Positions 1 through 59,239 of a stretch of DNA of 59,239 nucleotides are shown piece after piece. The position numbers and the translations under genes are program-made. Below the pieces are notes generated by a model that was not told the DNA's origin, did not search any database, and saw only the letters and a list, made by a program, of their open reading frames with translations. Numbering within the stretch: the first letter of the stretch is position 1; each line of letters begins with the position of its first letter. Source of the DNA: Oceanospirillum multiglobuliferum (GTDB taxonomy: Bacteria > Pseudomonadota > Gammaproteobacteria > Pseudomonadales > Halomonadaceae). The stretch is taken from positions 1-59,239 of the forward strand of contig NZ_FUXG01000017.1 of NCBI RefSeq assembly GCF_900167095.1, in the 5' to 3' direction.

Positions 1-22
1 AATTGCCCGTGAGGCTTGACCA
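1..22 (+). rRNA. 23S rRNA, 3' end only
   Basis: The first bases, ending in CCGTGAGGCTTGACCA, match the conserved 3' end of gammaproteobacterial 23S rRNA (E. coli ends in ACCGTGAGGCTTAACC). The rest of the gene lies left of the window, so this is the tail of an rrn operon. The exact 3' end is uncertain by a few bases. The stretch up to the first 5S gene is the 23S-5S spacer and holds no gene. Confidence 0.8.
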
Positions 23-185
23 TATAACACCAAAGCAGTTTTTGACTTGCTTAACAATCGACGGATACGTCAGAGATTACAAGCGACAAGCTCAGGCTTG
101 GACGTAAGAATACAAGATACGAACAAAGTAGAAAGTCTAATAACAGATAGGCTTAATTGGCAGACATTCAATCTACACCTTTTTT

Positions 186-302
186 GCTTGACGACAATAG
201 CGTATTGGAACCACCTGATCCCTTCCCGAACTCAGCAGTGAAACGGTACAGCGCCGATGGTAGTGTGGGGTCTCCCCATGTGAGAGTAGGACATCGTCAA
301 GC
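186..302 (+). rRNA. rrf: 5S ribosomal RNA, copy 1
   Basis: About 117 nt with the 5S hallmarks: complementary ends GCTTGACGA/TCGTCAAGC (helix I), the CCCGAACTCAG segment of loop C, and the GTGTGGGGTCTCCCCATGTGAGAG arm seen in two parts (TGTGGGGTC and CCCCATGTGAGAG). It lies about 160 bp after the 23S 3' end, the normal rrn order, and is followed at once by a strong hairpin terminator. The ends are set by helix pairing and may be off by one or two bases. Confidence 0.95.
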
Positions 303-313
303 GCCTTATATAG

Positions 314-346
314 AACCCCAGTCTAGCGATAGACTGGGGTTTTTTC
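314..346 (+). terminator. Rho-independent terminator of 5S copy 1
   Basis: An 11-bp perfect stem ACCCCAGTCTA / TAGACTGGGGT with a GCGA loop is followed by six T. It sits 11 nt after 5S copy 1. Confidence 0.9.
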
Positions 347-454
347 TTTAAGTAGAGAAGCCAGATTTTATTTTTCTGTTTGCAGCGGCTCTCAAAGTAT
401 TTTGTCAGTGCTTTTTACCCTAAGCTATTAGGGGGAAAAGTCTGAACCTGTTTT

Positions 455-571
455 GCTTGACGACAATAGCGTATTGGAACCACCTGATCCCTTCCCGAAC
501 TCAGTAGTGAAACGGTACAGCGCCGATGGTAGTGTGGGGTCTCCCCATGTGAGAGTAGGACATCGTCAAGC
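455..571 (+). rRNA. rrf: 5S ribosomal RNA, copy 2
   Basis: Second 5S gene, same length as copy 1 and differing from it by a single base (CAGTAGTG here against CAGCAGTG). Helix I, loop C and the GGGG/CCCC arm are intact, so it should fold normally. It starts 269 bp after copy 1 and also has its own terminator. Extra 5S genes at the end of an rrn operon are known (E. coli rrnD, vibrios). Since a terminator stands between the copies, transcription of copy 2 needs read-through or a promoter in 347-454; I see no clear promoter there. Confidence 0.93.
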
Positions 572-583
572 GCCTTATTATAG

Positions 584-616
584 AACCCCAGTCTAGTGAT
601 AGGCTGGGGTTTTTTG
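584..616 (+). terminator. Rho-independent terminator of 5S copy 2
   Basis: Stem ACCCCAGTCTA / TAGGCTGGGGT (one G-T pair), loop GTGA, then a T run. It differs by two bases from the terminator after copy 1, which shows that the whole 5S-terminator unit was duplicated. Confidence 0.9.
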
Positions 617-698
617 CGTTTAAGGGTATCTTCCGTGAAGTGTGTTACGTTTAGTAGGCGGTAGATGGACGAATAAGGTATTAGAGATGGTCGATTGA

Positions 699-731
699 GA
701 GCACACATTGACGAGGTGTCAAAATGTGCTC
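699..731. repeat. Inverted repeat downstream of psd
   Basis: Imperfect 14-bp inverted repeat, GAGCACACATTGAC and GTCAAAATGTGCTC, with a 5-nt loop. It lies 27 bp beyond the psd stop, in the gap between the rrn operon and psd. Neither side has a T run, so it is not a classic terminator; it may protect the psd mRNA 3' end. Confidence 0.5.
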
Positions 732-757
732 AGAGTGGTAGGCGTGATGTTATAGCG

Positions 758-1636
758 TTACTGTTCGACGGGCGTCGTTTGACCAATTTGGCCAAAATAC
801 TCTCCCATACGGGTTGGAGTACCGGGTGCAATGCTGTCTAGGAATGATGCCATTTCGACACCGTATAGCATCACGATTGTTGAACCAAGCTTAAAGCGCC
901 CTAGCTCATCACCTTTCTCTAAACGAAGAGGTTGAGGATTTTCAGGGTAATCGGTTACGTCAACTTGCCGTGAGAGAGGCGTCACTTGCCCAGCCCAAAC
1001 CGTTTCGATACTGGCTACGATCATTGCGCCAACCAATACCATCGCCATAGGGCCGTGCTCAGTATCAAAAATAGCTGCCACACGCTCGTTACGAGCAAAT
1101 AGGCCATTTACATTCTCGGTAGTCGCAGGGTTAACTGAAAACAGTCGCCCTGGAATATGAATCATCTGGCGCAGAGTGCCTGCAATCGGCATATGTATAC
1201 GATGATAGTCTTTCGGTGACAGATAAATTGTTGCAAATTGACCTCCCATGAAAGGCGCTGCACGATCAATGTCGCCACCCAGTAGCTCTTGAACAGAGTA
1301 ACTATGCCCTTTGGCTTGGAAGATCCTTCCATATTCAATGCAGCCTAACTGACTGACCGTTCCGTCAACAGGGCAGGCAATGCTGTTTTCTAGAGCACAA
1401 ATTGGACGAGCGCCAGCTTTTAGTGGTCGAGTAAAAAACTCATTAAAGTTAGCGTAGGCCTGAGCATCGGGTTGCTCTGCTTCAGACATATCCACCTTGA
1501 ATGTTTTAATGAACTGCCCAATCAGCTTGTTTTTCAGCCAACCTATTTTAGTTTCTGCCAGAAAGCCCACTAAACGAGAGATTAAGTGGTGTGGCAGTGG
1601 ATATTGAATCCATGCAAAGAGTTGTTTTTTATTCAC
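758..1636 (-). CDS. psd: Phosphatidylserine decarboxylase proenzyme
   Basis: Converts phosphatidylserine to phosphatidylethanolamine at the inner membrane, the last step of the main phospholipid's synthesis. The 292-residue length fits bacterial type I Psd. Visible marks are PVDG with Asp91, the DYHRIHMP segment with His145/His148, and the self-cleavage site LGST (residues 250-253), where Ser252 becomes the pyruvoyl cofactor of the alpha chain. The start lies 9 bp after the stop of the sulfurtransferase gene, so the two probably form one leftward operon, the same pairing as known in Pseudomonas. Nothing abnormal is seen. Confidence 0.96.
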
Positions 1637-1645
1637 CGAGAAACC

Positions 1646-2476
1646 TTAAGATTCAATAGGAGTGTCTTTGTGATTGCCCCATTCATTCCATGAACCATCG
1701 TAGGCACGTACTTGTTTGAAGCCGAATATTTTACCTAATAGCCAAGTAAAACCAGAGCGGTGATGAGACTGGCAGTAAGTTGCAATCTCTTGATCGATAC
1801 TCAGTCCAACCGTTTCAAGCTCTGTAATTACTTCTGCCATATCACGAATGCGTAGTGCATTATCTTTGTCCATCGCTCTTGTCCACTCATAATGAACGGC
1901 TGTAGGAATATGCCCTCCACGAGTAGCTTTGACGTCAGTGCCTGCATACTCTCCTGCAGAGCGAGCATCCCAGACGGCAAATTGACTTTGGCCTAGCTTG
2001 TCTTTGAGCTCATCTAACTCAATGCGTTCAACCGGATTGATAATAGCTGCTTCATATACGCTGGCGATTGGCTGAACGGATTCTGTTTGCTGAGCTTTCT
2101 CATCTGCACGCCAAGCTAAAATACCACCATTTAGGTAGCTGTAACGGCTATGTCCCATCACCTCTAAGGTCCAGAGTAAACGTCCTGCCCAGCCGCCGCC
2201 CTCATCATCATAGGCCACCACATGAGTGTCGCGGGTGAGTCCTAATTCTGAAAAAAGCGCGCTGAGTTGATCAATGCTTGGTAGTTTATTTGCAACAGGT
2301 GCTTGGCCACAAAAAAGGCGTTTAAAGTCTAGAAAGATAGCCCCTGCTACATGACCTTGGTCATAACACTCACGAGTGCAGGAAACGTCAATAATCAGTA
2401 GGTTTTTCTGCCCCAATGCGGCTTCTAGTTGATCGGTATCAACCAATAGCGGCAGAATATTGGCTTCAGAGCGCAT
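1646..2476 (-). CDS. rhdA: Thiosulfate sulfurtransferase (tandem rhodanese)
   Basis: A 276-residue protein of two rhodanese domains. The N-terminal one (about 10-125) is inactive-type; the C-terminal one (about 155-270) carries the active-site loop CQSHHRSG with Cys235. That loop resembles Azotobacter RhdA (CQTHHRS) rather than the CGSGVT-type loop of mercaptopyruvate sulfurtransferases, so thiosulfate or another persulfide donor is the likelier substrate. It is cytoplasmic, with no signal peptide. First gene of the leftward pair with psd and divergent from motA. The physiological sulfur acceptor cannot be told from sequence. Confidence 0.88.
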   Translation of the reverse strand: MRSEANILPLLVDTDQLEAALGQKNLLIIDVSCTRECYDQGHVAGAIFLDFKRLFCGQAPVANKLPSIDQLSALFSELGLTRDTHVVAYDDEGGGWAGRLLWTLEVMGHSRYSYLNGGILAWRADEKAQQTESVQPIASVYEAAIINPVERIELDELKDKLGQSQFAVWDARSAGEYAGTDVKATRGGHIPTAVHYEWTRAMDKDNALRIRDMAEVITELETVGLSIDQEIATYCQSHHRSGFTWLLGKIFGFKQVRAYDGSWNEWGNHKDTPIES

Positions 2477-2553
2477 AGATTTCTCCGGTTAAAATCAAAA
2501 TCTGTTATAGATGGCTGATGCATCGTTTGTGGCTAATACATGAAATAATGTGC

Positions 2554-2569
2554 TGGCCTGTATTTTGAC
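2554..2569 (+). promoter_or_regulatory. Weak sigma-54-like promoter candidate for motA
   Basis: TGGCCTG-TATT-TTGAC has GG and the second element at sigma-54 spacing and shares 13 of 16 bases with the candidate in front of flgB, but it has GA in place of the conserved -12 GC and lies about 207 bp before motA. The rest of the 299-bp rhdA-motA gap shows no other site I can support. Confidence 0.22.
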
Positions 2570-2775
2570 TCATTATTAAGCCTTGGCAAACTAAAGATAA
2601 AATGCCAAAAATATAATGCATATAAGCTTACTAGATCATTGCATGCTTTTGGCGAAGATACACTCTAATACAATTTTAGACAAAATGCCCTTTCAGCTAA
2701 TGATTGAGCACAGTACACTCGATGAGAGTAAATCGGTATGTATTAGGCTCATAGGGAATTTAAGGACTTAGCACG

Positions 2776-3627
2776 ATGTTATTGATTATTGGTTCATTAA
2801 TAGTGTTAGCCAGTGTGGGTGGTGGGTATGTGCTATCACATGGCTATTTGCCGATGCTTTGGCAACCATATGAGATGATCATCATTTGTGGCGCAGCACT
2901 TGGTGGTTTTGTTATCTCAAATAGCAAGCATACGTTGATTGAAGTATTTAAGTCGTTACCTAAATTAATCACGGGCTCAGGGCTGAACAAGGCTCTGTTT
3001 ATGGACTTGCTTAGTTTGATGTATGACTTATTCACTAAAATCCGTAAAGAGGGGGTAATTGCAGTTGAGGCAGATATAGAAGAGCCAGACCAAAGCCCAA
3101 TTTTTGCAGGTTATCCTGCCGTTTTTAAGCATAAGGTACTGATAGAGTTTGTCTGTGACTATATGCGTCTGATCAGTTCAGGCAATATGCAACCCCATGA
3201 GCTAGAAAGCTTGATGGATGCTGAGATTGAAACCATACAGCATGAATTAGAAGAGCCTGCGCATGCTGTTACCAGTGTTGCAGATGCCTTGCCTGGCTTT
3301 GGTATCGTTGCTGCGGTATTAGGCATCACGATTACGATGCGTGATATTTCTGCTCCACCAGAAGTGCTTGGGATGCATATTGCCGCAGCACTAGTAGGTA
3401 CATTTCTAGGTATTCTACTTTCTTATGGATTTGTGGGGCCAACCGCGATAGCCATGAAGAATGAAGCCCATGAAAAAGTGAAAGCTTTTGAGTGTGTTAA
3501 GGCTTGCTTGATTGCCAACATGAACGGCCTGCCACCACAGATGGCTGTAGAGTTCGGTCGTAAAATGTTATTCAGCTCTGTGCGTCCAAGCTTTAACGAG
3601 CTGGAAGAGCACGTTCGCTCACGTTAA
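2776..3627 (+). CDS. motA: Flagellar motor stator protein MotA
   Basis: Membrane half of the proton-driven stator that turns the flagellum. The 283 residues hold four hydrophobic segments (about 1-20, 32-50, 168-190, 202-222). Residues match E. coli MotA even in number: Arg90 and Glu98 in the cytoplasmic loop that contacts FliG, and Pro173 and Pro222 by the ion channel. motB follows after 14 bp. It is a MotA-type unit; a second, PomA-type set elsewhere is not excluded. Placement beside rsgA and orn is as known in Pseudomonas. Confidence 0.95.
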   Translation: MLLIIGSLIVLASVGGGYVLSHGYLPMLWQPYEMIIICGAALGGFVISNSKHTLIEVFKSLPKLITGSGLNKALFMDLLSLMYDLFTKIRKEGVIAVEADIEEPDQSPIFAGYPAVFKHKVLIEFVCDYMRLISSGNMQPHELESLMDAEIETIQHELEEPAHAVTSVADALPGFGIVAAVLGITITMRDISAPPEVLGMHIAAALVGTFLGILLSYGFVGPTAIAMKNEAHEKVKAFECVKACLIANMNGLPPQMAVEFGRKMLFSSVRPSFNELEEHVRSR

Positions 3628-3641
3628 CGGTTACGACACCC

Positions 3642-4772
3642 ATGGAAGAAAGTAAAAACATCATTATTAAGCGGGTGAAAAAGGTACAAGGCGGTCATCA
3701 TGGCGGCTCTTGGAAGATCGCAATGGCCGACTTTGCCATTGCCATGATGGCCTTTTTTCTCTTGATGTGGCTGTTGGCTAATACCACTAAAGAGCAAAAG
3801 ATTGAGCTAGAAAAGTTCTTCACTGACCCAGTAGGTTATATGGATAAAGTTGGGCGTTTAACCGCGATCGACTTTGGTGGCTCTCCTTCGATGCTGCAAA
3901 ACAATAATCCTAGTGCTGACTCTGAGATGATTGAACAAACACAGATGCTCAATCAAGACCAGCCAGAGCAATTGGCCGCAGGTATTAAAACCAATGCTGA
4001 AGTGTTGGATGCCTTGCAGAGTACGTTGATTCAGACGGTTGCAGAAAGTGAGACGTTAAAGCAATTCAAAGATCAATTGTCGATTGAAATTGCCCCCGAT
4101 GGTCTACACATCCAAATTGTAGACAGTAAGTTGCGTCCGATGTTTGATCCCGGCAAAGACGAGCTGAAGCTCTACTTTGCTGAAATTCTGTTGCAACTAG
4201 CACCTGTTATTGCACAAGTGAATAACAAGATCAGTGTGAGTGGGCATACAGATGCCAGTAATTATAGCGACCGCGATCACTTTAGTAATTGGGAGCTTTC
4301 TGCTCAGCGTGCCAACGCTGCACGTAGAATGTTGGTTGAAGGCGGTTTGCCGGAAGAGCATGTGGCGCAGGTTGTAGGTTTTGCCAGTTCACAACTTTTT
4401 GATCCCACAAGGCCCACAGATGCCATTAATCGTCGTATTGAGATTGTTGTGCTGAATCGCCCTACTCAAGAGGAGATTGATGAAAGTACAGGAGATGTCA
4501 ACTCGCTGAGTCCAGAGCAAGAGGCGCGTATGAAAGCGGGTGAGCAGTTCCTTTTAGATAGTAAAAAGCCTGAGAGTAAGCCTTACGATAGTACTGATAA
4601 CCCTAAACCTGCCGAGCGTAAACGAGCAGAAAGTACAGCGGGTGATTTAAACGAAGGGCGTAATTCGATCGCACCAAAAGCAGATGTAAAACCTAACGAG
4701 GTTTTTAACTCGTTGGAGTCTATTTTATCTAAGCCTGAGTCGCCTTATGTACCACCACCTGAGGTCAGGTAA
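3642..4772 (+). CDS. motB: Flagellar motor stator protein MotB
   Basis: Peptidoglycan-anchored half of the stator. A basic cytoplasmic start is followed by one membrane helix (about 27-50) with the proton-carrying Asp30 in WKIAMADFAIAMMAFF. The plug region comes next, then an OmpA/MotB peptidoglycan-binding domain (about 140-272) with SGHTDAS and an NRRIEIVV end. The last ~100 residues are a Pro/Glu/Lys-rich, probably disordered tail ending in PPPEVR, longer than in E. coli MotB (376 against 308 residues). Co-transcribed with motA; a strong terminator follows. Confidence 0.95.
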   Translation: MEESKNIIIKRVKKVQGGHHGGSWKIAMADFAIAMMAFFLLMWLLANTTKEQKIELEKFFTDPVGYMDKVGRLTAIDFGGSPSMLQNNNPSADSEMIEQTQMLNQDQPEQLAAGIKTNAEVLDALQSTLIQTVAESETLKQFKDQLSIEIAPDGLHIQIVDSKLRPMFDPGKDELKLYFAEILLQLAPVIAQVNNKISVSGHTDASNYSDRDHFSNWELSAQRANAARRMLVEGGLPEEHVAQVVGFASSQLFDPTRPTDAINRRIEIVVLNRPTQEEIDESTGDVNSLSPEQEARMKAGEQFLLDSKKPESKPYDSTDNPKPAERKRAESTAGDLNEGRNSIAPKADVKPNEVFNSLESILSKPESPYVPPPEVR

Positions 4773-4794
4773 ACGGTTTTAGGCCTAAGTCTCA

Positions 4795-4830
4795 CAAAGC
4801 ACCACTCGTTTGAGTGGTGCTTTGTTTTTT
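4795..4830 (+). terminator. Terminator of motAB, probably bidirectional
   Basis: A 13-bp perfect stem CAAAGCACCACTC / GAGTGGTGCTTTG with a GTTT loop and six T ends motAB. It lies in the 71-bp gap between the convergent motB and rsgA stops and may serve both. Confidence 0.9.
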
Positions 4831-4843
4831 AGGGAGATGAAAC

Positions 4844-5869
4844 TTAAAGCTCATCAAGAGAGTCAATGATACGATGATAGCTTTCAAAGCGCTCTTGACT
4901 GATCTCTCCTGCCTCAAGCGCGCTGATGAGTGCGCATCCTGGCTCGCGTTTATGGCTACAATCCCTGAACTTACAAGTGCCTAAAATAGGATCGAACTCC
5001 CTAAACCCGCTGGCGACCTCTCGGGCGTCCATATGCCACAAACCAAACTCACGAATACCGGGAGAGTCAATTAAATCACCGCCAAAAGGTAGGTGGAAGA
5101 GCATCGCTGTAGTCGTAGTATGCATCCCTTTTCGGGTTTGCTCTGATAGCTCGCCTACTCGAATATTAATGCCTGGTAATAAGGTATTGACCAGTGATGA
5201 TTTACCTACACCAGATTGTCCAACAAACACGCTAATTTTCTGGTCTAGTAGTGATTTTAATAATACTAAGCCATCTTCATCTTGGGTTGAGGCTGTGAGC
5301 ACTTTGTAACCAATGTTTTGATAGCGTTCTGCCATCTCCATCAGCCTAGGTGCATTGTCCTCATTTAACAGATCTGTTTTATTTAGTAATAAAACAGGTT
5401 CGATGCCAGTATTCTCCGCTGCGACAATATAGCGGTCGATCAGATTGGCATGTGCATAAGGCTCAGGGGCAAAGACAATAATAATATAGTCAATATTGGC
5501 TGCGACGGGCTTAAGCTGGCCACGAGAATCTGGACGTGATAGGGAGTTTCTGCGCTCCATACGAGCTTCAACAACACCATCTTGACTAGGGCCGGGTCGC
5601 CATACAACTTTATCCCCAGTCACTAAAACCTCAAGATTAGCACGCATATAGCAACGACTGATCTGCCCCTTGTTCACCCCAGACAGACATTCAACATCAA
5701 CCTGCCGGCCATAGTGAGCAATGATCAACCCTTCTTGCTCGGTGCCCAGTTCCCCTGCATTTAACTGTTGGTCGATCAGACTGTCACGCTTGCCCACACG
5801 GGAGGCGCGTTCGTTTTGAATTTTCTCAATTCGCCATTGCTGGCGGCGATTCAGTTTTCTTTTGCTCAT
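4844..5869 (-). CDS. rsgA: Small ribosomal subunit biogenesis GTPase RsgA
   Basis: Late 30S assembly factor whose GTPase is stimulated by the ribosome. It has the family's circularly permuted G domain: after an OB fold (about 45-110) come G4 NKTD (163-166), G1 GQSGVGKSS (217-225) and G3 DSPG (268-271). The C-terminal zinc knuckle is Cys299, Cys304, His306, Cys312. Length 341 is close to E. coli's 350. Transcribed leftwards from the gap shared with orn; the rsgA/orn neighbourhood is widespread in gammaproteobacteria. Confidence 0.96.
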
Positions 5870-6091
5870 GCTTAAGTTTCAGCCAAAAAGTGAAGCTTGA
5901 TTCTAACGGTTTTCCGTTTTGCTTGCCTGCACCTTTATTTAAAATCCCATCATGGGGTCAAAATCAGCAAAGGCTACTGATTCCCGTCAAATCCCCCTAT
6001 ACTTAGCATCTATTATCAGTTAATACCTAATATTGCTATCCGCAGGGCTTGCTTAGGCTGACGGATCTATTGTGTCAGGAGAATAAAGAAG

Positions 6092-6631
6092 ATGGTTAAC
6101 GCAAATAACTTGGTATGGATAGATCTTGAAATGACAGGCTTAGACCCTGAGCGAGATACCATCATTGAAATTGCCACAATAGTGACGGATTCGGAGTTGA
6201 ATATAATTGCAGAAGGGCCAGTTTTTGCAATAGGTAAACCAAAAGCGCGTATGAATGAAATGGGTGAGTGGTGTACTAAGCAGCATGGCTCTTCAGGTTT
6301 AACACAGCGGGTCTTAGAAAGTACTGTAACGATGCAAGATGCTGAGCGTCAGACAATTGCCTTTTTGGAACAGTATGTAGGGAAAGGGCAATCACCTATG
6401 TGTGGTAATAGTGTGCATCAAGACCGCCGTTTTTTATGCAAAGAGATGCCTCAGCTTGAACAATTTTTTGACTATCGCCACTTAGACGTAAGTGCAGTGA
6501 AAATTTTAGCTAAACGCTGGTATCCAGATGTGGCAAAGGGCTTGAAAAAGAGCGGCTCCCATTTGGCAATGGATGATATTCGAGACTCGATTAATGAGTT
6601 ACGCTATTACCGTGAGAACCTTCTAAAGTAA
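6092..6631 (+). CDS. orn: Oligoribonuclease
   Basis: 3'-5' exonuclease that finishes RNA decay by cleaving dinucleotides, including pGpG, the product of c-di-GMP breakdown; that matters in a window with three EAL proteins. The DEDDh set is complete: Asp11 and Glu13 (WIDLEMTG), Asp111 (SVHQD), His157 and Asp162. The 179 residues match the family. The start has an AGGAG site about 12 bp upstream. A terminator follows at 6661. Confidence 0.97.
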
Positions 6632-6660
6632 GTGTGTAGTTGTTAGCCCTAAGTTGATTG

Positions 6661-6693
6661 AAGCCAGAGCAGATTAAGTGTTCTGGCTTTTTT
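6661..6693 (+). terminator. Terminator of orn
   Basis: An 11-bp stem AAGCCAGAGCA / TGTTCTGGCTT (one G-T pair) is followed by a T run. It touches the end of the convergent queG gene, whose stop lies at 6692. Confidence 0.8.
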
Positions 6694-7792
6694 ATTGATG
6701 CTGATGAAGTGCCCAGAGGACATGCTCTTGCACCAACGGTGATTCATGATCTAGCCGTGTATTTAGAGCTGATAGTACCTCATTGCTTGTCGGTGCATTA
6801 CCGAGTGCCACGGCGATATTACGCAGCCAACGCTCATAACCTGCTCTGCGAATAGGTGTGCCTTCAGTTTTACTGAGAAAGGTCTCTTCATCCCACGCAA
6901 ATAGTTCAACAAGGTCTACACGGTCTAGGTTATGACGAGGGCTAAAGTCTGTTTCTTGAGTATGTTGGCTGAAACGGTTCCATGGGCAAGCCAGTTGGCA
7001 GTCATCGCAACCAAATATACGATTACCAATCCCTTTTCTCAGGGGCTCCGGTATAGCGCCCTTTAGCTCAATAGTGAGATAAGAGATGCAGCGTCGAGCA
7101 TCTAACAGCTTATCGCCCACAAAAGCCTGAGTTGGGCAGACTAAATGGCACTGTCGACAGGAGCCACAATGATCTTTGGGATAAGGTTGGTCAACGGGTA
7201 GAGCTAAATCAATTAAGATTTCCCCTAAGAAGAAAAAAGAGCCTGCTTTGGGGTGTATCAGCATGGTGTTTTTGCCTATCCAACCCAACCCTGAGCGCGT
7301 TGCTAAAGCACGCTCTAGTAACGGGGCGCTGTCTACAAAGGCACGATAGCCTAAGGGTTTGATTTCCTGTTCGATTTGCTTCGCCAATTGGGTTAACCGC
7401 TTGCGAATTAGTTTGTGATAGTCACGTCCCAAGGCATAGCGTGAGATATAGGCTTTATCTTTTTGGCTTAAAAGTGTAGTGGTTTCAATATCAGCAGGTA
7501 AGTAATCCATGCGCGCAGTGATGACTGTTTGAGTACCTTCAACCAACTCATTTGGGCGGCTACGCTTATGACCATGACCAGCCATATAGCTCATTTCACC
7601 ATGATAATCATTGTCAATCCAAGCTTGCAGATATTGCTCATGTTCTGCCAGCTCAGGCTGTGCAAACCCAATCTGTTGAAAGCCTAGCTCACGCCCCCAA
7701 ACTCGAATTTGCTCACGGAGGGCAAACCGATCTTGCTCAGTGGTTAATGCCTTTAAGGGATGGCTTTGTGAAGTAAAAATTTCTGCTGACAT
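6692..7792 (-). CDS. queG: Epoxyqueuosine reductase
   Basis: Last step of queuosine synthesis: cobalamin-dependent reduction of epoxyqueuosine in the anticodon of tRNAs for Tyr, His, Asn and Asp. The 366-residue protein has the conserved Asp154 (FVDSAPLLER) and two 4Fe-4S motifs, CGSCRQCHLVC (Cys209, 212, 215, 219) and CDDCQLAC (Cys262, 265, 269), followed by the HEAT-like C-terminal region. Monocistronic and divergent from nnr. The stop falls inside the orn terminator stretch, so the two convergent genes are tightly packed. Confidence 0.95.
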   Translation of the reverse strand: MSAEIFTSQSHPLKALTTEQDRFALREQIRVWGRELGFQQIGFAQPELAEHEQYLQAWIDNDYHGEMSYMAGHGHKRSRPNELVEGTQTVITARMDYLPADIETTTLLSQKDKAYISRYALGRDYHKLIRKRLTQLAKQIEQEIKPLGYRAFVDSAPLLERALATRSGLGWIGKNTMLIHPKAGSFFFLGEILIDLALPVDQPYPKDHCGSCRQCHLVCPTQAFVGDKLLDARRCISYLTIELKGAIPEPLRKGIGNRIFGCDDCQLACPWNRFSQHTQETDFSPRHNLDRVDLVELFAWDEETFLSKTEGTPIRRAGYERWLRNIAVALGNAPTSNEVLSALNTRLDHESPLVQEHVLWALHQHQ

Positions 7793-7899
7793 ACTGATAT
7801 AATGCCGAGAGTCGCAATCAAAAAAAGAGCGGCCAAGCTTAAAGCATTAAAGACGTAACTCAAGCATTGTCTCTAATATCAAAGTGTAAAGGTGTTGAT

Positions 7900-9429
7900 A
7901 TGAAAGTTTGGCCTATTCATGAGCGTTTATATAGCGCTGCGCAAGTGAAACAGCTTGATCAGCTCACCATTCAGTCTGGTACAGCTGGTTTTGAACTGAT
8001 GAAACAGGCTGGCCGTACCGCTTTCAGACACTTATTACGTAAGTGGCCTAATTGTGCATCTGTGACTCTGTTCTGCGGTTCTGGTAATAATGCGGGTGAT
8101 GGTTATGTGATGGCTGTTTTGGCCAAAAAACAGGGCCTGCAAGTACAGCTGGTTGCAGTTACTGATCCTGAATATTTAAAGGGAGAGGCCCAGGAGGCTT
8201 ACCAATGGGCTTTAAGTTGTGGGCTTAGTGCTCAAAGCTGGCCTATTAGTGCAGAATCTATTGAGGGCGATGTTATTGTGGACGCCTTGCTTGGAACGGG
8301 GCTGACAGGTGAGGTACGTGCGCCTTTTTCTGAGGTGATCGAGCTGATTAACCAGCACCCTGCTTCGGTTTTATCTGTTGATATTCCTTCAGGTCTTTGT
8401 GCAGATCGAGGTGCAGTTCTGGGTTGTGCCGTAAAAGCGGATTTAACCGTCACTTTTATTGGGAAAAAACTGGGTTTATGGACAGGGCAAGGCCCTGCGT
8501 TATGTGGTGAACGTCGCTTTGAACCGCTGTTAGTGCCAGACTCAGTACGACAGTTAGTTCCAATGACTGCTCAAATGGTCAACCCTGAATCTATTCCTCG
8601 TTTGCTAAAGCCTCGCTCTAGAACTTCACACAAAGGTGATCATGGTAGAGTGTTAGTTGTTGGTGGTGATTATGGTTATGCGGGGGCTATTTTATTAGCA
8701 GCGCAATGCGCAGCACGCTCTGGTGCAGGCTTGGTTAAAGTCATGACGCGACCTGAACATGTAGCGGCCTTAGTGGCACGTCAGCCTGAATTAATGGTTG
8801 AAGGTATTACGTCAGTACACCAACTGGATCAATGGCTGAGTTGGTGTGATGTGGTGGTATTAGGGCCTGGGCTTGGTCAAAAAGGATGGGGGCAGCAAAT
8901 TTGGCACAAGGTCATGCAGGCGAATTGCCCAAAGGTATTGGACGCCGATGCGCTTAATTTAATGGCAAGTAAAAAGGCAATGCTGGCTCGATTACAAGCA
9001 GAAGGGCTTAATAATTGGGTGTTAACTCCTCACCCAGGAGAGGCTGCGCGCATGTTGCAAAGCTCTGTTGCAGAGGTTGAGTCTGATCGGCCATTGGCAG
9101 TTGCCAATATCCAGCGGCATTATGGCGGTGTTGTTTTATTAAAAGGTGCGGGAACTTTGATCCGTTGTACAGATCGATTATCTGTTAACAATAGTGGTAA
9201 CCCCGGAATGGCCAGTGGTGGCATGGGCGATGTATTGTCAGGCTTGATTGCTGCACTTCTAGCACAGGGCTTAGCAGCCTATGAGGCGACTTGTTTGGCG
9301 GCTCAAGTGCATGGCCTAGCGGCTGACCAGCTGGCCAAACAGTTTGGTGAGCGGGGATTGTTAGCCGCAGATCTTATTCAGCCTATTCGAGTATTACTAA
9401 ACCCGGAGTGTGAGTTAAATGCCGTTTAA
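7900..9429 (+). CDS. nnr: Bifunctional NAD(P)H-hydrate epimerase/dehydratase
   Basis: Repairs damaged NAD(P)HX. The N-terminal half (about 1-215, YjeF_N) with GSGNNAGDG is the epimerase; the C-terminal half (about 220-500, kinase fold) with SGGMGDVLSG is the ADP-dependent dehydratase. I start at ATG 7900 (MKVWPIHERLYS), which has AAAGGTG 7-8 bp before it; an in-frame TTG at 7867 would add 11 residues without a better ribosome site. tsaE overlaps the end by 11 bp, so the two are translationally coupled, as in E. coli and Pseudomonas. Confidence 0.93.
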   Translation: MKVWPIHERLYSAAQVKQLDQLTIQSGTAGFELMKQAGRTAFRHLLRKWPNCASVTLFCGSGNNAGDGYVMAVLAKKQGLQVQLVAVTDPEYLKGEAQEAYQWALSCGLSAQSWPISAESIEGDVIVDALLGTGLTGEVRAPFSEVIELINQHPASVLSVDIPSGLCADRGAVLGCAVKADLTVTFIGKKLGLWTGQGPALCGERRFEPLLVPDSVRQLVPMTAQMVNPESIPRLLKPRSRTSHKGDHGRVLVVGGDYGYAGAILLAAQCAARSGAGLVKVMTRPEHVAALVARQPELMVEGITSVHQLDQWLSWCDVVVLGPGLGQKGWGQQIWHKVMQANCPKVLDADALNLMASKKAMLARLQAEGLNNWVLTPHPGEAARMLQSSVAEVESDRPLAVANIQRHYGGVVLLKGAGTLIRCTDRLSVNNSGNPGMASGGMGDVLSGLIAALLAQGLAAYEATCLAAQVHGLAADQLAKQFGERGLLAADLIQPIRVLLNPECELNAV

Positions 9430-9907
9430 TCAAGAATCACAGGCAACCTTTACTATTGAGCTGGCGGATGAGTCTGCACAGGTGGCTTTTGGGCAGCGTT
9501 TAGGGCAAGCCTGTAATGGTGAAGGATTGATTTTTTTGCAAGGTACATTAGGAATGGGGAAAACAACTTTAACCAGAGGTATTTTACAAGCCTATGGCCA
9601 TAAAGGAGCTGTTAAAAGCCCCACTTATACACTAGTTGAGCCTTATCAGTTGGACACTGCGCAGATCTATCACTTTGATCTTTATCGTTTAGCTGATCCA
9701 GAGGAACTAGAATATATAGGGATTCGCGATTACTTCTCATCGCCAGCTTTAAGTGTAATCGAATGGCCTGACAAAGGTACTGGCATATTACCTGAGTCAG
9801 ATATGGAACTGACATTAACCAAAAAAGATGATGGGCGTCAGGCCTTATTAGTAGCAAATACGCAACGGGGTGCTGCAATTTTGAGCAAGCTCCGTACAAT
9901 GGACTGA
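9419..9907 (+). CDS. tsaE: tRNA t6A biosynthesis ATPase TsaE
   Basis: ATPase that recycles the TsaBD complex making threonylcarbamoyl-adenosine (t6A) at A37 of ANN-decoding tRNAs. Walker A reads GTLGMGKTT (usually GAGKTT), and the family signature DLYRLADPEELEYIG follows. The 162 residues are normal for the family. It overlaps nnr and is followed after 33 bp by the amidase gene, a conserved order. Confidence 0.94.
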   Translation: MPFNQESQATFTIELADESAQVAFGQRLGQACNGEGLIFLQGTLGMGKTTLTRGILQAYGHKGAVKSPTYTLVEPYQLDTAQIYHFDLYRLADPEELEYIGIRDYFSSPALSVIEWPDKGTGILPESDMELTLTKKDDGRQALLVANTQRGAAILSKLRTMD

Positions 9908-9940
9908 TTTCTGACACAGACTCTATTCAGGTTCATCACC

Positions 9941-11362
9941 ATGGCGCTGTTTTCATCTCTATCAAAGTCTCGTGCGCTGCCGATTTTGGCATTCGCAGGA
10001 GTCATGTTGTCAGCACTGACCGCACAGGCTGCGAGCATTAAAAATGTTCGTATTTGGCCTGCGCCAGACCATACGCGTTTGGTATTCGACTTAGATAAAC
10101 CGACTGAACATAAAGTGTTTAGTTTGAGTAACCCTAATCGGTTGGTGATCGATTTGGATGGTATGAAGTCAGAGTATGATATTGATACGCTACCCGTTAA
10201 AGATACGCCAATTAGTAATATTCGAACCGCTGTGAAAAATGGCCAAGATCTGCGCGTCGTACTTGATTTAAAGCGTGCTGTTCAGCCCAGAAGTTTTTTG
10301 CTTAAACCCAATAAACAATACGGCGATCGCTTAGTAATTGACTTGGTTTATCAAGGTGCTGAAGCCGAGGCACAGAAGACGGCGCCGAAGGTTGTCGCCA
10401 AGACAGAAACCCAGAGTAACAGTCGTACAAACAGTCCAAAGGCTACACCTAGTACCAGTACTACAGGGGAAAAGCGGGATATTATTATCGCTATTGATGC
10501 TGGGCATGGGGGAGAAGATCCCGGTGCCATAGGCCCTAATAGAGTGCGTGAAAAGACGGTTGTGTTGGCGATTGCCAAAAAAGTAGAGCAGTTGCTGCGC
10601 AATGAGCGAGGCTTTAAGCCAGTGCTGATTCGTACGGGAGATTACTATATTGGTCTGCGAGACCGTACGGAGCGTGCGCGTAAATATCGTGCGGATCTTT
10701 TAATCTCTATTCATGCCGATGCTTATCGTGATCATCGTCCTATGGGATCGTCAGTGTTTGCACTATCGCAACGAGGGGCAACCAGTGAAACGGCTCGTTG
10801 GTTGGCAGACTCTGAGAACAGTGCTGACTTAATTGGCGGCGTAGATGGTGCGCTTAGCCTTGATGACAAAGATCGTGTACTGGCAGAAGTGTTGTTAGAT
10901 TTGACAATGACAGCAACACTTTCTGACAGCTTAAAGGTTGGGCAGAGTGTATTGGGCTCAATCGGAAATGTGAATAAGCTGCATAAAAAAGAGGTTGAAC
11001 AGGCTGCTTTTATGGTGCTGAAATCACCTGATATTCCCTCTATTTTGATTGAGACAGGCTTTATCTCTAACCCTCAGGAAGCTAAGAACCTACAAAATAC
11101 GGCTTATCAACGCAAAATGGCGCATTCGATAGTGCAAGGGATTCAAGCACATTTTAAAAAGAATCCACCACCTGATTCTTTGCTAGCTTATGAGAAAAAG
11201 CGTAAAGAAGCTGAAAATAACGCCTATGTGGTCAGCCGAGGCGATACCTTGTCTGCTATTGCTTATCGTCAAAAAGTCAGCGTGGATAAAATTCGTAAAG
11301 CTAATAATTTGCGCTCAGATACTTTATTTGTTGGGCAGCGCTTGCATATTCCTCGCTCATAA
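9941..11362 (+). CDS. amiB: N-acetylmuramoyl-L-alanine amidase, AmiB/AmiC type with LysM
   Basis: Periplasmic zinc amidase that cuts septal peptidoglycan so daughter cells separate. A signal peptide (about 1-30, ending AQA) is followed by an AMIN domain (about 32-135), a Ser/Thr/Pro linker, an Amidase_3 domain (about 180-398) and a LysM repeat (about 428-472, YVVSRGDTLSAIAY). Zinc ligands are in DAGHGGEDPG, VREKTV and SIHADA; the catalytic Glu is in LIETGF. A LysM after the catalytic domain and the place between tsaE and mutL fit amiB; activity needs an EnvC/NlpD-type activator. Confidence 0.92.
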   Translation: MALFSSLSKSRALPILAFAGVMLSALTAQAASIKNVRIWPAPDHTRLVFDLDKPTEHKVFSLSNPNRLVIDLDGMKSEYDIDTLPVKDTPISNIRTAVKNGQDLRVVLDLKRAVQPRSFLLKPNKQYGDRLVIDLVYQGAEAEAQKTAPKVVAKTETQSNSRTNSPKATPSTSTTGEKRDIIIAIDAGHGGEDPGAIGPNRVREKTVVLAIAKKVEQLLRNERGFKPVLIRTGDYYIGLRDRTERARKYRADLLISIHADAYRDHRPMGSSVFALSQRGATSETARWLADSENSADLIGGVDGALSLDDKDRVLAEVLLDLTMTATLSDSLKVGQSVLGSIGNVNKLHKKEVEQAAFMVLKSPDIPSILIETGFISNPQEAKNLQNTAYQRKMAHSIVQGIQAHFKKNPPPDSLLAYEKKRKEAENNAYVVSRGDTLSAIAYRQKVSVDKIRKANNLRSDTLFVGQRLHIPRS

Positions 11363-11433
11363 ATCGTTACTATCACGACAGGCCTTGCAGTGTTGTCGTG
11401 GTAGTTAAAACTTTTCAGGCTCGGTAGTGGTTA

Positions 11434-13323
11434 ATGGCTAAAATTCACGTTTTAAGTCCTCGATTAGCAAACCAAATTGCTGCGGGCGAGGTGGTCGAAC
11501 GTCCATCTTCTGTCATCAAAGAGTTGGTTGAAAATGCCATTGATGCAGGGGCAACCCGTATTGATATCGAAGTTGAAAAGGGTGGCAGTAAACTGATTCG
11601 AGTCCGTGATAATGGCTCGGGTATTGGTCCGGAGGACTTACCTCTAGCATTAAGCCGTCATGCTACTAGTAAAATTGAAACACTTGATGACCTTGAGGGG
11701 GTTGTGAGCTTAGGGTTTCGCGGCGAGGCTTTGGCCAGTATCAGCTCTGTAGCACGCTTGGATCTGGTTTCTAGTACAGAGGAAAGTGGCGCGGGGTGGC
11801 GTGTTGTAGCAGAAGGCCGAGAGATGCAAACTCAAGTTAGTCCTGCACCACATCCAAGAGGCACTACAGTTCAAGTGAAAGACCTGTTTTTTAATACCCC
11901 TGCGCGCCGCAAGTTTATGCGCACAGAGAAAACAGAGTTTAATCATATTGAGGAAACCTTCCGACGCTTGGCGCTCAGTCGCCCTGATGTGGCTTTGAGT
12001 CTACGCCATAATCAAAAAACCATTTACAGCCTTGCAAAAGGGCAGACCCAATTTGAGCAAGAAAAGAGATTGGCGGCTTTGCTAGGGCAGAACCTGCTAG
12101 AGCAGTCGCTGTTCATTGATGTTGAAGCAACAGGGCTTAGGTTGCGAGGCTGGGTGGGCTTACCAACTTATTCTAGAAGTCAGGCCGATCATCAATATTT
12201 CTTTGTTAATCAGCGTGTTGTACGCGATAAGCTGGTAGCACATGCCGTGCGTCAGGCTTATCGAGACGTGCTATTTCATGGCCGACATCCGGTTTTTGCT
12301 CTGTATCTTGAGCTTGATCCTGCTGTTGTTGACGTTAATGTGCACCCGACAAAGCATGAGGTACGTTTTCGTGATGGACGCCTAGTGCATGACTTTCTAT
12401 TCAGTACCTTGCATCGTACTTTGGCTCAAGTACGTCCCGACCATGTGGGTGGCGAACCAATGCAACTTGCCTCTTCTGGTGATATTAATCAAAGTGAAGA
12501 CGCATTAAAAACAGAGTTGAGAGAGCAAAGTGCGCTGGCTTTTGCACAGCCGACAGAGATAGAAAACCACTCAAATCAAGTGGCAGAATCTGGCTTTTCT
12601 GGGGCTTATACCCCGCAAACTTCAAGGCCTCTATCAAATAGCCTGCAACCCAAGCAGATAGAAGGCTATCTTTCTGGCTATCAGCAGCTCAATCAGCAAG
12701 CCAATAGAATGACGCTTCCTGAGACAAAAAACCATCAGGTGCCACCTTTGGGTTTTGCTATCGCTCAGTTACACGGTGTCTATATATTGTCTGAAAGCCA
12801 AGAAGGCTTGATTTTGGTGGATATGCACGCGGCCCATGAGCGTATCACCTATGAGCGTTTGAAAACTGCTTATCAAAATCAGTCTTTAAATATGCAGCCA
12901 CTGCTCGTACCTATGAACATTGCGGTCAGTCGTAAAGAAACGGATGCAGTTGAAGAGCATCAGGCGCTGTTTTCCCAGTTAGGTATTGAGTTATCTGTTA
13001 TTGGGCCTGAAGCACTGCTATTACGCCAGCTCCCTGTTTTATTGATGGAGTCTGACGTAGAGCTGTTAATCAGAGAGATGCTATCAGACTTATTGCAATA
13101 TGGCGCAAGTGATAGGATTCAGGCACATATTAATGAGATTCTAGCGACAATGGCCTGTCATGGTTCTGTGCGCGCAAACCGTAAAGTGACATTGCCTGAA
13201 ATGAATGCGTTGCTGCGGGATATGGAAATAACTGAGCGCAGCGGGCAGTGTAACCATGGCCGCCCTACTTGGACCCGACTGAGCATGGCTGAGTTAGATA
13301 AGCTCTTCTTGCGTGGACAATAA
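11434..13323 (+). CDS. mutL: DNA mismatch repair protein MutL
   Basis: Links mismatch recognition by MutS to strand cleavage. The GHKL ATPase domain shows [25 protein letters not shown] and GFRGEAL. The C-terminal dimer domain carries DMHAAHER near residue 463, a variant of the DQHA(X)2E(X)4E metal site of MutL proteins with their own endonuclease, plus ACHGS and the end motif CNHGRPT. Like Pseudomonas and unlike E. coli it may therefore nick DNA itself; the Gln-to-Met change is unusual. 629 residues; miaA follows, as in most gammaproteobacteria. Confidence 0.96.
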
Positions 13324-13408
13324 CGCTTATTAAGCGGCAAGTTGCCATTAAGTTATAAGAAGAATAAAGCAAAAGAATAAATGAATTTAAACGATTTTAG
13401 GCGTGATT

Positions 13409-14386
13409 ATGCAGCATTCTTTATCAGTTTCGGCTGACGTAAACGGTTCAGAAAAACCGCTCGCTATTTTTCTAATGGGGCCTACCGCCGCAGGTAAAAC
13501 TGATTTAGCAGTGCACCTTGTGCAGCATTTCAACTGCGAAATTATCAGTGTTGATTCGGCTTTGATTTATCGTGACATGGACATTGGTACTGCCAAACCT
13601 GATGCAGAAACCTTGGCACAGGCACCGCACCGTTTGATTGACATTAGAGATCCAGCTGAAAGCTATTCTGCGGGAGAGTTTCGAGAAGATGCGCTGCGAG
13701 AGATGGCTGAAATTCAGCAATCAGGTAAAACACCACTATTGGTGGGTGGTACGATGATGTATTACAAGTGCTTATATGAGGGGGTTGCCGACCTACCCTC
13801 TGGAGATGCAGAGGTAAGAGCACGCCTTGCGGCTTGGGCCGACGCCGAAGGTTTAGAAGCCTTACATGCTCGATTACAGCAAGTTGATCCAATCTCAGCG
13901 CAACGTATACATCCTAACGACCCTCAGCGTTTGCAGCGTGCCCTTGAAGTGTATGAACTGACGGGTAAAAGTATGACACAGCTTTGGCAAGAACAGCAGC
14001 AAACCCGAGACAGCTTACCTTTTAAGGTATTGTCTTTAGCAGTTTGTCCGACAGACCGTAAATTGCTCCATCAGCGCATTGAGCAACGTTTTAATATCAT
14101 GCTTAAACAGGGCTTCATCGACGAGGTTGAGCGGCTGCGCGCAAGGGGGGACTTGAATCTTGAGTTGCCCTCTATGCGATCTGTCGGTTATCGTCAGGCT
14201 TGGGAGTATCTTGAGGGGAACTATGATTACCCTGAGATGGTCAATAAAGGCGTTATCGCAACAAGACAGCTAGCTAAGCGACAGATTACTTGGTTGAGAA
14301 GCTGGCCAGATCTTAATTGGCTGGCTACTGAAGACCCTGATTTACGCGATAAGGCCTTGAAAAAAGTCGAGTCAAGCCTTATTTAA
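13409..14386 (+). CDS. miaA: tRNA dimethylallyltransferase
   Basis: Adds dimethylallyl to A37 of UNN-decoding tRNAs. The P-loop is GPTAAGKTD, followed by the substrate motif [16 protein letters not shown] and the central GGTMMYY. I prefer ATG 13409, which has an AGG about 7 bp upstream, to the in-frame GTG 13403, which would leave no spacing. It gives 325 residues, near the family norm. Lies between mutL and hfq in the standard order. Confidence 0.94.
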
Positions 14387-14492
14387 ACTGGTATGATTAA
14401 TCGCGTAGCCGCTTTTAAAGTGCGTGCTATTATTTGCGAATACCCATAAAAATTAAATCTAATAAACAATAAAGAAAACAAGGGAGAGCGGT

Positions 14493-14744
14493 ATGTCAAA
14501 AGGGCAATCATTACAAGACCCTTATCTGAACATCCTTCGTAAAGAGCGGGTGCCAGTGTCCATTTTTTTGGTAAACGGTATCAAGCTACAAGGCCAGATT
14601 GAGTCATTTGATCAGTTTGTAATTCTGCTGCGTAATACAGTAAGCCAAATGGTTTACAAGCATGCAATCTCAACCGTCGTCCCTTCCCGTAACGTTCGTC
14701 TGCCGGCACAAGAAAAAGCCCCAGGTGAGTTGGGAACTGAATAA
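14493..14744 (+). CDS. hfq: RNA chaperone Hfq
   Basis: Hexameric Sm-like protein that pairs small RNAs with mRNAs. Sm1 ([19 protein letters not shown], about 22-40) and Sm2 with [12 protein letters not shown] are intact, as are proximal-face residues Gln8, Lys56 and His57. The C-terminal tail is short (83 residues in all, like Pseudomonas; E. coli has 102). A strong GGGAG site precedes it. The 106-bp gap after miaA may hold its own promoter. hflX follows after 14 bp. Confidence 0.97.
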
Positions 14745-14758
14745 TTTCGGAGTAGTAC

Positions 14759-16093
14759 TTGTTTTTCGAGCGCCCTGATTCTGGTGAAGTTGCTGTTCTT
14801 GTCCATATTCATTTTCAGGATGAGAAGGACCGGGAAGATCCTGGTGAGTTTCTGGAGTTGGCGCGTTCAGCAGGCGCCGGCCCGGTTGCCTTTATTAAAG
14901 GCAGTCGCTCCCGTGTGAATTCGAAGTTTTTTGTGGGTGATGGCAAACTTGATGAAATTCGTCAAGCGGTGCAGTTATATGAAGCGGATATTGTTTTATT
15001 TAACAACACACTATCACCCTCGCAAGAGCGTAATATTGAACGTGAGCTTCAATGTCGGGTATTAGACCGTACAGGTCTGATTCTAGATATATTTGCTCAG
15101 CGTGCGCGAACACACGAAGGAAAGTTACAAGTCGAGCTGGCTCAACTTGAGTACATGTCGACCCGTTTGGTTCGAGGCTGGACACACCTTGAGCGTCAGA
15201 AAGGTGGTATCGGTTTACGTGGCCCAGGTGAAACCCAGCTGGAAACTGACCGCCGTCTATTGCGTGAACGCATTAAAGCTATTCATAAACGTCTGGAAAA
15301 AGTGCGTACGCAACGTGAGCAAAATAGACGCTCACGTCGTCGAGCTGAAATTCCATCTGTTTCCCTAGTTGGTTATACCAACGCGGGTAAGTCGACACTT
15401 TTTAACGTGCTGACACAGTCAGATGTTTATGCCGCTGACCAACTTTTTGCGACCTTAGATCCAACGTTACGCCGTGTCACAATGCCGGATATTGGCGCTG
15501 TGGTTCTAGCTGATACTGTAGGTTTTATTCGTCATTTACCTCATAAATTAGTTGAGGCTTTTCGCGCTACACTGCAAGAAGCGCAAGAGGCGAGCTTACT
15601 GGTACATGTTGTTGATGCCGCAGATGAAGCTAGAGATGACAATACCCGTCAAGTTGACCATGTATTAGCTGAAATTGGCGCTGACGACTTACCTCGATTA
15701 TTGGTTTATAACAAAATTGACCTATTATCGGGATATGAGCCTCGCATTGAGCGAAATAGCGAAGGCGAGCCTGAACGAGTCTGGATTTCTGCGGTCAATG
15801 GCTTAGGTCTTGACCTAGTCATGCAAGCAATTGGTGAGCGTCTTTGCGATGACCTGTTTAAAGGCTCTTTAACCTTAAAAGCTTCCCAAGGGCAATTACG
15901 TGCCATGCTGTATCAGCAAGGGGCTATTTTGGATGAAGACTTCGATGAACAAGGTCAGTTTGTTGTGAATGTGCGTTTACCAAAATCTGATTTTATTCAG
16001 ATGTTGTTTAAAGTTGGGGAAGATCCAAAACAATACTTCCCTAATTACGGCGTTGAAGATTTTATGCTTGAAGGAGACGCAGAAGTTTCCTAA
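14759..16093 (+). CDS. hflX: Ribosome-splitting GTPase HflX
   Basis: Stress-linked GTPase that splits or rescues stalled ribosomes. An HflX N-terminal domain with the GPGETQLETDRR motif precedes a coiled linker and a G domain with GYTNAGKST (G1), DTVGF (G3) and NKID (G4). The start is TTG with GGAG 6-9 bp upstream; MFFERP is also how Pseudomonas HflX begins, and no upstream ATG fits. 444 residues. Co-transcribed with hfq and probably hflKC. Confidence 0.94.
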   Translation: MFFERPDSGEVAVLVHIHFQDEKDREDPGEFLELARSAGAGPVAFIKGSRSRVNSKFFVGDGKLDEIRQAVQLYEADIVLFNNTLSPSQERNIERELQCRVLDRTGLILDIFAQRARTHEGKLQVELAQLEYMSTRLVRGWTHLERQKGGIGLRGPGETQLETDRRLLRERIKAIHKRLEKVRTQREQNRRSRRRAEIPSVSLVGYTNAGKSTLFNVLTQSDVYAADQLFATLDPTLRRVTMPDIGAVVLADTVGFIRHLPHKLVEAFRATLQEAQEASLLVHVVDAADEARDDNTRQVDHVLAEIGADDLPRLLVYNKIDLLSGYEPRIERNSEGEPERVWISAVNGLGLDLVMQAIGERLCDDLFKGSLTLKASQGQLRAMLYQQGAILDEDFDEQGQFVVNVRLPKSDFIQMLFKVGEDPKQYFPNYGVEDFMLEGDAEVS

Positions 16094-16214
16094 GACTATA
16101 AGTGTTGATCTGAATAAAACGATTATGTCGTTTTTACCTTTCAACTCAGCGATTTTCGTTTCTATCATTTAATGGAAGCTGATTTTCAGTTTTTCTCAGA
16201 AAGTGGAGATAGGT

Positions 16215-17453
16215 ATGGCTTGGAATGAGCCGGGTGGCAACAAAGATAATAACCGCGACCCTTGGGGTGGCGGTAATAATGATGGTCGAAAAGACCAAGG
16301 GCCGCCAGATCTGGACGAGGCTCTGAAAAAGTTTAACGACCGATTAACTGGCATCTTAGGCGGCAAAAAAGGCGGCGGTGCTAATGGCGGTGGTGGCGGA
16401 AACAATGGAGGCTCTGGTAATGCAGGTTATGGCATTCTCGGTTTAATCTTAGTTGTGGCTGCAGCTGTTTGGGCGGTGTCAGGCTTCTACAGAGTGGATC
16501 AATCAGAGCAGGCCGTTGTTTTACGCTTTGGTAAATACCATGAAACCCTTGGTGCGGGTCTGAACTGGAATCCGTCACTAATTGATACTGTTTCGACGGT
16601 TAATGTAACTAAAGTACGCTCGTTGAGTCGTCGCGCGTTGATGCTGACAGAAGATGAGAATATCGTACAAGTTAACTTGTCAGTTCAATATCGTGTTACT
16701 AGCCCAAGAGAATATCTGTTAAATGTACGTAATCCTGAGCAAAGCTTAGAGAATGCGACTGAGTCAGCACTTCGTCATGAAGTGGGGTCATCTGAGATGA
16801 CTGATATTTTAACCGATGGCCGTGAGGTGCTAGCTCAACGTGTGCGTGCGCGTTTACAACAATATCTAGACCGTTACGGAGTAGGTTTAGAAGTACGTTC
16901 GGTAAACGTTGAAAGCACAGCTGCACCAGACGAAGTTCAAGCGGCATTTGATGATGTAATCAAAGCCCGTGAAGATGAGCAGCGTGTTAAAAACCAAGCA
17001 GAATCGTATGCCAACGGTGTAATTCCTGAAGCGCGTGGTAAAGCACAGCGTATGATTGAAGAAGCTAATGGTTATAAAGAAGAAGTGATCGCTCGTGCAG
17101 ACGGTGAGGCAGATCGTTTCAGCAAAATGCTAATAGAGTACAAAAAAGCACCTGATGTAACCCGTGAGCGTTTGTACCTGCAAACTATGGAAGAGGTGAT
17201 GGCAAACTCTAGCAAAGTGCTAATAGATGTCAAAGGGGGCAATAACATGATGTATATCCCTCTGGATAAGATCACTGGTAACGCTTCTACTTCAGACAAT
17301 GTTAGCCGAAACACTACGGCAGCTCGCTTTAACCCATCAAGTGCAAATCTAACCACTGATTCAGAGGTTGAAGATTTGGCAGATCGTGTTTTAGAGCGCC
17401 TACGTCAGCGCCAGCAAGAAAGTACTACAACTCGTAATCGGGAGGCTCGATAA
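16215..17453 (+). CDS. hflK: FtsH protease modulator HflK
   Basis: Inner-membrane SPFH protein that with HflC forms a cage around FtsH and limits its attack on membrane proteins. The start MAWNEPGG at ATG 16215 has GGAG just upstream and is the usual HflK start; an in-frame GTG at 16203 is dismissed. A Gly/Asn-rich cytoplasmic stretch (about 1-70) leads to one membrane helix (72-91), the SPFH domain (about 92-260) and a long coiled coil. The stop overlaps the hflC start by one base. Confidence 0.95.
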   Translation: MAWNEPGGNKDNNRDPWGGGNNDGRKDQGPPDLDEALKKFNDRLTGILGGKKGGGANGGGGGNNGGSGNAGYGILGLILVVAAAVWAVSGFYRVDQSEQAVVLRFGKYHETLGAGLNWNPSLIDTVSTVNVTKVRSLSRRALMLTEDENIVQVNLSVQYRVTSPREYLLNVRNPEQSLENATESALRHEVGSSEMTDILTDGREVLAQRVRARLQQYLDRYGVGLEVRSVNVESTAAPDEVQAAFDDVIKAREDEQRVKNQAESYANGVIPEARGKAQRMIEEANGYKEEVIARADGEADRFSKMLIEYKKAPDVTRERLYLQTMEEVMANSSKVLIDVKGGNNMMYIPLDKITGNASTSDNVSRNTTAARFNPSSANLTTDSEVEDLADRVLERLRQRQQESTTTRNREAR

Positions 17454-18328
17454 TGCATTCTAAATCATTTTCGGCGCTAATCCTTATAGCTCTTGTAGCA
17501 ATGGTTGGCAGCAATAGTTTGTTTATTGTTGATGAAACAGAGCGTGCGATTAAATTGAAGTTCGGTGAAATTGTCGATGCTGACATCCCGCCAGGCTTAC
17601 ATTTTAAAGTGCCAGTGTTACACACTATTCGTAAGTTTGACTCTCGTGTGATGACGCTGGACTCTCGTCCACAGCGTTTCTTGACACTTGAGAAGAAAGC
17701 GGTGGTGGTAGACTCTTTTGTTAAGTGGCGCATTGCGAACGTGCAGGAATATTACCAAGCGACTTCTGGTGATGAGCTTGTGGCTGCGCGTCTATTGGCT
17801 CCTCGTGTCGACGAAGGTTTACGGAACCAGTTCGGCGAGCGCACCATGTACGAAGTGGTATCTGGTGAGCGTGATGAGTTGATGTCTGAGCTGAATGAAC
17901 GTTTAAACGTGATCACTAAAGCAGAGCTAGGTATTGAGCTGCTTGATATACGTGTAAAGCGTATTGACCTACCTCCAGAGGTAAGTCATGCCGTTTATGA
18001 GCGTATGAACACTGAGCGTCAGCGTGAAGCTCGTGAACACCGTTCACAAGGTAAAGAGCTGGCCGAAGGTATTCGTGCAGATGCAGACCGTCAAAAACAA
18101 GTTTTACTGGCAGAAGCATTTCGTGAATCAGAGCGTATTAAAGGTGAGGGCGATGCGACCGCTGCGGCAACATATGCCAAAGCCTATCAGCAAGATCCTG
18201 AGTTTTACTCATTCTTGCGTAGTTTAGAAGCGTATCGCAATACCTTTAACAGCAAAAACGATATTATGGTATTACAACCTGATAGTGAGTTTTTCAACTA
18301 CATGAAAGACTCTTCTAAACAGAAATAA
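17453..18328 (+). CDS. hflC: FtsH protease modulator HflC
   Basis: Partner of HflK. One N-terminal membrane helix (about 5-24) is followed by the SPFH domain, opening with LFIVDETERAIKLKFG, and an Ala/Glu-rich coiled coil (about 185-260). 291 residues, typical. The ATG shares a base with the hflK stop (TAATG), so translation is coupled. A terminator follows 12 bp after the stop, ending the long hfq-hflXKC unit. The DUF2065 gene that follows hflC in Pseudomonas is not present. Confidence 0.95.
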   Translation: MHSKSFSALILIALVAMVGSNSLFIVDETERAIKLKFGEIVDADIPPGLHFKVPVLHTIRKFDSRVMTLDSRPQRFLTLEKKAVVVDSFVKWRIANVQEYYQATSGDELVAARLLAPRVDEGLRNQFGERTMYEVVSGERDELMSELNERLNVITKAELGIELLDIRVKRIDLPPEVSHAVYERMNTERQREAREHRSQGKELAEGIRADADRQKQVLLAEAFRESERIKGEGDATAAATYAKAYQQDPEFYSFLRSLEAYRNTFNSKNDIMVLQPDSEFFNYMKDSSKQK

Positions 18329-18340
18329 TGCTGCAAAAGC

Positions 18341-18369
18341 AAAAAGGCATCTGCACTAGATGCCTTTTT
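18341..18369 (+). terminator. Terminator after hflC
   Basis: A 12-bp stem AAAAAGGCATCT / AGATGCCTTTTT with a short loop ends in the T run of its own 3' arm. It closes the hflKC transcript. Confidence 0.85.
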
Positions 18370-18445
18370 GTAATACTCAGAAGCGATATTGAGTCAGACT
18401 TTTTTACTCAAAACTGCATTCAAGCGTAGCCGATGAGTTTTATCG

Positions 18446-18484
18446 TGTTAGAATAGATCAACCGGGCTAGCCCCGGTTTTTTTG
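18446..18484 (+). promoter_or_regulatory. Extended -10 followed at once by a terminator-like hairpin
   Basis: TGTTAGAAT (18446-18454) matches an extended -10 element (TGN-TATAAT). A transcript from it would start near 18461, directly in the hairpin AACCGGG-CTAGC-CCCGGTT, which is followed by six T. The layout suggests early termination control of hisZ-purA, or the end of a short RNA from farther left. No good -35 is seen. The whole 348-bp hflC-hisZ gap has no protein gene. Confidence 0.4.
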
Positions 18485-18526
18485 TGTGCAAATTATGCGG
18501 TACACACTAAAACAATAGTCGTACCC

Positions 18527-18581
18527 TTTGCTTGACGGTGCCCTGCTATTTGCGAGAGTAAAGCGTACAGCGCCGTCAAAC
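18527..18581 (+). other. 5S rRNA-like remnant in the hisZ leader
   Basis: Two 11-base blocks are identical to the 5S genes at the left edge and in the same order: TTTGCTTGACG (5S 5' end with flank) and GTACAGCGCCG (5S centre). The bases before the second block (AGTAAAGC) also resemble the 5S AGTGAAACG, and the end CGTCAAAC resembles the 5S 3' end CGTCAAGC. The ends pair (TTGACGGTGC / GCGCCGTCAA), keeping a helix-I-like stem. It reads as a 5S copy shortened inside by about half; chance is not excluded. Confidence 0.4.
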
Positions 18582-18676
18582 TTGACTAGGATTAAACAGA
18601 ATCGTTGATACGATGTATGAAGCTTGCTAAAGAATAGAGCTTCACTGTGAACTCCAACAGATAAACAGGCTGGATT

Positions 18677-19876
18677 ATGACCATTGCAGATCGTTGGTTA
18701 CTACCGGATGGTATGGAAGAAGTGCTGCCCCCTCAAGCACGACAGATCGAAGTATTACGGCGTGAGCTGTTAGATCTGTTTCATAGCTGGGGCTATGATT
18801 TGGTTTTTCCACCACCAGCAGAATATCTTGAGTCGTTGCTTACAGGCAGTGGTAATGACTTAGACCTGCAAACCTTCAAAGTGACAGACCGAAACTCCGG
18901 TCGATTGATGGGTATTGCGGCTGACATTACACCACAAGTAGCGCGTATGGATGCGCATTCGATGCAGCGTCAAGGTCCTGCACGCTTCTGTTACTGCGCT
19001 AACGTGTTACGTACCAAATCAGACACCATGCTGGGTTCTCGTAGCCCAATGCAAGTCGGTGCTGAATTATTTGGTCATGCTGGTGTTGAAAGCGATACGG
19101 AGATTTTAGGCTTAATGCTATCAGCGTTAGCCACAGCAGGTGCTGAGAAAATTCATTTAGATATTGGTCATGTAGGGATCTATAAAGCCTTATTGCAAGA
19201 GGCTGGTTTAGATGCAGATCAAGAGAAGCAATTATTCAATGCCATTCTGCACAAAGTTTATAGTGAAGTAGACCAAATAGCGGCACGATACATTGTTAGC
19301 GAACCTGTACGGAGTATGATCTCACGTCTTGTACGCTTAAGTGGTAGCTCAGAAATATTGGCTCAAGCGCAACTGGAGTTGGCTGATGCGCCAGCTTCAG
19401 TTAAAGAAGCTTTAGACAGTGTAGAGCAAACTGCAAAAATTATTCAGCACCAATATCCCAATGTTGAGATCAACTTTGATTTAGCTGAACTACGGGGTTA
19501 CAACTACCACACAGGCATGGTGTTTGCGGCTTATATTCCAGGTTATGCACATGCGATAGCCCAAGGGGGTCGCTATGATGAAACTGGAAAAGTATTTGGT
19601 CGTGCTAGACCTGCAACAGGCTTCAGTGCAGACTTAAAAATCTTAGCGAAGCTACTTCAAAAAACTGATCCAGTATCCGGTATATTTGTACCTGCGGGAT
19701 TTAGTACAGATGAAGAGCTGCTGTCTACGATCAGAGCATTACGCAGTGAAGGCACACGTGTTGTTGTTGGCCTACCCGAGCAGGATGTCGGCGCTCTAGA
19801 AATGGGGTGTGACAGTGAACTGGTCAGGAAAGAGGATGGCCAATGGGTTGTAGAGCCAAGTAACCGAATCTTTTAA
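18677..19876 (+). CDS. hisZ: ATP phosphoribosyltransferase regulatory subunit HisZ
   Basis: Histidyl-tRNA-synthetase-like protein without tRNA charging that activates the short-form HisG in the first step of histidine synthesis. The class II fold shows in FPPPAEYLESL (motif 1 area), RFCYCANVLR (motif 2 area) and LRGYNYHTGMVF with GGRYDE near the end. The 399 residues lack the anticodon-binding domain, as expected for HisZ. It implies a short HisG elsewhere. purA follows after 63 bp, the order known in Pseudomonas. Confidence 0.94.
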   Translation: MTIADRWLLPDGMEEVLPPQARQIEVLRRELLDLFHSWGYDLVFPPPAEYLESLLTGSGNDLDLQTFKVTDRNSGRLMGIAADITPQVARMDAHSMQRQGPARFCYCANVLRTKSDTMLGSRSPMQVGAELFGHAGVESDTEILGLMLSALATAGAEKIHLDIGHVGIYKALLQEAGLDADQEKQLFNAILHKVYSEVDQIAARYIVSEPVRSMISRLVRLSGSSEILAQAQLELADAPASVKEALDSVEQTAKIIQHQYPNVEINFDLAELRGYNYHTGMVFAAYIPGYAHAIAQGGRYDETGKVFGRARPATGFSADLKILAKLLQKTDPVSGIFVPAGFSTDEELLSTIRALRSEGTRVVVGLPEQDVGALEMGCDSELVRKEDGQWVVEPSNRIF

Positions 19877-19921
19877 AACCGCCTGCAAGGGCAACGCTGC
19901 GCTTTTGCAGCCTCAGTTTGA

Positions 19922-21235
<1,314 letters not shown>

Positions 21236-21254
21236 GTATTTTTCATGCTAGAGC

Positions 21255-21285
21255 CAAAAAGGTAGCCGAGTGCTACCTTTTTGCG
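21255..21285 (+). terminator. Terminator after purA
   Basis: Perfect 12-bp stem CAAAAAGGTAGC / GCTACCTTTTTG with a CGAGT loop; the 3' arm supplies the T run. Confidence 0.87.
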
Positions 21286-21426
21286 TTTAACAAAATACTG
21301 TTTCGAAGTGGTTACGGAATAATTACTCAAATTTTATGAGCTTGTAGCAATTTTGTCATTTTAGCTTGCTGTAATGTCTGCCAATGCGTCAGGGGGTCAA
21401 AGGCGCTATTTTCAGAGGTTATCGCA

Positions 21427-23202
21427 ATGGTTCAATCAACCGATCTGTTAAGTATCATTGAACAGCAGAAAATAAACACCTTTTTTCAGCCGATTGTAGG
21501 CGCTCATGGACAGTCGATTTATGCCTATGAAGCGCTAAGCCGAGGCCCTGCCGATAGTTTATATTGCAGTCCTGTTCACCTGTTTGAAGAGGCAAAACGC
21601 CAACAGCAGCTTTTTGCTTTAGAGGCAGTCTGTAGAGGTCGTGCTATCGAGAACTTCACCCGTCAGAAGCTAGAGGGCAAGCTATTTTTAAATGTTTCCC
21701 CTGAAACCTTACTACAGTCAGACCATCAGCGTGGGCTTACCTTAGAGTTGCTACAACATAATAACTTACGTCCAGAGCAAGTGGTGATAGAGATTACCGA
21801 ACACTCACCAACACATGATTATGCTTTGATGCGCCATGCCGTTGAGCATTATCAAGGTGAAGGCTTCTCTATTGCTATTGATGACTTGGGTGCAGGGTAT
21901 TCAAGTTTGCGTTTGTGGTCAGAGCTAAAGCCAGAGTATGTCAAAATTGACCGACATTTTGTTTCGGGTATTGAGAGCGATAAAGTAAAACGTGACTTTG
22001 TACGCTCCATTATGGAAATTGCCAAGGCAGTTAACAGCCAAGTGATAGCAGAGGGTATTGAAACGCGACAAGAGTTTGAAGTGTTGTCTGATATAGGTGT
22101 TGATTTTCTGCAAGGGTACTACTTTGCGCGTCCTCATCCTCAGCCAGTTCGAGAGCTCAGTAAGTCGACACAACTAGTATGGAAACAGATCAAGGAAAGT
22201 AAAGATATGTGTAAGGATGATGGACAAATTGGTCGCTTAAAGATTGAGATCCCACCTGTACAGCCCGACACTTTAGTTGACGAAGTAGTCGATATTTTCG
22301 ATAAAAATGAACACTGGTTTTCACTGCCTGTTGTGTCTGCAGGCATTCCTGTAGGAATGATCAAGCGTAGTAAGCTGTTACAAAAGCTGAGTAAAGCGTT
22401 TGGTCGTGACTTGTACAGTAAAAAGCCTGTGAGCCAAATTATGGATGTTGAGTTTATGGCTGTTGAGCATCATATCCGTATGGAGAAAGTGAGCCAACAA
22501 GTCACACAACGTAATCGTAGCCGCCTAGAAGAAGACTTTGTAATTGTTGAAAATGGTTATTACAGTGGTATAGGCCAAGTAATCGATTTGTTGAAAATGA
22601 TCACAGAGATGCAGCTGAAAAGCGCCCAAAACTCTAATCCTCTAACAGGATTGCCGGGTAATGTACTAATTCAAGAACACATTGATCACCTGATTGCTAG
22701 TAAGAGTGATTTTGTCACCTGTTATTTCGATTTGGATAATTTTAAGCCATACAATGATCAATATGGCTATGCGAAAGGGGATGAAATTCTGTTGGCGGTG
22801 TCTAAGCTCTTACAAACGCATTGTCGTAATAGCTTGGACTTCGTTGGTCACGTTGGCGGTGATGATTTCGTTGTGGTCTTTCAGAACCCAGATTGGCAAG
22901 CCCAAGTACAAAGTATGCTGAACGATTTCAGCCGTGCGCGGAAAGACTTTTATAACGACAGCCATATCAGTGATGGCGGCATTTGGGCCGAAGATCGCTT
23001 TGGTGAAAAGCGCTTCTTTGGCTTAATGAGCATTTCAGTTGCTGCGATTGATTCAGACTCTGCCAATTTCAGCTCTGCTAAAGAGCTTGCAAGTCGCTTA
23101 AGCCATATTAAACATGAAGCAAAGCATGCGAAAGGTAATAGCTTGGTTGCTCAGCTAGCGGGTTCTGTTGTGAACTTGTTTACAGAAGGTTGTGCTGCTT
23201 AG
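21427..23202 (+). CDS. EAL - CBS pair - GGDEF c-di-GMP protein
   Basis: Cytoplasmic 591-residue protein in the order EAL (about 8-240), a CBS-like pair (about 265-390), GGDEF (about 400-580), the reverse of the usual GGDEF-EAL order. The EAL set looks complete: Glu35 (EAL), Asn89, Glu122, Asp152-Asp153 (DDLGAG), Lys173 and Glu209, so a phosphodiesterase is likely. The GGDEF motif reads GGDDF (477-481) and the usual DPLTGLPNR reads NPLTGLPGN, so cyclase activity is doubtful. CBS pairs commonly bind adenine nucleotides, which could tie c-di-GMP to energy state (inference). Single gene after the purA terminator. Confidence 0.9.
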   Translation: MVQSTDLLSIIEQQKINTFFQPIVGAHGQSIYAYEALSRGPADSLYCSPVHLFEEAKRQQQLFALEAVCRGRAIENFTRQKLEGKLFLNVSPETLLQSDHQRGLTLELLQHNNLRPEQVVIEITEHSPTHDYALMRHAVEHYQGEGFSIAIDDLGAGYSSLRLWSELKPEYVKIDRHFVSGIESDKVKRDFVRSIMEIAKAVNSQVIAEGIETRQEFEVLSDIGVDFLQGYYFARPHPQPVRELSKSTQLVWKQIKESKDMCKDDGQIGRLKIEIPPVQPDTLVDEVVDIFDKNEHWFSLPVVSAGIPVGMIKRSKLLQKLSKAFGRDLYSKKPVSQIMDVEFMAVEHHIRMEKVSQQVTQRNRSRLEEDFVIVENGYYSGIGQVIDLLKMITEMQLKSAQNSNPLTGLPGNVLIQEHIDHLIASKSDFVTCYFDLDNFKPYNDQYGYAKGDEILLAVSKLLQTHCRNSLDFVGHVGGDDFVVVFQNPDWQAQVQSMLNDFSRARKDFYNDSHISDGGIWAEDRFGEKRFFGLMSISVAAIDSDSANFSSAKELASRLSHIKHEAKHAKGNSLVAQLAGSVVNLFTEGCAA

Positions 23203-23220
23203 TCGATTTGGTGATTGTAG

Positions 23221-23255
23221 TCTGTGTCACGGAACTGTCATTTAAGTGACACAGA
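23221..23255. repeat. Perfect 10-bp inverted repeat after the EAL-CBS-GGDEF gene
   Basis: TCTGTGTCAC and GTGACACAGA separated by 15 nt. It lies 18 bp after the upstream stop and about 100 bp before the DUF6482-like gene. There is no T run, so it is either a weak terminator, an mRNA-end hairpin or an operator. Confidence 0.5.
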
Positions 23256-23358
23256 TATGTCGCCTGAGAACGTTATAAAAGTAGGGGTGAAATCAATTAA
23301 ATAGATTGCTTACCATGAAGGGTAAGCGCCAAGTAAGAATTAAGATAGGATAACAAAA

Positions 23359-23649
23359 ATGAAAATGCATGATCTTGTAAGCCATTCCGATGGTTCACAT
23401 CAACCAGAAATTCATATCCAGTCTCATCATGAAGGTGTGTACTTTACAGTTCAAGTGATGATGGATGAACAGAAGCATCAGCTGCAAGGCCATAATGGTA
23501 AGCCTATTGTTTTTCGGGATGAAGAATCGGCCAGAAATTTATTGCAGCAAGCAGGTATACATCAAGTGCAATCCCGTCGTGTGAACTCATGTTTTAATAG
23601 CATAGTACATAAGACGTTTAACTCGAATTTCAGTACTCGTTTGGCTTAA
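23359..23649 (+). CDS. Small DUF6482-like protein
   Basis: A 96-residue cytoplasmic protein with a proper AGGA site 8 bp before ATG. The shape, with a short N-terminal helix, the strands GVYFTVQVMMDEQKHQLQ and then RDEESARNLLQQAGI, recalls the DUF6482 family of Pseudomonas and Marinobacter; this is from memory. Function is unknown. Many His residues lie in the first half (HDLVSHSDGSHQPEIHIQSH), which could bind metal, but no known metal motif is formed. Stands alone between the c-di-GMP gene and hemH. Confidence 0.65.
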   Translation: MKMHDLVSHSDGSHQPEIHIQSHHEGVYFTVQVMMDEQKHQLQGHNGKPIVFRDEESARNLLQQAGIHQVQSRRVNSCFNSIVHKTFNSNFSTRLA

Positions 23650-23766
23650 TTTGCCAGCTTTATCATTACGTCATATCAACAATTGCTGTGTTTGCTTTCT
23701 TATATTTTGATACAGGTTATCATTGTCGGCCTTAGACGGATGTAAAAAACGTAAAGGTCGATCAGA

Positions 23767-24801
23767 ATGTCGCAATCACAAGAGTTATCTTCTGCAAGCA
23801 GTCAAACTGTTGTAGATCACCTCGGTAAGCAGGGTGTGCTGCTAGTCAACTTGGGCACTCCCGATGCACCGACACCTGAAGCAGTTAAGCGCTATTTAGC
23901 TGAGTTTTTGCACGATCACCGAGTTGTTGATTTGACTCGCTGGCTTTGGTGTCCAATTCTACATGGTATCATTTTACAGACTCGTCCAAAGCGAGTTGCG
24001 AAGGCATATCAGAGTATTTGGACAGAGCAAGGCTCTCCTCTATTGGCAATTACACAACAACAAGCTCAGGCATTAGCTGCTCAACTGAATAGTTGTCTAG
24101 GAATAGACATACCTGTTGAAGTAGGTATGACCTATGGTAACCCTTCAATTGCAAGAGCTTTGGATGTTTTAATGGCAAAAGGGGTTGAGGAGGTCATTGT
24201 CCTACCACTGTATCCTCAATATTCTGCAACCACAACGGGGGCTGTTTTTGATCAGCTGGCACGTGCCGTTGCTAAAAGGGTTGAATTTCCTTCATTAACT
24301 TTCATCCGAGACTATTATCAGTCGCAATACTATATTGAGGCGCTTGCATGCTCAGTAGAGCAACATTGGCTGGAGAAAGGCCGTGGGGAGCGCTTGTTGA
24401 TCTCTTTTCATGGTATCCCTCAACGTTATGCTGATAACGGAGACCCTTATCCAGAGCATTGTAAGCAAACTGCGCAAGCTTTAGCGCAACGCTTAGGATT
24501 AAGAGAGTCTGAGTGGTTGTGCAGCTTTCAATCTCGTTTTGGTAAAGAGGAGTGGATTAAGCCTTATACCGATAAAGTGATTGAACAGTGGGGGCAAGAG
24601 ATCGCACAGTTGGATGTGATTTGTCCGGCTTTTGCTGCCGACTGCCTTGAAACTTTGGAGGAAATTCAGGTTGAAAATAAAGATTATTTTCTAGAGTCAG
24701 GTGGAAAGGTATTTAATTATATCCCTGCGTTGAACTGTCAGCCTGCACATATTGATATGATGGTAAAGCTGGTGATGGCAAAGCTTCACCAGCGCCCCTA
24801 G
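23767..24801 (+). CDS. hemH: Ferrochelatase
   Basis: Inserts ferrous iron into protoporphyrin IX, the last step of haem synthesis, at the inner-membrane surface. Family marks are LLVNLGTPDAP at the N-terminus, SFHGIPQRYADNGDPY with the catalytic His, and CPAFAADCLETLEEI with the conserved Glu. 344 residues. The first ~20 residues are a loose Ser/Gln-rich extension. Convergent with rsmE, with only 13 bp between the stops and no terminator visible. Confidence 0.96.
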   Translation: MSQSQELSSASSQTVVDHLGKQGVLLVNLGTPDAPTPEAVKRYLAEFLHDHRVVDLTRWLWCPILHGIILQTRPKRVAKAYQSIWTEQGSPLLAITQQQAQALAAQLNSCLGIDIPVEVGMTYGNPSIARALDVLMAKGVEEVIVLPLYPQYSATTTGAVFDQLARAVAKRVEFPSLTFIRDYYQSQYYIEALACSVEQHWLEKGRGERLLISFHGIPQRYADNGDPYPEHCKQTAQALAQRLGLRESEWLCSFQSRFGKEEWIKPYTDKVIEQWGQEIAQLDVICPAFAADCLETLEEIQVENKDYFLESGGKVFNYIPALNCQPAHIDMMVKLVMAKLHQRP

Positions 24802-24814
24802 AGATTTTAACTTG

Positions 24815-25522
24815 TTAGAAAATGCGTGCAAGTAAAGCGGTTACGGCTGTTTCGACACGCATAATGCGATCACCCATATGTACAGGCTTTAGTCCAGCAG
24901 CAGTTAATTGCTGAATCTCTGTAGGAATGAAGCCGCCCTCTGGACCAATGGCTAAGGTTGTTTGCTCTGTAACTGCTCTTGGACAGGCATCGGGAACACC
25001 AGGATGTGCAACTAAGCCAAGGCTATTTTGGCATAGATCAGGGAGGCGCTGTTCTACAAAAGCCTGAAAATTCTTTTCTAGAATTAGCTCTGGCATCAGC
25101 GTATCTTTTGCTTGTTCTAAGCCTAGTATCAAGTGCTCTTCTACTTTCTCTGGCTTTAATACGGGAGACATCCAGTAGCTTTTTTCAACTCGTTGGGTAT
25201 TCAGCAAAATAAGCTTTTTCACACCTAACGTGCTGATATGTTGCAGGGTTCTTCCTAGCATCCTTGGACGAGGAAGTGCCAAAATAAGTGTGAGGGGTAA
25301 AGGTGCGGGAGGTGCTTTATGAAAGGACACGCTCATAACAATGGCATGATCCTCAAGACTTAAAATAAGTCCTGTACCAACTTGCCCATTCAATAGTCCA
25401 ACGGTTAGCTGATCTCCAACTTGGGCACGGTGTACTTGCTGAATATGTTCAAAGCGACGGTCAGTTAACTGAACTTGGTCATCAGCGATAAAGTCGGTGT
25501 TAAAAAGTAAAACTAAGTTCAT
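24815..25522 (-). CDS. rsmE: 16S rRNA m3U1498 methyltransferase
   Basis: SPOUT-fold methyltransferase that modifies U1498 at the 30S decoding site. A PUA-like N-terminal part (about 1-70) is followed by the knotted C-terminal domain with AIGPEGGFIPTEIQ and MGDRIMRVETA, the SAM-binding knot. 235 residues, slightly short but complete. Transcribed leftwards and convergent with hemH. Confidence 0.94.
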   Translation of the reverse strand: MNLVLLFNTDFIADDQVQLTDRRFEHIQQVHRAQVGDQLTVGLLNGQVGTGLILSLEDHAIVMSVSFHKAPPAPLPLTLILALPRPRMLGRTLQHISTLGVKKLILLNTQRVEKSYWMSPVLKPEKVEEHLILGLEQAKDTLMPELILEKNFQAFVEQRLPDLCQNSLGLVAHPGVPDACPRAVTEQTTLAIGPEGGFIPTEIQQLTAAGLKPVHMGDRIMRVETAVTALLARIF

Positions 25523-25610
25523 ATGATTACCCTTGTGGTGTGCAGGGCATCATAGTTCGCAAATCAGTGAATGCAAGCAATGGCTGATACTTATGCTATG
25601 AAGCTTAATG

Positions 25611-25805
25611 CTAACCTATGTGACCTCGTTTCATGCGCTTTATTTTTTCGGCACTACGCATCATGGTCGTACGCCTACTTTCCATGCGTGCGACAATGGC
25701 TTGAAACTCGTCAAGCAACTGATCGTTACCGCTGTTAATTTTATTGTTTAGCTCAACCATTTTGTAAAAAATATCAAGTGCCATAACGCTGCTATCCGTA
25801 TCCAT
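25611..25805 (-). CDS. Small coiled protein of unknown function (paralogue 2)
   Basis: 64 residues, charged and helical, with no signal or membrane segment. The start may instead be ATG 25784 (MALDIFYK), as no good ribosome site stands before 25803. It aligns with the next small gene over DQLLDEFQAIVARMESRR against DQLLAELGNLLKQLENSR, so the two look like diverged duplicates. I do not recognise a family. Confidence 0.5.
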   Translation of the reverse strand: MDTDSSVMALDIFYKMVELNNKINSGNDQLLDEFQAIVARMESRRTTMMRSAEKIKRMKRGHIG

Positions 25806-25906
25806 GTATAAAGTAGTTTAAAAAATACAGGATAAGATGAGCTCTATATATGAGCTTTCTGAAGCATTTTTGTAGCCAAATGCTAATCATGTAACACAAT
25901 GTCTTT

Positions 25907-26110
25907 TTAGTAGTGGTGTTGAGATATAAATGTTGGATTAGAGCGTTTTTTAGAGGTGGCATTAAGGGCGCAATCCATCTTTCTGCGTACAGACAAACGG
26001 CTGTTCTCTAACTGTTTAAGTAGGTTGCCTAGTTCTGCTAAAAGCTGGTCGCCACGGATAAATTGATTTTTTGCACGGGTACGGTCATTGTTCTGATGCA
26101 CTTCAGCCAC
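25907..26110 (-). CDS. Small coiled protein of unknown function (paralogue 1)
   Basis: 67 residues from a GTG start with AAGGA 5 bp before it, which argues for real translation. Helical middle part (GDQLLAELGNLLKQLENSR) and a basic C-terminal half. Related to the small gene 100 bp downstream on the same strand, so the pair may be one transcript. Divergent from the large GGDEF-EAL gene. No known domain is seen. Confidence 0.55.
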   Translation of the reverse strand: MAEVHQNNDRTRAKNQFIRGDQLLAELGNLLKQLENSRLSVRRKMDCALNATSKKRSNPTFISQHHY

Positions 26111-26200
26111 CTCAATCCTTGTTGATGTCCATATTTATTGTCAATAGAGCCTAGTCAAAATAATCGTAAAGGCTAGTTTTTTTCTGAGCTAATGAAGATT

Positions 26201-26227
26201 AATGTCATTTTGCATGATAAATGTCAT
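26201..26227. promoter_or_regulatory. Direct repeat in a divergent intergenic region
   Basis: AATGTCAT occurs twice, at 26201-26208 and 26220-26227, 19 bp start to start (about two helical turns). It lies between the leftward small gene (start 26110) and the rightward GGDEF-EAL gene (start 26396), where a shared operator would be. The regulator is unknown. Confidence 0.3.
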
Positions 26228-26395
26228 CATTTTTCCATGCTAATACTGTAAGTGTGAGACTGCTTGCTGAGTGGAATGCAGTTTTTTGCTTCTATGTTTG
26301 ACCTGCCGCATAGCCTTGGCACTAGTAGATTTGTAATACTCTGTGGCTAAATGTGTTATTTCGTTGCGAAGTGCTGGTTTACAGGTGTGTGTTTG

Positions 26396-29074
26396 ATGTT
26401 CAAAGTTCTACAAATAGTGATGCAGCTAGTGCTGTTAAGTACATTTAGCTCGTTGTCTTTTGCGGATAACCTGCAAACTAATACACTGACAACCGATGAG
26501 GCTAAGTGGGTTTTACAGCAAGGTGGCACTTTGCGCTTAGGTGTTGCTTATGTACCGCCCCATACGATGGAAAAGGATGAGTCGGGTCGCTATCGTGGCG
26601 TAGCAATGGATTTTTTACACCTACTAGAGTCTAGAATTGGCATTCATTTCGAGCCAGTCTATTTCCCATCATATAGTGCGGTATTGCAGGCGGCGAAAAA
26701 TAAGCAAATTGATGTTGTATTTGCGGTTTCCTATACAGATGAGCGTGCAAATTACTTGTCTTTTACCCAGCCTTATACCTTTCTTGCAAATAAAATACTG
26801 GTGCAAAAAACATCACCTCGGTATGACAGCTTAGATCAATTGTCTGGGAAAAGTGTTGCGGTGATTCGCGGCACAGCGATGAATGCACACCTTAAAAATA
26901 ATTATCCTGATATTCAGCTTGTTGAACTAAAAAGCTCAAGAGATGTTGTCATTGCACTTGCGGCGGGTAATGTTGATGCTGGTATCTCAGTTGTTGCCAG
27001 TGCTTGGCCCCATATCAAGGCAGAGGGTATCAGCAATATAGAAGTGGTTGGCGATACTCACTTTCATTATGCAGTGAGCTTTGGTAGCCGGAAAGATTGG
27101 CCTATTTTGGCTACTGTGCTTGAGAAAGGGCTGCTACAGATTACGGAAGCGGAAAGGGATCAAATCCATCGACGTTGGCTTTATCCTGATCGAACAGATG
27201 GTGTAAGCCTAGATCTGGTGGTCAGATATGCCTCTATTACTGGGGGTATTATTGCATTATGTATGATGCTGTTTGGTATGTACTGGATTCGTCGTCTGCG
27301 TTTAGAGGTCAAACATCGCGAAAAGGTCGAACAAGCACTGCGTAACAGTGAGCAGAGGTTTGAGCTGGCTATTCGAGGAACCAACGATGGTATTTGGGAC
27401 TGGGATCTGTTGTCTGATGAGATTTATCTTGCACCTAGGGTTCAAGAAATACTGTCCTCTTATGCCATCAGTTCAGATGGGCTTGTGCATAAAGGTATTA
27501 ATCACTGGATAGACCGCATTAATGCTAGTGAGCAAGAAAAAGTACAGCAGGCCATTGATCAACATCTGGCCTTTAAACAACCTTTGGATATTGAGTATCG
27601 GTTAAAAAATGACCTAAATGAATGGATTTGGGTGCGTATGCGTGGTCAGGCCTTATGGAACGAGCGCAATGAACCTATTCGTTTTTGTGGTTCTATCATG
27701 GACATTACGCAGCGCAAACGAGCAGAAGATGAAGTGCTTAGGCTTGCTTACTTCGATAATTTAACCGGTATTGCTAACCGAGAACGCTTTAAAATTAGCC
27801 TACAAGGTGCAGTGAATAATCTGAATAGCGCATCGCAGTCATTCGCTTTATTTTTTATTGACTTAGATCGCTTCAAAACAATTAACGATACGCTTGGACA
27901 CCGTATTGGTGATCAGCTATTGCGCCATATTGCGCAAAAGCTACGCACTTTGTTACCACCCTCTAGTGTGTTGGGTCGCTTGGATGGTGATGAGTTTGCT
28001 GTTCTGTTGGAGCAGCCTTATGACCGCTCAGATTTGGCGGCACTGGCACAAGAAATATTAGATGCAATTGCTACTCCCTTGCGCATTGAGGGCAATGACA
28101 TTCACTCCTCTGCTAGTATAGGGATTAGTTGGAATACAGCACCTTCTTGTCAGGTGGATGAGGTGATGGAGCATGCTGATGTTGCTTTGTCTGAGGTGAA
28201 GAAAACACAGCGTGGGCGCTATTGCTTCCATACACAAGAGATGACAGAGCGTGTCGCAGAGGCGAATGCTCTGGCGCAAGATTTAGAACATGCGCAAGCG
28301 AATAACGAGCTATTTTTGGTATTTCAACCGCAAGTCAGTTTGTTAACAGAGCGAGTCATCGGTTGTGAAGCGTTGTTGCGCTGGCATCACCCTACAAGAG
28401 GTATGGTATCACCTGCACAGTTTATTCCCGTTGCAGAGGAGCGGGGTATTATTCATGAAATGGGTGACTGGGTTTTAGTGCAAGCTTGTAAACAAGCAAA
28501 ACGTTGGTTGGATGAGGGTGTGGCTTTTGGTCAGATTGGTGTAAATGTTTCGTCATTACAGCTGTTAGATACAGGGTTTGTTGAACGTGTTGCCCGTGTA
28601 TTAGAGGAAAGCGCTGTTCCTGCCTGTTATATAGAACTTGAAATTACCGAAACAGTACTGATGCAGGATATCTCTTTGGCAGAAGATGCCATGCGCGCTT
28701 TAAATCGTTTGGGCATCACCTTTTCAATTGATGACTTTGGTACGGGTTACTCGTCGTTACGTTATCTGCATCGGCTACCAATTGAGCGCTTGAAGTTGGC
28801 TCAAGAGTTTGTGCGAGATTTAAGCCCAGATGAAGAAGTGGCTGTGATTTCGGCGGCATTACAGCTGGGTCGTAACTTGAATATTCCGGTAATTGCTGAG
28901 GGTATTGAAACGCTGGATCAGTTTGCTCTACTACGTGGGCAGGGTTGTGATGAGGGGCAGGGGTATCTGTTTGCCAAACCGATGTTGCCCGCAGACTTCA
29001 AGCAATTTGTGCAGGTTAGTGAGCTTAAAGGTGTGATACCAGAAGCATCAGCTGCTCAGCTGATGGTCAGCTAA
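26396..29074 (+). CDS. Periplasmic-binding-domain sensor with PAS, GGDEF and EAL
   Basis: A membrane sensor of 892 residues. I start at ATG 26396, which opens a clean signal peptide (MFKVLQIVMQLVLLSTFSSLSFA); an in-frame ATG at 26351 would bury it. Then come an SBP_bac_3 (amino-acid-binding type) domain (about 30-265), a membrane helix (about 275-297), a PAS domain (about 320-440), GGDEF (about 450-610) and EAL (about 625-875). GGDEF is altered to DGDEF (530-534), first Gly lost. EAL (658-660), NVSSLQ, DDFGTGYSS and AEGIET remain; after the catalytic Lys the usual KID is KLA. Most likely a phosphodiesterase that answers a periplasmic ligand. Confidence 0.9.
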   Translation: MFKVLQIVMQLVLLSTFSSLSFADNLQTNTLTTDEAKWVLQQGGTLRLGVAYVPPHTMEKDESGRYRGVAMDFLHLLESRIGIHFEPVYFPSYSAVLQAAKNKQIDVVFAVSYTDERANYLSFTQPYTFLANKILVQKTSPRYDSLDQLSGKSVAVIRGTAMNAHLKNNYPDIQLVELKSSRDVVIALAAGNVDAGISVVASAWPHIKAEGISNIEVVGDTHFHYAVSFGSRKDWPILATVLEKGLLQITEAERDQIHRRWLYPDRTDGVSLDLVVRYASITGGIIALCMMLFGMYWIRRLRLEVKHREKVEQALRNSEQRFELAIRGTNDGIWDWDLLSDEIYLAPRVQEILSSYAISSDGLVHKGINHWIDRINASEQEKVQQAIDQHLAFKQPLDIEYRLKNDLNEWIWVRMRGQALWNERNEPIRFCGSIMDITQRKRAEDEVLRLAYFDNLTGIANRERFKISLQGAVNNLNSASQSFALFFIDLDRFKTINDTLGHRIGDQLLRHIAQKLRTLLPPSSVLGRLDGDEFAVLLEQPYDRSDLAALAQEILDAIATPLRIEGNDIHSSASIGISWNTAPSCQVDEVMEHADVALSEVKKTQRGRYCFHTQEMTERVAEANALAQDLEHAQANNELFLVFQPQVSLLTERVIGCEALLRWHHPTRGMVSPAQFIPVAEERGIIHEMGDWVLVQACKQAKRWLDEGVAFGQIGVNVSSLQLLDTGFVERVARVLEESAVPACYIELEITETVLMQDISLAEDAMRALNRLGITFSIDDFGTGYSSLRYLHRLPIERLKLAQEFVRDLSPDEEVAVISAALQLGRNLNIPVIAEGIETLDQFALLRGQGCDEGQGYLFAKPMLPADFKQFVQVSELKGVIPEASAAQLMVS

Positions 29075-29085
29075 ACTGACATCAA

Positions 29086-29123
29086 CTCAAGCTCTTTCAT
29101 TGAGGCTATGTAAAGAGCTTGAG
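29086..29123. repeat. 12-bp inverted repeat after the sensor gene
   Basis: CTCAAGCTCTTT and AAAGAGCTTGAG with a 14-nt loop, 12 bp after the stop. There is no T run on either side. With the following repeat it fills the gap between the convergent stops of the sensor gene and the aminotransferase. Confidence 0.55.
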
Positions 29124-29149
29124 CTCGACACTTAAAAGCGTTTCATGCC

Positions 29150-29168
29150 TTCCGGCCATTGGCCGGAA
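29150..29168. repeat. GC-rich perfect hairpin
   Basis: TTCCGGCC-ATT-GGCCGGAA, an 8-bp perfect stem in the same convergent gap. Lacking a T run it is not a classic terminator; it may stop or stabilise the 3' ends of both converging mRNAs. Confidence 0.5.
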
Positions 29169-29209
29169 AATATCGCAGTACTTTTGTTCAGGTATTTAAA
29201 TGTTTTAGG

Positions 29210-30406
29210 CTAAAGCTGAATCGCTTGATTGATTGCGAAACCTAGCCGCTCAATATTATTCGCATTGATACCCGCAACATTGATACGACCAGTATCAACG
29301 GCATAGATGCCATGCTGCTCGCGTAGGAAAAGCACCTCTTCCTTGCTTAAACCTGAATATGAGAACATGCCTTTTTGCTCAGCAATAAAGCTGAAGTCTC
29401 TGCTACAGTTGATCTCTTTTAGATGCTTAACCAGTGTCGTACGCATTAAACGAATACGGTCACGCATCTCTGCTAATTCAGCCTCCCACTGCTGGCGCAA
29501 GGTATTGTCAGATAATATAGTGCATACAATTGCTGCACCATGAGCGGGAGGATTTGAGTAGTTCGCTCTAATACAGTTGGCCACTTGGCTCATGGTTTTT
29601 TGATTGGCTTCTGATGTCTCAGTTATAACACTTAACGCACCTACGCGTTCGTTATATAGGCCAAAATTCTTTGAGCAAGAGGTAGTAATCAAAGCCTCTG
29701 GACATTGCTCAACCAATAAACGCAGACCTTGTACGTCTTCTTCTAAGCCTTCGCCAAAGCCCTGATAAGCACAGTCAATTAAAGGAACAACACCACGCTC
29801 AGCAACTGCTTTGCTAATTTGTTGCCACTGGCTAAAGCTTGGGTCAATCCCAGTAGGATTGTGGCAGCTTGCATGCAATAGAATAACATCGCCAGCAGTC
29901 ATCTGGGTTATACAGGCTAACATTTGGTCTATTGCTAGAGCGTTACGCTGAGCATCGTAATAAGGGTAAGTACGTACCTCTACACCTGAGCCTGCAAAAA
30001 CATGAAAGTGGTTAGACCAGGTAGGGTCGCTAACCCAGATCTTGGCTTCAGGTTTAACCGCGTTGATTAGATCACCTGCAACTCGTAGTGCACCTGTGCC
30101 TCCTGGTGTTTGAGCGGTAGCGATACGTCCGGAACCAATAAGCGGATGATTTTCACCTAACATCAGTTTTTGTAATAAAGGAGCCAGCTCTGGTGATCCC
30201 GTTGCGCCAATATAGCCTTTGCTGAGTTCATGGGCCAGTAAGTATGATTCAGCTTGTTTAACAACCTTTAATATTGGCGTGTTACCTGTGTCATCTTTGT
30301 AGACACCAACCCCTAAGTCGATTTTGTTTGGATTAGGGTCGTTTTTAAAGGCTACCATTAAAGCCAATAGTGCATCGCCCGGAATCGCTTTAACTTGCTC
30401 AAACAT
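29210..30406 (-). CDS. Aromatic/aspartate aminotransferase (class I, PLP)
   Basis: Transfers amino groups between aspartate or aromatic amino acids and 2-oxoglutarate. Fold type I marks are LHASCHNPTGIDP, DCAYQGFGEG and SCSKNFGLYNERVG, where the Lys binds PLP. 398 residues starting MFEQVKAIPGD, as in E. coli AspC/TyrB. Sequence alone does not decide between aspC and tyrB. A single leftward gene; the 431 bp before it are shared with the next sensor gene. Confidence 0.9.
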   Translation of the reverse strand: MFEQVKAIPGDALLALMVAFKNDPNPNKIDLGVGVYKDDTGNTPILKVVKQAESYLLAHELSKGYIGATGSPELAPLLQKLMLGENHPLIGSGRIATAQTPGGTGALRVAGDLINAVKPEAKIWVSDPTWSNHFHVFAGSGVEVRTYPYYDAQRNALAIDQMLACITQMTAGDVILLHASCHNPTGIDPSFSQWQQISKAVAERGVVPLIDCAYQGFGEGLEEDVQGLRLLVEQCPEALITTSCSKNFGLYNERVGALSVITETSEANQKTMSQVANCIRANYSNPPAHGAAIVCTILSDNTLRQQWEAELAEMRDRIRLMRTTLVKHLKEINCSRDFSFIAEQKGMFSYSGLSKEEVLFLREQHGIYAVDTGRINVAGINANNIERLGFAINQAIQL

Positions 30407-30837
30407 GATGCATCTGCTCCTGTTAATAAAATCAAATGCGCGCTTTTCGCCACAAAATAGTGCTCAATACTAGCCCTAATTGAGGCAGCTAAACCTAAAA
30501 ATTAAGTGTTAACGGCTTGAATGAAGAGAGTTTGTCTGTAAATAAAATCTGACAGGTGGTGAATGGCTTGATTATTGCTGCTTTCAAAGAGGATGGCTGT
30601 AATTAAACTGATACAACTATGAATAAGAAAAACTCAGCTAAGACGATGAGTACTAGCTCACAAAACCTGAATTAAAGTGATATTCGTAATACATTGATAA
30701 TCCCATACATTGATTTAGGTCTGTACTTCTTTATAGGCACTGTTGTTAGACTGATGGTCAACAATAAAAGGCATGGATATTGCGCATTGCTCAGGGATGA
30801 TCTTACTGCATATTAAGATTAGGGCGGCTACTGAACA
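30407..30837. other. 431-bp divergent intergenic region, no gene seen
   Basis: Lies between the leftward aminotransferase and the rightward GGDEF-EAL sensor. AT-rich, with stop codons in all frames and no ORF with a ribosome site, no tRNA and no strong hairpin. It must carry both promoters, but I could not single one out. Confidence 0.5.
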
Positions 30838-33800
30838 ATGAAATTACAGTACAAGCTTTACATCGGCTTAACAGCCATTTTAGGTATTTTACTGATTATA
30901 GGTGGCTTGATTTTGGCTCAGGAGGGTCAGAAACGCGAAGCAACCGAACGCTTAATGACATTGTATAGGCCAGCTCAAGCATCCGCCGAAGGTTTGGTGA
31001 CGGCTTTTTCACAGTTTAACTCAGGAGTTACTTCTGGTTTAAACCCGAGTGTTGACGACCCGAGCAAGGTAATGGTTCAGTCGATACAGCTTTTCAATGA
31101 GCATCTAGGCCAACTATCTTCTCTGACACAACTTATACCCTTTAAACAAAGTTTCTCTATTGAGGCTATTGATCAACAGTTTGATGAGGTCTCATTTTTG
31201 GGGCTATCGGTTGTTAACCAATATCGAGAGCTAATACAACAGCAACGTGTTTTAGAAGGCCAAGTCGAGTCTCTAATTGCGCAGTTGGGTAGCGTGTCTG
31301 GTCAGCGTTACCCAGATACCTTATTAATGCAGCGTGATTTACTTAAGCTGAGCTTGTTCATTGCTTCACCTTTGCATCGTTCAGAATTGTATGACGCAAA
31401 TCGTTTATTGCAGTTAGAAAATCAATTGGTGAGGCGTATTAAGGCTATTCAAGCAGATTCTGAGCTGAGCTACCTACTTGATATGACAGAAATGGGGTAT
31501 GGGCTTGGTGAAGTACGCACACTTTATGCGCGTATTATTAATGTATTCAACACCTTCTATGTGAAGCGTAATCAATACGAGCAGGCACAGCAGAGGATGC
31601 AACAGCTATTAGAGGCAGCCAATAAGGTTGTAAATAGCAATGGTGCTCAGGCATTAAACCAGTTGCAGGCGATTACAAAAAATAGCACTCATATTGAATA
31701 TGTACTGATTCCCTTGGGGATTATTATTGCTGGGTTGTTGGCCTATCAAACTGCATCAAGAATTCGAAAGCCGTTAGAGCAGCTATTAGAGGCGACACGT
31801 TTTGCACAGCAAGGTGATTTCTCGTACCGAATTGAAATAGAGTCTTCCGATGAAGTCGCCCGCTTAGCGCATCATTTTAATGAGATGATGGATAGGCTTG
31901 GCTCGATTACAGTTTCTAGAAGCTACTTGCAGCAAGTACTTGATACAGTCTTGCATGCGGTTATCGTTGTGGATGATGACTTCAAAATGAAGTTTATTAA
32001 TACGACAGCAGCCACTTATTTTCCTAATAAGGCTCAGGTTGGTGCTTCTATTTTTAACTGTAGAACTGACGAAGGCGCTTTCTTACTAAATGAGCCAGAT
32101 CGTTGTTTATTAAGAGAAAAAGGAGAGCTTTTAGGTTTAGAGAAACCAATACGTTTAGTGTCTGGTCAGCGGCTTATAGTGGCAATGAATGTGGCACGTT
32201 TGTCATTGAATGAAAGCCAGCATTGGGTCATTACGTTGCACGATATTACGGCAATTAAAAATGCTCAGCGTAGCCTAAATCTGTATGCCAAGATATTTGA
32301 AACCTCTAATGATGCCATTGTGATTTCAAATAAACACAACGTGATCGAGCAGGTAAACCCTGCCTTTACACAAATTACGGGTTATAGCGCAGATGACGTG
32401 GTCAATCAGAACCCTAATATACTCAGTTCAGGTAAGCAGGATCGAGACTTTTACAAGAAAATGTGGGGCGAGCTGCTGATGTATGGACGTTGGCAGGGGG
32501 AGATATGGAATCGTAGAAAATCTGGTGAAGCTTATGCTGAATGGTTATCTATAGTCGCTATTCATAATGAATATGGCTTGATTGAGCGTTTTGTAGGTGT
32601 CTTCAGTGATATTACTCAGCGTAAGGAAGCAGAACAGTTAATCCATCGTCAGGCTAATTATGATGCTCTAACAGAACTACCCAATCGACGCCTTTTTTGG
32701 GATCGACTGGCTCAGGCGCTTTTACAGTCAGATGCTTCTCAACAGGGCGTGGCGCTACTGTATGTTGATTTAGATGGCTTTAAACCCGTAAATGACACCT
32801 ATGGTCATGAGTATGGTGATTTGCTACTGAAGCATGTAGCCGATAATTTGAAGGCATTGGTCAAAAATACTGACACGGTGGCACGTTTGGGTGGTGATGA
32901 GTTTGCGATCCTACTACCTGCATTTGATCGGGACAAGTTAGAAGGGCTGGCAGGTAAAATTGTCCATGATTTAATGCAGCCAATAGAGATTAAAGGTAAG
33001 CAGATCTATATTGGTGCAAGCGTTGGTATTAGTACTTATCCTGATATTGCGCAAAGCCAAGAGCAACTGATACATCAAGCTGACTCGGCAATGTACTACG
33101 TGAAGGCGGCCAATAAAAATAACTATGCTGTTTATGATGAGCAGATGGAATTACTTGCTAGCCAACGGATGCAGCTAGAACAAGACCTTAATAGCGCCGT
33201 TGATAATCAACAGCTTGAGGTTATTTTTCAGCCTATGTTTGATGTGAAAAGTAATCGTATTGTTTGTGCGGAGGCACTATTACGCTGGCAGCATCCAGAA
33301 AAAGGCCAAATCATGCCGGATGTTTTTATCCCAATAGCTGAAGAAAGTGGCTTGATTCAGCACATTGGTCACTGGGTATTGAGAGAGGTTTGTAGGCTGG
33401 CGGTATTACAGATGTCAGAGGTTGGCTTTGTAAAGGTTGCAGTCAACATCTCACCGAAGCAGTTTATGCAGCCTGATTTTGTTTCTGGTTTAGCGCAGAT
33501 ATTGAACGAAACAGGATTCCCCGCAGAATACTTGGAGCTTGAAATTACAGAGCGCTTGATCTTTGATGAGCTAGCAGCTACTTCTGTTGTGATGCAAAAA
33601 CTTGCTGATTTAGGGGTGAGTATTGCCATTGATGATTTCGGAATTGGCTATGCGACCTTGAATGATCTTAAGCGCTTCCCTGTTAAAGAGCTAAAGTTTG
33701 ACCGTAGTTTTATCAAAGAGATTCGTCGAAGCCACGACGATCAAACAATGATTAGAGCCTTAGCAGATATGGCACACCAGATGGGGATGAAAGTTGTTGC

Positions 33801-33966
33801 CGAGGGTGTAGAAGATTTGCCAAGCCTTGATTTACTTAAAGCAGCAGGTTGTGATTTGGTTCAAGGCTTTGTCTATCACGAAGCGATGAGCATGACCTCT
33901 TTGGTGCGGTTGCTTGATCAGCAAAATACGCAGCCCAATAGTAACAACAAGTATCCCAGTGCTTAA
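30838..33966 (+). CDS. Membrane sensor with HAMP, two PAS, GGDEF and EAL
   Basis: A 1042-residue c-di-GMP protein. A membrane helix (about 7-27) is followed by a helical periplasmic domain (about 28-285) without known ligand motif, a second helix (about 288-306), HAMP (about 307-360), PAS1 (about 365-475), PAS2 (about 482-600), GGDEF (about 612-770) and EAL (about 785-1025). Both catalytic motifs are intact: GGDEF 685-689, EAL 812-814, with NISPKQF, EITERL, DDFGIGYA and AEGVED. It could be bifunctional. Single gene with its own terminator, beside the ODP/receptor block. Confidence 0.92.
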   Translation: MKLQYKLYIGLTAILGILLIIGGLILAQEGQKREATERLMTLYRPAQASAEGLVTAFSQFNSGVTSGLNPSVDDPSKVMVQSIQLFNEHLGQLSSLTQLIPFKQSFSIEAIDQQFDEVSFLGLSVVNQYRELIQQQRVLEGQVESLIAQLGSVSGQRYPDTLLMQRDLLKLSLFIASPLHRSELYDANRLLQLENQLVRRIKAIQADSELSYLLDMTEMGYGLGEVRTLYARIINVFNTFYVKRNQYEQAQQRMQQLLEAANKVVNSNGAQALNQLQAITKNSTHIEYVLIPLGIIIAGLLAYQTASRIRKPLEQLLEATRFAQQGDFSYRIEIESSDEVARLAHHFNEMMDRLGSITVSRSYLQQVLDTVLHAVIVVDDDFKMKFINTTAATYFPNKAQVGASIFNCRTDEGAFLLNEPDRCLLREKGELLGLEKPIRLVSGQRLIVAMNVARLSLNESQHWVITLHDITAIKNAQRSLNLYAKIFETSNDAIVISNKHNVIEQVNPAFTQITGYSADDVVNQNPNILSSGKQDRDFYKKMWGELLMYGRWQGEIWNRRKSGEAYAEWLSIVAIHNEYGLIERFVGVFSDITQRKEAEQLIHRQANYDALTELPNRRLFWDRLAQALLQSDASQQGVALLYVDLDGFKPVNDTYGHEYGDLLLKHVADNLKALVKNTDTVARLGGDEFAILLPAFDRDKLEGLAGKIVHDLMQPIEIKGKQIYIGASVGISTYPDIAQSQEQLIHQADSAMYYVKAANKNNYAVYDEQMELLASQRMQLEQDLNSAVDNQQLEVIFQPMFDVKSNRIVCAEALLRWQHPEKGQIMPDVFIPIAEESGLIQHIGHWVLREVCRLAVLQMSEVGFVKVAVNISPKQFMQPDFVSGLAQILNETGFPAEYLELEITERLIFDELAATSVVMQKLADLGVSIAIDDFGIGYATLNDLKRFPVKELKFDRSFIKEIRRSHDDQTMIRALADMAHQMGMKVVAEGVEDLPSLDLLKAAGCDLVQGFVYHEAMSMTSLVRLLDQQNTQPNSNNKYPSA

Positions 33967-33981
33967 TGAGCACTTAAAATG

Positions 33982-34011
33982 ATTAAGCCCACAGATGTGG
34001 GCTTAATTTTA
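33982..34011. terminator. Terminator between convergent genes
   Basis: Perfect 11-bp stem ATTAAGCCCAC / GTGGGCTTAAT with an AGAT loop followed by TTTTA on the + strand. It probably ends the GGDEF-EAL sensor mRNA and perhaps the leftward ODP operon too. Confidence 0.85.
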
Positions 34012-34040
34012 TAGCTTATACACAATATGGATTTTGTGGA

Positions 34041-34784
34041 TTATCTGGCTGATACGCCAGTTCCTACCTCTAGCTCATCTAGCCAATCTAAGAAACGCTG
34101 TACATCTCGACCCTTGAATATCGCTCCATGCTGTGGTGCTAAATACTCAATTTCGAGCTGGCGTACACGACGTACCCAGTCTTTTTTGGCACGATTTGAT
34201 GGCATCCAACGCTGATGGAATAGACGCATTTTATCCACATGGGCATCAAAGTCTTCAACAAATAAAGGTGCATTGTCAGGCAGCAATGCAGCACCAATAT
34301 CTCCACTCATCAAAATCTTGGCTTGTGGGTCATAGACACTGAAATTACCAGAAGAGTGCATATAGTGTGCAGGAATAAACTGTAGCTCAACTTCATCTAA
34401 ACGAATACTTTTGCCTTCGTCTGGCAATGGATTATAACGAATGCTGTTACAGCCGAAATGACGTAGAAAGCCTTCCCATAACCAAGGGGCATATAGTTCA
34501 GCATGAGGCAGTGTTTTATCCCATAAACCAAGAGAGGAGATAATGTCAGGGTCTTGGTGTGAGGCAAACAGATGGGTAATCTGGTTAATCGGGACATGAT
34601 GTACAACCGCCGCTAACATAGCGGAGAATAGCTCAATACCACCCGGATCTAGCATGATCGCATGATTGGTGGTTTTGATCATATATTGGTTGGTATCAAT
34701 GATCTTGCTTGGACGCTCTTCATCTCGACCAAACACCAGCCATTCATGGCTGCGACTTTCATGTAGTTTGACAACTTTCATCAT
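34041..34784 (-). CDS. ODP-type di-iron metallo-beta-lactamase-fold sensor protein
   Basis: A 247-residue cytoplasmic protein of the metallo-beta-lactamase fold, without the flavodoxin domain of FprA flavodiiron enzymes. The likely di-iron ligands are all present: His76, Asp78, Asp80 (HQDPD), His143 (AHYMHSSGNF), Asp162 (SGDIG) and His219 (PQHG). HxDxD in place of the hydrolase HxHxDH fits the oxygen-binding di-iron protein (ODP) group, of which a Treponema member feeds chemotaxis. It lies 35-36 bp behind the mini-receptor gene on the same strand, most likely one operon. The role in oxygen or iron sensing is inference; nitric oxide or peroxide are alternatives. Confidence 0.78.
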   Translation of the reverse strand: MMKVVKLHESRSHEWLVFGRDEERPSKIIDTNQYMIKTTNHAIMLDPGGIELFSAMLAAVVHHVPINQITHLFASHQDPDIISSLGLWDKTLPHAELYAPWLWEGFLRHFGCNSIRYNPLPDEGKSIRLDEVELQFIPAHYMHSSGNFSVYDPQAKILMSGDIGAALLPDNAPLFVEDFDAHVDKMRLFHQRWMPSNRAKKDWVRRVRQLEIEYLAPQHGAIFKGRDVQRFLDWLDELEVGTGVSAR

Positions 34785-34819
34785 TCGTATCCGTGCTGCT
34801 GAATAGTTTGCTTGTCCGA

Positions 34820-35428
34820 TTAACGCTCAAGAGAGCGGCGGCATTTGCTGGCAATATGTTTAATGCGGTTAGCGGCTTTTTCGAGCTTGATCACAATCCC
34901 CTCTAGGCTAGCTTGGTAGCTGTCAGCCGCAGTTGCAGCCTCTAATCTTGAGGTTGCTGTTACCACGTTGGCGGCAAGCATGCGGGATTCAATTTCATCT
35001 AATAACTCAAATAATTTGCGCATGTGCCGGCGTAGTTGCATCGCTTGTTGATGATGAGTGTTGGATGCCTCGGCAGCAATAGTATCAATGGTATCGCCAT
35101 AGGGGGCTAAGCTGGCTTTTTGTTGTGCGCGCTTAAAACGATTGTGTGCATCCGAGCTGTGCAGCTCAGCAAGTGAGGTGCGCGACAACACTAGGGCTTC
35201 ACGGTTGATCTCTTTTACAAGCCAAATGGTGTCATTGGCTAGCTCAACCATAAAGTCTGTGATGGGTTTGAAGGTTCTAACATTGTCTCCCGCTCTTGCT
35301 ACTAATGCTTTGGCATTCATGGCTTCAAGAGAAATGTTCTTAGCTTCCGTTAATACAACGCTCAATTCAGCTGCTACTGTGGCGGCATTGATAAAGAAGT
35401 GAGCGCTATTCTTTCTATTTGAGTGCAT
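34820..35428 (-). CDS. Soluble chemoreceptor-tip-like protein
   Basis: A 202-residue helical protein with no membrane segment, HAMP or Cache domain. A stretch near the N-terminus (about 28-67) resembles the receptor hairpin tip: EAMNAKALVARAGDNVRTF here against [19 protein letters not shown] in the neighbouring receptor, and about 13 of 33 positions agree without gaps over the tip. The rest is long amphipathic helix, as in a short four-helix bundle. ATG 35428 is chosen; a TTG at 35437 is in frame. Co-oriented with and just upstream of the ODP gene, so it may carry the ODP signal to CheA/CheW or to another array component (inference). Confidence 0.65.
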   Translation of the reverse strand: MHSNRKNSAHFFINAATVAAELSVVLTEAKNISLEAMNAKALVARAGDNVRTFKPITDFMVELANDTIWLVKEINREALVLSRTSLAELHSSDAHNRFKRAQQKASLAPYGDTIDTIAAEASNTHHQQAMQLRRHMRKLFELLDEIESRMLAANVVTATSRLEAATAADSYQASLEGIVIKLEKAANRIKHIASKCRRSLER

Positions 35429-35437
35429 CCTGAACAA

Positions 35438-35778
35438 CCATTCTGTTGTTGCTGAGAAATATCCTGTTGCGCTTAATTATGGTGAGCTGTCGGTCAGATG
35501 ACAACTTTTACCTGTGCGAAAGCCTCTTTTATTTATGCTATCCGTAAGATGTTCTTTTTAAATAAGCAACATTGGTTTATCTGGTCTATTTTAGAAGCTG
35601 TATTAGAGGAAAACACTCAATAGAAATAAAAACTCTATTGATTAGTTTTTATTGCACGACGAAAGTATTATTCTTCAACTAAGGTCTGGTGTCGCGTTGC
35701 CTCATCAGAGAAAAATAATAAACCGCTCGAAGTAAAATACCCTTGCTTTGATGCTGACGGCCAAAAGCTGTTGAGGTC
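35438..35778. other. 341-bp divergent intergenic region
   Basis: Separates the leftward mini-receptor/ODP operon from the rightward chemoreceptor and should hold both promoters. It contains the inverted repeat CAATAG...CTATTG near 35617-35640 and no ORF. TAAAATAC near 35731 followed by GCTGACGG is only a poor match to a flagellar sigma-28 promoter. Confidence 0.45.
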
Positions 35779-37716
35779 ATGATGTCGAATCAAACTTTTG
35801 CGTTAGGTAGCAAGTTGCTACGCCCTGTAATTATCACAACGGTTGTCTTGGCCGTGGTGCAGACATTACTTTTTGTTTCTCTGACTCGGTCAGGTGGCCA
35901 TAATTTGGTACAAGAAGTTAGTGCTAAGTTAAGTGCAGAAAATGGAAAAGTTTCAACAGAATTGAGTCATGCCAGTGATCGCGTAAACAGCCGTATCAAT
36001 GAAATGGCTGAAGGCGTATCGGTTAAACTGGCTGCAAATCTTAAACAGCAGCTCGATCAAGAGAAAATGGCAACGGTAAAGTTGCTTGAAAACTCATTAT
36101 TAGACACCTCACGCAATATGGCTGTGCTGCTGGCAGCCGTAGCTCCTCAAGCAATCTGGGATCGAGATACACCACAGCTTACTCAGTATGTAAAGATGGC
36201 GCATGAAAGTGGACATGTGGTTTTTGCCGGTTATTACGATAGCTTTGGCAAGCGCATGACCCGATACCTAGATCGTAAGAACGAACTCGTTAAAGAACTT
36301 ATGGCACAAGGTGGCGAAGGTGCTGCACTTGATCGTGTGATTGCCGCGGCAAAAAGTCATCCCCGTGTGATGTTAATTGAGCAGCCTATTAGCCCAAGCG
36401 GCGCTGAGATTGGCCGTTTTGTGCTGGGCGTTAGCCGTGATACGGTAATATCTAATACTGAAAAAATGGAGTCAGGCTTTAATACGCTGACGAAAAACAG
36501 CATTGACTCAGTTAAAACCAGTTTGACTGAAGGTGCTAGTAAAACCGTTGCTGACCTGCAAACCCGTTTAGATGCTATTCAGTCTCACAATGATGGCGCA
36601 CGCCAAGCCACTGAGAATCATATTGAAAATGCTTCAACCGATATGGTTGAACAGATGACTATAGTATCTCTGGTCAGTGCTCTAGTCTTAACCGTTGTAT
36701 TAGTATTTGTTTTATCGGTTCGTATTTTGAACCGTGTGAATATCTTAACGGATGCATTGTCTGATCTATCAGAGGGTGAGGGTGACCTGACGCGTCGTAT
36801 CAGTGTGAAAGGTAGTGATGAAATCGCTTTAATGGCGGAGAAAGTGAATCACTTTGTACATGCCATTCAAGTAATTGTTGGCGATGTGCAATCTGTTGCT
36901 AAGCATACAACGGGGGTAGTTGATGCGATGCATCACAGTAATTTACAAGCCTCAGATGCTTCTAGCCGCCAGCAACAGGCCGTTGAACTGGCAACTGCCG
37001 CAGTGGCTCATATTGCCGATAGTGTTGCCGAAGTTGGTAGCAGTATTACGCATACCCTGCAAAATGTGGACAAGATTCGTACCGAAACAGGTCAAAGCGC
37101 TTCTATTTCTAGGCAAGTGCGTCACGATATTGAAGCCTTAGTAAAAGATGTGCAAACAACAGCAGAGGTGATCAATACCTTAGCAAGCCAAAGTGATCAA
37201 ATTGGCGATGTTTTGGACATGATCAAAGCCATTGCTGAACAAACCAATTTACTGGCATTGAATGCTGCAATTGAGGCGGCACGAGCAGGTGAAAGTGGTC
37301 GAGGCTTTGCTGTAGTTGCGGATGAGGTCAGAACTTTAGCGAGTAGAACTCAGCAATCAACAGAAGAGATTGAGTTGAAAATTGATCAATTACAAGCAGG
37401 GGCTAAGCAAGCAGTACAGGCTATTAATGATGCCGGAGAGATGGCGAAGCGCAGTATTGCAGCTATTCGTCAGTCAGATGAGCGCCTTGCTAATGTAAAT
37501 GAGTCAGTTGCAGACCTACACGCGATGTCGAGTGATATGACGCGGATGACACAAGAGCAAGCACAGCGTACAGAGAGTATGACTGCAAGCTTAGAGCAAA
37601 TTTTTACCGAGTCTCATATTACCTCGGATGCGGTAGGTAAAGCTGCTCAAACTAGCCAAACTTTAGAACAGCTTGCCCATGAGTTAGGCCAGAAAGTAGG
37701 TCGCTTTAAAGTTTAG
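35779..37716 (+). CDS. Methyl-accepting chemotaxis protein
   Basis: Transmembrane chemoreceptor of 645 residues: membrane helix (about 15-35), helical/Cache-like periplasmic domain (about 36-298) with a [19 protein letters not shown] core, second helix (about 299-322), HAMP (about 323-377) and a cytoplasmic coiled-coil. The tip (about 485-524) has the invariant [19 protein letters not shown] and [12 protein letters not shown]. It ends GRFKV with no CheR-docking pentapeptide. Ligand unknown. Its start is about 350 bp from the divergent mini-receptor gene; a strong terminator follows. Confidence 0.95.
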
Positions 37717-37745
37717 AGTAAGTCTGATAATAGATCTGTGGTTTG

Positions 37746-37784
37746 AGCCCCGTTGTTGATTAAGACCAACAACGGGGCTTTTAT
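37746..37784 (+). terminator. Terminator after the chemoreceptor gene
   Basis: A 13-bp stem AGCCCCGTTGTTG / CAACAACGGGGCT followed by TTTATTTT. It lies between the convergent chemoreceptor and pseI stops. Confidence 0.88.
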
Positions 37785-37798
37785 TTTGGCTTTAAAGC

Positions 37799-38857
37799 TT
37801 AGTTTTCTATCAGGTCTAAATTGACAGGGCTGTTAGTTTCGATATTGGCACAGACTCTTTTGCCTATCAGTTGATCAAGGTATTTAGGTGCAGCGCCATA
37901 CCCTGGGCGTACACTGCGAATATGATGCGGCTGAATGATTTCACCTGCTTTCAATGCTGCCACAAAATAGAGCGAGCGTCTGAACTGTACGTTGCCGACT
38001 TCACTTGATTTGCGCCCATAATCCACTTGTCCCAAAGCTTGCCAAGCTGTTTTGCTATTCTGGCAAAGTGCTTTTAACTCAGCAGGCTCTAAAGAGAAAC
38101 TGTCGTCAGGGCCTCCGCCATTACGGTCAAGCGTGAAGTGCTTTTCTATAATAGAGGCTCCAAGAGCAACGCTGGTAATTGCAGTGGTGTTATCAAGAGT
38201 ATGATCGGATAAGCCTGTGACCAAACCAAACTGCTTGATCATGTCAGGAATGGTACGCAAATTGTAGTCTTCTGCGGGTGCCGGATAACCGCTGACGCAA
38301 TGCAATATTGCTAGCTCCTGACAGCCTGCGCTTTTAGCCGTGTCTACTGCCTCCGCAATTTCCTCTAAGTTTGCCATACCTGTGGAGATGATCATGGGTT
38401 TGCCCGTTTGCGCAACGTAGCGAATCAAGGGTAGGTCAATCGCCTCAAAACTGGCTATTTTATACGCGGGCGCATTAAGATCTTCTAGCAGATCAACCGC
38501 TGTGTGATCAAAGGGCGAGCTAAACATTGTGATGCCTAGTTTAGCCGCATGGTCAAACAGGGGCTTGTGCCAATCCCAAGGTGTGTGTGCTTCTTGATAA
38601 AGCTCATATAGGCTGCGGCCATCCCAAAGCCCACCTTCAATTTTGAACTCAGGTCGATCACAATTTAACGTGATGGTATCGGCAGTGTAGGTTTGCAATT
38701 TAACGGCATCCGCGCCTGCGAGTTTGGCTTGCTCAATAATTTTAAAAGCGGTTTCGATAGAGCCGTTATGATTGGCGGATAGTTCTGCGATGACATAAGG
38801 CGTATCTGCCGCTGAAATACGTCGATTGGCGATGGTAATTGCAGGCTGCTTAGACAT
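37799..38857 (-). CDS. pseI: Pseudaminic acid synthase
   Basis: Condenses 2,4-diacetamido-2,4,6-trideoxy-L-altrose with phosphoenolpyruvate to pseudaminic acid, the sugar that decorates flagellin. The NeuB barrel shows AELSANHNGS, SSPFDHTAVD and IEKHFTLDR (metal-ligand region); a SAF antifreeze-like domain (about 290-350) ends the 352 residues. The start ATG shares a base with the pseH stop, which decides against the longer frame beginning at 38920. Last gene of the leftward pseG-pseH-pseI group. Confidence 0.92.
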   Translation of the reverse strand: MSKQPAITIANRRISAADTPYVIAELSANHNGSIETAFKIIEQAKLAGADAVKLQTYTADTITLNCDRPEFKIEGGLWDGRSLYELYQEAHTPWDWHKPLFDHAAKLGITMFSSPFDHTAVDLLEDLNAPAYKIASFEAIDLPLIRYVAQTGKPMIISTGMANLEEIAEAVDTAKSAGCQELAILHCVSGYPAPAEDYNLRTIPDMIKQFGLVTGLSDHTLDNTTAITSVALGASIIEKHFTLDRNGGGPDDSFSLEPAELKALCQNSKTAWQALGQVDYGRKSSEVGNVQFRRSLYFVAALKAGEIIQPHHIRSVRPGYGAAPKYLDQLIGKRVCANIETNSPVNLDLIEN

Positions 38858-39399
38858 TAAATAGGGTGCTCCGGTGTTGAGTACTGTGACGACCACTCTG
38901 AGGCTAATAAGCCAAAACAAGCAATGTCGTGGAACTGGGATTGTTGTGCATCAAAAAACTGATCTTTTAACAAGCCTTCTTGTCGAAAGCCCATTTTTAA
39001 ATGAAAGCGAATTGATTTGTCATTAAAACCCAATGCCTCACCACAGATTTTATGTAGTTTTAAAGTGTTAAAGGCATAGTTCAAAGCCGATTGGCCCAGC
39101 AGGCTGCCCACGCCTTTTTTTGCATCAGGGGCTAAGTAAAAACCCCAGTCAGCAATTTTTCGATTCTTATGTTCGGTAAAATTAACAAAGCCAAATGGCT
39201 TACCTTCTTGTTCAACAATCAGAGGGTGGCGCTCTGGATTATTTTGGCAGCTCAAAAACCATTGTTGGTGCTCTTCTGGTTTTATAGGGTGCTGGCTATA
39301 CATATAGCGACGCACTTCAGGGTGATTACGCCAATCCAATATTAAAGCCAAATCCTCTTGCTCTAATGGGCGAACGGTTACTGCTTGTTTCTCTATCAT
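38857..39399 (-). CDS. pseH: UDP-4-amino-4,6-dideoxy-N-acetyl-altrosamine N-acetyltransferase
   Basis: GNAT-fold acetyltransferase (180 residues) for the third step of pseudaminic acid synthesis. The acetyl-CoA loop reads KKGVGSLLGQ, and FHLKMGFRQEGLLKDQ is typical of PseH/RimJ-like enzymes. The assignment rests on the GNAT fold plus its place between pseG and pseI, whose start it overlaps by one base. It begins 14 bp after pseG. Confidence 0.88.
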   Translation of the reverse strand: MIEKQAVTVRPLEQEDLALILDWRNHPEVRRYMYSQHPIKPEEHQQWFLSCQNNPERHPLIVEQEGKPFGFVNFTEHKNRKIADWGFYLAPDAKKGVGSLLGQSALNYAFNTLKLHKICGEALGFNDKSIRFHLKMGFRQEGLLKDQFFDAQQSQFHDIACFGLLASEWSSQYSTPEHPI

Positions 39400-39413
39400 G
39401 GGCGCCCTGTCTT

Positions 39414-40538
39414 TTAACTCTTCAGTATTGATGGATCGATCTCTTCGACTATTTTATCCACACCCAAACCATCGGCTACGGTTTGAGCGGACAAACTTGT
39501 GTTGATCAACACCTGACCATCAATTGATGACCAAAAGTGAGTCAACTGATGACAATCTTGTGCTTCAATACTCCATGCGGCTTGAGCTGCTTGCAATTGT
39601 GCTGCGATTAACTTTTGATTATCGGCCAAAATAATCATTAGTGTAGGTAATCCTAAAGTACAGCGCTCCCAAGCAGTACTACCTGCTGCTCCAATAGCGA
39701 AGTCGGCATTCGCCATCAGTTCTGCCATGTTGCTTACCGCACTTAATACGGTAATTGAGTACTTTGAAGATGCAGCAAACTGCTGTACTTGTAAAAGGTG
39801 GGGCGCTGTTTTGCCCATTACTACGGTTATTTTACAGGCTTGATCTAAGGTACTGTTTTCCAATGCCTTTAAGACTTGACCTGTTATATTGTCTTTATCC
39901 ACACCACCAAGGTTGATCAACAGTTGTTGGATAGGCTGAGCCTGTTGATATTGCTGCTGGCGACGTTGCAAACTGTAGTTGCGCCATTGTGTAAACTCTG
40001 GACGTAAGACAGCGTATTCAGCCCCTATTAATAGCTTGCAGTCGCTCGGTACATAGGTTTGATAGTCGACTGGGTTACGGCCATAGGTTTGATCTAACAG
40101 CAGTTGGCAGAGATGTTTCCGATCAGCCAGATCATCAATCACCATCAGCTTCTGATAGTAGGGCTTACAAGTCTGTTGCCAACGATAATCCAGTGCGTAG
40201 TGATCTACGACTAACCAATCTGGTTTTTCTCCTTCAAATAGTTGGATCAAAGTGGCTGAGCATTGCTCGGCATCTTGTTGCCAAGAGGCACCTAACCAGT
40301 TTGCATGGGCATTATGCTCAATCTTAGGGTCAACGGAGAAGGGCGAGGCAGCAATAGGTAACAGAGAAAGTGGAAAACCTTTACCTTCAATAACAGCACC
40401 TAGGTGGCCTAAGTGTGCGCGACAAATAAAATGACACTGATGCCCTTGTTGGCGCAGTGCCTCGGCTAAAGTCAGGCAGCGCATCACATGGCCAGAACCA
40501 ATCTCTATTGATGCATCTGCACGAAAAACAATATTCAT
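39414..40538 (-). CDS. pseG: UDP-2,4-diacetamido-2,4,6-trideoxy-altropyranose hydrolase
   Basis: Removes UDP in the fourth step of the CMP-pseudaminic acid pathway. GT-B-like hydrolase of 374 residues with the family N-terminus FRADASIEIGSGHVMRC and the C-terminal AIGAAGSTAWERCTLG loop. Only 52 bp separate its start from the terminator of the upstream thiolase, so its promoter must be very close or expression depends on read-through. pseB, pseC and pseF are not in the window. Confidence 0.92.
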   Translation of the reverse strand: MNIVFRADASIEIGSGHVMRCLTLAEALRQQGHQCHFICRAHLGHLGAVIEGKGFPLSLLPIAASPFSVDPKIEHNAHANWLGASWQQDAEQCSATLIQLFEGEKPDWLVVDHYALDYRWQQTCKPYYQKLMVIDDLADRKHLCQLLLDQTYGRNPVDYQTYVPSDCKLLIGAEYAVLRPEFTQWRNYSLQRRQQQYQQAQPIQQLLINLGGVDKDNITGQVLKALENSTLDQACKITVVMGKTAPHLLQVQQFAASSKYSITVLSAVSNMAELMANADFAIGAAGSTAWERCTLGLPTLMIILADNQKLIAAQLQAAQAAWSIEAQDCHQLTHFWSSIDGQVLINTSLSAQTVADGLGVDKIVEEIDPSILKS

Positions 40539-40590
40539 ATCAACGCCGTATTATGGGAGCTCAAGTCTTGACACTGTACAAAGCAGATAT

Positions 40591-40625
40591 AAAAAAGGCC
40601 AGCATTGAAGCACAATGCTGGCCTT
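40591..40625 (-). terminator. Terminator after the thiolase gene
   Basis: Perfect 13-bp stem AAGGCCAGCATTG / CAATGCTGGCCTT; read leftwards it is followed by six U. It separates the thiolase transcript from pseGHI. Confidence 0.9.
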
Positions 40626-40648
40626 GATGTAGGTTGTGCGCTTGAACT

Positions 40649-41830
40649 TTAGATCAGCTCAACCGCAACGGCTGTGGCTTCACCGCCACCAATGCAGAGC
40701 GACGCGATACCGCGTTTTTTGCCTTCTTGTTGCAGGGCATGCAACAGCGTAACCAATACGCGAGAGCCTGTTGAGCCAATCGGGTGACCTTGTGCGCAAG
40801 CACCACCGTAAATGTTTACTTTCTCTGCAGGAATATTCAGGCCATCAATGGCCAGCATAGTCACGATTGCAAAGGCTTCGTTGATCTCAAATAGATCAAC
40901 TTCGTCAATGCTCCAGCCTGCTTTAGCCAATACTTTTTCAATAGAGCCAATGGGCGCTAAAGTGAATTCTGATGGCTGCATAGAGTTAGTGGCATGTGCC
41001 ACAAAACGTGCCATTGGTTTTAGGCCGCGTTTCTCTGCTTCTGATTCGCGCATCAGGACTAACGCAGATGCACCATCAGAGATAGAGCTAGAGTTTGCGG
41101 CAGTTACGGTACCATCTTTTTTGAAGGCAGGGCGTAAGGTTGGGATTTTGTCGATATTGGCGTTGTGTGGCTGCTCATCATCTACTACCACCGTATCGCC
41201 ACTGCGGCCTTTAACAGTAACAGGTGCTGTTTCTGCTTTCAGTTTACCCGCGTCAATTGCCGCCATTGCTTTGCGTAGAGAGCCAATAGCAAAGTTATCC
41301 ATTGCTTCACGGGTATAGCCGCGCTCGTCAGCAATTTCTTGAGCAAAAATGCCCATCAGTTTGCCTGTGCGTGCGTCTTCTAGACCATCAAGGAACATGT
41401 GATCTTTCACTTCACCGTGGCCTAAGCGGAAGCCTGCGCGCGCCTTAGTCATTAGGTACGGTGCATTGCTCATGCTTTCCATACCACCAGCGATCATAAT
41501 GTCATTGGTGCCTGCTTTAATCAGATCGTGTGCCAGCATCGCTGCTTTCATGCCTGAGCCGCACAGCTTGTTGATGGTGGTTGCACCTGTTGAAACAGGA
41601 ATTTCGGCATTCATCATTGCTTGACGCGCAGGGCCTTGGCCTAAACCACCCGGCAATACACAGCCCATGATCACTTCTTGAATGTCACTTGGGGTTAGGT
41701 TAGCACGACGAATGGCATCAGCAATTGCTACGCCGCCTAGCTCAGGTGCGGTTAGGGTGCTTAGGCTACCCATCATGCCGCCCATTGGCGTACGTGCACC
41801 AGAAACAATAACTACAGCATCTTCTTTCAT
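40649..41830 (-). CDS. Acetyl-CoA C-acyltransferase (thiolase)
   Basis: Thiolytic cleavage of 3-ketoacyl-CoA. Catalytic groups are visible: the nucleophilic Cys in NKLCGSGMKA (about residue 85), His in GGACAQGHPIGSTGSR and the second Cys in LCIGGGEA. I start at ATG 41830 (MKEDAVVIVSGART), with AAAGGG 8 bp upstream; the longer TTG frame from 41848 begins inside that ribosome site. 393 residues. Divergent from the TetR gene and near the acyl-CoA operon, so it probably supplies the thiolysis step of that pathway. Confidence 0.9.
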   Translation of the reverse strand: MKEDAVVIVSGARTPMGGMMGSLSTLTAPELGGVAIADAIRRANLTPSDIQEVIMGCVLPGGLGQGPARQAMMNAEIPVSTGATTINKLCGSGMKAAMLAHDLIKAGTNDIMIAGGMESMSNAPYLMTKARAGFRLGHGEVKDHMFLDGLEDARTGKLMGIFAQEIADERGYTREAMDNFAIGSLRKAMAAIDAGKLKAETAPVTVKGRSGDTVVVDDEQPHNANIDKIPTLRPAFKKDGTVTAANSSSISDGASALVLMRESEAEKRGLKPMARFVAHATNSMQPSEFTLAPIGSIEKVLAKAGWSIDEVDLFEINEAFAIVTMLAIDGLNIPAEKVNIYGGACAQGHPIGSTGSRVLVTLLHALQQEGKKRGIASLCIGGGEATAVAVELI

Positions 41831-41920
41831 GATCATGACCCTTTGCAAAAGTGATTAAGCTATCGGTTTACCATTGGTTTTTTCAGTTGATTTTTGCAAC
41901 TTTTATTAAGGTTTAATGCG

Positions 41921-41936
41921 CAAGTACTTGGCAAGT
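41921..41936. promoter_or_regulatory. Candidate TetR operator in the thiolase-tetR gap
   Basis: CAAGTACTTG is a perfect 10-bp palindrome, and the following G-CAAGT makes a second, overlapping repeat (ACTTG-G-CAAGT). It is almost midway between the two divergent starts (91 and 97 bp away), where an autoregulating TetR protein would bind. Confidence 0.4.
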
Positions 41937-42032
41937 TACCTGAACGGGTAGTCATTCTATTTGACCCCCAAAGGTAGAATATGGTTAATTTGTTACAATT
42001 AATTCAAAAACCGAGCAAGCGCTAGATTTAAG

Positions 42033-42602
42033 ATGACTCTACCCAATAATTCAAAACGACGCAAGGAACTGGTAGCTATTGCTGCGCGGCTGTTTTTCGA
42101 GCAGGGATACGAACGTACAACGGTACGTATGCTGGCAGATGCTATGGGCATTAAGTCTGGCAGCCTTTTCCATCACTTTAATGACAAACAAGAAATTCTG
42201 TGTGCCGTTATTCAAGATGGTATGGAAAGTGCCATCGAGATTGCAGACGCTGCACTGGCAGATGTTCAAGGGGCAAAAGCACGTTTTAGAGCCTTGGCAC
42301 GCGCGCACTTAAGTACTTTGCTCAATGATAGAAATGCCCATGTGGTGGCCTTATATGAGTGGCGCAGTCTGTCAGAGAGTTCGCTCTCAGTATTGATTGG
42401 TATGCGTGACCATTACGAGCAACTTTGGCAGCAAGTGATCGATGAATGTGTCAAAGAAGGCGTACTTAAAGGAGATACCCCTCTGATTCGCCGTTTTACG
42501 CTTGGTGCCTTGAACTGGACTGTTCAGTGGTATGACGCAGAGGGCGAAAAAACACCTGACGATCTTGCGAATGCACTGTCTGCGCTGATCGGATTAAATT
42601 GA
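42033..42602 (+). CDS. TetR-family transcriptional regulator
   Basis: 189 residues with an N-terminal helix-turn-helix (about 10-60): AARLFFEQGYERTTVRMLAD and then KSGSLFHHFNDKQEIL. The C-terminal part (NWTVQWYDAEGEKTPDDLA) resembles acyl-CoA-responsive TetR proteins such as KstR2/FadR-like repressors. Standing between a divergent thiolase and a downstream acyl-CoA operon, it likely controls both in response to an acyl-CoA (inference). Two terminators separate it from the downstream operon. Confidence 0.88.
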   Translation: MTLPNNSKRRKELVAIAARLFFEQGYERTTVRMLADAMGIKSGSLFHHFNDKQEILCAVIQDGMESAIEIADAALADVQGAKARFRALARAHLSTLLNDRNAHVVALYEWRSLSESSLSVLIGMRDHYEQLWQQVIDECVKEGVLKGDTPLIRRFTLGALNWTVQWYDAEGEKTPDDLANALSALIGLN

Positions 42603-42629
42603 AATAAATCAACCAATCGCAAATATTTA

Positions 42630-42658
42630 AAGGCTTATCTAATCGGTAGGCCTTTTTT
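42630..42658 (+). terminator. Terminator after the TetR gene
   Basis: Stem AAGGCTTAT / GTAGGCCTT (two wobble pairs) and a run of T. Confidence 0.75.
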
Positions 42659-42726
42659 ATTTCTGTAAAAACTCGCCTCAAGGGCTTGCACAGATCGTTG
42701 AGGATGGCTAAATTGTGATAAAACCA

Positions 42727-42761
42727 AGCGCTTGCTAGTTATTTTAGCAAGGGCTTTTTTT
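42727..42761 (+). terminator. Second terminator-like hairpin before the acyl-CoA operon
   Basis: AGCGCTTGCTA / TAGCAAGGGCT, 11 bp with one mismatch, followed by seven T. Together with the first it isolates the downstream operon from tetR; it lies only 14 bp before the ACGT-rich operator. Confidence 0.7.
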
Positions 42762-42774
42762 AAGGATTGATAAT

Positions 42775-42792
42775 GACGTTAACGTAAACGTC
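42775..42792. promoter_or_regulatory. ACGT-rich operator candidate of the acyl-CoA operon
   Basis: GACGTTAACGTAAACGTC has perfect 6-bp ends (GACGTT/AACGTC) around AACGTA, 53 bp before the acyl-CoA synthetase start. It resembles, from memory, the boxes of the MerR-type regulator LiuR, which controls branched-chain amino acid breakdown in gammaproteobacteria. No LiuR gene is in the window; the nearby TetR protein is the alternative binder. Confidence 0.45.
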
Positions 42793-42845
42793 TTTAGGCC
42801 GGTTTAAAAATAATAATTCAGGCAGTGGGCTTTCGGAGACCTTAT

Positions 42846-44507
42846 ATGATAACAACAAATCACTATGCTGCATTTGTAGCTGAGTTTTCAATGGATCAAG
42901 TGGATGCCAACTTTATCGGCAATACCACCGATGGTTACAACGCCTGTATCGAGTGTTGTGACAAGCAAGTGCTAGCCGGAAAAGGCGATGAGATTGCACT
43001 TTATTACGAAGGTTTGAACGGAAAAAGCTCAACTCATAGCTGGGCAGAGCTACAGAAAAAATCAGCGCAGTTTGCTAATTTTCTAAAATCACAGGGAGTA
43101 CAGGCAGGAGATCGTATCTCTTGTATGTTACCGCGTACCCCTGAATTACTGGTGGTTGTGCTGGGCACATGGCGCATTGGTGCGGTGTATCAGCCGCTAT
43201 TCACAGCATTTGGTTATGAAGCCATTGAGTATCGTATCAGCCAGTGCAGCGCTAAAGTTGTCATCACTGATGCTGACAACCGTAGCAAATTTGATCAAGT
43301 AAACAACCTGCCAACAGTGGTACAGGTTTGCGCTGATCAAGCCAATGCAGCGGCTAAAGGTGATTTACACTTTGCTAGCATTATGGCTGAGCAATCAGAA
43401 ACGTTTGAGCCTGTTATTGTTGATGCAGAACAGCCTTTCTTACAGATGTTTACCTCAGGCACAGTGGGCAAATCCAAAGGGGTTGCCGTGCCTTTGAAAG
43501 CGCTACCCGCTTTCTATATGTATATGCGTTATGCCGTTGGCCTTGAGCAAAGTGATCGCTACTGGAATGTCGCGGACCCAGGTTGGGCTTATGGTCTGTA
43601 TTACGCCATCACAGGTCCTCTGTGCATGGGGGTTGCAACCCACTTTAACGAGGCAGGTTTTACGCCTGAGAATACTTATGCCATGTTGGAGAAATATAAA
43701 ATCACCAACTTGGCTGCTGCACCAACGGCTTATCGCATGATGATGGCCAGTGATGCTCATGAAGAGTTGAAACCCAATTTAGTTCTACGTCGTGCCAGCT
43801 CAGCGGGTGAACCTTTAAACCCTGAAGTGGTGAACTGGATCAGCGATGTGATGGGTTGTCCGGTAATGGATCACTACGGTCAAACCGAAACAGGTATGAC
43901 CTGCTGTAACCATCATGCGCTTGGCCACAATGTACACATTGGTGCAATGGGGTACGCGTTACCGGGCTATCGTGTAGTGGCACTTGATGAAAACTTTAAT
44001 GAAGTGAGTGCAGGTGAAGAGGGGCAGTTTGCCATTGATATGGAAAACTCTCCGGCCTTCTTCTTCCAAGGCTACACTTGGCAAGAGAAAAAACCATTCC
44101 ACGGTAAGTATTATCTGACAGGGGATATGGTGTTTGAACATAAAGATGGTTGCTTCCAATTCAGTGGTCGTGATGACGATATCATCACAACCGCAGGCTA
44201 TCGTGTTGGCCCTGCTGATGTTGAAAGCACAGTGCTAGAGCATGAAGCGGTTGCTGAAAGTGGCGCAGTGGGTAAACCTGATGCGAAACGTGGCCATATC
44301 ATCAAATCTTACGTGGTATTGCGTAAGGGGTATGAAGCTTCTGACGCACTGGTTAAAGAGATTCAAGAGCTGGTGCGTGAGCGTCTATCAACACACGCTT
44401 TCCCTCGTGAAATTGAGTTTGTTGATCAGCTGCCTAAAACACCAAGTGGTAAAATTCAGCGCTTTATCTTGCGTAAACAAGCAGAGCAAGAAGTCGCAAG
44501 CGCATAA
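42846..44507 (+). CDS. AMP-forming acyl-CoA synthetase
   Basis: Activates a carboxylic acid with ATP and CoA. ANL-family motifs are FTSGTVGKSKGV (A3, ATP loop), DHYGQTETG (A5), LTGDM (A7) and the C-terminal PKTPSGKIQR with the catalytic Lys. The 553-residue length and motif details suggest a short or branched acid rather than a long fatty acid, but the substrate is not provable. ATG 42846 is chosen for its GGAG site 7 bp upstream over the longer GTG frame. First gene of a three-gene operon. Confidence 0.88.
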   Translation: MITTNHYAAFVAEFSMDQVDANFIGNTTDGYNACIECCDKQVLAGKGDEIALYYEGLNGKSSTHSWAELQKKSAQFANFLKSQGVQAGDRISCMLPRTPELLVVVLGTWRIGAVYQPLFTAFGYEAIEYRISQCSAKVVITDADNRSKFDQVNNLPTVVQVCADQANAAAKGDLHFASIMAEQSETFEPVIVDAEQPFLQMFTSGTVGKSKGVAVPLKALPAFYMYMRYAVGLEQSDRYWNVADPGWAYGLYYAITGPLCMGVATHFNEAGFTPENTYAMLEKYKITNLAAAPTAYRMMMASDAHEELKPNLVLRRASSAGEPLNPEVVNWISDVMGCPVMDHYGQTETGMTCCNHHALGHNVHIGAMGYALPGYRVVALDENFNEVSAGEEGQFAIDMENSPAFFFQGYTWQEKKPFHGKYYLTGDMVFEHKDGCFQFSGRDDDIITTAGYRVGPADVESTVLEHEAVAESGAVGKPDAKRGHIIKSYVVLRKGYEASDALVKEIQELVRERLSTHAFPREIEFVDQLPKTPSGKIQRFILRKQAEQEVASA

Positions 44508-44578
44508 GCAAAACTTGAGCTTGCTTTGTTTAGATTTGATCTGATCTGGCATAGACAAGCTTAAGGTGATCTTTGAAC

Positions 44579-44614
44579 GGCAGGGTGGTTATTTTAAGCA
44601 TACTCACCCCTGCC
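44579..44614. repeat. Intergenic imperfect hairpin
   Basis: GGCAGGGTG and CACCCCTGCC with one bulge and a 17-nt loop, between the acyl-CoA synthetase and SDR genes. No T run follows, so read-through is expected; it may set relative mRNA stability. Confidence 0.4.
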
Positions 44615-44654
44615 TTCGCCCTTCATGATTTGACGATAAAGTTGAGAGATAAGC

Positions 44655-45419
44655 ATGCAAATTTCAGGTAAAACCTTTCTAGTGACAGGCGGTAGTTCAG
44701 GTCTAGGTGAAGCGACAGCGCGTCGTTTAATCGAGCAAGGTGCTAATGTTGTGATCGCTGACATCAACAAGGCGGGCATTAAATTAGCAGCTGAACTGGG
44801 TGCTCAAGCCAGCTTTATCGTCACTGATATTACTTCAGAAGAAGATGTACAAAGTGCCGTAAATCTTGCTGTTGATACCTTTGGTGCATTAAACGGTGTT
44901 GTACATTGTGCAGGCATTGTGGTGGTACAGAAGCTTTTAGACCGTGATCTAAATCCAGCGTCTTTAGAGCTTTTCACAAAAGGTATCAATATTAACCTGA
45001 TTGGTACTTTCAACGTGAACCGCCTAGCAGCACAAGCGATGGCGAAAAACACACCAGAAGCACCGGATAACGAGCGTGGCGTTATTATCAATACCGCTTC
45101 AATTGCGGCTTTTGATGGCCAAGTGGGCCAAGCCTCTTACACCGCGTCTAAAGCAGGTGTTGCGGGTATGGCACTGCCATTGGCGCGTGAATTGTCACGT
45201 CACGGTATCCGTGTGATGACACTAGCGCCGGGTGTATTTGAAACCCCAATGATGAGTGACATTCCTGATGAAGCTGTAGCGGCTTTAGGTGCAGCCGTAC
45301 CTTTCCCTAAACGCCTAGGCAAACCTGCTGAGTTTGCAGCAATGGCTTGTCATATTATCGAAAACACGATGCTTAATGGTGAAGTAATCCGCCTTGATGG
45401 CGCGATTCGCATGGCTTAA
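44655..45419 (+). CDS. HSD10-like SDR, 3-hydroxyacyl-CoA dehydrogenase type
   Basis: Classical short-chain dehydrogenase of 254 residues: TGGSSGLG cofactor loop, Asp after the second strand (ADI, so NAD is preferred), HCAGI, catalytic Ser in NTASIAAF and YTASK. The stretches [28 protein letters not shown] and [13 protein letters not shown] closely follow mitochondrial HSD10, which oxidises 2-methyl-3-hydroxybutyryl-CoA in isoleucine breakdown. That substrate is likely here too. Preceded by a 147-bp gap and followed by the dehydrogenase gene after 25 bp. Confidence 0.88.
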
Positions 45420-45444
45420 TCAGCGGTTCTTGAGGATATCAACA

Positions 45445-46602
45445 ATGCATATGGCACTGACCGAAGAACAACAGATGATTCAGGATATGGCGCGTAAGTT
45501 CGCCCAAACTGAATTAGAGCCTGTTGCCGCTGAACTTGATCACACTGGTGGTCGAGAAATCCTATTAGAGAACCTCAAAAAACTCGCTGAGTTGGGTTTT
45601 ATGGGGTTAAACGTAAAAGCAGAGTATGGTGGCACCGAAGCAGGTGTCGTAGCCTTCAGCTTAGCAATGACTGAAATTGCCCGTGCTTGTGCCTCTACTG
45701 CTGTCACCATGTCAGTCACCAATATGGTGGCGGAAGTGATTCAGGTGGTTGGCAACGAAGCACAGCGCCAGAAATATATTCCAAAAATTTGCAGTGGTGA
45801 ATATGCCGCAGGTAGCTTCTGTTTGAGTGAAGCGAACGCAGGCTCAGATCCCTCTGCTATGCGTACCAGCGCGGTTCGTGACGGTGATGACTGGATCATC
45901 AATGGTGCGAAGCAGTGGATCAGCAGTGCAGAATACGCTGGTGTTTTTGTGGTTTGGGCTGTAACTGATAAAAATGCACCTAAAGGTAAAGGCATTAGCT
46001 GCTTCTTAGTGGATGCTGATAATCCTGGCGTTAAAATCAGCAAGGCCGAAGATAAAATGGGGCAAAAAGCCTCTGCCACCAATGAAGTACTGTTTGATAA
46101 CTGCCGAGTGCCGGATTCAGCGGTAATGGGCAAGCTGAACGATGGCTTCCGTATCGCAGTTGCCGAGCTGGCTGGTGGCCGCATTGGTATTGGTTCATTG
46201 GCACTGGGTATTGGTAGTGCTGCAATGGACTATGCTGCGCGTTACACCAAAGAGCGTCAGCAGTTTAATCAGCCGTTATCGAACTTCCAAGGTTTACAGT
46301 GGATGATGGCAGACCATTACACTGAGCTTGAAGCTGCGCGCTTACTGCTGATGAATGCTGCTTGGAAAAAAGAACAAGGTTTACCTTTTGCCAAAGAAGC
46401 TTCAATGGCAAAGCTTTACGCCTCTGAAAAAGCTAACACCGCCTGTTACAGCGCATTACAGCTGATGGGTGGTAATGGTTATGTGAAGGAGTATCCGCTA
46501 GAGCGTTTTGCGCGCGATGTACGTGTGACTTCTATTTATGAAGGTACTAGCGAAATTCAACGTGTGATCATCGCCCGTGAGATTTTGCGCGAACTGGACT
46601 AA
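45445..46602 (+). CDS. Acyl-CoA dehydrogenase (short/branched-chain type)
   Basis: FAD enzyme making the alpha,beta double bond in an acyl-CoA. Family marks are CLSEANAGSDPSAMRT, GAKQWISSAEYAGVF and YEGTSEIQRVIIAREIL with the catalytic Glu. ATG 45445 is chosen because TGAGGA lies 8 bp before it; the longer frame overlaps the SDR gene. 385 residues. Third gene of the operon; a terminator follows. With the SDR and thiolase it makes a beta-oxidation spiral that lacks only an enoyl-CoA hydratase. Confidence 0.92.
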   Translation: MHMALTEEQQMIQDMARKFAQTELEPVAAELDHTGGREILLENLKKLAELGFMGLNVKAEYGGTEAGVVAFSLAMTEIARACASTAVTMSVTNMVAEVIQVVGNEAQRQKYIPKICSGEYAAGSFCLSEANAGSDPSAMRTSAVRDGDDWIINGAKQWISSAEYAGVFVVWAVTDKNAPKGKGISCFLVDADNPGVKISKAEDKMGQKASATNEVLFDNCRVPDSAVMGKLNDGFRIAVAELAGGRIGIGSLALGIGSAAMDYAARYTKERQQFNQPLSNFQGLQWMMADHYTELEAARLLLMNAAWKKEQGLPFAKEASMAKLYASEKANTACYSALQLMGGNGYVKEYPLERFARDVRVTSIYEGTSEIQRVIIAREILRELD

Positions 46603-46634
46603 ACGTTTTCCTCTATTGTGCCTGATAGACTTTG

Positions 46635-46659
46635 GCGCTGCTTTTGCAGCGCTTTTTTT
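46635..46659 (+). terminator. Terminator after the acyl-CoA operon
   Basis: Perfect 7-bp GC-rich stem GCGCTGC / GCAGCGC with a TTTT loop followed by seven T. Confidence 0.88.
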
Positions 46660-46764
46660 ATGCCTAAACGAAAGCCTTGGTAAAAGCGGCAATCCCCTTC
46701 CGCTTGAGCTTTTTATCTAGATCTCATGTTTCTATCTACCTTGATTTTAAAGGCTTTTTTATAT

Positions 46765-46780
46765 TGGCATGTATTTTGTA
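46765..46780 (+). promoter_or_regulatory. Sigma-54 (-24/-12) promoter of flgB
   Basis: TGGCATG-TATT-TTGTA matches TGGCACG-N4-TTGCA at all but two bases with exact GG-N10 spacing; the -12 C is T. It sits 34 bp before the flgB start. Rod and hook genes of polar flagellates are commonly RpoN/FleQ-dependent. Confidence 0.7.
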
Positions 46781-46813
46781 TATATAAGTCTAAAGTTAAT
46801 GGTGGGGCAGATC

Positions 46814-47215
46814 ATGACCGCAATCAGTTTCAAAAATGCACTAGGTATTCATCCTGAGGCCTTAAATGTTCGCAGTCAGCGTTCAGAGATATTGGCGAAC
46901 AATATCGCAAACTCAGATACACCGGGTTTTAAAGCTCGTGATCTGGATTTTCAGGGGATCTTACGTGGTGAGTATGAGAAACGTGATCGTATGGAATTGA
47001 ATCGTACCAGCCATCGGCATATTCCGGCAGAAGCTGTCAGCATGGAAAGTGGCTTGAAGTATCGAGTGCCATTACAACCTTCCATTGATGGCAATACCGT
47101 CGAAACCGATATTGAGCAGGCACAATATGCCCGTAACGCTCTTGAATTTCAGTCTAGTTTTACCTTTTTGAACAGCAAGTTCAAAGGTCTAACTAAAGCG
47201 CTGAGGAGTGAATAA
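46814..47215 (+). CDS. flgB: Flagellar proximal rod protein FlgB
   Basis: Base part of the rod across the periplasm. 133 residues from ATG 46814 (MTAISFKNALGIHPEAL), the usual FlgB opening; a longer frame from 46769 would begin inside the promoter. The rod motif LANNIANSDTPGFKARD is present. First of flgBCDE. flgA and flgM, which often precede it, are absent, the upstream neighbour being a metabolic operon. Confidence 0.95.
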   Translation: MTAISFKNALGIHPEALNVRSQRSEILANNIANSDTPGFKARDLDFQGILRGEYEKRDRMELNRTSHRHIPAEAVSMESGLKYRVPLQPSIDGNTVETDIEQAQYARNALEFQSSFTFLNSKFKGLTKALRSE

Positions 47216-47217
47216 TT

Positions 47218-47670
47218 ATGTCATTGGGTAAAGTTTTTAATATCGCTGGTAGTGGTATGAGTGCTCAAACCCTGCGTTTGAACACCACCGCCAGTAACAT
47301 GGCAAATGCTGAAAGTGTGAGCAGTAGTGTGGATCAAACCTACCGAGCACGTAAGGCGGTATTTGCACCTATGCTAGAGAACTATAAGTCAGGCGAGCCG
47401 GGCACCCCTGTAACCAGCTTTGACCCACGTGATACCGCGGGCGAAGGTGTTCAGGTGCTGGGTATTGTTGAGAGTGATGCGCCGTTACAGCGCCGTTACC
47501 AGCCTGATCACCCAATGGCAAATGAAGAAGGCTATGTGTTTTACCCGAATGTGAACGTCGTGGAAGAGATGACAGATATGTTGTCTGCTTCACGTTCATT
47601 TCAGACTAACGTTGAAGTCATGAATACCGCTAAGCAGATGATGCAGCGTGTATTGACGTTGGGTCAGTAA
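47218..47670 (+). CDS. flgC: Flagellar proximal rod protein FlgC
   Basis: Rod subunit next to FlgB, exported by the flagellar type III system. 150 residues, with the N-terminal rod motif NTTASNMANAES and the C-terminal FQTNVEVMNTAKQMMQRVL coiled part. It starts 2 bp after flgB, so translation is coupled. Confidence 0.96.
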   Translation: MSLGKVFNIAGSGMSAQTLRLNTTASNMANAESVSSSVDQTYRARKAVFAPMLENYKSGEPGTPVTSFDPRDTAGEGVQVLGIVESDAPLQRRYQPDHPMANEEGYVFYPNVNVVEEMTDMLSASRSFQTNVEVMNTAKQMMQRVLTLGQ

Positions 47671-47688
47671 TAGGCGAGGTGGCAGATC

Positions 47689-48393
47689 ATGACAGATATT
47701 AATACTAGCGGTGACTTTTGGGCTAAGTATGGCGTTGATGCTAAGAAGGCAACGGCCAAAGCGACCAGTGACCCAGGCGCAATGGGTAAAACAGAGTTTT
47801 TAGAGTTGATGATGGCACAGCTTAAAAACCAAGACCCAATTAGTCCACAAGGTAATACTGAATTTATCGCGCAGATGGCGCAGTTTTCTATGGTTGAAGG
47901 TATTCAAAACCTTAATCAGTCAAATGACAGCCTGGTGAACTCGTTTAAGTCGAGTCAAGCACTGCAAGCCTCAGCTTTGGTTGGGCGCAAAGTTCAAATT
48001 GAAGGCAGTGCCGCTATGGCTAAAGAAGGTGAGGGTATGTCGGGCTCCCTGTCTTTGCCTGAAGGCAGCCGTGATGTTGTGGCGCATATTTTAGATTCGA
48101 CAGGGCAAGTCGTTAAGACGTTGGATTTGAGTGACTATCAGACTTCTGATGGCCGCTATCCTGCAGGAAAAGTACCTTTCGAGTGGAATGGGCTAGATGC
48201 GCAGGGGCAGCCAGCAGCAGCAGGTACTTACTCTATTTCAGCCTCTGCGGCGGTTAATGGTAACGCAACAGGCTTAGCTTCAAGTGTTAACGTCAATGTT
48301 GATAGCGTGACAATGGGGACAGGTGGTCAGATTACATTAAATCTAGCCGGTCACGGTTCTATCGGCTTAGCTGATGTACAAGAGTTTCACTGA
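47689..48393 (+). CDS. flgD: Flagellar hook cap protein FlgD
   Basis: Cap under which hook subunits assemble, shed when the hook is complete. The N-terminal FlgD domain has MGKTEFLELMMAQLKNQDP; the middle and C-terminal part hold the FlgD Ig-like/tudor fold (VPFEWNGLDAQGQPAAAGTY). 234 residues, normal. 18 bp after flgC. Confidence 0.95.
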   Translation: MTDINTSGDFWAKYGVDAKKATAKATSDPGAMGKTEFLELMMAQLKNQDPISPQGNTEFIAQMAQFSMVEGIQNLNQSNDSLVNSFKSSQALQASALVGRKVQIEGSAAMAKEGEGMSGSLSLPEGSRDVVAHILDSTGQVVKTLDLSDYQTSDGRYPAGKVPFEWNGLDAQGQPAAAGTYSISASAAVNGNATGLASSVNVNVDSVTMGTGGQITLNLAGHGSIGLADVQEFH

Positions 48394-48416
48394 TTAAGGT
48401 TTCAAGGAGATAGATA

Positions 48417-50606
48417 ATGGCAGCATTTAGCGTAGGTGTTTCAGGTCTGCAAGCGGCAAATAGAAGCCTTGAAACAATCGGTAACAACGTGGCAAACGCC
48501 AGTACTGTTGGCTTTAAACAATCTCGGGTTGAGTTTGCGGATATCTATGCCAAGGGTGGCTTAATGTCTGGTCAGGCTCAGCCCGGTCACGGGGTAAAAG
48601 TTGCTGATATTTCGCAGCAATTTACCCAAGGCGGCACTTCGTTTACGCAAAATAGCCTTGATATGGCGATTGATGGCAACGGTTTCTTCATTGTTAAAAA
48701 TAACGGCATGGATACTTATACCCGTGCTGGTACTTTTGGCATGGATAAAAGTGGTTACGTTGTTACCAATGAAGGTAATCGAGTACAAGGTTTTCCGGCA
48801 TCCGTGAACGGTGATTCTATTCAAGTTGGTGCCATTAGTGATCTTTATATTCCTGTGGCGAATATTGAGCCTAAAGCGACCTCTGCTGTTGATATTTCAT
48901 TTAATTTGGATTCGCGCAAAGAGCCACCAAGTAATTATGTGTTTGATGAAAATGACTCAGATACATACACTCATCTTTACCCAGCGGTTATTTATGATTC
49001 GCTAGGTAACTCGCATACGCTGACACAGTATTTTGTTAAGCAACCACCTTATCAGCCAGAGTACGGTGATCAATCTCGCGCCTTACAAGCGATGATTGGT
49101 TTTGCTCGCTTTGGCAATAATGTGCTAGACGATACGCAAGGTGGCAAAGGCTTTGTTGGTGATTCCAACCAGAATGCAGCGCTGACACTTGATAGCGACA
49201 TTACAGCGATCTTAAGTAAAGGCGGCTTTAATGGTGTGACCGTGAACGCTGATGGTAGTGGTTCTTTTAACACATCAGTATATGGCGACACAGATGGCAA
49301 TGCGGCAACAAATGACCCTATTGCCAATGCTGACTACGATGATTTAAGTGCTACAGATGCTCAGCGAGCGGCTCAGTTACAGAACATTCACGATACACTG
49401 AAAAACTTAATCAGCTCTGAATCTGGACGTACTAAAGAGTATTACCAAGCGGCTTATGATTCACTCACAGACTACCTGCCAAGCCTGACATCAAACTCTG
49501 TTGGTGGTGCTGACAAGGAGGTATTCGACGGCGCTATCGCGGCTCTTGAGGGCAGTTCATCTCTTAGTGGTAAGAATATTGCCTATGGCAATATTGATGC
49601 AATATCTGGTATTGCCAGAAGCAAACTGTTGAATGCAGCTACTGTTACAGATCCACTAAAAGAATCAATTAAAGCCAATAATGTAGACCCTGCTGGCTTT
49701 ACAGGTGGCCCTGCGGATGTGGAAGCTTTTGTGGCGGATATGAAGTCGGCATTAACCGCGTTGATGAATGGCACTGTAATGCCAGCTGCGACCAGTACCT
49801 TATGGGATAATAATTCAGACTTCTTCATTAATCCGAATCCAACTGCAGAAGAGCAAGGCACTTATAAATTGGCATTAGATGCCTTGAATGAGCTGACAGT
49901 GAACTATGACGAAGGCGGTGCGGTCAGTGCGTCTGCCGTTGTGGATACTTTGTCTGCTTTAGAATCTGAAAGCTCTGATAACCGCTGGCAGATGCACGCC
50001 TTTGTTGATGGTGAGCGCGTAACGGATGGCAATACTAATAGCCCTGATTACTTCTCTTTCAACTTTACAGAGTTTGGTGCTTTAGCAGAGCCTCTGCCGA
50101 AAATTACCATTAAAGATTGGACGCCACGGGATACTGGTTTGAACCAGAACGGTTCTAAAGATCCACAAGAGTTTACAATTGACTTAGCAGGCACTACTCA
50201 GTTTGCTGGTGCATTTGGTGCAACAGCACTGAAGCAAGATGGTTATGCTACAGGTGAGCTAGCAGGTATTGACGTTGATAAAACAGGTGTAATGAATGCC
50301 CGTTACACTAACGGCACCACGCGCCTAGTTGGTCAAGTGGCTATTGCGACCTTCCGTAATGAGCAGGGCTTAACGCCAATTGGTGGTACAGCATGGCGTC
50401 AATCAAATGATTCAGGCGACCCTGTTGTGAATGCACCAGGTGTGAGTGTGGCTGGTAATATCCAGTCTAAAGCTTTAGAGGATTCGAACGTCGACTTGTC
50501 TCAAGAGCTTGTGAAAATGATTCTGGCGCAGCGTGATTATCAAGCGAACGCTAAGACTATTCAAACCGCAGATACAGTCACTCAAACGATCATTAATCTA
50601 CGATAA
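48417..50606 (+). CDS. flgE: Flagellar hook protein FlgE with a large central insertion
   Basis: Main subunit of the hook. The N-terminal rod motif (NVANASTVGFKQSR), the DMAIDGNGFF segment and the C-terminal NVDLSQELVKMILAQRDYQAN are canonical. At 729 residues it is much longer than the 400-460 typical of E. coli, Vibrio and Pseudomonas. The normal sentence THTLTQYFVK... / ...RWQMHAFVDGE is split by about 310 residues (about 209-520), which should form an extra surface domain, Asp/Thr-rich at first and then helix-rich. Frame and codon use are continuous, so it is not a fusion artefact. Confidence 0.94.
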   Translation: MAAFSVGVSGLQAANRSLETIGNNVANASTVGFKQSRVEFADIYAKGGLMSGQAQPGHGVKVADISQQFTQGGTSFTQNSLDMAIDGNGFFIVKNNGMDTYTRAGTFGMDKSGYVVTNEGNRVQGFPASVNGDSIQVGAISDLYIPVANIEPKATSAVDISFNLDSRKEPPSNYVFDENDSDTYTHLYPAVIYDSLGNSHTLTQYFVKQPPYQPEYGDQSRALQAMIGFARFGNNVLDDTQGGKGFVGDSNQNAALTLDSDITAILSKGGFNGVTVNADGSGSFNTSVYGDTDGNAATNDPIANADYDDLSATDAQRAAQLQNIHDTLKNLISSESGRTKEYYQAAYDSLTDYLPSLTSNSVGGADKEVFDGAIAALEGSSSLSGKNIAYGNIDAISGIARSKLLNAATVTDPLKESIKANNVDPAGFTGGPADVEAFVADMKSALTALMNGTVMPAATSTLWDNNSDFFINPNPTAEEQGTYKLALDALNELTVNYDEGGAVSASAVVDTLSALESESSDNRWQMHAFVDGERVTDGNTNSPDYFSFNFTEFGALAEPLPKITIKDWTPRDTGLNQNGSKDPQEFTIDLAGTTQFAGAFGATALKQDGYATGELAGIDVDKTGVMNARYTNGTTRLVGQVAIATFRNEQGLTPIGGTAWRQSNDSGDPVVNAPGVSVAGNIQSKALEDSNVDLSQELVKMILAQRDYQANAKTIQTADTVTQTIINLR

Positions 50607-50626
50607 TTATTGACTATTTTTTGTTT

Positions 50627-50642
50627 TGGCATAGGGCTTGCA
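50627..50642 (+). promoter_or_regulatory. Sigma-54 (-24/-12) promoter of flgF
   Basis: TGGCATA-GGGC-TTGCA, with GG and GC exactly 10 bp apart and a perfect TTGCA, lies 89 bp before flgF and 21 bp after the flgE stop. The best sigma-54 site in the window; it separates flgFGHI from flgBCDE. Confidence 0.82.
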
Positions 50643-50730
50643 TTTACTTAGGTAGATGCAAGCCCTTTTCCGTTTTGTCGTGAAAAAGCGGCAACCGGAA
50701 ACCTGCTTAAGGCAAATTGAGGTCAATATT

Positions 50731-51471
50731 ATGGATAAAGCGCTTTATATCGCGATGACCGGCGCCAAAAATAACATGCTGGCGCAAACGGCTCGTGCCA
50801 ATAACTTGGCGAATGCTAATACCACGGGTTTTAAAGCTGATTATGAACAGGCTCGTGCGATGCCTGTTTTTGGCGAATCCTTTCCCACTCGAGCTTTTTC
50901 TTTAAGTGAGCGCCCCGCTACTAATATGGATGGTGGTGCCTTTATTGAAACAGGCCGCTCTCTGGATATTGCCATTCAGGGCGATGGCTGGATTGCGGTT
51001 CAGTCGCCGACAGGTGATGAAGCTTATACCCGATCGGGAGAGCTGTTAATGGATGCCAACGGTGTATTAAGAACCGGCAAAGGTTTAGCTGTGATGGGCG
51101 AGGGCGGCCCTATTGTTATTCCACCAGCGGCACATGTTGAAATCGGTGTTGACGGCGTCATCACGGTTCAGCCTTTAGGCGCTGCACCGAATGAGCTGGC
51201 ACAAGTTGACCGAATTAAGTTGGTTAACCCTGAAAAAGCCACTTTAGAAAAGAGTTTAGATGGCTTGATGCGTTTGCGAGATGGCCAGCCTGCACCTGCG
51301 GATGCCAATGTGCGGGTTGAGTCAGGCTTTTTAGAAGCCAGTAATGTGAATGGCGCAGAAGAGCTGATACACATTTTGTCGTTAACACGTCAGTACGAAA
51401 TGCAAACCAAAATGATGAAAACCATTGATGAAAACTCAGCCGCAGCAGCTTCCATTATGCGTATGGGCTAA
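50731..51471 (+). CDS. flgF: Flagellar distal/proximal rod protein FlgF
   Basis: Rod subunit between the proximal rod and FlgG. 246 residues from ATG 50731 (MDKALYIAMTGAKNNM), the common FlgF start; the longer frame from 50656 is only open leader sequence downstream of the promoter. It has the rod motif NNLANANTTGFKADYEQA and the C-terminal LIHILSLTRQYEMQTKMM. Followed by flgG after 52 bp. Confidence 0.95.
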   Translation: MDKALYIAMTGAKNNMLAQTARANNLANANTTGFKADYEQARAMPVFGESFPTRAFSLSERPATNMDGGAFIETGRSLDIAIQGDGWIAVQSPTGDEAYTRSGELLMDANGVLRTGKGLAVMGEGGPIVIPPAAHVEIGVDGVITVQPLGAAPNELAQVDRIKLVNPEKATLEKSLDGLMRLRDGQPAPADANVRVESGFLEASNVNGAEELIHILSLTRQYEMQTKMMKTIDENSAAAASIMRMG

Positions 51472-51523
51472 TCGCTAGCGCCTTGAGTCAGTCGAATAAT
51501 GATAGGTATTAGGGGATAAGATC

Positions 51524-52309
51524 ATGCATGCAGCATTGTGGGTAAGTAAAACGGGTTTGAGTGCACAGGATACTCAGCTACGAGTTGTTTCAAACAACTT
51601 AGCAAACGTGAGTACCGTTGGCTTCAAAAAAGAGCGGGCAATTTTCCAAGACTTGCTATATCAGCAAGTGCGCCAGCCAGGCTCTCAATCATCTTTGAAT
51701 ACTCAGCTACCATCCGGTTTGCAACTGGGTACGGGTGTGCGTACAGTTGCCACGCAAAAAATGCATACCGATAGCAGTTTGCAGGTTACTGAGCAGCCTT
51801 TGGATATGGCGATTGATGGTCGTGGTTTTTTCCAAATTCAGATGCCAGACGGTACTTTGGCTTATAGCCGAAATGGTCAGTTTCAATTGAACTCTGAAGG
51901 GCAAATCGTCAACGCACAGGGCTTCTTGTTAGAGCCGGAAATTCAGGTGCCAGCGAATGCCCAGTCGGTCAGTATCAGTCGTGATGGTATTGTGTCGGTA
52001 CGCTTGCCGGGTGAAACGGCAGAAAATGAAATTGGTCAAATCACAGTGGCAGACTTTGTAAACCCTGCGGGTTTAGAATCTTTTGGTGGTAACTTGTATC
52101 GCCAAACAGGCGCCTCAGGTGAGCCGATTGTTGATGTGCCGGGAAATGAAGGTATTGGTACAACCGAGCAAGGTATGCTTGAAAACTCAAACGTTAACGC
52201 GGTAGAAGAGTTGGTGAATATGATTTCAACTCAGCGTGCGTATGAGATGAACTCGAAGGTTGTGTCCACAGCAGACTCTATGTTGCGTAACTTGACGCAG
52301 ACACTTTAA
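51524..52309 (+). CDS. flgG: Flagellar distal rod protein FlgG
   Basis: Builds the distal rod that passes through the P and L rings. 261 residues, as in most bacteria, with SNNLANVSTVGFKKERA, MAIDGRGFFQ and the end VNMISTQRAYEMNSKVV. Nothing unusual. Confidence 0.97.
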   Translation: MHAALWVSKTGLSAQDTQLRVVSNNLANVSTVGFKKERAIFQDLLYQQVRQPGSQSSLNTQLPSGLQLGTGVRTVATQKMHTDSSLQVTEQPLDMAIDGRGFFQIQMPDGTLAYSRNGQFQLNSEGQIVNAQGFLLEPEIQVPANAQSVSISRDGIVSVRLPGETAENEIGQITVADFVNPAGLESFGGNLYRQTGASGEPIVDVPGNEGIGTTEQGMLENSNVNAVEELVNMISTQRAYEMNSKVVSTADSMLRNLTQTL

Positions 52310-52336
52310 GTCTTGATTTAATTTGAACTTCATCTA

Positions 52337-52360
52337 AGTTAAGCCTGCTTAGGCTTAACT
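52337..52360. repeat. Perfect hairpin between flgG and flgH
   Basis: AGTTAAGCCT-GCTT-AGGCTTAACT, a 10-bp perfect stem 27 bp after the flgG stop and 22 bp before flgH. No T run. It probably tunes rod versus ring mRNA level or stability rather than stopping transcription. Confidence 0.6.
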
Positions 52361-52381
52361 GCGATAGGGTAGGAACAGATT

Positions 52382-53050
52382 ATGTTGCAGTTTAAACGCG
52401 TTATGGTTTTGGGACTATTTTTGGCATTGGCGGGATGTCAGAAAGAATCAATGGTTAAACCGGATGACCCTTTTTATGCTCCGGTGCAGCCTAGCCATAT
52501 TGCACCGCCACCTGCAGCAAATGGTTCACTGTATCAACAGAATTACAGTATGACGCTGTATGGTGATCGTAAAGCTTACCGAGTAGGTGACGTGATCACC
52601 ATCATGCTGACGGAAACCACAAAGTCGAAAAAGTCGACTAATGCGGCGCTGTCAAAGTCAAACTCAGCGACCATAGCTAACCCTACTATTTTGGGGCAGC
52701 AGCCATTTAATTTAGAGACTTCTATTGAAAATGACACTGCATTTTCTGGTAAAGGTTCAACAGGGCAAAGTAATAGCTTACAAGGCAGCATCACAGTAAC
52801 TGTGCATCAGCTTTACCCTAATGGTTTGATGTTTGTAAAAGGTGAAAAGTGGCTGAACCTAACCAATGGCTCTGAAGTGATTCGAGTGAGTGGTTTGTTA
52901 CGCCCTGAGGATGTTTCACCAGAGAATACTGCACTATCTACCAAGTTAGCTGATGCTCGTTTAACTTACAGTGGTACAGGTGATCTAGCGGATACAACCA
53001 GTCAAGGTTGGTTAACCCGATTCTTCAACAGTGGTTGGTGGCCTTTTTAG
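52382..53050 (+). CDS. flgH: Flagellar L-ring lipoprotein FlgH
   Basis: Outer-membrane ring protein. Signal peptide with lipobox LALAGC, acylated Cys at about residue 19, then the FlgH fold (DRKAYRVGDVITIMLTE; the end GWLTRFFNSGWWPF). 222 residues. 25 bp before flgI. Confidence 0.96.
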   Translation: MLQFKRVMVLGLFLALAGCQKESMVKPDDPFYAPVQPSHIAPPPAANGSLYQQNYSMTLYGDRKAYRVGDVITIMLTETTKSKKSTNAALSKSNSATIANPTILGQQPFNLETSIENDTAFSGKGSTGQSNSLQGSITVTVHQLYPNGLMFVKGEKWLNLTNGSEVIRVSGLLRPEDVSPENTALSTKLADARLTYSGTGDLADTTSQGWLTRFFNSGWWPF

Positions 53051-53075
53051 GCGCTTGTCCGCAGGAGTGTAAAGT

Positions 53076-54164
53076 ATGTTGCGCAGAATTTTACTAGTCG
53101 TTGCCGTTTTTTGGTCAACTTTTGCCAGTGCAGAGCGCCTAAAAGATATTACCAATGTTGATGGTGTACGTTCGAATCAATTAATTGGTTATGGCTTGAT
53201 CGTAGGTTTAAGTGGTACTGGTGACAAAGCACCTTTCACCAACCAAACTTTTGCCAACATGATGAACCAGTTCGGTATCACGTTGCCAGCGGGTGTTGAT
53301 CCTAAGTCAAAGAATATCGCAGCGGTAACTGTTCATGCAGAGCTGCCACCCTTTGTTAAACCGGGTCAGCAAATTGATATTACCGTTTCTTCGATTGGTA
53401 ATGCATCAAGCCTTCGTGGTGGTACATTGCTGATGACACCGTTAAAAGGTGCTGATGGCAACACTTATGCTGTGGCTCAAGGTAGCTTGGTTGTGGGTGG
53501 TTTAGGTGCTGAAGGCGCAGACGGTTCGCGTGTACAAGTTAACGTACCAAGTGTTGGTCGTATTCCTAACGGTGCCAGTGTTGAACGTACGGTTGCTCAT
53601 AACTTTTATGGCGGTGACAGTATTACATTTAATTTGCACCGAGCTGATTTTACAACAGCCAAGCGTGTTGCCGAGCGTATCAACGAAGTGCTAGGTGGCG
53701 GCATTGCCGAGGCCTATGATGCTGTTTCTATTCGTGTGCGTGCGCCGCGTGATCCCTCTCAGCGTGTAAGCTACTTATCTGTTTTAGAGAATCTTGAGGT
53801 GCAGCCGGGAGAAGAGTCGGCCAAAATCATTATTAACTCACGCACAGGCACTATTGTGATTGGGCAAAATGTACGAGTTGCGCCAGCTGCGGTCACTCAT
53901 GGTAGTTTAACCGTTACGATCCAAGAAGCGCCGCAAGTGGTTCAGCCTAATCCTCTAGCAGGCGGTGATACAGCTGTTCAGCAAAGCACGGCCATTGATA
54001 TTCAGGTTGATGATTCTACGATGTTTAAGTTTGCGCCTGGCGTGACCTTAGACGAAATTGTACGGGCTGTTAACCAAGTAGGTGCTGCACCTGGCGATTT
54101 AATGGCAATCTTAGAAGCCTTAAAGCAAGCAGGTGCATTAAAAGCGGAGTTGGTTGTGATCTAG
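53076..54164 (+). CDS. flgI: Flagellar P-ring protein FlgI
   Basis: Periplasmic ring around the rod. Signal peptide of about 19 residues ending ASA, then the FlgI sequence [25 protein letters not shown] and, near the end, GATLDE-like [20 protein letters not shown]. 362 residues. Last gene of flgFGHI; a terminator follows. Confidence 0.97.
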
Positions 54165-54197
54165 TTTCTTTTTTCTCTACTAAAATTCATCGCACAG

Positions 54198-54221
54198 AAA
54201 GCGCCCGTTGGGCGCTTTTTT
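54198..54221 (+). terminator. Terminator after flgI
   Basis: Perfect stem AAAGCGCCC / GGGCGCTTT with a GTT loop and a T run. It splits the flagellar genes into separate transcripts. Confidence 0.9.
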
Positions 54222-54227
54222 GTTTTT

Positions 54228-54243
54228 GGGCATTAATCTTGCT
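54228..54243 (+). promoter_or_regulatory. Sigma-54 (-24/-12) promoter candidate of flgJ
   Basis: GGGCATT-AATC-TTGCT has GG and GC at the correct 10-bp distance and lies directly after the flgI terminator, where flgJKL needs its own promoter. The first T of TGG is replaced by G. It is 105 bp before flgJ. Confidence 0.6.
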
Positions 54244-54347
54244 TATCTCAATGTAATTAGCAATCCACTAAGGATTGTTTGCCGTTCCCACTTATGACTA
54301 TGCAACTTAGGGAACAGTAAAAACAGATTAAACGAGGCACCCAAATA

Positions 54348-55412
54348 ATGATGAACAGTTCAATGGTAAACGGCAGGTATGATCAGGCGCGAGTGGCGAC
54401 TGATTTACAGGGGCTTGAGTCTTTGAAAAAAGGTGCCCGTGACGATGACCCTGAAGCGCTGAAAGAGGTCGCTCGTCAGTTCGAAGCGATGATGGTTCAA
54501 ATGATTATGAAAAATGCTCGTCAATCTAATGAGATGTTATCTAAAGACGGCATTTTTGACAGCGAACAAGTACGTTTCTATCAGCAAATGTTCGATGAGC
54601 AGATGAGTATGTCGATCACTAAAGGTGGCACCTTTGGTTTGGCTGATGTATTGGTTCGTCAATTGAGTAAGCAGTATGGCATAGATGTTGCAGAAGATAG
54701 TGCAAAGGCAAGTACGGTAAAGGGTCATACAGAAGGTAATCTTGAGGGTACAAAGAGAGCGGTAGCGCCAACCTCCATACAGGAGATGCTACAACGAGGC
54801 AGCCGTTTTCCAGCATCAAGATTTGACCCAGAAGTAATGCAGCAGTGGCGGGAGAAGTTTGCCGCTGAACGGGCAGAGAAACGGCAAGCGTTAGCCGAAG
54901 CTGAAAAGTTAGAGCAAGGTTTCTCTTCACCAGAAGAGTTTGTACAAACCTTGTTGCCAGCCGCTGAAAAAGCAGCAAAAGCCTTGGGCGTTAAGCCTGA
55001 AGTGATGTTAGCGCAAGCAGCACTGGAAACAGGCTGGGGACGTTACATGATTCGTAACGAAGATGGCAAAAACAGCTTTAACTTATTCGGCATCAAAGCT
55101 GATAGCCGTTGGCAGGGTGAGAAAGCGGTGGTTTCAACCTTAGAGTATCGAGGTGGTGAGGCCAAGAAAGAAAAAGCGGCTTTCCGAGCGTACGACAATT
55201 ACGAACAAAGTCTGAATGACTACGCTTCGTTTTTAAAGTCGAACCCTCGTTACACCCAAGCGCTGAATAAGGCACAAGACCCTGTTGCATTTACCAAAGG
55301 CTTGCAAAATGCTGGATACGCAACTGATCCAGCTTATGCCCAGAAAATTCAACGTATTCTCAGCAGTCCAACTATGCAGTTGGCGCTGTCGAGCTCAGGC
55401 AACCAAGGATAG
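54348..55412 (+). CDS. flgJ: Flagellar rod assembly protein/muramidase FlgJ
   Basis: Two-domain protein: an N-terminal rod-cap domain (about 25-110; KEVARQFEAMMVQMIMKNAR) and a C-terminal glucosaminidase domain (about 190-345) with the catalytic Glu in LAQAALETGWG and FNLFGIKAD. It bores a hole in peptidoglycan for the rod. The 354 residues include a Glu/Lys-rich linker (about 115-190). ATG 54348 or the adjacent ATG 54351 could start it. Confidence 0.95.
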   Translation: MMNSSMVNGRYDQARVATDLQGLESLKKGARDDDPEALKEVARQFEAMMVQMIMKNARQSNEMLSKDGIFDSEQVRFYQQMFDEQMSMSITKGGTFGLADVLVRQLSKQYGIDVAEDSAKASTVKGHTEGNLEGTKRAVAPTSIQEMLQRGSRFPASRFDPEVMQQWREKFAAERAEKRQALAEAEKLEQGFSSPEEFVQTLLPAAEKAAKALGVKPEVMLAQAALETGWGRYMIRNEDGKNSFNLFGIKADSRWQGEKAVVSTLEYRGGEAKKEKAAFRAYDNYEQSLNDYASFLKSNPRYTQALNKAQDPVAFTKGLQNAGYATDPAYAQKIQRILSSPTMQLALSSSGNQG

Positions 55413-55455
55413 CGATTGGCGTTAAGCCTGATGCTTAGAGAGAGGAGAGCAAAAA

Positions 55456-57591
55456 ATGTCAGAACTGATCAAAATTGGTAGCACAGGTGTTCGCGTTAAC
55501 CAAAACAATCTTGGTGTAACCGGCCACAATATCGCTAACGTTGATACCGACGGTTATAGCCGCCAAGACGCTATCCAAGCGACGAATCCTTCTATCTCAA
55601 TGGGGAATGGTCACTTTGGTCAGGGCGCACGTACTGACACTGTTCGTCGAATCGTAGATGAGTTCATGGTGACTCAATTGCGTAATGACACCAGTCTGGC
55701 AAAAGAGCGTGAGATGATGCTGGGCTATGCCAAACAGCTTGATAACTTGCTGTCTGATGCTGATTCCTCTCCAGGTAATGCGCTGAATGAATTCTTCGCA
55801 GCCATGCAATCTTTGGCTGACGACCCTAACAACATGCCATTGCGTAATATGGTGTTAGCGCAAGGTGATGCACTGTCTCAGCGTTTTAACCTGATGCAAG
55901 AACGGTTTGATGATATGCAAACCAGTGTCAACGTGCAGCTTAAAGGCACGGTTTCTGAAATTAATCGTATTTCTTCTAATATTGCAGAGCTTAACACTGC
56001 AATCATAGAAGCAGAGGGCAGCAACGGCCTGCCTGCAAATGACCTGCGTGATGCGCGAGATGAGCAGCTGCGTAGTTTAAGTGAGTATGTGGATGTTAGC
56101 TTAACTAAAGTTGCTGATGGCACTTACTCTGTCTTTATCGGTGAAGGCTTTCCGCTAGTTGTTAACAACAAAAACTATGAGCTTTCTGCAGAGCCTCTGA
56201 GCTCTGATATCCAGAGACTTGGCATCGTGTTTAACGATGTCAAAGGCGACAAAGATGTTACCAAATTAATCCGTGGTGGCGAGCTGGGCGGTATGTTGAA
56301 GTTTCGTGACAAACTACTGTCTGATGCCCAAAACCAAATTGGCCGCTTGGCACTGACTATTGGTGATACTTTCAACGCCCAGCATAAGTTGGGCATTGAT
56401 TTGAACAACCAGATCGGCGGTGACTTCTTCCGTGATGTGAATGAGCTTGAACTGATGGAGGGGCGTGTATCCGCTTATCGTGATAATAGCCCAAGTACCA
56501 ATATTCGTTTTAGCGTAGAAATTACAGACACTAAAGCATTAACAGACAAAGATTATGTCTTAAAGGCGATCAGTGGTGACACCTTTTCGATTGTTGATGC
56601 AGAGGGTAACCCTGTACGTTTTCAGAAAAATACCACACCGGTGACTTACAGCAACACAGTCACACTTGCTGAATTGAACCGAAACGATGGTGTGAGTGAT
56701 GAGCTAAAAATCACGGTTGATGGTTTTGATCTATACCTTTCTTCTGATGCAGCAAAGCGTGTGGCAAAGGGCGACCAGTTTCTGATTCAGCCTGCTCGCT
56801 ACGCAGCGGGTCAGATAGAGAGAGATATCACCAGCCCAGAAGAGCTTGCGATTGCTTCACCTTTACGCTTTGAACCACATCTAGCCAACACAGGCTCTGG
56901 TGAGCTACGTAGTTTAGTTGCGGCAGAAACATTCCGCTCTAACTCAGTAGATCCAACCTTTAGCCCTAATAGCGCAGCTGCAGGCGACTACGCTTTTATT
57001 GATCAGCTTGATGGTACGTTCAAAATGTATCAGGGCGGCAGCGTCCAGTCTTTACCTCAAGGGTTGTCGGTCAGCTATACCGCCATTAATGCGACCAACG
57101 ATGTTTTAACTTATGAAGTGCGTGACCCTAACACAAATACTGTGCTGCATACGGGAACTTATACCCAAGGGGTTGAGCAAGACATGCTGCCTGCTGACTG
57201 GGGTATTCAATTCCGTCTAGGAGGTAATCCTGTCGTTGGTGATAGCTTTAAAGTGAACTTTAATACAGACGGTTTTGGTGACAACAGCAACGCGCTTCGT
57301 TTAACAGCGTTGCAAGGTGAGCCAACGCTTAAAGGTGATATGAGCTATCAAGATGCCTATGCACACACTACCGAAATGGTAGGTACGACAACGGCAGAGG
57401 CTAAAATTACAGCACAGTCTGGCGCGGCCATTCTGTCTCAAACCAAAAATCTGCGCGATAGCGTGTCAGGTGTGAACTTAGATGAAGAAGCAGCCAACTT
57501 AGTGCGCTTCCAACAAGCTTACAACGCCTCATCACAACTGATTAGCACCGCTAAACAACTGTTTGACACTTTGCTGGCCGCAGTAAGGTAA
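55456..57591 (+). CDS. flgK: Flagellar hook-filament junction protein FlgK
   Basis: First junction protein (HAP1) between hook and filament. The N-terminal HNIANVDTDGYSRQ and C-terminal GVNLDEEAANLVRFQQAYNA mark the family. 711 residues, larger than E. coli's 547 but near Pseudomonas, the extra length being in the central variable part. Follows flgJ after 43 bp with GGAG before the start. Confidence 0.96.
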   Translation: MSELIKIGSTGVRVNQNNLGVTGHNIANVDTDGYSRQDAIQATNPSISMGNGHFGQGARTDTVRRIVDEFMVTQLRNDTSLAKEREMMLGYAKQLDNLLSDADSSPGNALNEFFAAMQSLADDPNNMPLRNMVLAQGDALSQRFNLMQERFDDMQTSVNVQLKGTVSEINRISSNIAELNTAIIEAEGSNGLPANDLRDARDEQLRSLSEYVDVSLTKVADGTYSVFIGEGFPLVVNNKNYELSAEPLSSDIQRLGIVFNDVKGDKDVTKLIRGGELGGMLKFRDKLLSDAQNQIGRLALTIGDTFNAQHKLGIDLNNQIGGDFFRDVNELELMEGRVSAYRDNSPSTNIRFSVEITDTKALTDKDYVLKAISGDTFSIVDAEGNPVRFQKNTTPVTYSNTVTLAELNRNDGVSDELKITVDGFDLYLSSDAAKRVAKGDQFLIQPARYAAGQIERDITSPEELAIASPLRFEPHLANTGSGELRSLVAAETFRSNSVDPTFSPNSAAAGDYAFIDQLDGTFKMYQGGSVQSLPQGLSVSYTAINATNDVLTYEVRDPNTNTVLHTGTYTQGVEQDMLPADWGIQFRLGGNPVVGDSFKVNFNTDGFGDNSNALRLTALQGEPTLKGDMSYQDAYAHTTEMVGTTTAEAKITAQSGAAILSQTKNLRDSVSGVNLDEEAANLVRFQQAYNASSQLISTAKQLFDTLLAAVR

Positions 57592-57603
57592 GGAGATAAA
57601 ATC

Positions 57604-58824
57604 ATGCGTTTATCCACTTCAATGATGAGCCATAACAGCATCACAGGGATGTTGAGAAAGCAAACAGAGCTGGCGAATACCTCTAATCAAATGGGATCAG
57701 GTAAGCGAGTGTTGTCACCTTCTGATGACCCTATTGCAAGCTCAATGGCGTTTAACGCCAAGAACAAATTGGCTGATATTACTCAGTATGGCAAAAATAT
57801 CGACTACAGCCGTAAGAGTATGCAAACCACAGAGAGCACACTTGGTCATATTCATGATCGTTTGCAACGTGTGCGCCAGTTGGCGATTCAGGCTAACAGT
57901 GATGCTATTGGTATAGATGGTCGAAAAACCATTGGTTTAGAGATTAAAGAGATTACAGGCCAGTTAGCAAAAATGATGAACACCCGAGATGAATCGGGTA
58001 ACTATATTTTTGCCGGTAGTAAAGTGACAAAAGAACCATTTGCTCAGCAAAATGATGGTAGCTATCTATATCAAGGTGATAACACTGAGCGTAAGCTGCA
58101 AATTTCTGACACAGCTTTTGTATCACCATTTGTTTCAGGTACTTCAGTCTTTACCAATATTGATAGCTCAGCAGGTGTACGTAGTTATGCGGGTAAGGAC
58201 AATAGTTCAACAGAAACTATTGTTAGCGCGGGCAGCCCAGGCTTTTTAAGTGCTGAAAAGATCGGTGAGTATAATATTGAGTTTGACGGTACAAACTGGC
58301 AAATCACATCGCCTCATGGACAGTCACTAACAGACTTTAACTCAAATGGAACTTCAGACCTATCAGATCTAGCTGACTATATTAATCAAGATGGTGGCAA
58401 TATTACATTAACGCCACCTGCTGCTCCTGCACCTCAGGCTGGGGATAAGTTCACTGTGGTATTTGATAATGCCAAAGAAGACTTACTGACAGGCATGCAG
58501 CGTTTTGAGCGGGCATTAAGCGGCTTTGATGAAGAAAAATATCAAAGAGATACCTTAAATGATGTGATTGCAAAAGCTGACAGATGGCTAGAAAGTGTTG
58601 CTGATGCGCGTTCGACCATAGGTACACGCCGGAATGGCATGGATACCATAAAAGGCAATAATGAAGATTTGCAGTTGTACCTAAAAGAGAATGTCTCAAG
58701 TCTAGAAGACTTAGACTACGCAGAAGCAACAGGACGCTTTGTGCTACAGCAAACAGCATTGTCTGCTTCGCAACAAACTTTCTCAAAAATATCTCAGCTG
58801 TCATTGTTCAACTATATCCGTTAA
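57604..58824 (+). CDS. flgL: Flagellar hook-filament junction protein FlgL
   Basis: Second junction protein (HAP3), flagellin-like. N-terminal helix with GSGKRVLSPSDDPIASSMA and the C-terminal IGTRRNGMDTIKGNNEDLQ coiled coil. 406 residues, with a variable middle (about 170-290) containing a small Asn/Asp/Thr-rich domain. 12 bp after flgK. Last gene of the group. Confidence 0.96.
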   Translation: MRLSTSMMSHNSITGMLRKQTELANTSNQMGSGKRVLSPSDDPIASSMAFNAKNKLADITQYGKNIDYSRKSMQTTESTLGHIHDRLQRVRQLAIQANSDAIGIDGRKTIGLEIKEITGQLAKMMNTRDESGNYIFAGSKVTKEPFAQQNDGSYLYQGDNTERKLQISDTAFVSPFVSGTSVFTNIDSSAGVRSYAGKDNSSTETIVSAGSPGFLSAEKIGEYNIEFDGTNWQITSPHGQSLTDFNSNGTSDLSDLADYINQDGGNITLTPPAAPAPQAGDKFTVVFDNAKEDLLTGMQRFERALSGFDEEKYQRDTLNDVIAKADRWLESVADARSTIGTRRNGMDTIKGNNEDLQLYLKENVSSLEDLDYAEATGRFVLQQTALSASQQTFSKISQLSLFNYIR

Positions 58825-58854
58825 TAATGCTAGAACAGCTTGTTTAATTATCTG

Positions 58855-58887
58855 AAACCAGTGTCAGCAATGGCACTGGTTTTTTTG
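58855..58887 (+). terminator. Terminator after flgL
   Basis: Stem AAACCAGTGTC / GGCACTGGTTT (one G-T pair) with a run of T; ends the flgJKL transcript. Confidence 0.88.
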
Positions 58888-59141
58888 TCTCTCCTTTAAG
58901 AAGCCTTTCAGCGCTTTCAACCTCGGCTTTGTTTTAGTGTTACAGCGACCAAGTAATGTCTTGCCGCCTTTTAAGTGTTTTTGATTTAAGAGAGGCGAAT
59001 TAATCCAATATTCTCAATTCAGCTTATAGGGCAAGTTCTTGCCGAAGCGGGTTACGGTAGTGGATAAGGCTTTAATTAGATTATTTGATTTCTTATGGTG
59101 GTTTTCTTTTATCTTGCTGATTTATAACAGCTTTTAAATAT
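58888..59141. other. Intergenic leader region at the right edge, no gene seen
   Basis: About 250 bp between the flgL terminator and the sigma-54 site, AT-rich, without an ORF that has a ribosome site. GTTCTTGCCGAA near 59034 hints at a sigma-28 -10 (GCCGATAA) but lacks a -35 at the right distance. It probably holds binding sites for an enhancer-binding activator such as FleQ (inference). Confidence 0.45.
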
Positions 59142-59157
59142 TGGTACGTATTATGCA
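59142..59157 (+). promoter_or_regulatory. Sigma-54 promoter candidate pointing out of the window
   Basis: TGGTACG-TATT-ATGCA shows GG-N10-GC at exact spacing. It drives a gene to the right of 59239, most likely another flagellar gene such as flagellin or its glycosylation/cap genes (inference). The last ~80 bp would be its untranslated leader. Confidence 0.6.
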
Positions 59158-59239
59158 GTGTTGATGACAAATCAATACAGCAGGTGTGAACCAAGACGTT
59201 TACCCGCTGAAAGTGAAAAACACTGCACGGCTTTGCCAT

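Follow-up and report, generated by a model that had tools for sequence, protein, structure and literature searches.

A candidate oxygen/iron input to chemosensory arrays: a soluble tandem receptor-tip protein encoded with an oxygen-binding di-iron protein in Oceanospirillum multiglobuliferum

The TIP gene of Oceanospirillum multiglobuliferum is located directly upstream of the ODP gene, on the same strand, and it encodes a soluble protein that is best read, at the level of sequence, as an internal duplication of the chemoreceptor tip, with two hairpins in tandem. The ODP gene encodes a member of the oxygen-binding di-iron protein family. Taken together, the profile comparisons, the gene pairing and the chemotaxis gene context described below make it probable that TIP, as a single-chain pseudo-dimer of receptor tips, is the route by which ODP feeds its O2/Fe state into the chemosensory arrays. 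In the proposed mechanism, TIP would replace the cytoplasmic tip of a receptor dimer by one soluble chain that has no sensor; its hairpins, joined head to tail, would fold into a four-helix bundle with the two tips at the same end. The co-transcribed ODP would bind O2/Fe at its di-iron site and change state; this state would be passed to TIP by direct contact, and TIP would relay it to the chemosensory array and hence to CheA.

The window, that is the whole analyzed stretch of 59,239 nucleotides (contig NZ_FUXG01000017.1), contains the pair at positions 34041..35428, exactly where the initial annotation had placed it. The features of the locus are as follows.

35779..37716, plus strand: divergent membrane chemoreceptor with HAMP and MCPsignal domains (Pfam), the next gene beyond TIP
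35476..35504, minus strand: promoter-like site TTGTCA-17-CATAAT upstream of TIP (consensus scan)
35437, minus strand: in-frame TTG upstream of the TIP ATG
34820..35428, minus strand: TIP, read as a soluble tandem receptor-tip protein of 202 aa (ATG start, homologs)
35174..35386, minus strand: N-terminal tip-like hairpin of TIP, residues 15-85 (ungapped 71-column profile match to receptor tips)
35270..35290, minus strand: first tip turn, G47-F53, corresponding by alignment to Tsr G390-F396 (alignment; break in the ortholog model)
34862..35020, minus strand: C-terminal tip-like hairpin of TIP, about residues 137-189 (78-row profile match)
34785..34819, minus strand: spacer of 35 bp from the TIP stop to the ODP start
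34041..34784, minus strand: ODP, oxygen-binding di-iron family member of 247 aa (Pfam, solved ODPs)
34545..34559, minus strand: HQDPD metal-ligand motif of ODP, with H76, D78 and D80 (alignment)
34365..34367, minus strand: metal ligand H140 (alignment)
34299..34301, minus strand: metal ligand D162 (alignment; Asn in 12/51 homologs)
34206..34208, minus strand: W193 (Trp in TIP-linked ODP rows)
34128..34130, minus strand: metal ligand H219 (alignment)
33982..34007, minus strand: terminator-like stem of 11 pairs, 3' of ODP (consensus scan only)

Promoter-like sites such as the one 5' of TIP were not above chance (3 found, 4.5 expected). At the position of the divergent receptor gene an MCP was found in 5/5 other Oceanospirillum loci, and the window's genome contains 53 receptor signalling domains. 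Two large GGDEF-EAL proteins are encoded near TIP-ODP on the opposite strand (window 26351-29074 and 30838-33966), one with a solute-binding domain and the other with HAMP and PAS domains.

The pairing of TIP with ODP was strict wherever it was followed. Among 58 genomes, namely the window's and its relatives, the search for TIP gave 12 strong matches (E up to 4.4e-16), and an ODP gene lay directly behind all 12 on the same strand, at a distance of -4 to 69 bp; the weaker TIP matches of this search lie in frames of at least 405 aa. A genome-wide scan of one genome per species (84,980 species), performed with two peptide patterns that miss more divergent TIPs, returned 51 TIP loci with ODP behind in 51/51, the two genes overlapping by 4 bp in 30/51. 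These loci belong to Oceanospirillum, Allopseudospirillum, many Pseudoalteromonas, Reinekea and Terasakiella, as well as to two MAGs titled Methylocystaceae and MAGs of Gynuella, Algicola and others; the TIPs of five Oceanospirillum species, the nearest named relatives in the scan, are 88-90% identical to the window TIP. Among 398 genomes of the phylum, five strong short-frame TIP matches were found, the window's included, again with ODP behind 5/5.

A reverse survey started from ODP. Across the class, 369 genomes yielded 97 strong ODP matches, and all 94 outside the window's genome were examined; the window's genome adds three, one TIP-linked and two not. TIP was encoded upstream of 31 of the 94 surveyed gammaproteobacterial ODPs, the remaining 63 being without it, where TIP was assigned at E up to 0.01 (weakest assignments L142 at 0.002 and L171 at 1e-4). 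The motif RW[ML]xSN was present in 31/31 TIP-linked ODPs and in 0/63 of the others. The di-iron sensor and the receptor-tip protein had been regarded by the initial annotation as one unit, which a survey of the neighbourhood could check; the pair proved to be conserved, with ODP adjacent in every TIP case examined.

The relation of TIP to chemoreceptors was analyzed by profile comparison with 30 of the genome's 53 receptor domains, cut around the tip motif that was found in 30/30. The first TIP alignment (A3, 47 rows) held 46 of the 51 scan loci plus the window; the absent loci L057, L066, L067, L069 and L071 are likely near copies. A further alignment (A4) held 44/51 scan loci plus the window. 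The 47-row profile matched the own-genome receptors with P 5e-7 over 71 columns, ungapped through the turn, and with 78 rows the first half of TIP matched the receptors with P 1.4e-12 and a score of 73, the shuffled null being 27.7 +/- 7.4. The homology to the hairpin tip therefore includes the turn, and the receptor-tip-like N-terminal part that had been noticed in this soluble protein stands beyond the shuffled null. The second half matched weakly with 47 rows (P 0.013 against receptors, at a probability of 3%; P 2.7e-4 against the first half), and its strong match arose only after 31 survey rows had been added to the 47: with 78 rows, P was 2.6e-7 against receptors (score 42.5, null mean 21.6) and 4.8e-7 against the N-terminal hairpin (score 35.4, null mean 16.1). 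None of 60 heptad-block shuffles reached any of the three scores. The three alignments (N-terminal half with receptors, C-terminal half with receptors, and half with half) share one register in which tip is placed on tip. Because the halves match receptors and each other in this one register, the receptor tip is taken to have been duplicated within TIP, and the single tip initially proposed is to be replaced by two in tandem, the tip-like C-terminal half having been overlooked. TIP carries two receptor units in one chain, which are tips only and not whole signalling domains.

Solved receptors were also matched by the TIP family profile, namely 3g6b (4.9e-8), 4jpb (2.5e-7) and 3ur1; 4jpb is presumably the receptor fragment of a CheA-CheW complex. 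The window TIP scored 14.2-14.6 bits against MCPsignal PF00015 and missed the cut-off of 34.6. MCPsignal was found at E up to 0.1 in 38/47 rows of A3 (best 3.5e-7), and eight further TIPs scored 18.1-32.9 bits, all below the cut-off. Because all these scores fall under the cut-off, domain annotation overlooks the TIP family. Searches with Pfam gave no membrane, sensor, HAMP or adaptation domain in TIP. Some 46 residues precede its first tip, which is too short for methylation helices, whose place this is in Tsr. Weak TIP matches to Med2, WelO5, MltF, PPR and ferritin (Pfam/NCBIfam/PDB) were rejected as chance matches of helical proteins, and a whole-length profile alignment to 2ch7 was rejected as coiled-coil run-on.

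Two structure models of TIP were compared, and they disagree on the first turn, so that the four-helix reading rests on helix boundaries. The AlphaFold model of a Pseudoalteromonas ortholog has helices 4-52, 55-106, 110-163 and 166-204 (pLDDT 88.2, pTM 0.80), with breaks at both tips according to DSSP. The model of the window TIP has helices 4-107, 111-165 and 169-201 (pLDDT 90.2, pTM 0.83); residues 4-107 form an unbroken helix and the first tip turn is absent. The window model would suit a plain coiled coil, in which a single 104-residue helix retained only a sequence memory of tips and TIP served as a generic dimerisation partner of ODP. This alternative is rather unlikely, since the ortholog model breaks at the tip, the receptor alignment runs ungapped through the turn with the turn Gly (Tsr G390) kept in 73/78 TIPs, and a Pro (Pro55) stands directly behind the turn in 50/78. 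A tandem of two tip hairpins is accordingly the fold that we prefer for TIP, as a prediction.

The ODP of the window was assigned to its family by Pfam ODP PF19583 (E 2.3e-75, 253 bits, cut-off 27.2) and by the solved ODPs 6qrq and 6qnm (E 8e-63 and 2e-59). A complete di-iron ligand set had been claimed for it and is indeed present: H76-x-D78-x-D80, H140, D162 and H219 align with the ligands of both solved ODPs. The residue at position 193 was Trp in 51/51 and 32/32 TIP-linked ODP rows of the scan and survey sets, which have no identical sequence in common and may overlap in species, versus Tyr in 65/65 other ODPs and in 2/2 solved ODPs. H76, D78, D80 and H219 were conserved in all rows of both sets (51/51 and 32/32), and H140 was replaced by Gln in one survey row. 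In a quick tree, the 32 TIP-linked ODPs (31 and the window's) formed one branch with an SH-aLRT of 99 and a single label change. The solved ODPs 6qrq and 6qnm lay outside it, and the window ODP thus differs from them in its branch and in having W193 in place of their Tyr. Equating W193 with the second-sphere Tyr197 of flavodiiron proteins was rejected, as the alignment is too poor there. The core is metallo-beta-lactamase-like (flavodiiron 4dik, E 4e-6).

At D162, Asn was found in 12/51 TIP-linked ODPs (L042, L055, L058, L059, L061, L065-L069, L071 and L072). Eleven of these are of the P. luteoviolacea type and just 47-49% identical to the window ODP; the twelfth, L042, is a separate case with 58% identity. 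Judging by the ligand change, this minority may not be ordinary di-iron proteins, the normal di-iron chemistry having perhaps been lost with TIP kept.

ODPs were also observed in other settings. Two more are encoded in tandem on another contig of the window's genome (L139, G000:C17, 5679-8500), 41-44% identical, and they precede, on one strand, a 396-aa HD-domain protein (HD_5, with an HD-GYP-like motif); this set likely represents a second ODP output, perhaps c-di-GMP. A different ODP group lies between small proteins, the downstream one of which is a Roadblock/LC7 domain protein in L152 (972-2574), with a similar protein, judged by its first residues, at L145, L148, L153, L154, L157, L160, L161 and L166; it is a possible further signalling partner of ODPs. 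Many ODP matches elsewhere in proteobacteria lie within open frames of about 600-1,200 aa, which suggests fusions with other domains.

The gene context connects the pair with chemotaxis. A cheW or cheR gene was present in the stretch examined around 8/31 TIP-linked ODPs versus 0/63 other ODPs; the stretches had median lengths of 6,000 and 8,701 bases, respectively, and 8/31 is a lower bound. The order is mcp-cheW-cheB-TIP-ODP-cheR in L199, where all genes except TIP were named by Pfam, and mcp-cheW-cheW-TIP-ODP-cheR-cheB in L200, where both cheW genes and cheR were named by Pfam and the rest by profiles and phmmer. The six other pairs in che context were identified by profile and phmmer; cheD stands between cheR and cheB in L231, and cheA lies directly upstream of TIP in L263 (both by Pfam). 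The genes cheW-mcp-cheR-cheB lie upstream on the same strand in L033 of Terasakiella, an alphaproteobacterium, and downstream are COX1 and heme O synthase-like genes of the UbiA family. The same order was seen in L035 and L037 by phmmer and inspection of translations; L036 is cut off upstream, and its oxidase side was seen in translations. In all, 3/4 alphaproteobacterial pairs are in or beside che operons and also near oxidase genes. The chemosensory role assumed at the outset is thus borne out to the extent that TIP-ODP occurs inside che operons.

Some further arrangements were recorded. TIP-ODP separates the che operon from an operon of cytochrome oxidase and heme O synthase-like genes in L033, L035 and L037 (two Terasakiella and a MAG titled Methylocystaceae), where a stand-alone receiver protein is encoded directly behind ODP (Pfam, L033 only). 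In L207 (G682, 1-9778), TIP-ODP is flanked on one side by a CheB-MCP pair and on the other by a PAS/histidine kinase of 1,418 aa that also contains receiver and Hpt domains. No che genes were found within about 10 kb of the pair in the window or in most Pseudoalteromonas loci, nor was an MCP within about 10 kb in most of the latter. At the genome level, a CheA dimerisation domain was detected in 44/45 TIP genomes; the exception, G046, gave no match to it, yet 8 of its MCPs exceed the cut-off and the CheW domain was matched 4 times, once within a 1,572-aa frame. CheA was found in 35/37 genomes with only other ODPs, and in 30/37 at E 5e-10 or better. The presence of CheA was set aside as a weak discriminator (44/45 versus 30/37 by strong match; Fisher p 0.02, a value made too small by the relatedness of the genomes).

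An output of TIP-ODP elsewhere, through c-di-GMP or another route apart from chemotaxis, would agree with the two GGDEF-EAL proteins among the window's neighbours, with the HD-domain protein that follows the other ODPs of this genome, and with the fact that most pairs of the genome-wide scan do not adjoin che genes. Such an output is nevertheless very unlikely in our estimation: the two GGDEF-EAL genes run on the other strand and do not belong to the operon, and che genes accompany 8/31 surveyed TIP-linked ODPs versus 0/63 others. It is still less probable that ODP is an enzyme of O2, NO or peroxide chemistry for which TIP is merely a scaffold. The superfamily common to flavodiiron proteins and the oxidase genes adjoining the pair in Terasakiella speak for an enzyme; against it, the sole operon partner of ODP is a receptor-tip homologue, and the ODP of T. 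denticola is described as an oxygen sensor.

The reading of TIP as an input to the array was followed at single residues, for which Tsr numbering was obtained by alignment (window TIP residue + 343). In an archaeal receptor trimer model, an inter-dimer ionic lock homologous to Tsr E385-R388' is described (PMC8144572), and E402, R404 and R394 are given as CheW contacts in simulations of the E. coli complex (PMC6954272). In the control receptors of the window's genome, N381, E385, R388, R394, F396 and E402 were present in 30/30 and R404 in 29/30. The first hairpin of TIP keeps N381 (N38) in 78/78 sequences, R388 (R45) in 70/78 and F396 in 65/78, and has Glu at the E385 place in 0/78; in the second hairpin, the E385 place is occupied by Glu (E163) in 72/78 and the R388 place by Arg in 13/78. 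On the CheW face, the window TIP keeps Arg at the R394 place (R51); F59 occupies the E402 place and V61 the R404 place, and these two places are changed in 47/47 A3 rows, the window-type TIPs. Across the 78 TIPs, E402 was kept in 5 and Arg was found at the R394 place in 20, window included; R404 was kept in 9, namely the eight che-operon members and L171, as counted in one MAFFT alignment. The che-operon TIPs have R404 in 8/8, E402 in 4/8 and R394 in 1/8 (one with all three), and the equivalent of R388 is Arg in 4/8 only.

The che-operon TIPs may bind CheW directly, since they keep the CheW-contact Arg, and half of them the Glu. TIPs of the window's branch have lost this Glu and Arg, while lock residues remain at the R388 place of the first hairpin and the E385 place of the second; the most likely role of TIP there is therefore as a member of mixed trimers with the resident receptors. 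Within the dimers of ordinary arrays, one subunit is described as facing the trimer axis and the other as facing CheA/CheW (PMC4692393); because the subunits face different partners, a single chain with unlike halves could fit one place only in the array. A more specific version is offered tentatively: with the trimer lock split between the halves (R388 on one, E385 on the other) and the CheW face mostly dropped, TIP might be an O2/Fe-controlled dopant that slips into receptor trimers, is unable to couple to CheA itself, and needs no membrane, ligand domain or methylation.

The initial annotation had also considered a decoy for CheW, which is unlikely in the window's branch given the replacement of E402 and R404 throughout the window-type rows. 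In a broader form of this idea, TIP would act as a brake by binding array parts outside working units, ODP would set the amount of free TIP, and array activity would follow by titration, with O2/Fe lowering or raising it. The short arms of TIP, which leave no space for an adaptation region, would fit, as would the fact that two of the residues contacting CheW are gone from the window's branch, whereby TIP could poison receptor trimers. We consider such a brake quite unlikely, since the che-operon TIPs retain CheW-contact residues as an active coupler might, and in the T. denticola parallel the receptor homologue to which ODP is described as coupled genetically, one with neither membrane nor sensor parts, modulates CheA (PMC7666581). 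An input through TIP into working arrays is preferred.

If this reading is true, TIP-ODP would show how little of a receptor suffices to influence an array, and it would represent a natural version of engineered single-chain receptors. It would be a compact, genetically simple array input of one soluble sensor and one minimal receptor tip, and ODP signalling would become testable in harmless marine bacteria and in E. coli K-12. The ODP Trp193 and the double-tip profile also provide markers of a family that is missed by current domain libraries.

Already known are ODP itself, ODP-receptor coupling, and natural soluble single-chain receptor-like proteins without a known role. The initial annotation had taken the pair as not described; an ODP with a sensorless receptor is published for T. 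denticola (PMC7666581), and the original ODP study is described as reporting operons that combine ODP and MCP genes, in either of two orders (PMC7319448). ODP is further described as interacting with cognate receptors depending on conformation (PMC6978683). Our literature search found no description of a protein that consists of two tip hairpins alone and accompanies an ODP branch of its own, of the Trp/Tyr split at ODP position 193, or of the disappearance, outside che operons, of the Glu and Arg that contact CheW; the ODP operons of the 2019 PNAS study may include such pairs.

Compared with known systems, the metallo-beta-lactamase-like core of the window ODP is common to flavodiiron proteins such as 4dik and 1vme. 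The window ODP differs in lacking the flavodoxin part. The second ligand of its motif is Asp, unlike the Glu of flavodiiron proteins. DcrH likewise has a di-iron O2 input to a receptor, but there a hemerythrin-like domain is described as fused to a membrane receptor (PMC13401364). As in the T. denticola pair of ODP TDE2498 and sensorless receptor TDE2496, the gene next to the window ODP codes for a receptor homologue devoid of sensor and membrane parts, but this partner is a double tip of 202 aa that scores under the MCP family cut-off. The engineered single-chain Tsr~Tsr, like TIP, joins receptor units in one chain, and it is reported still to signal to CheA; unlike TIP, it is full-length, membrane-bound and man-made, from two copies of the same subunit (PMC4692393). 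The single-chain MCP-like protein of R. centenum, as far as its description goes, resembles TIP in having two receptor signalling units in one soluble chain. TIP differs from it in keeping the tips only, with arms of about 50 residues, in lacking one part of the trimer lock in the first half and another in the second, and in being accompanied by an ODP in every case examined.
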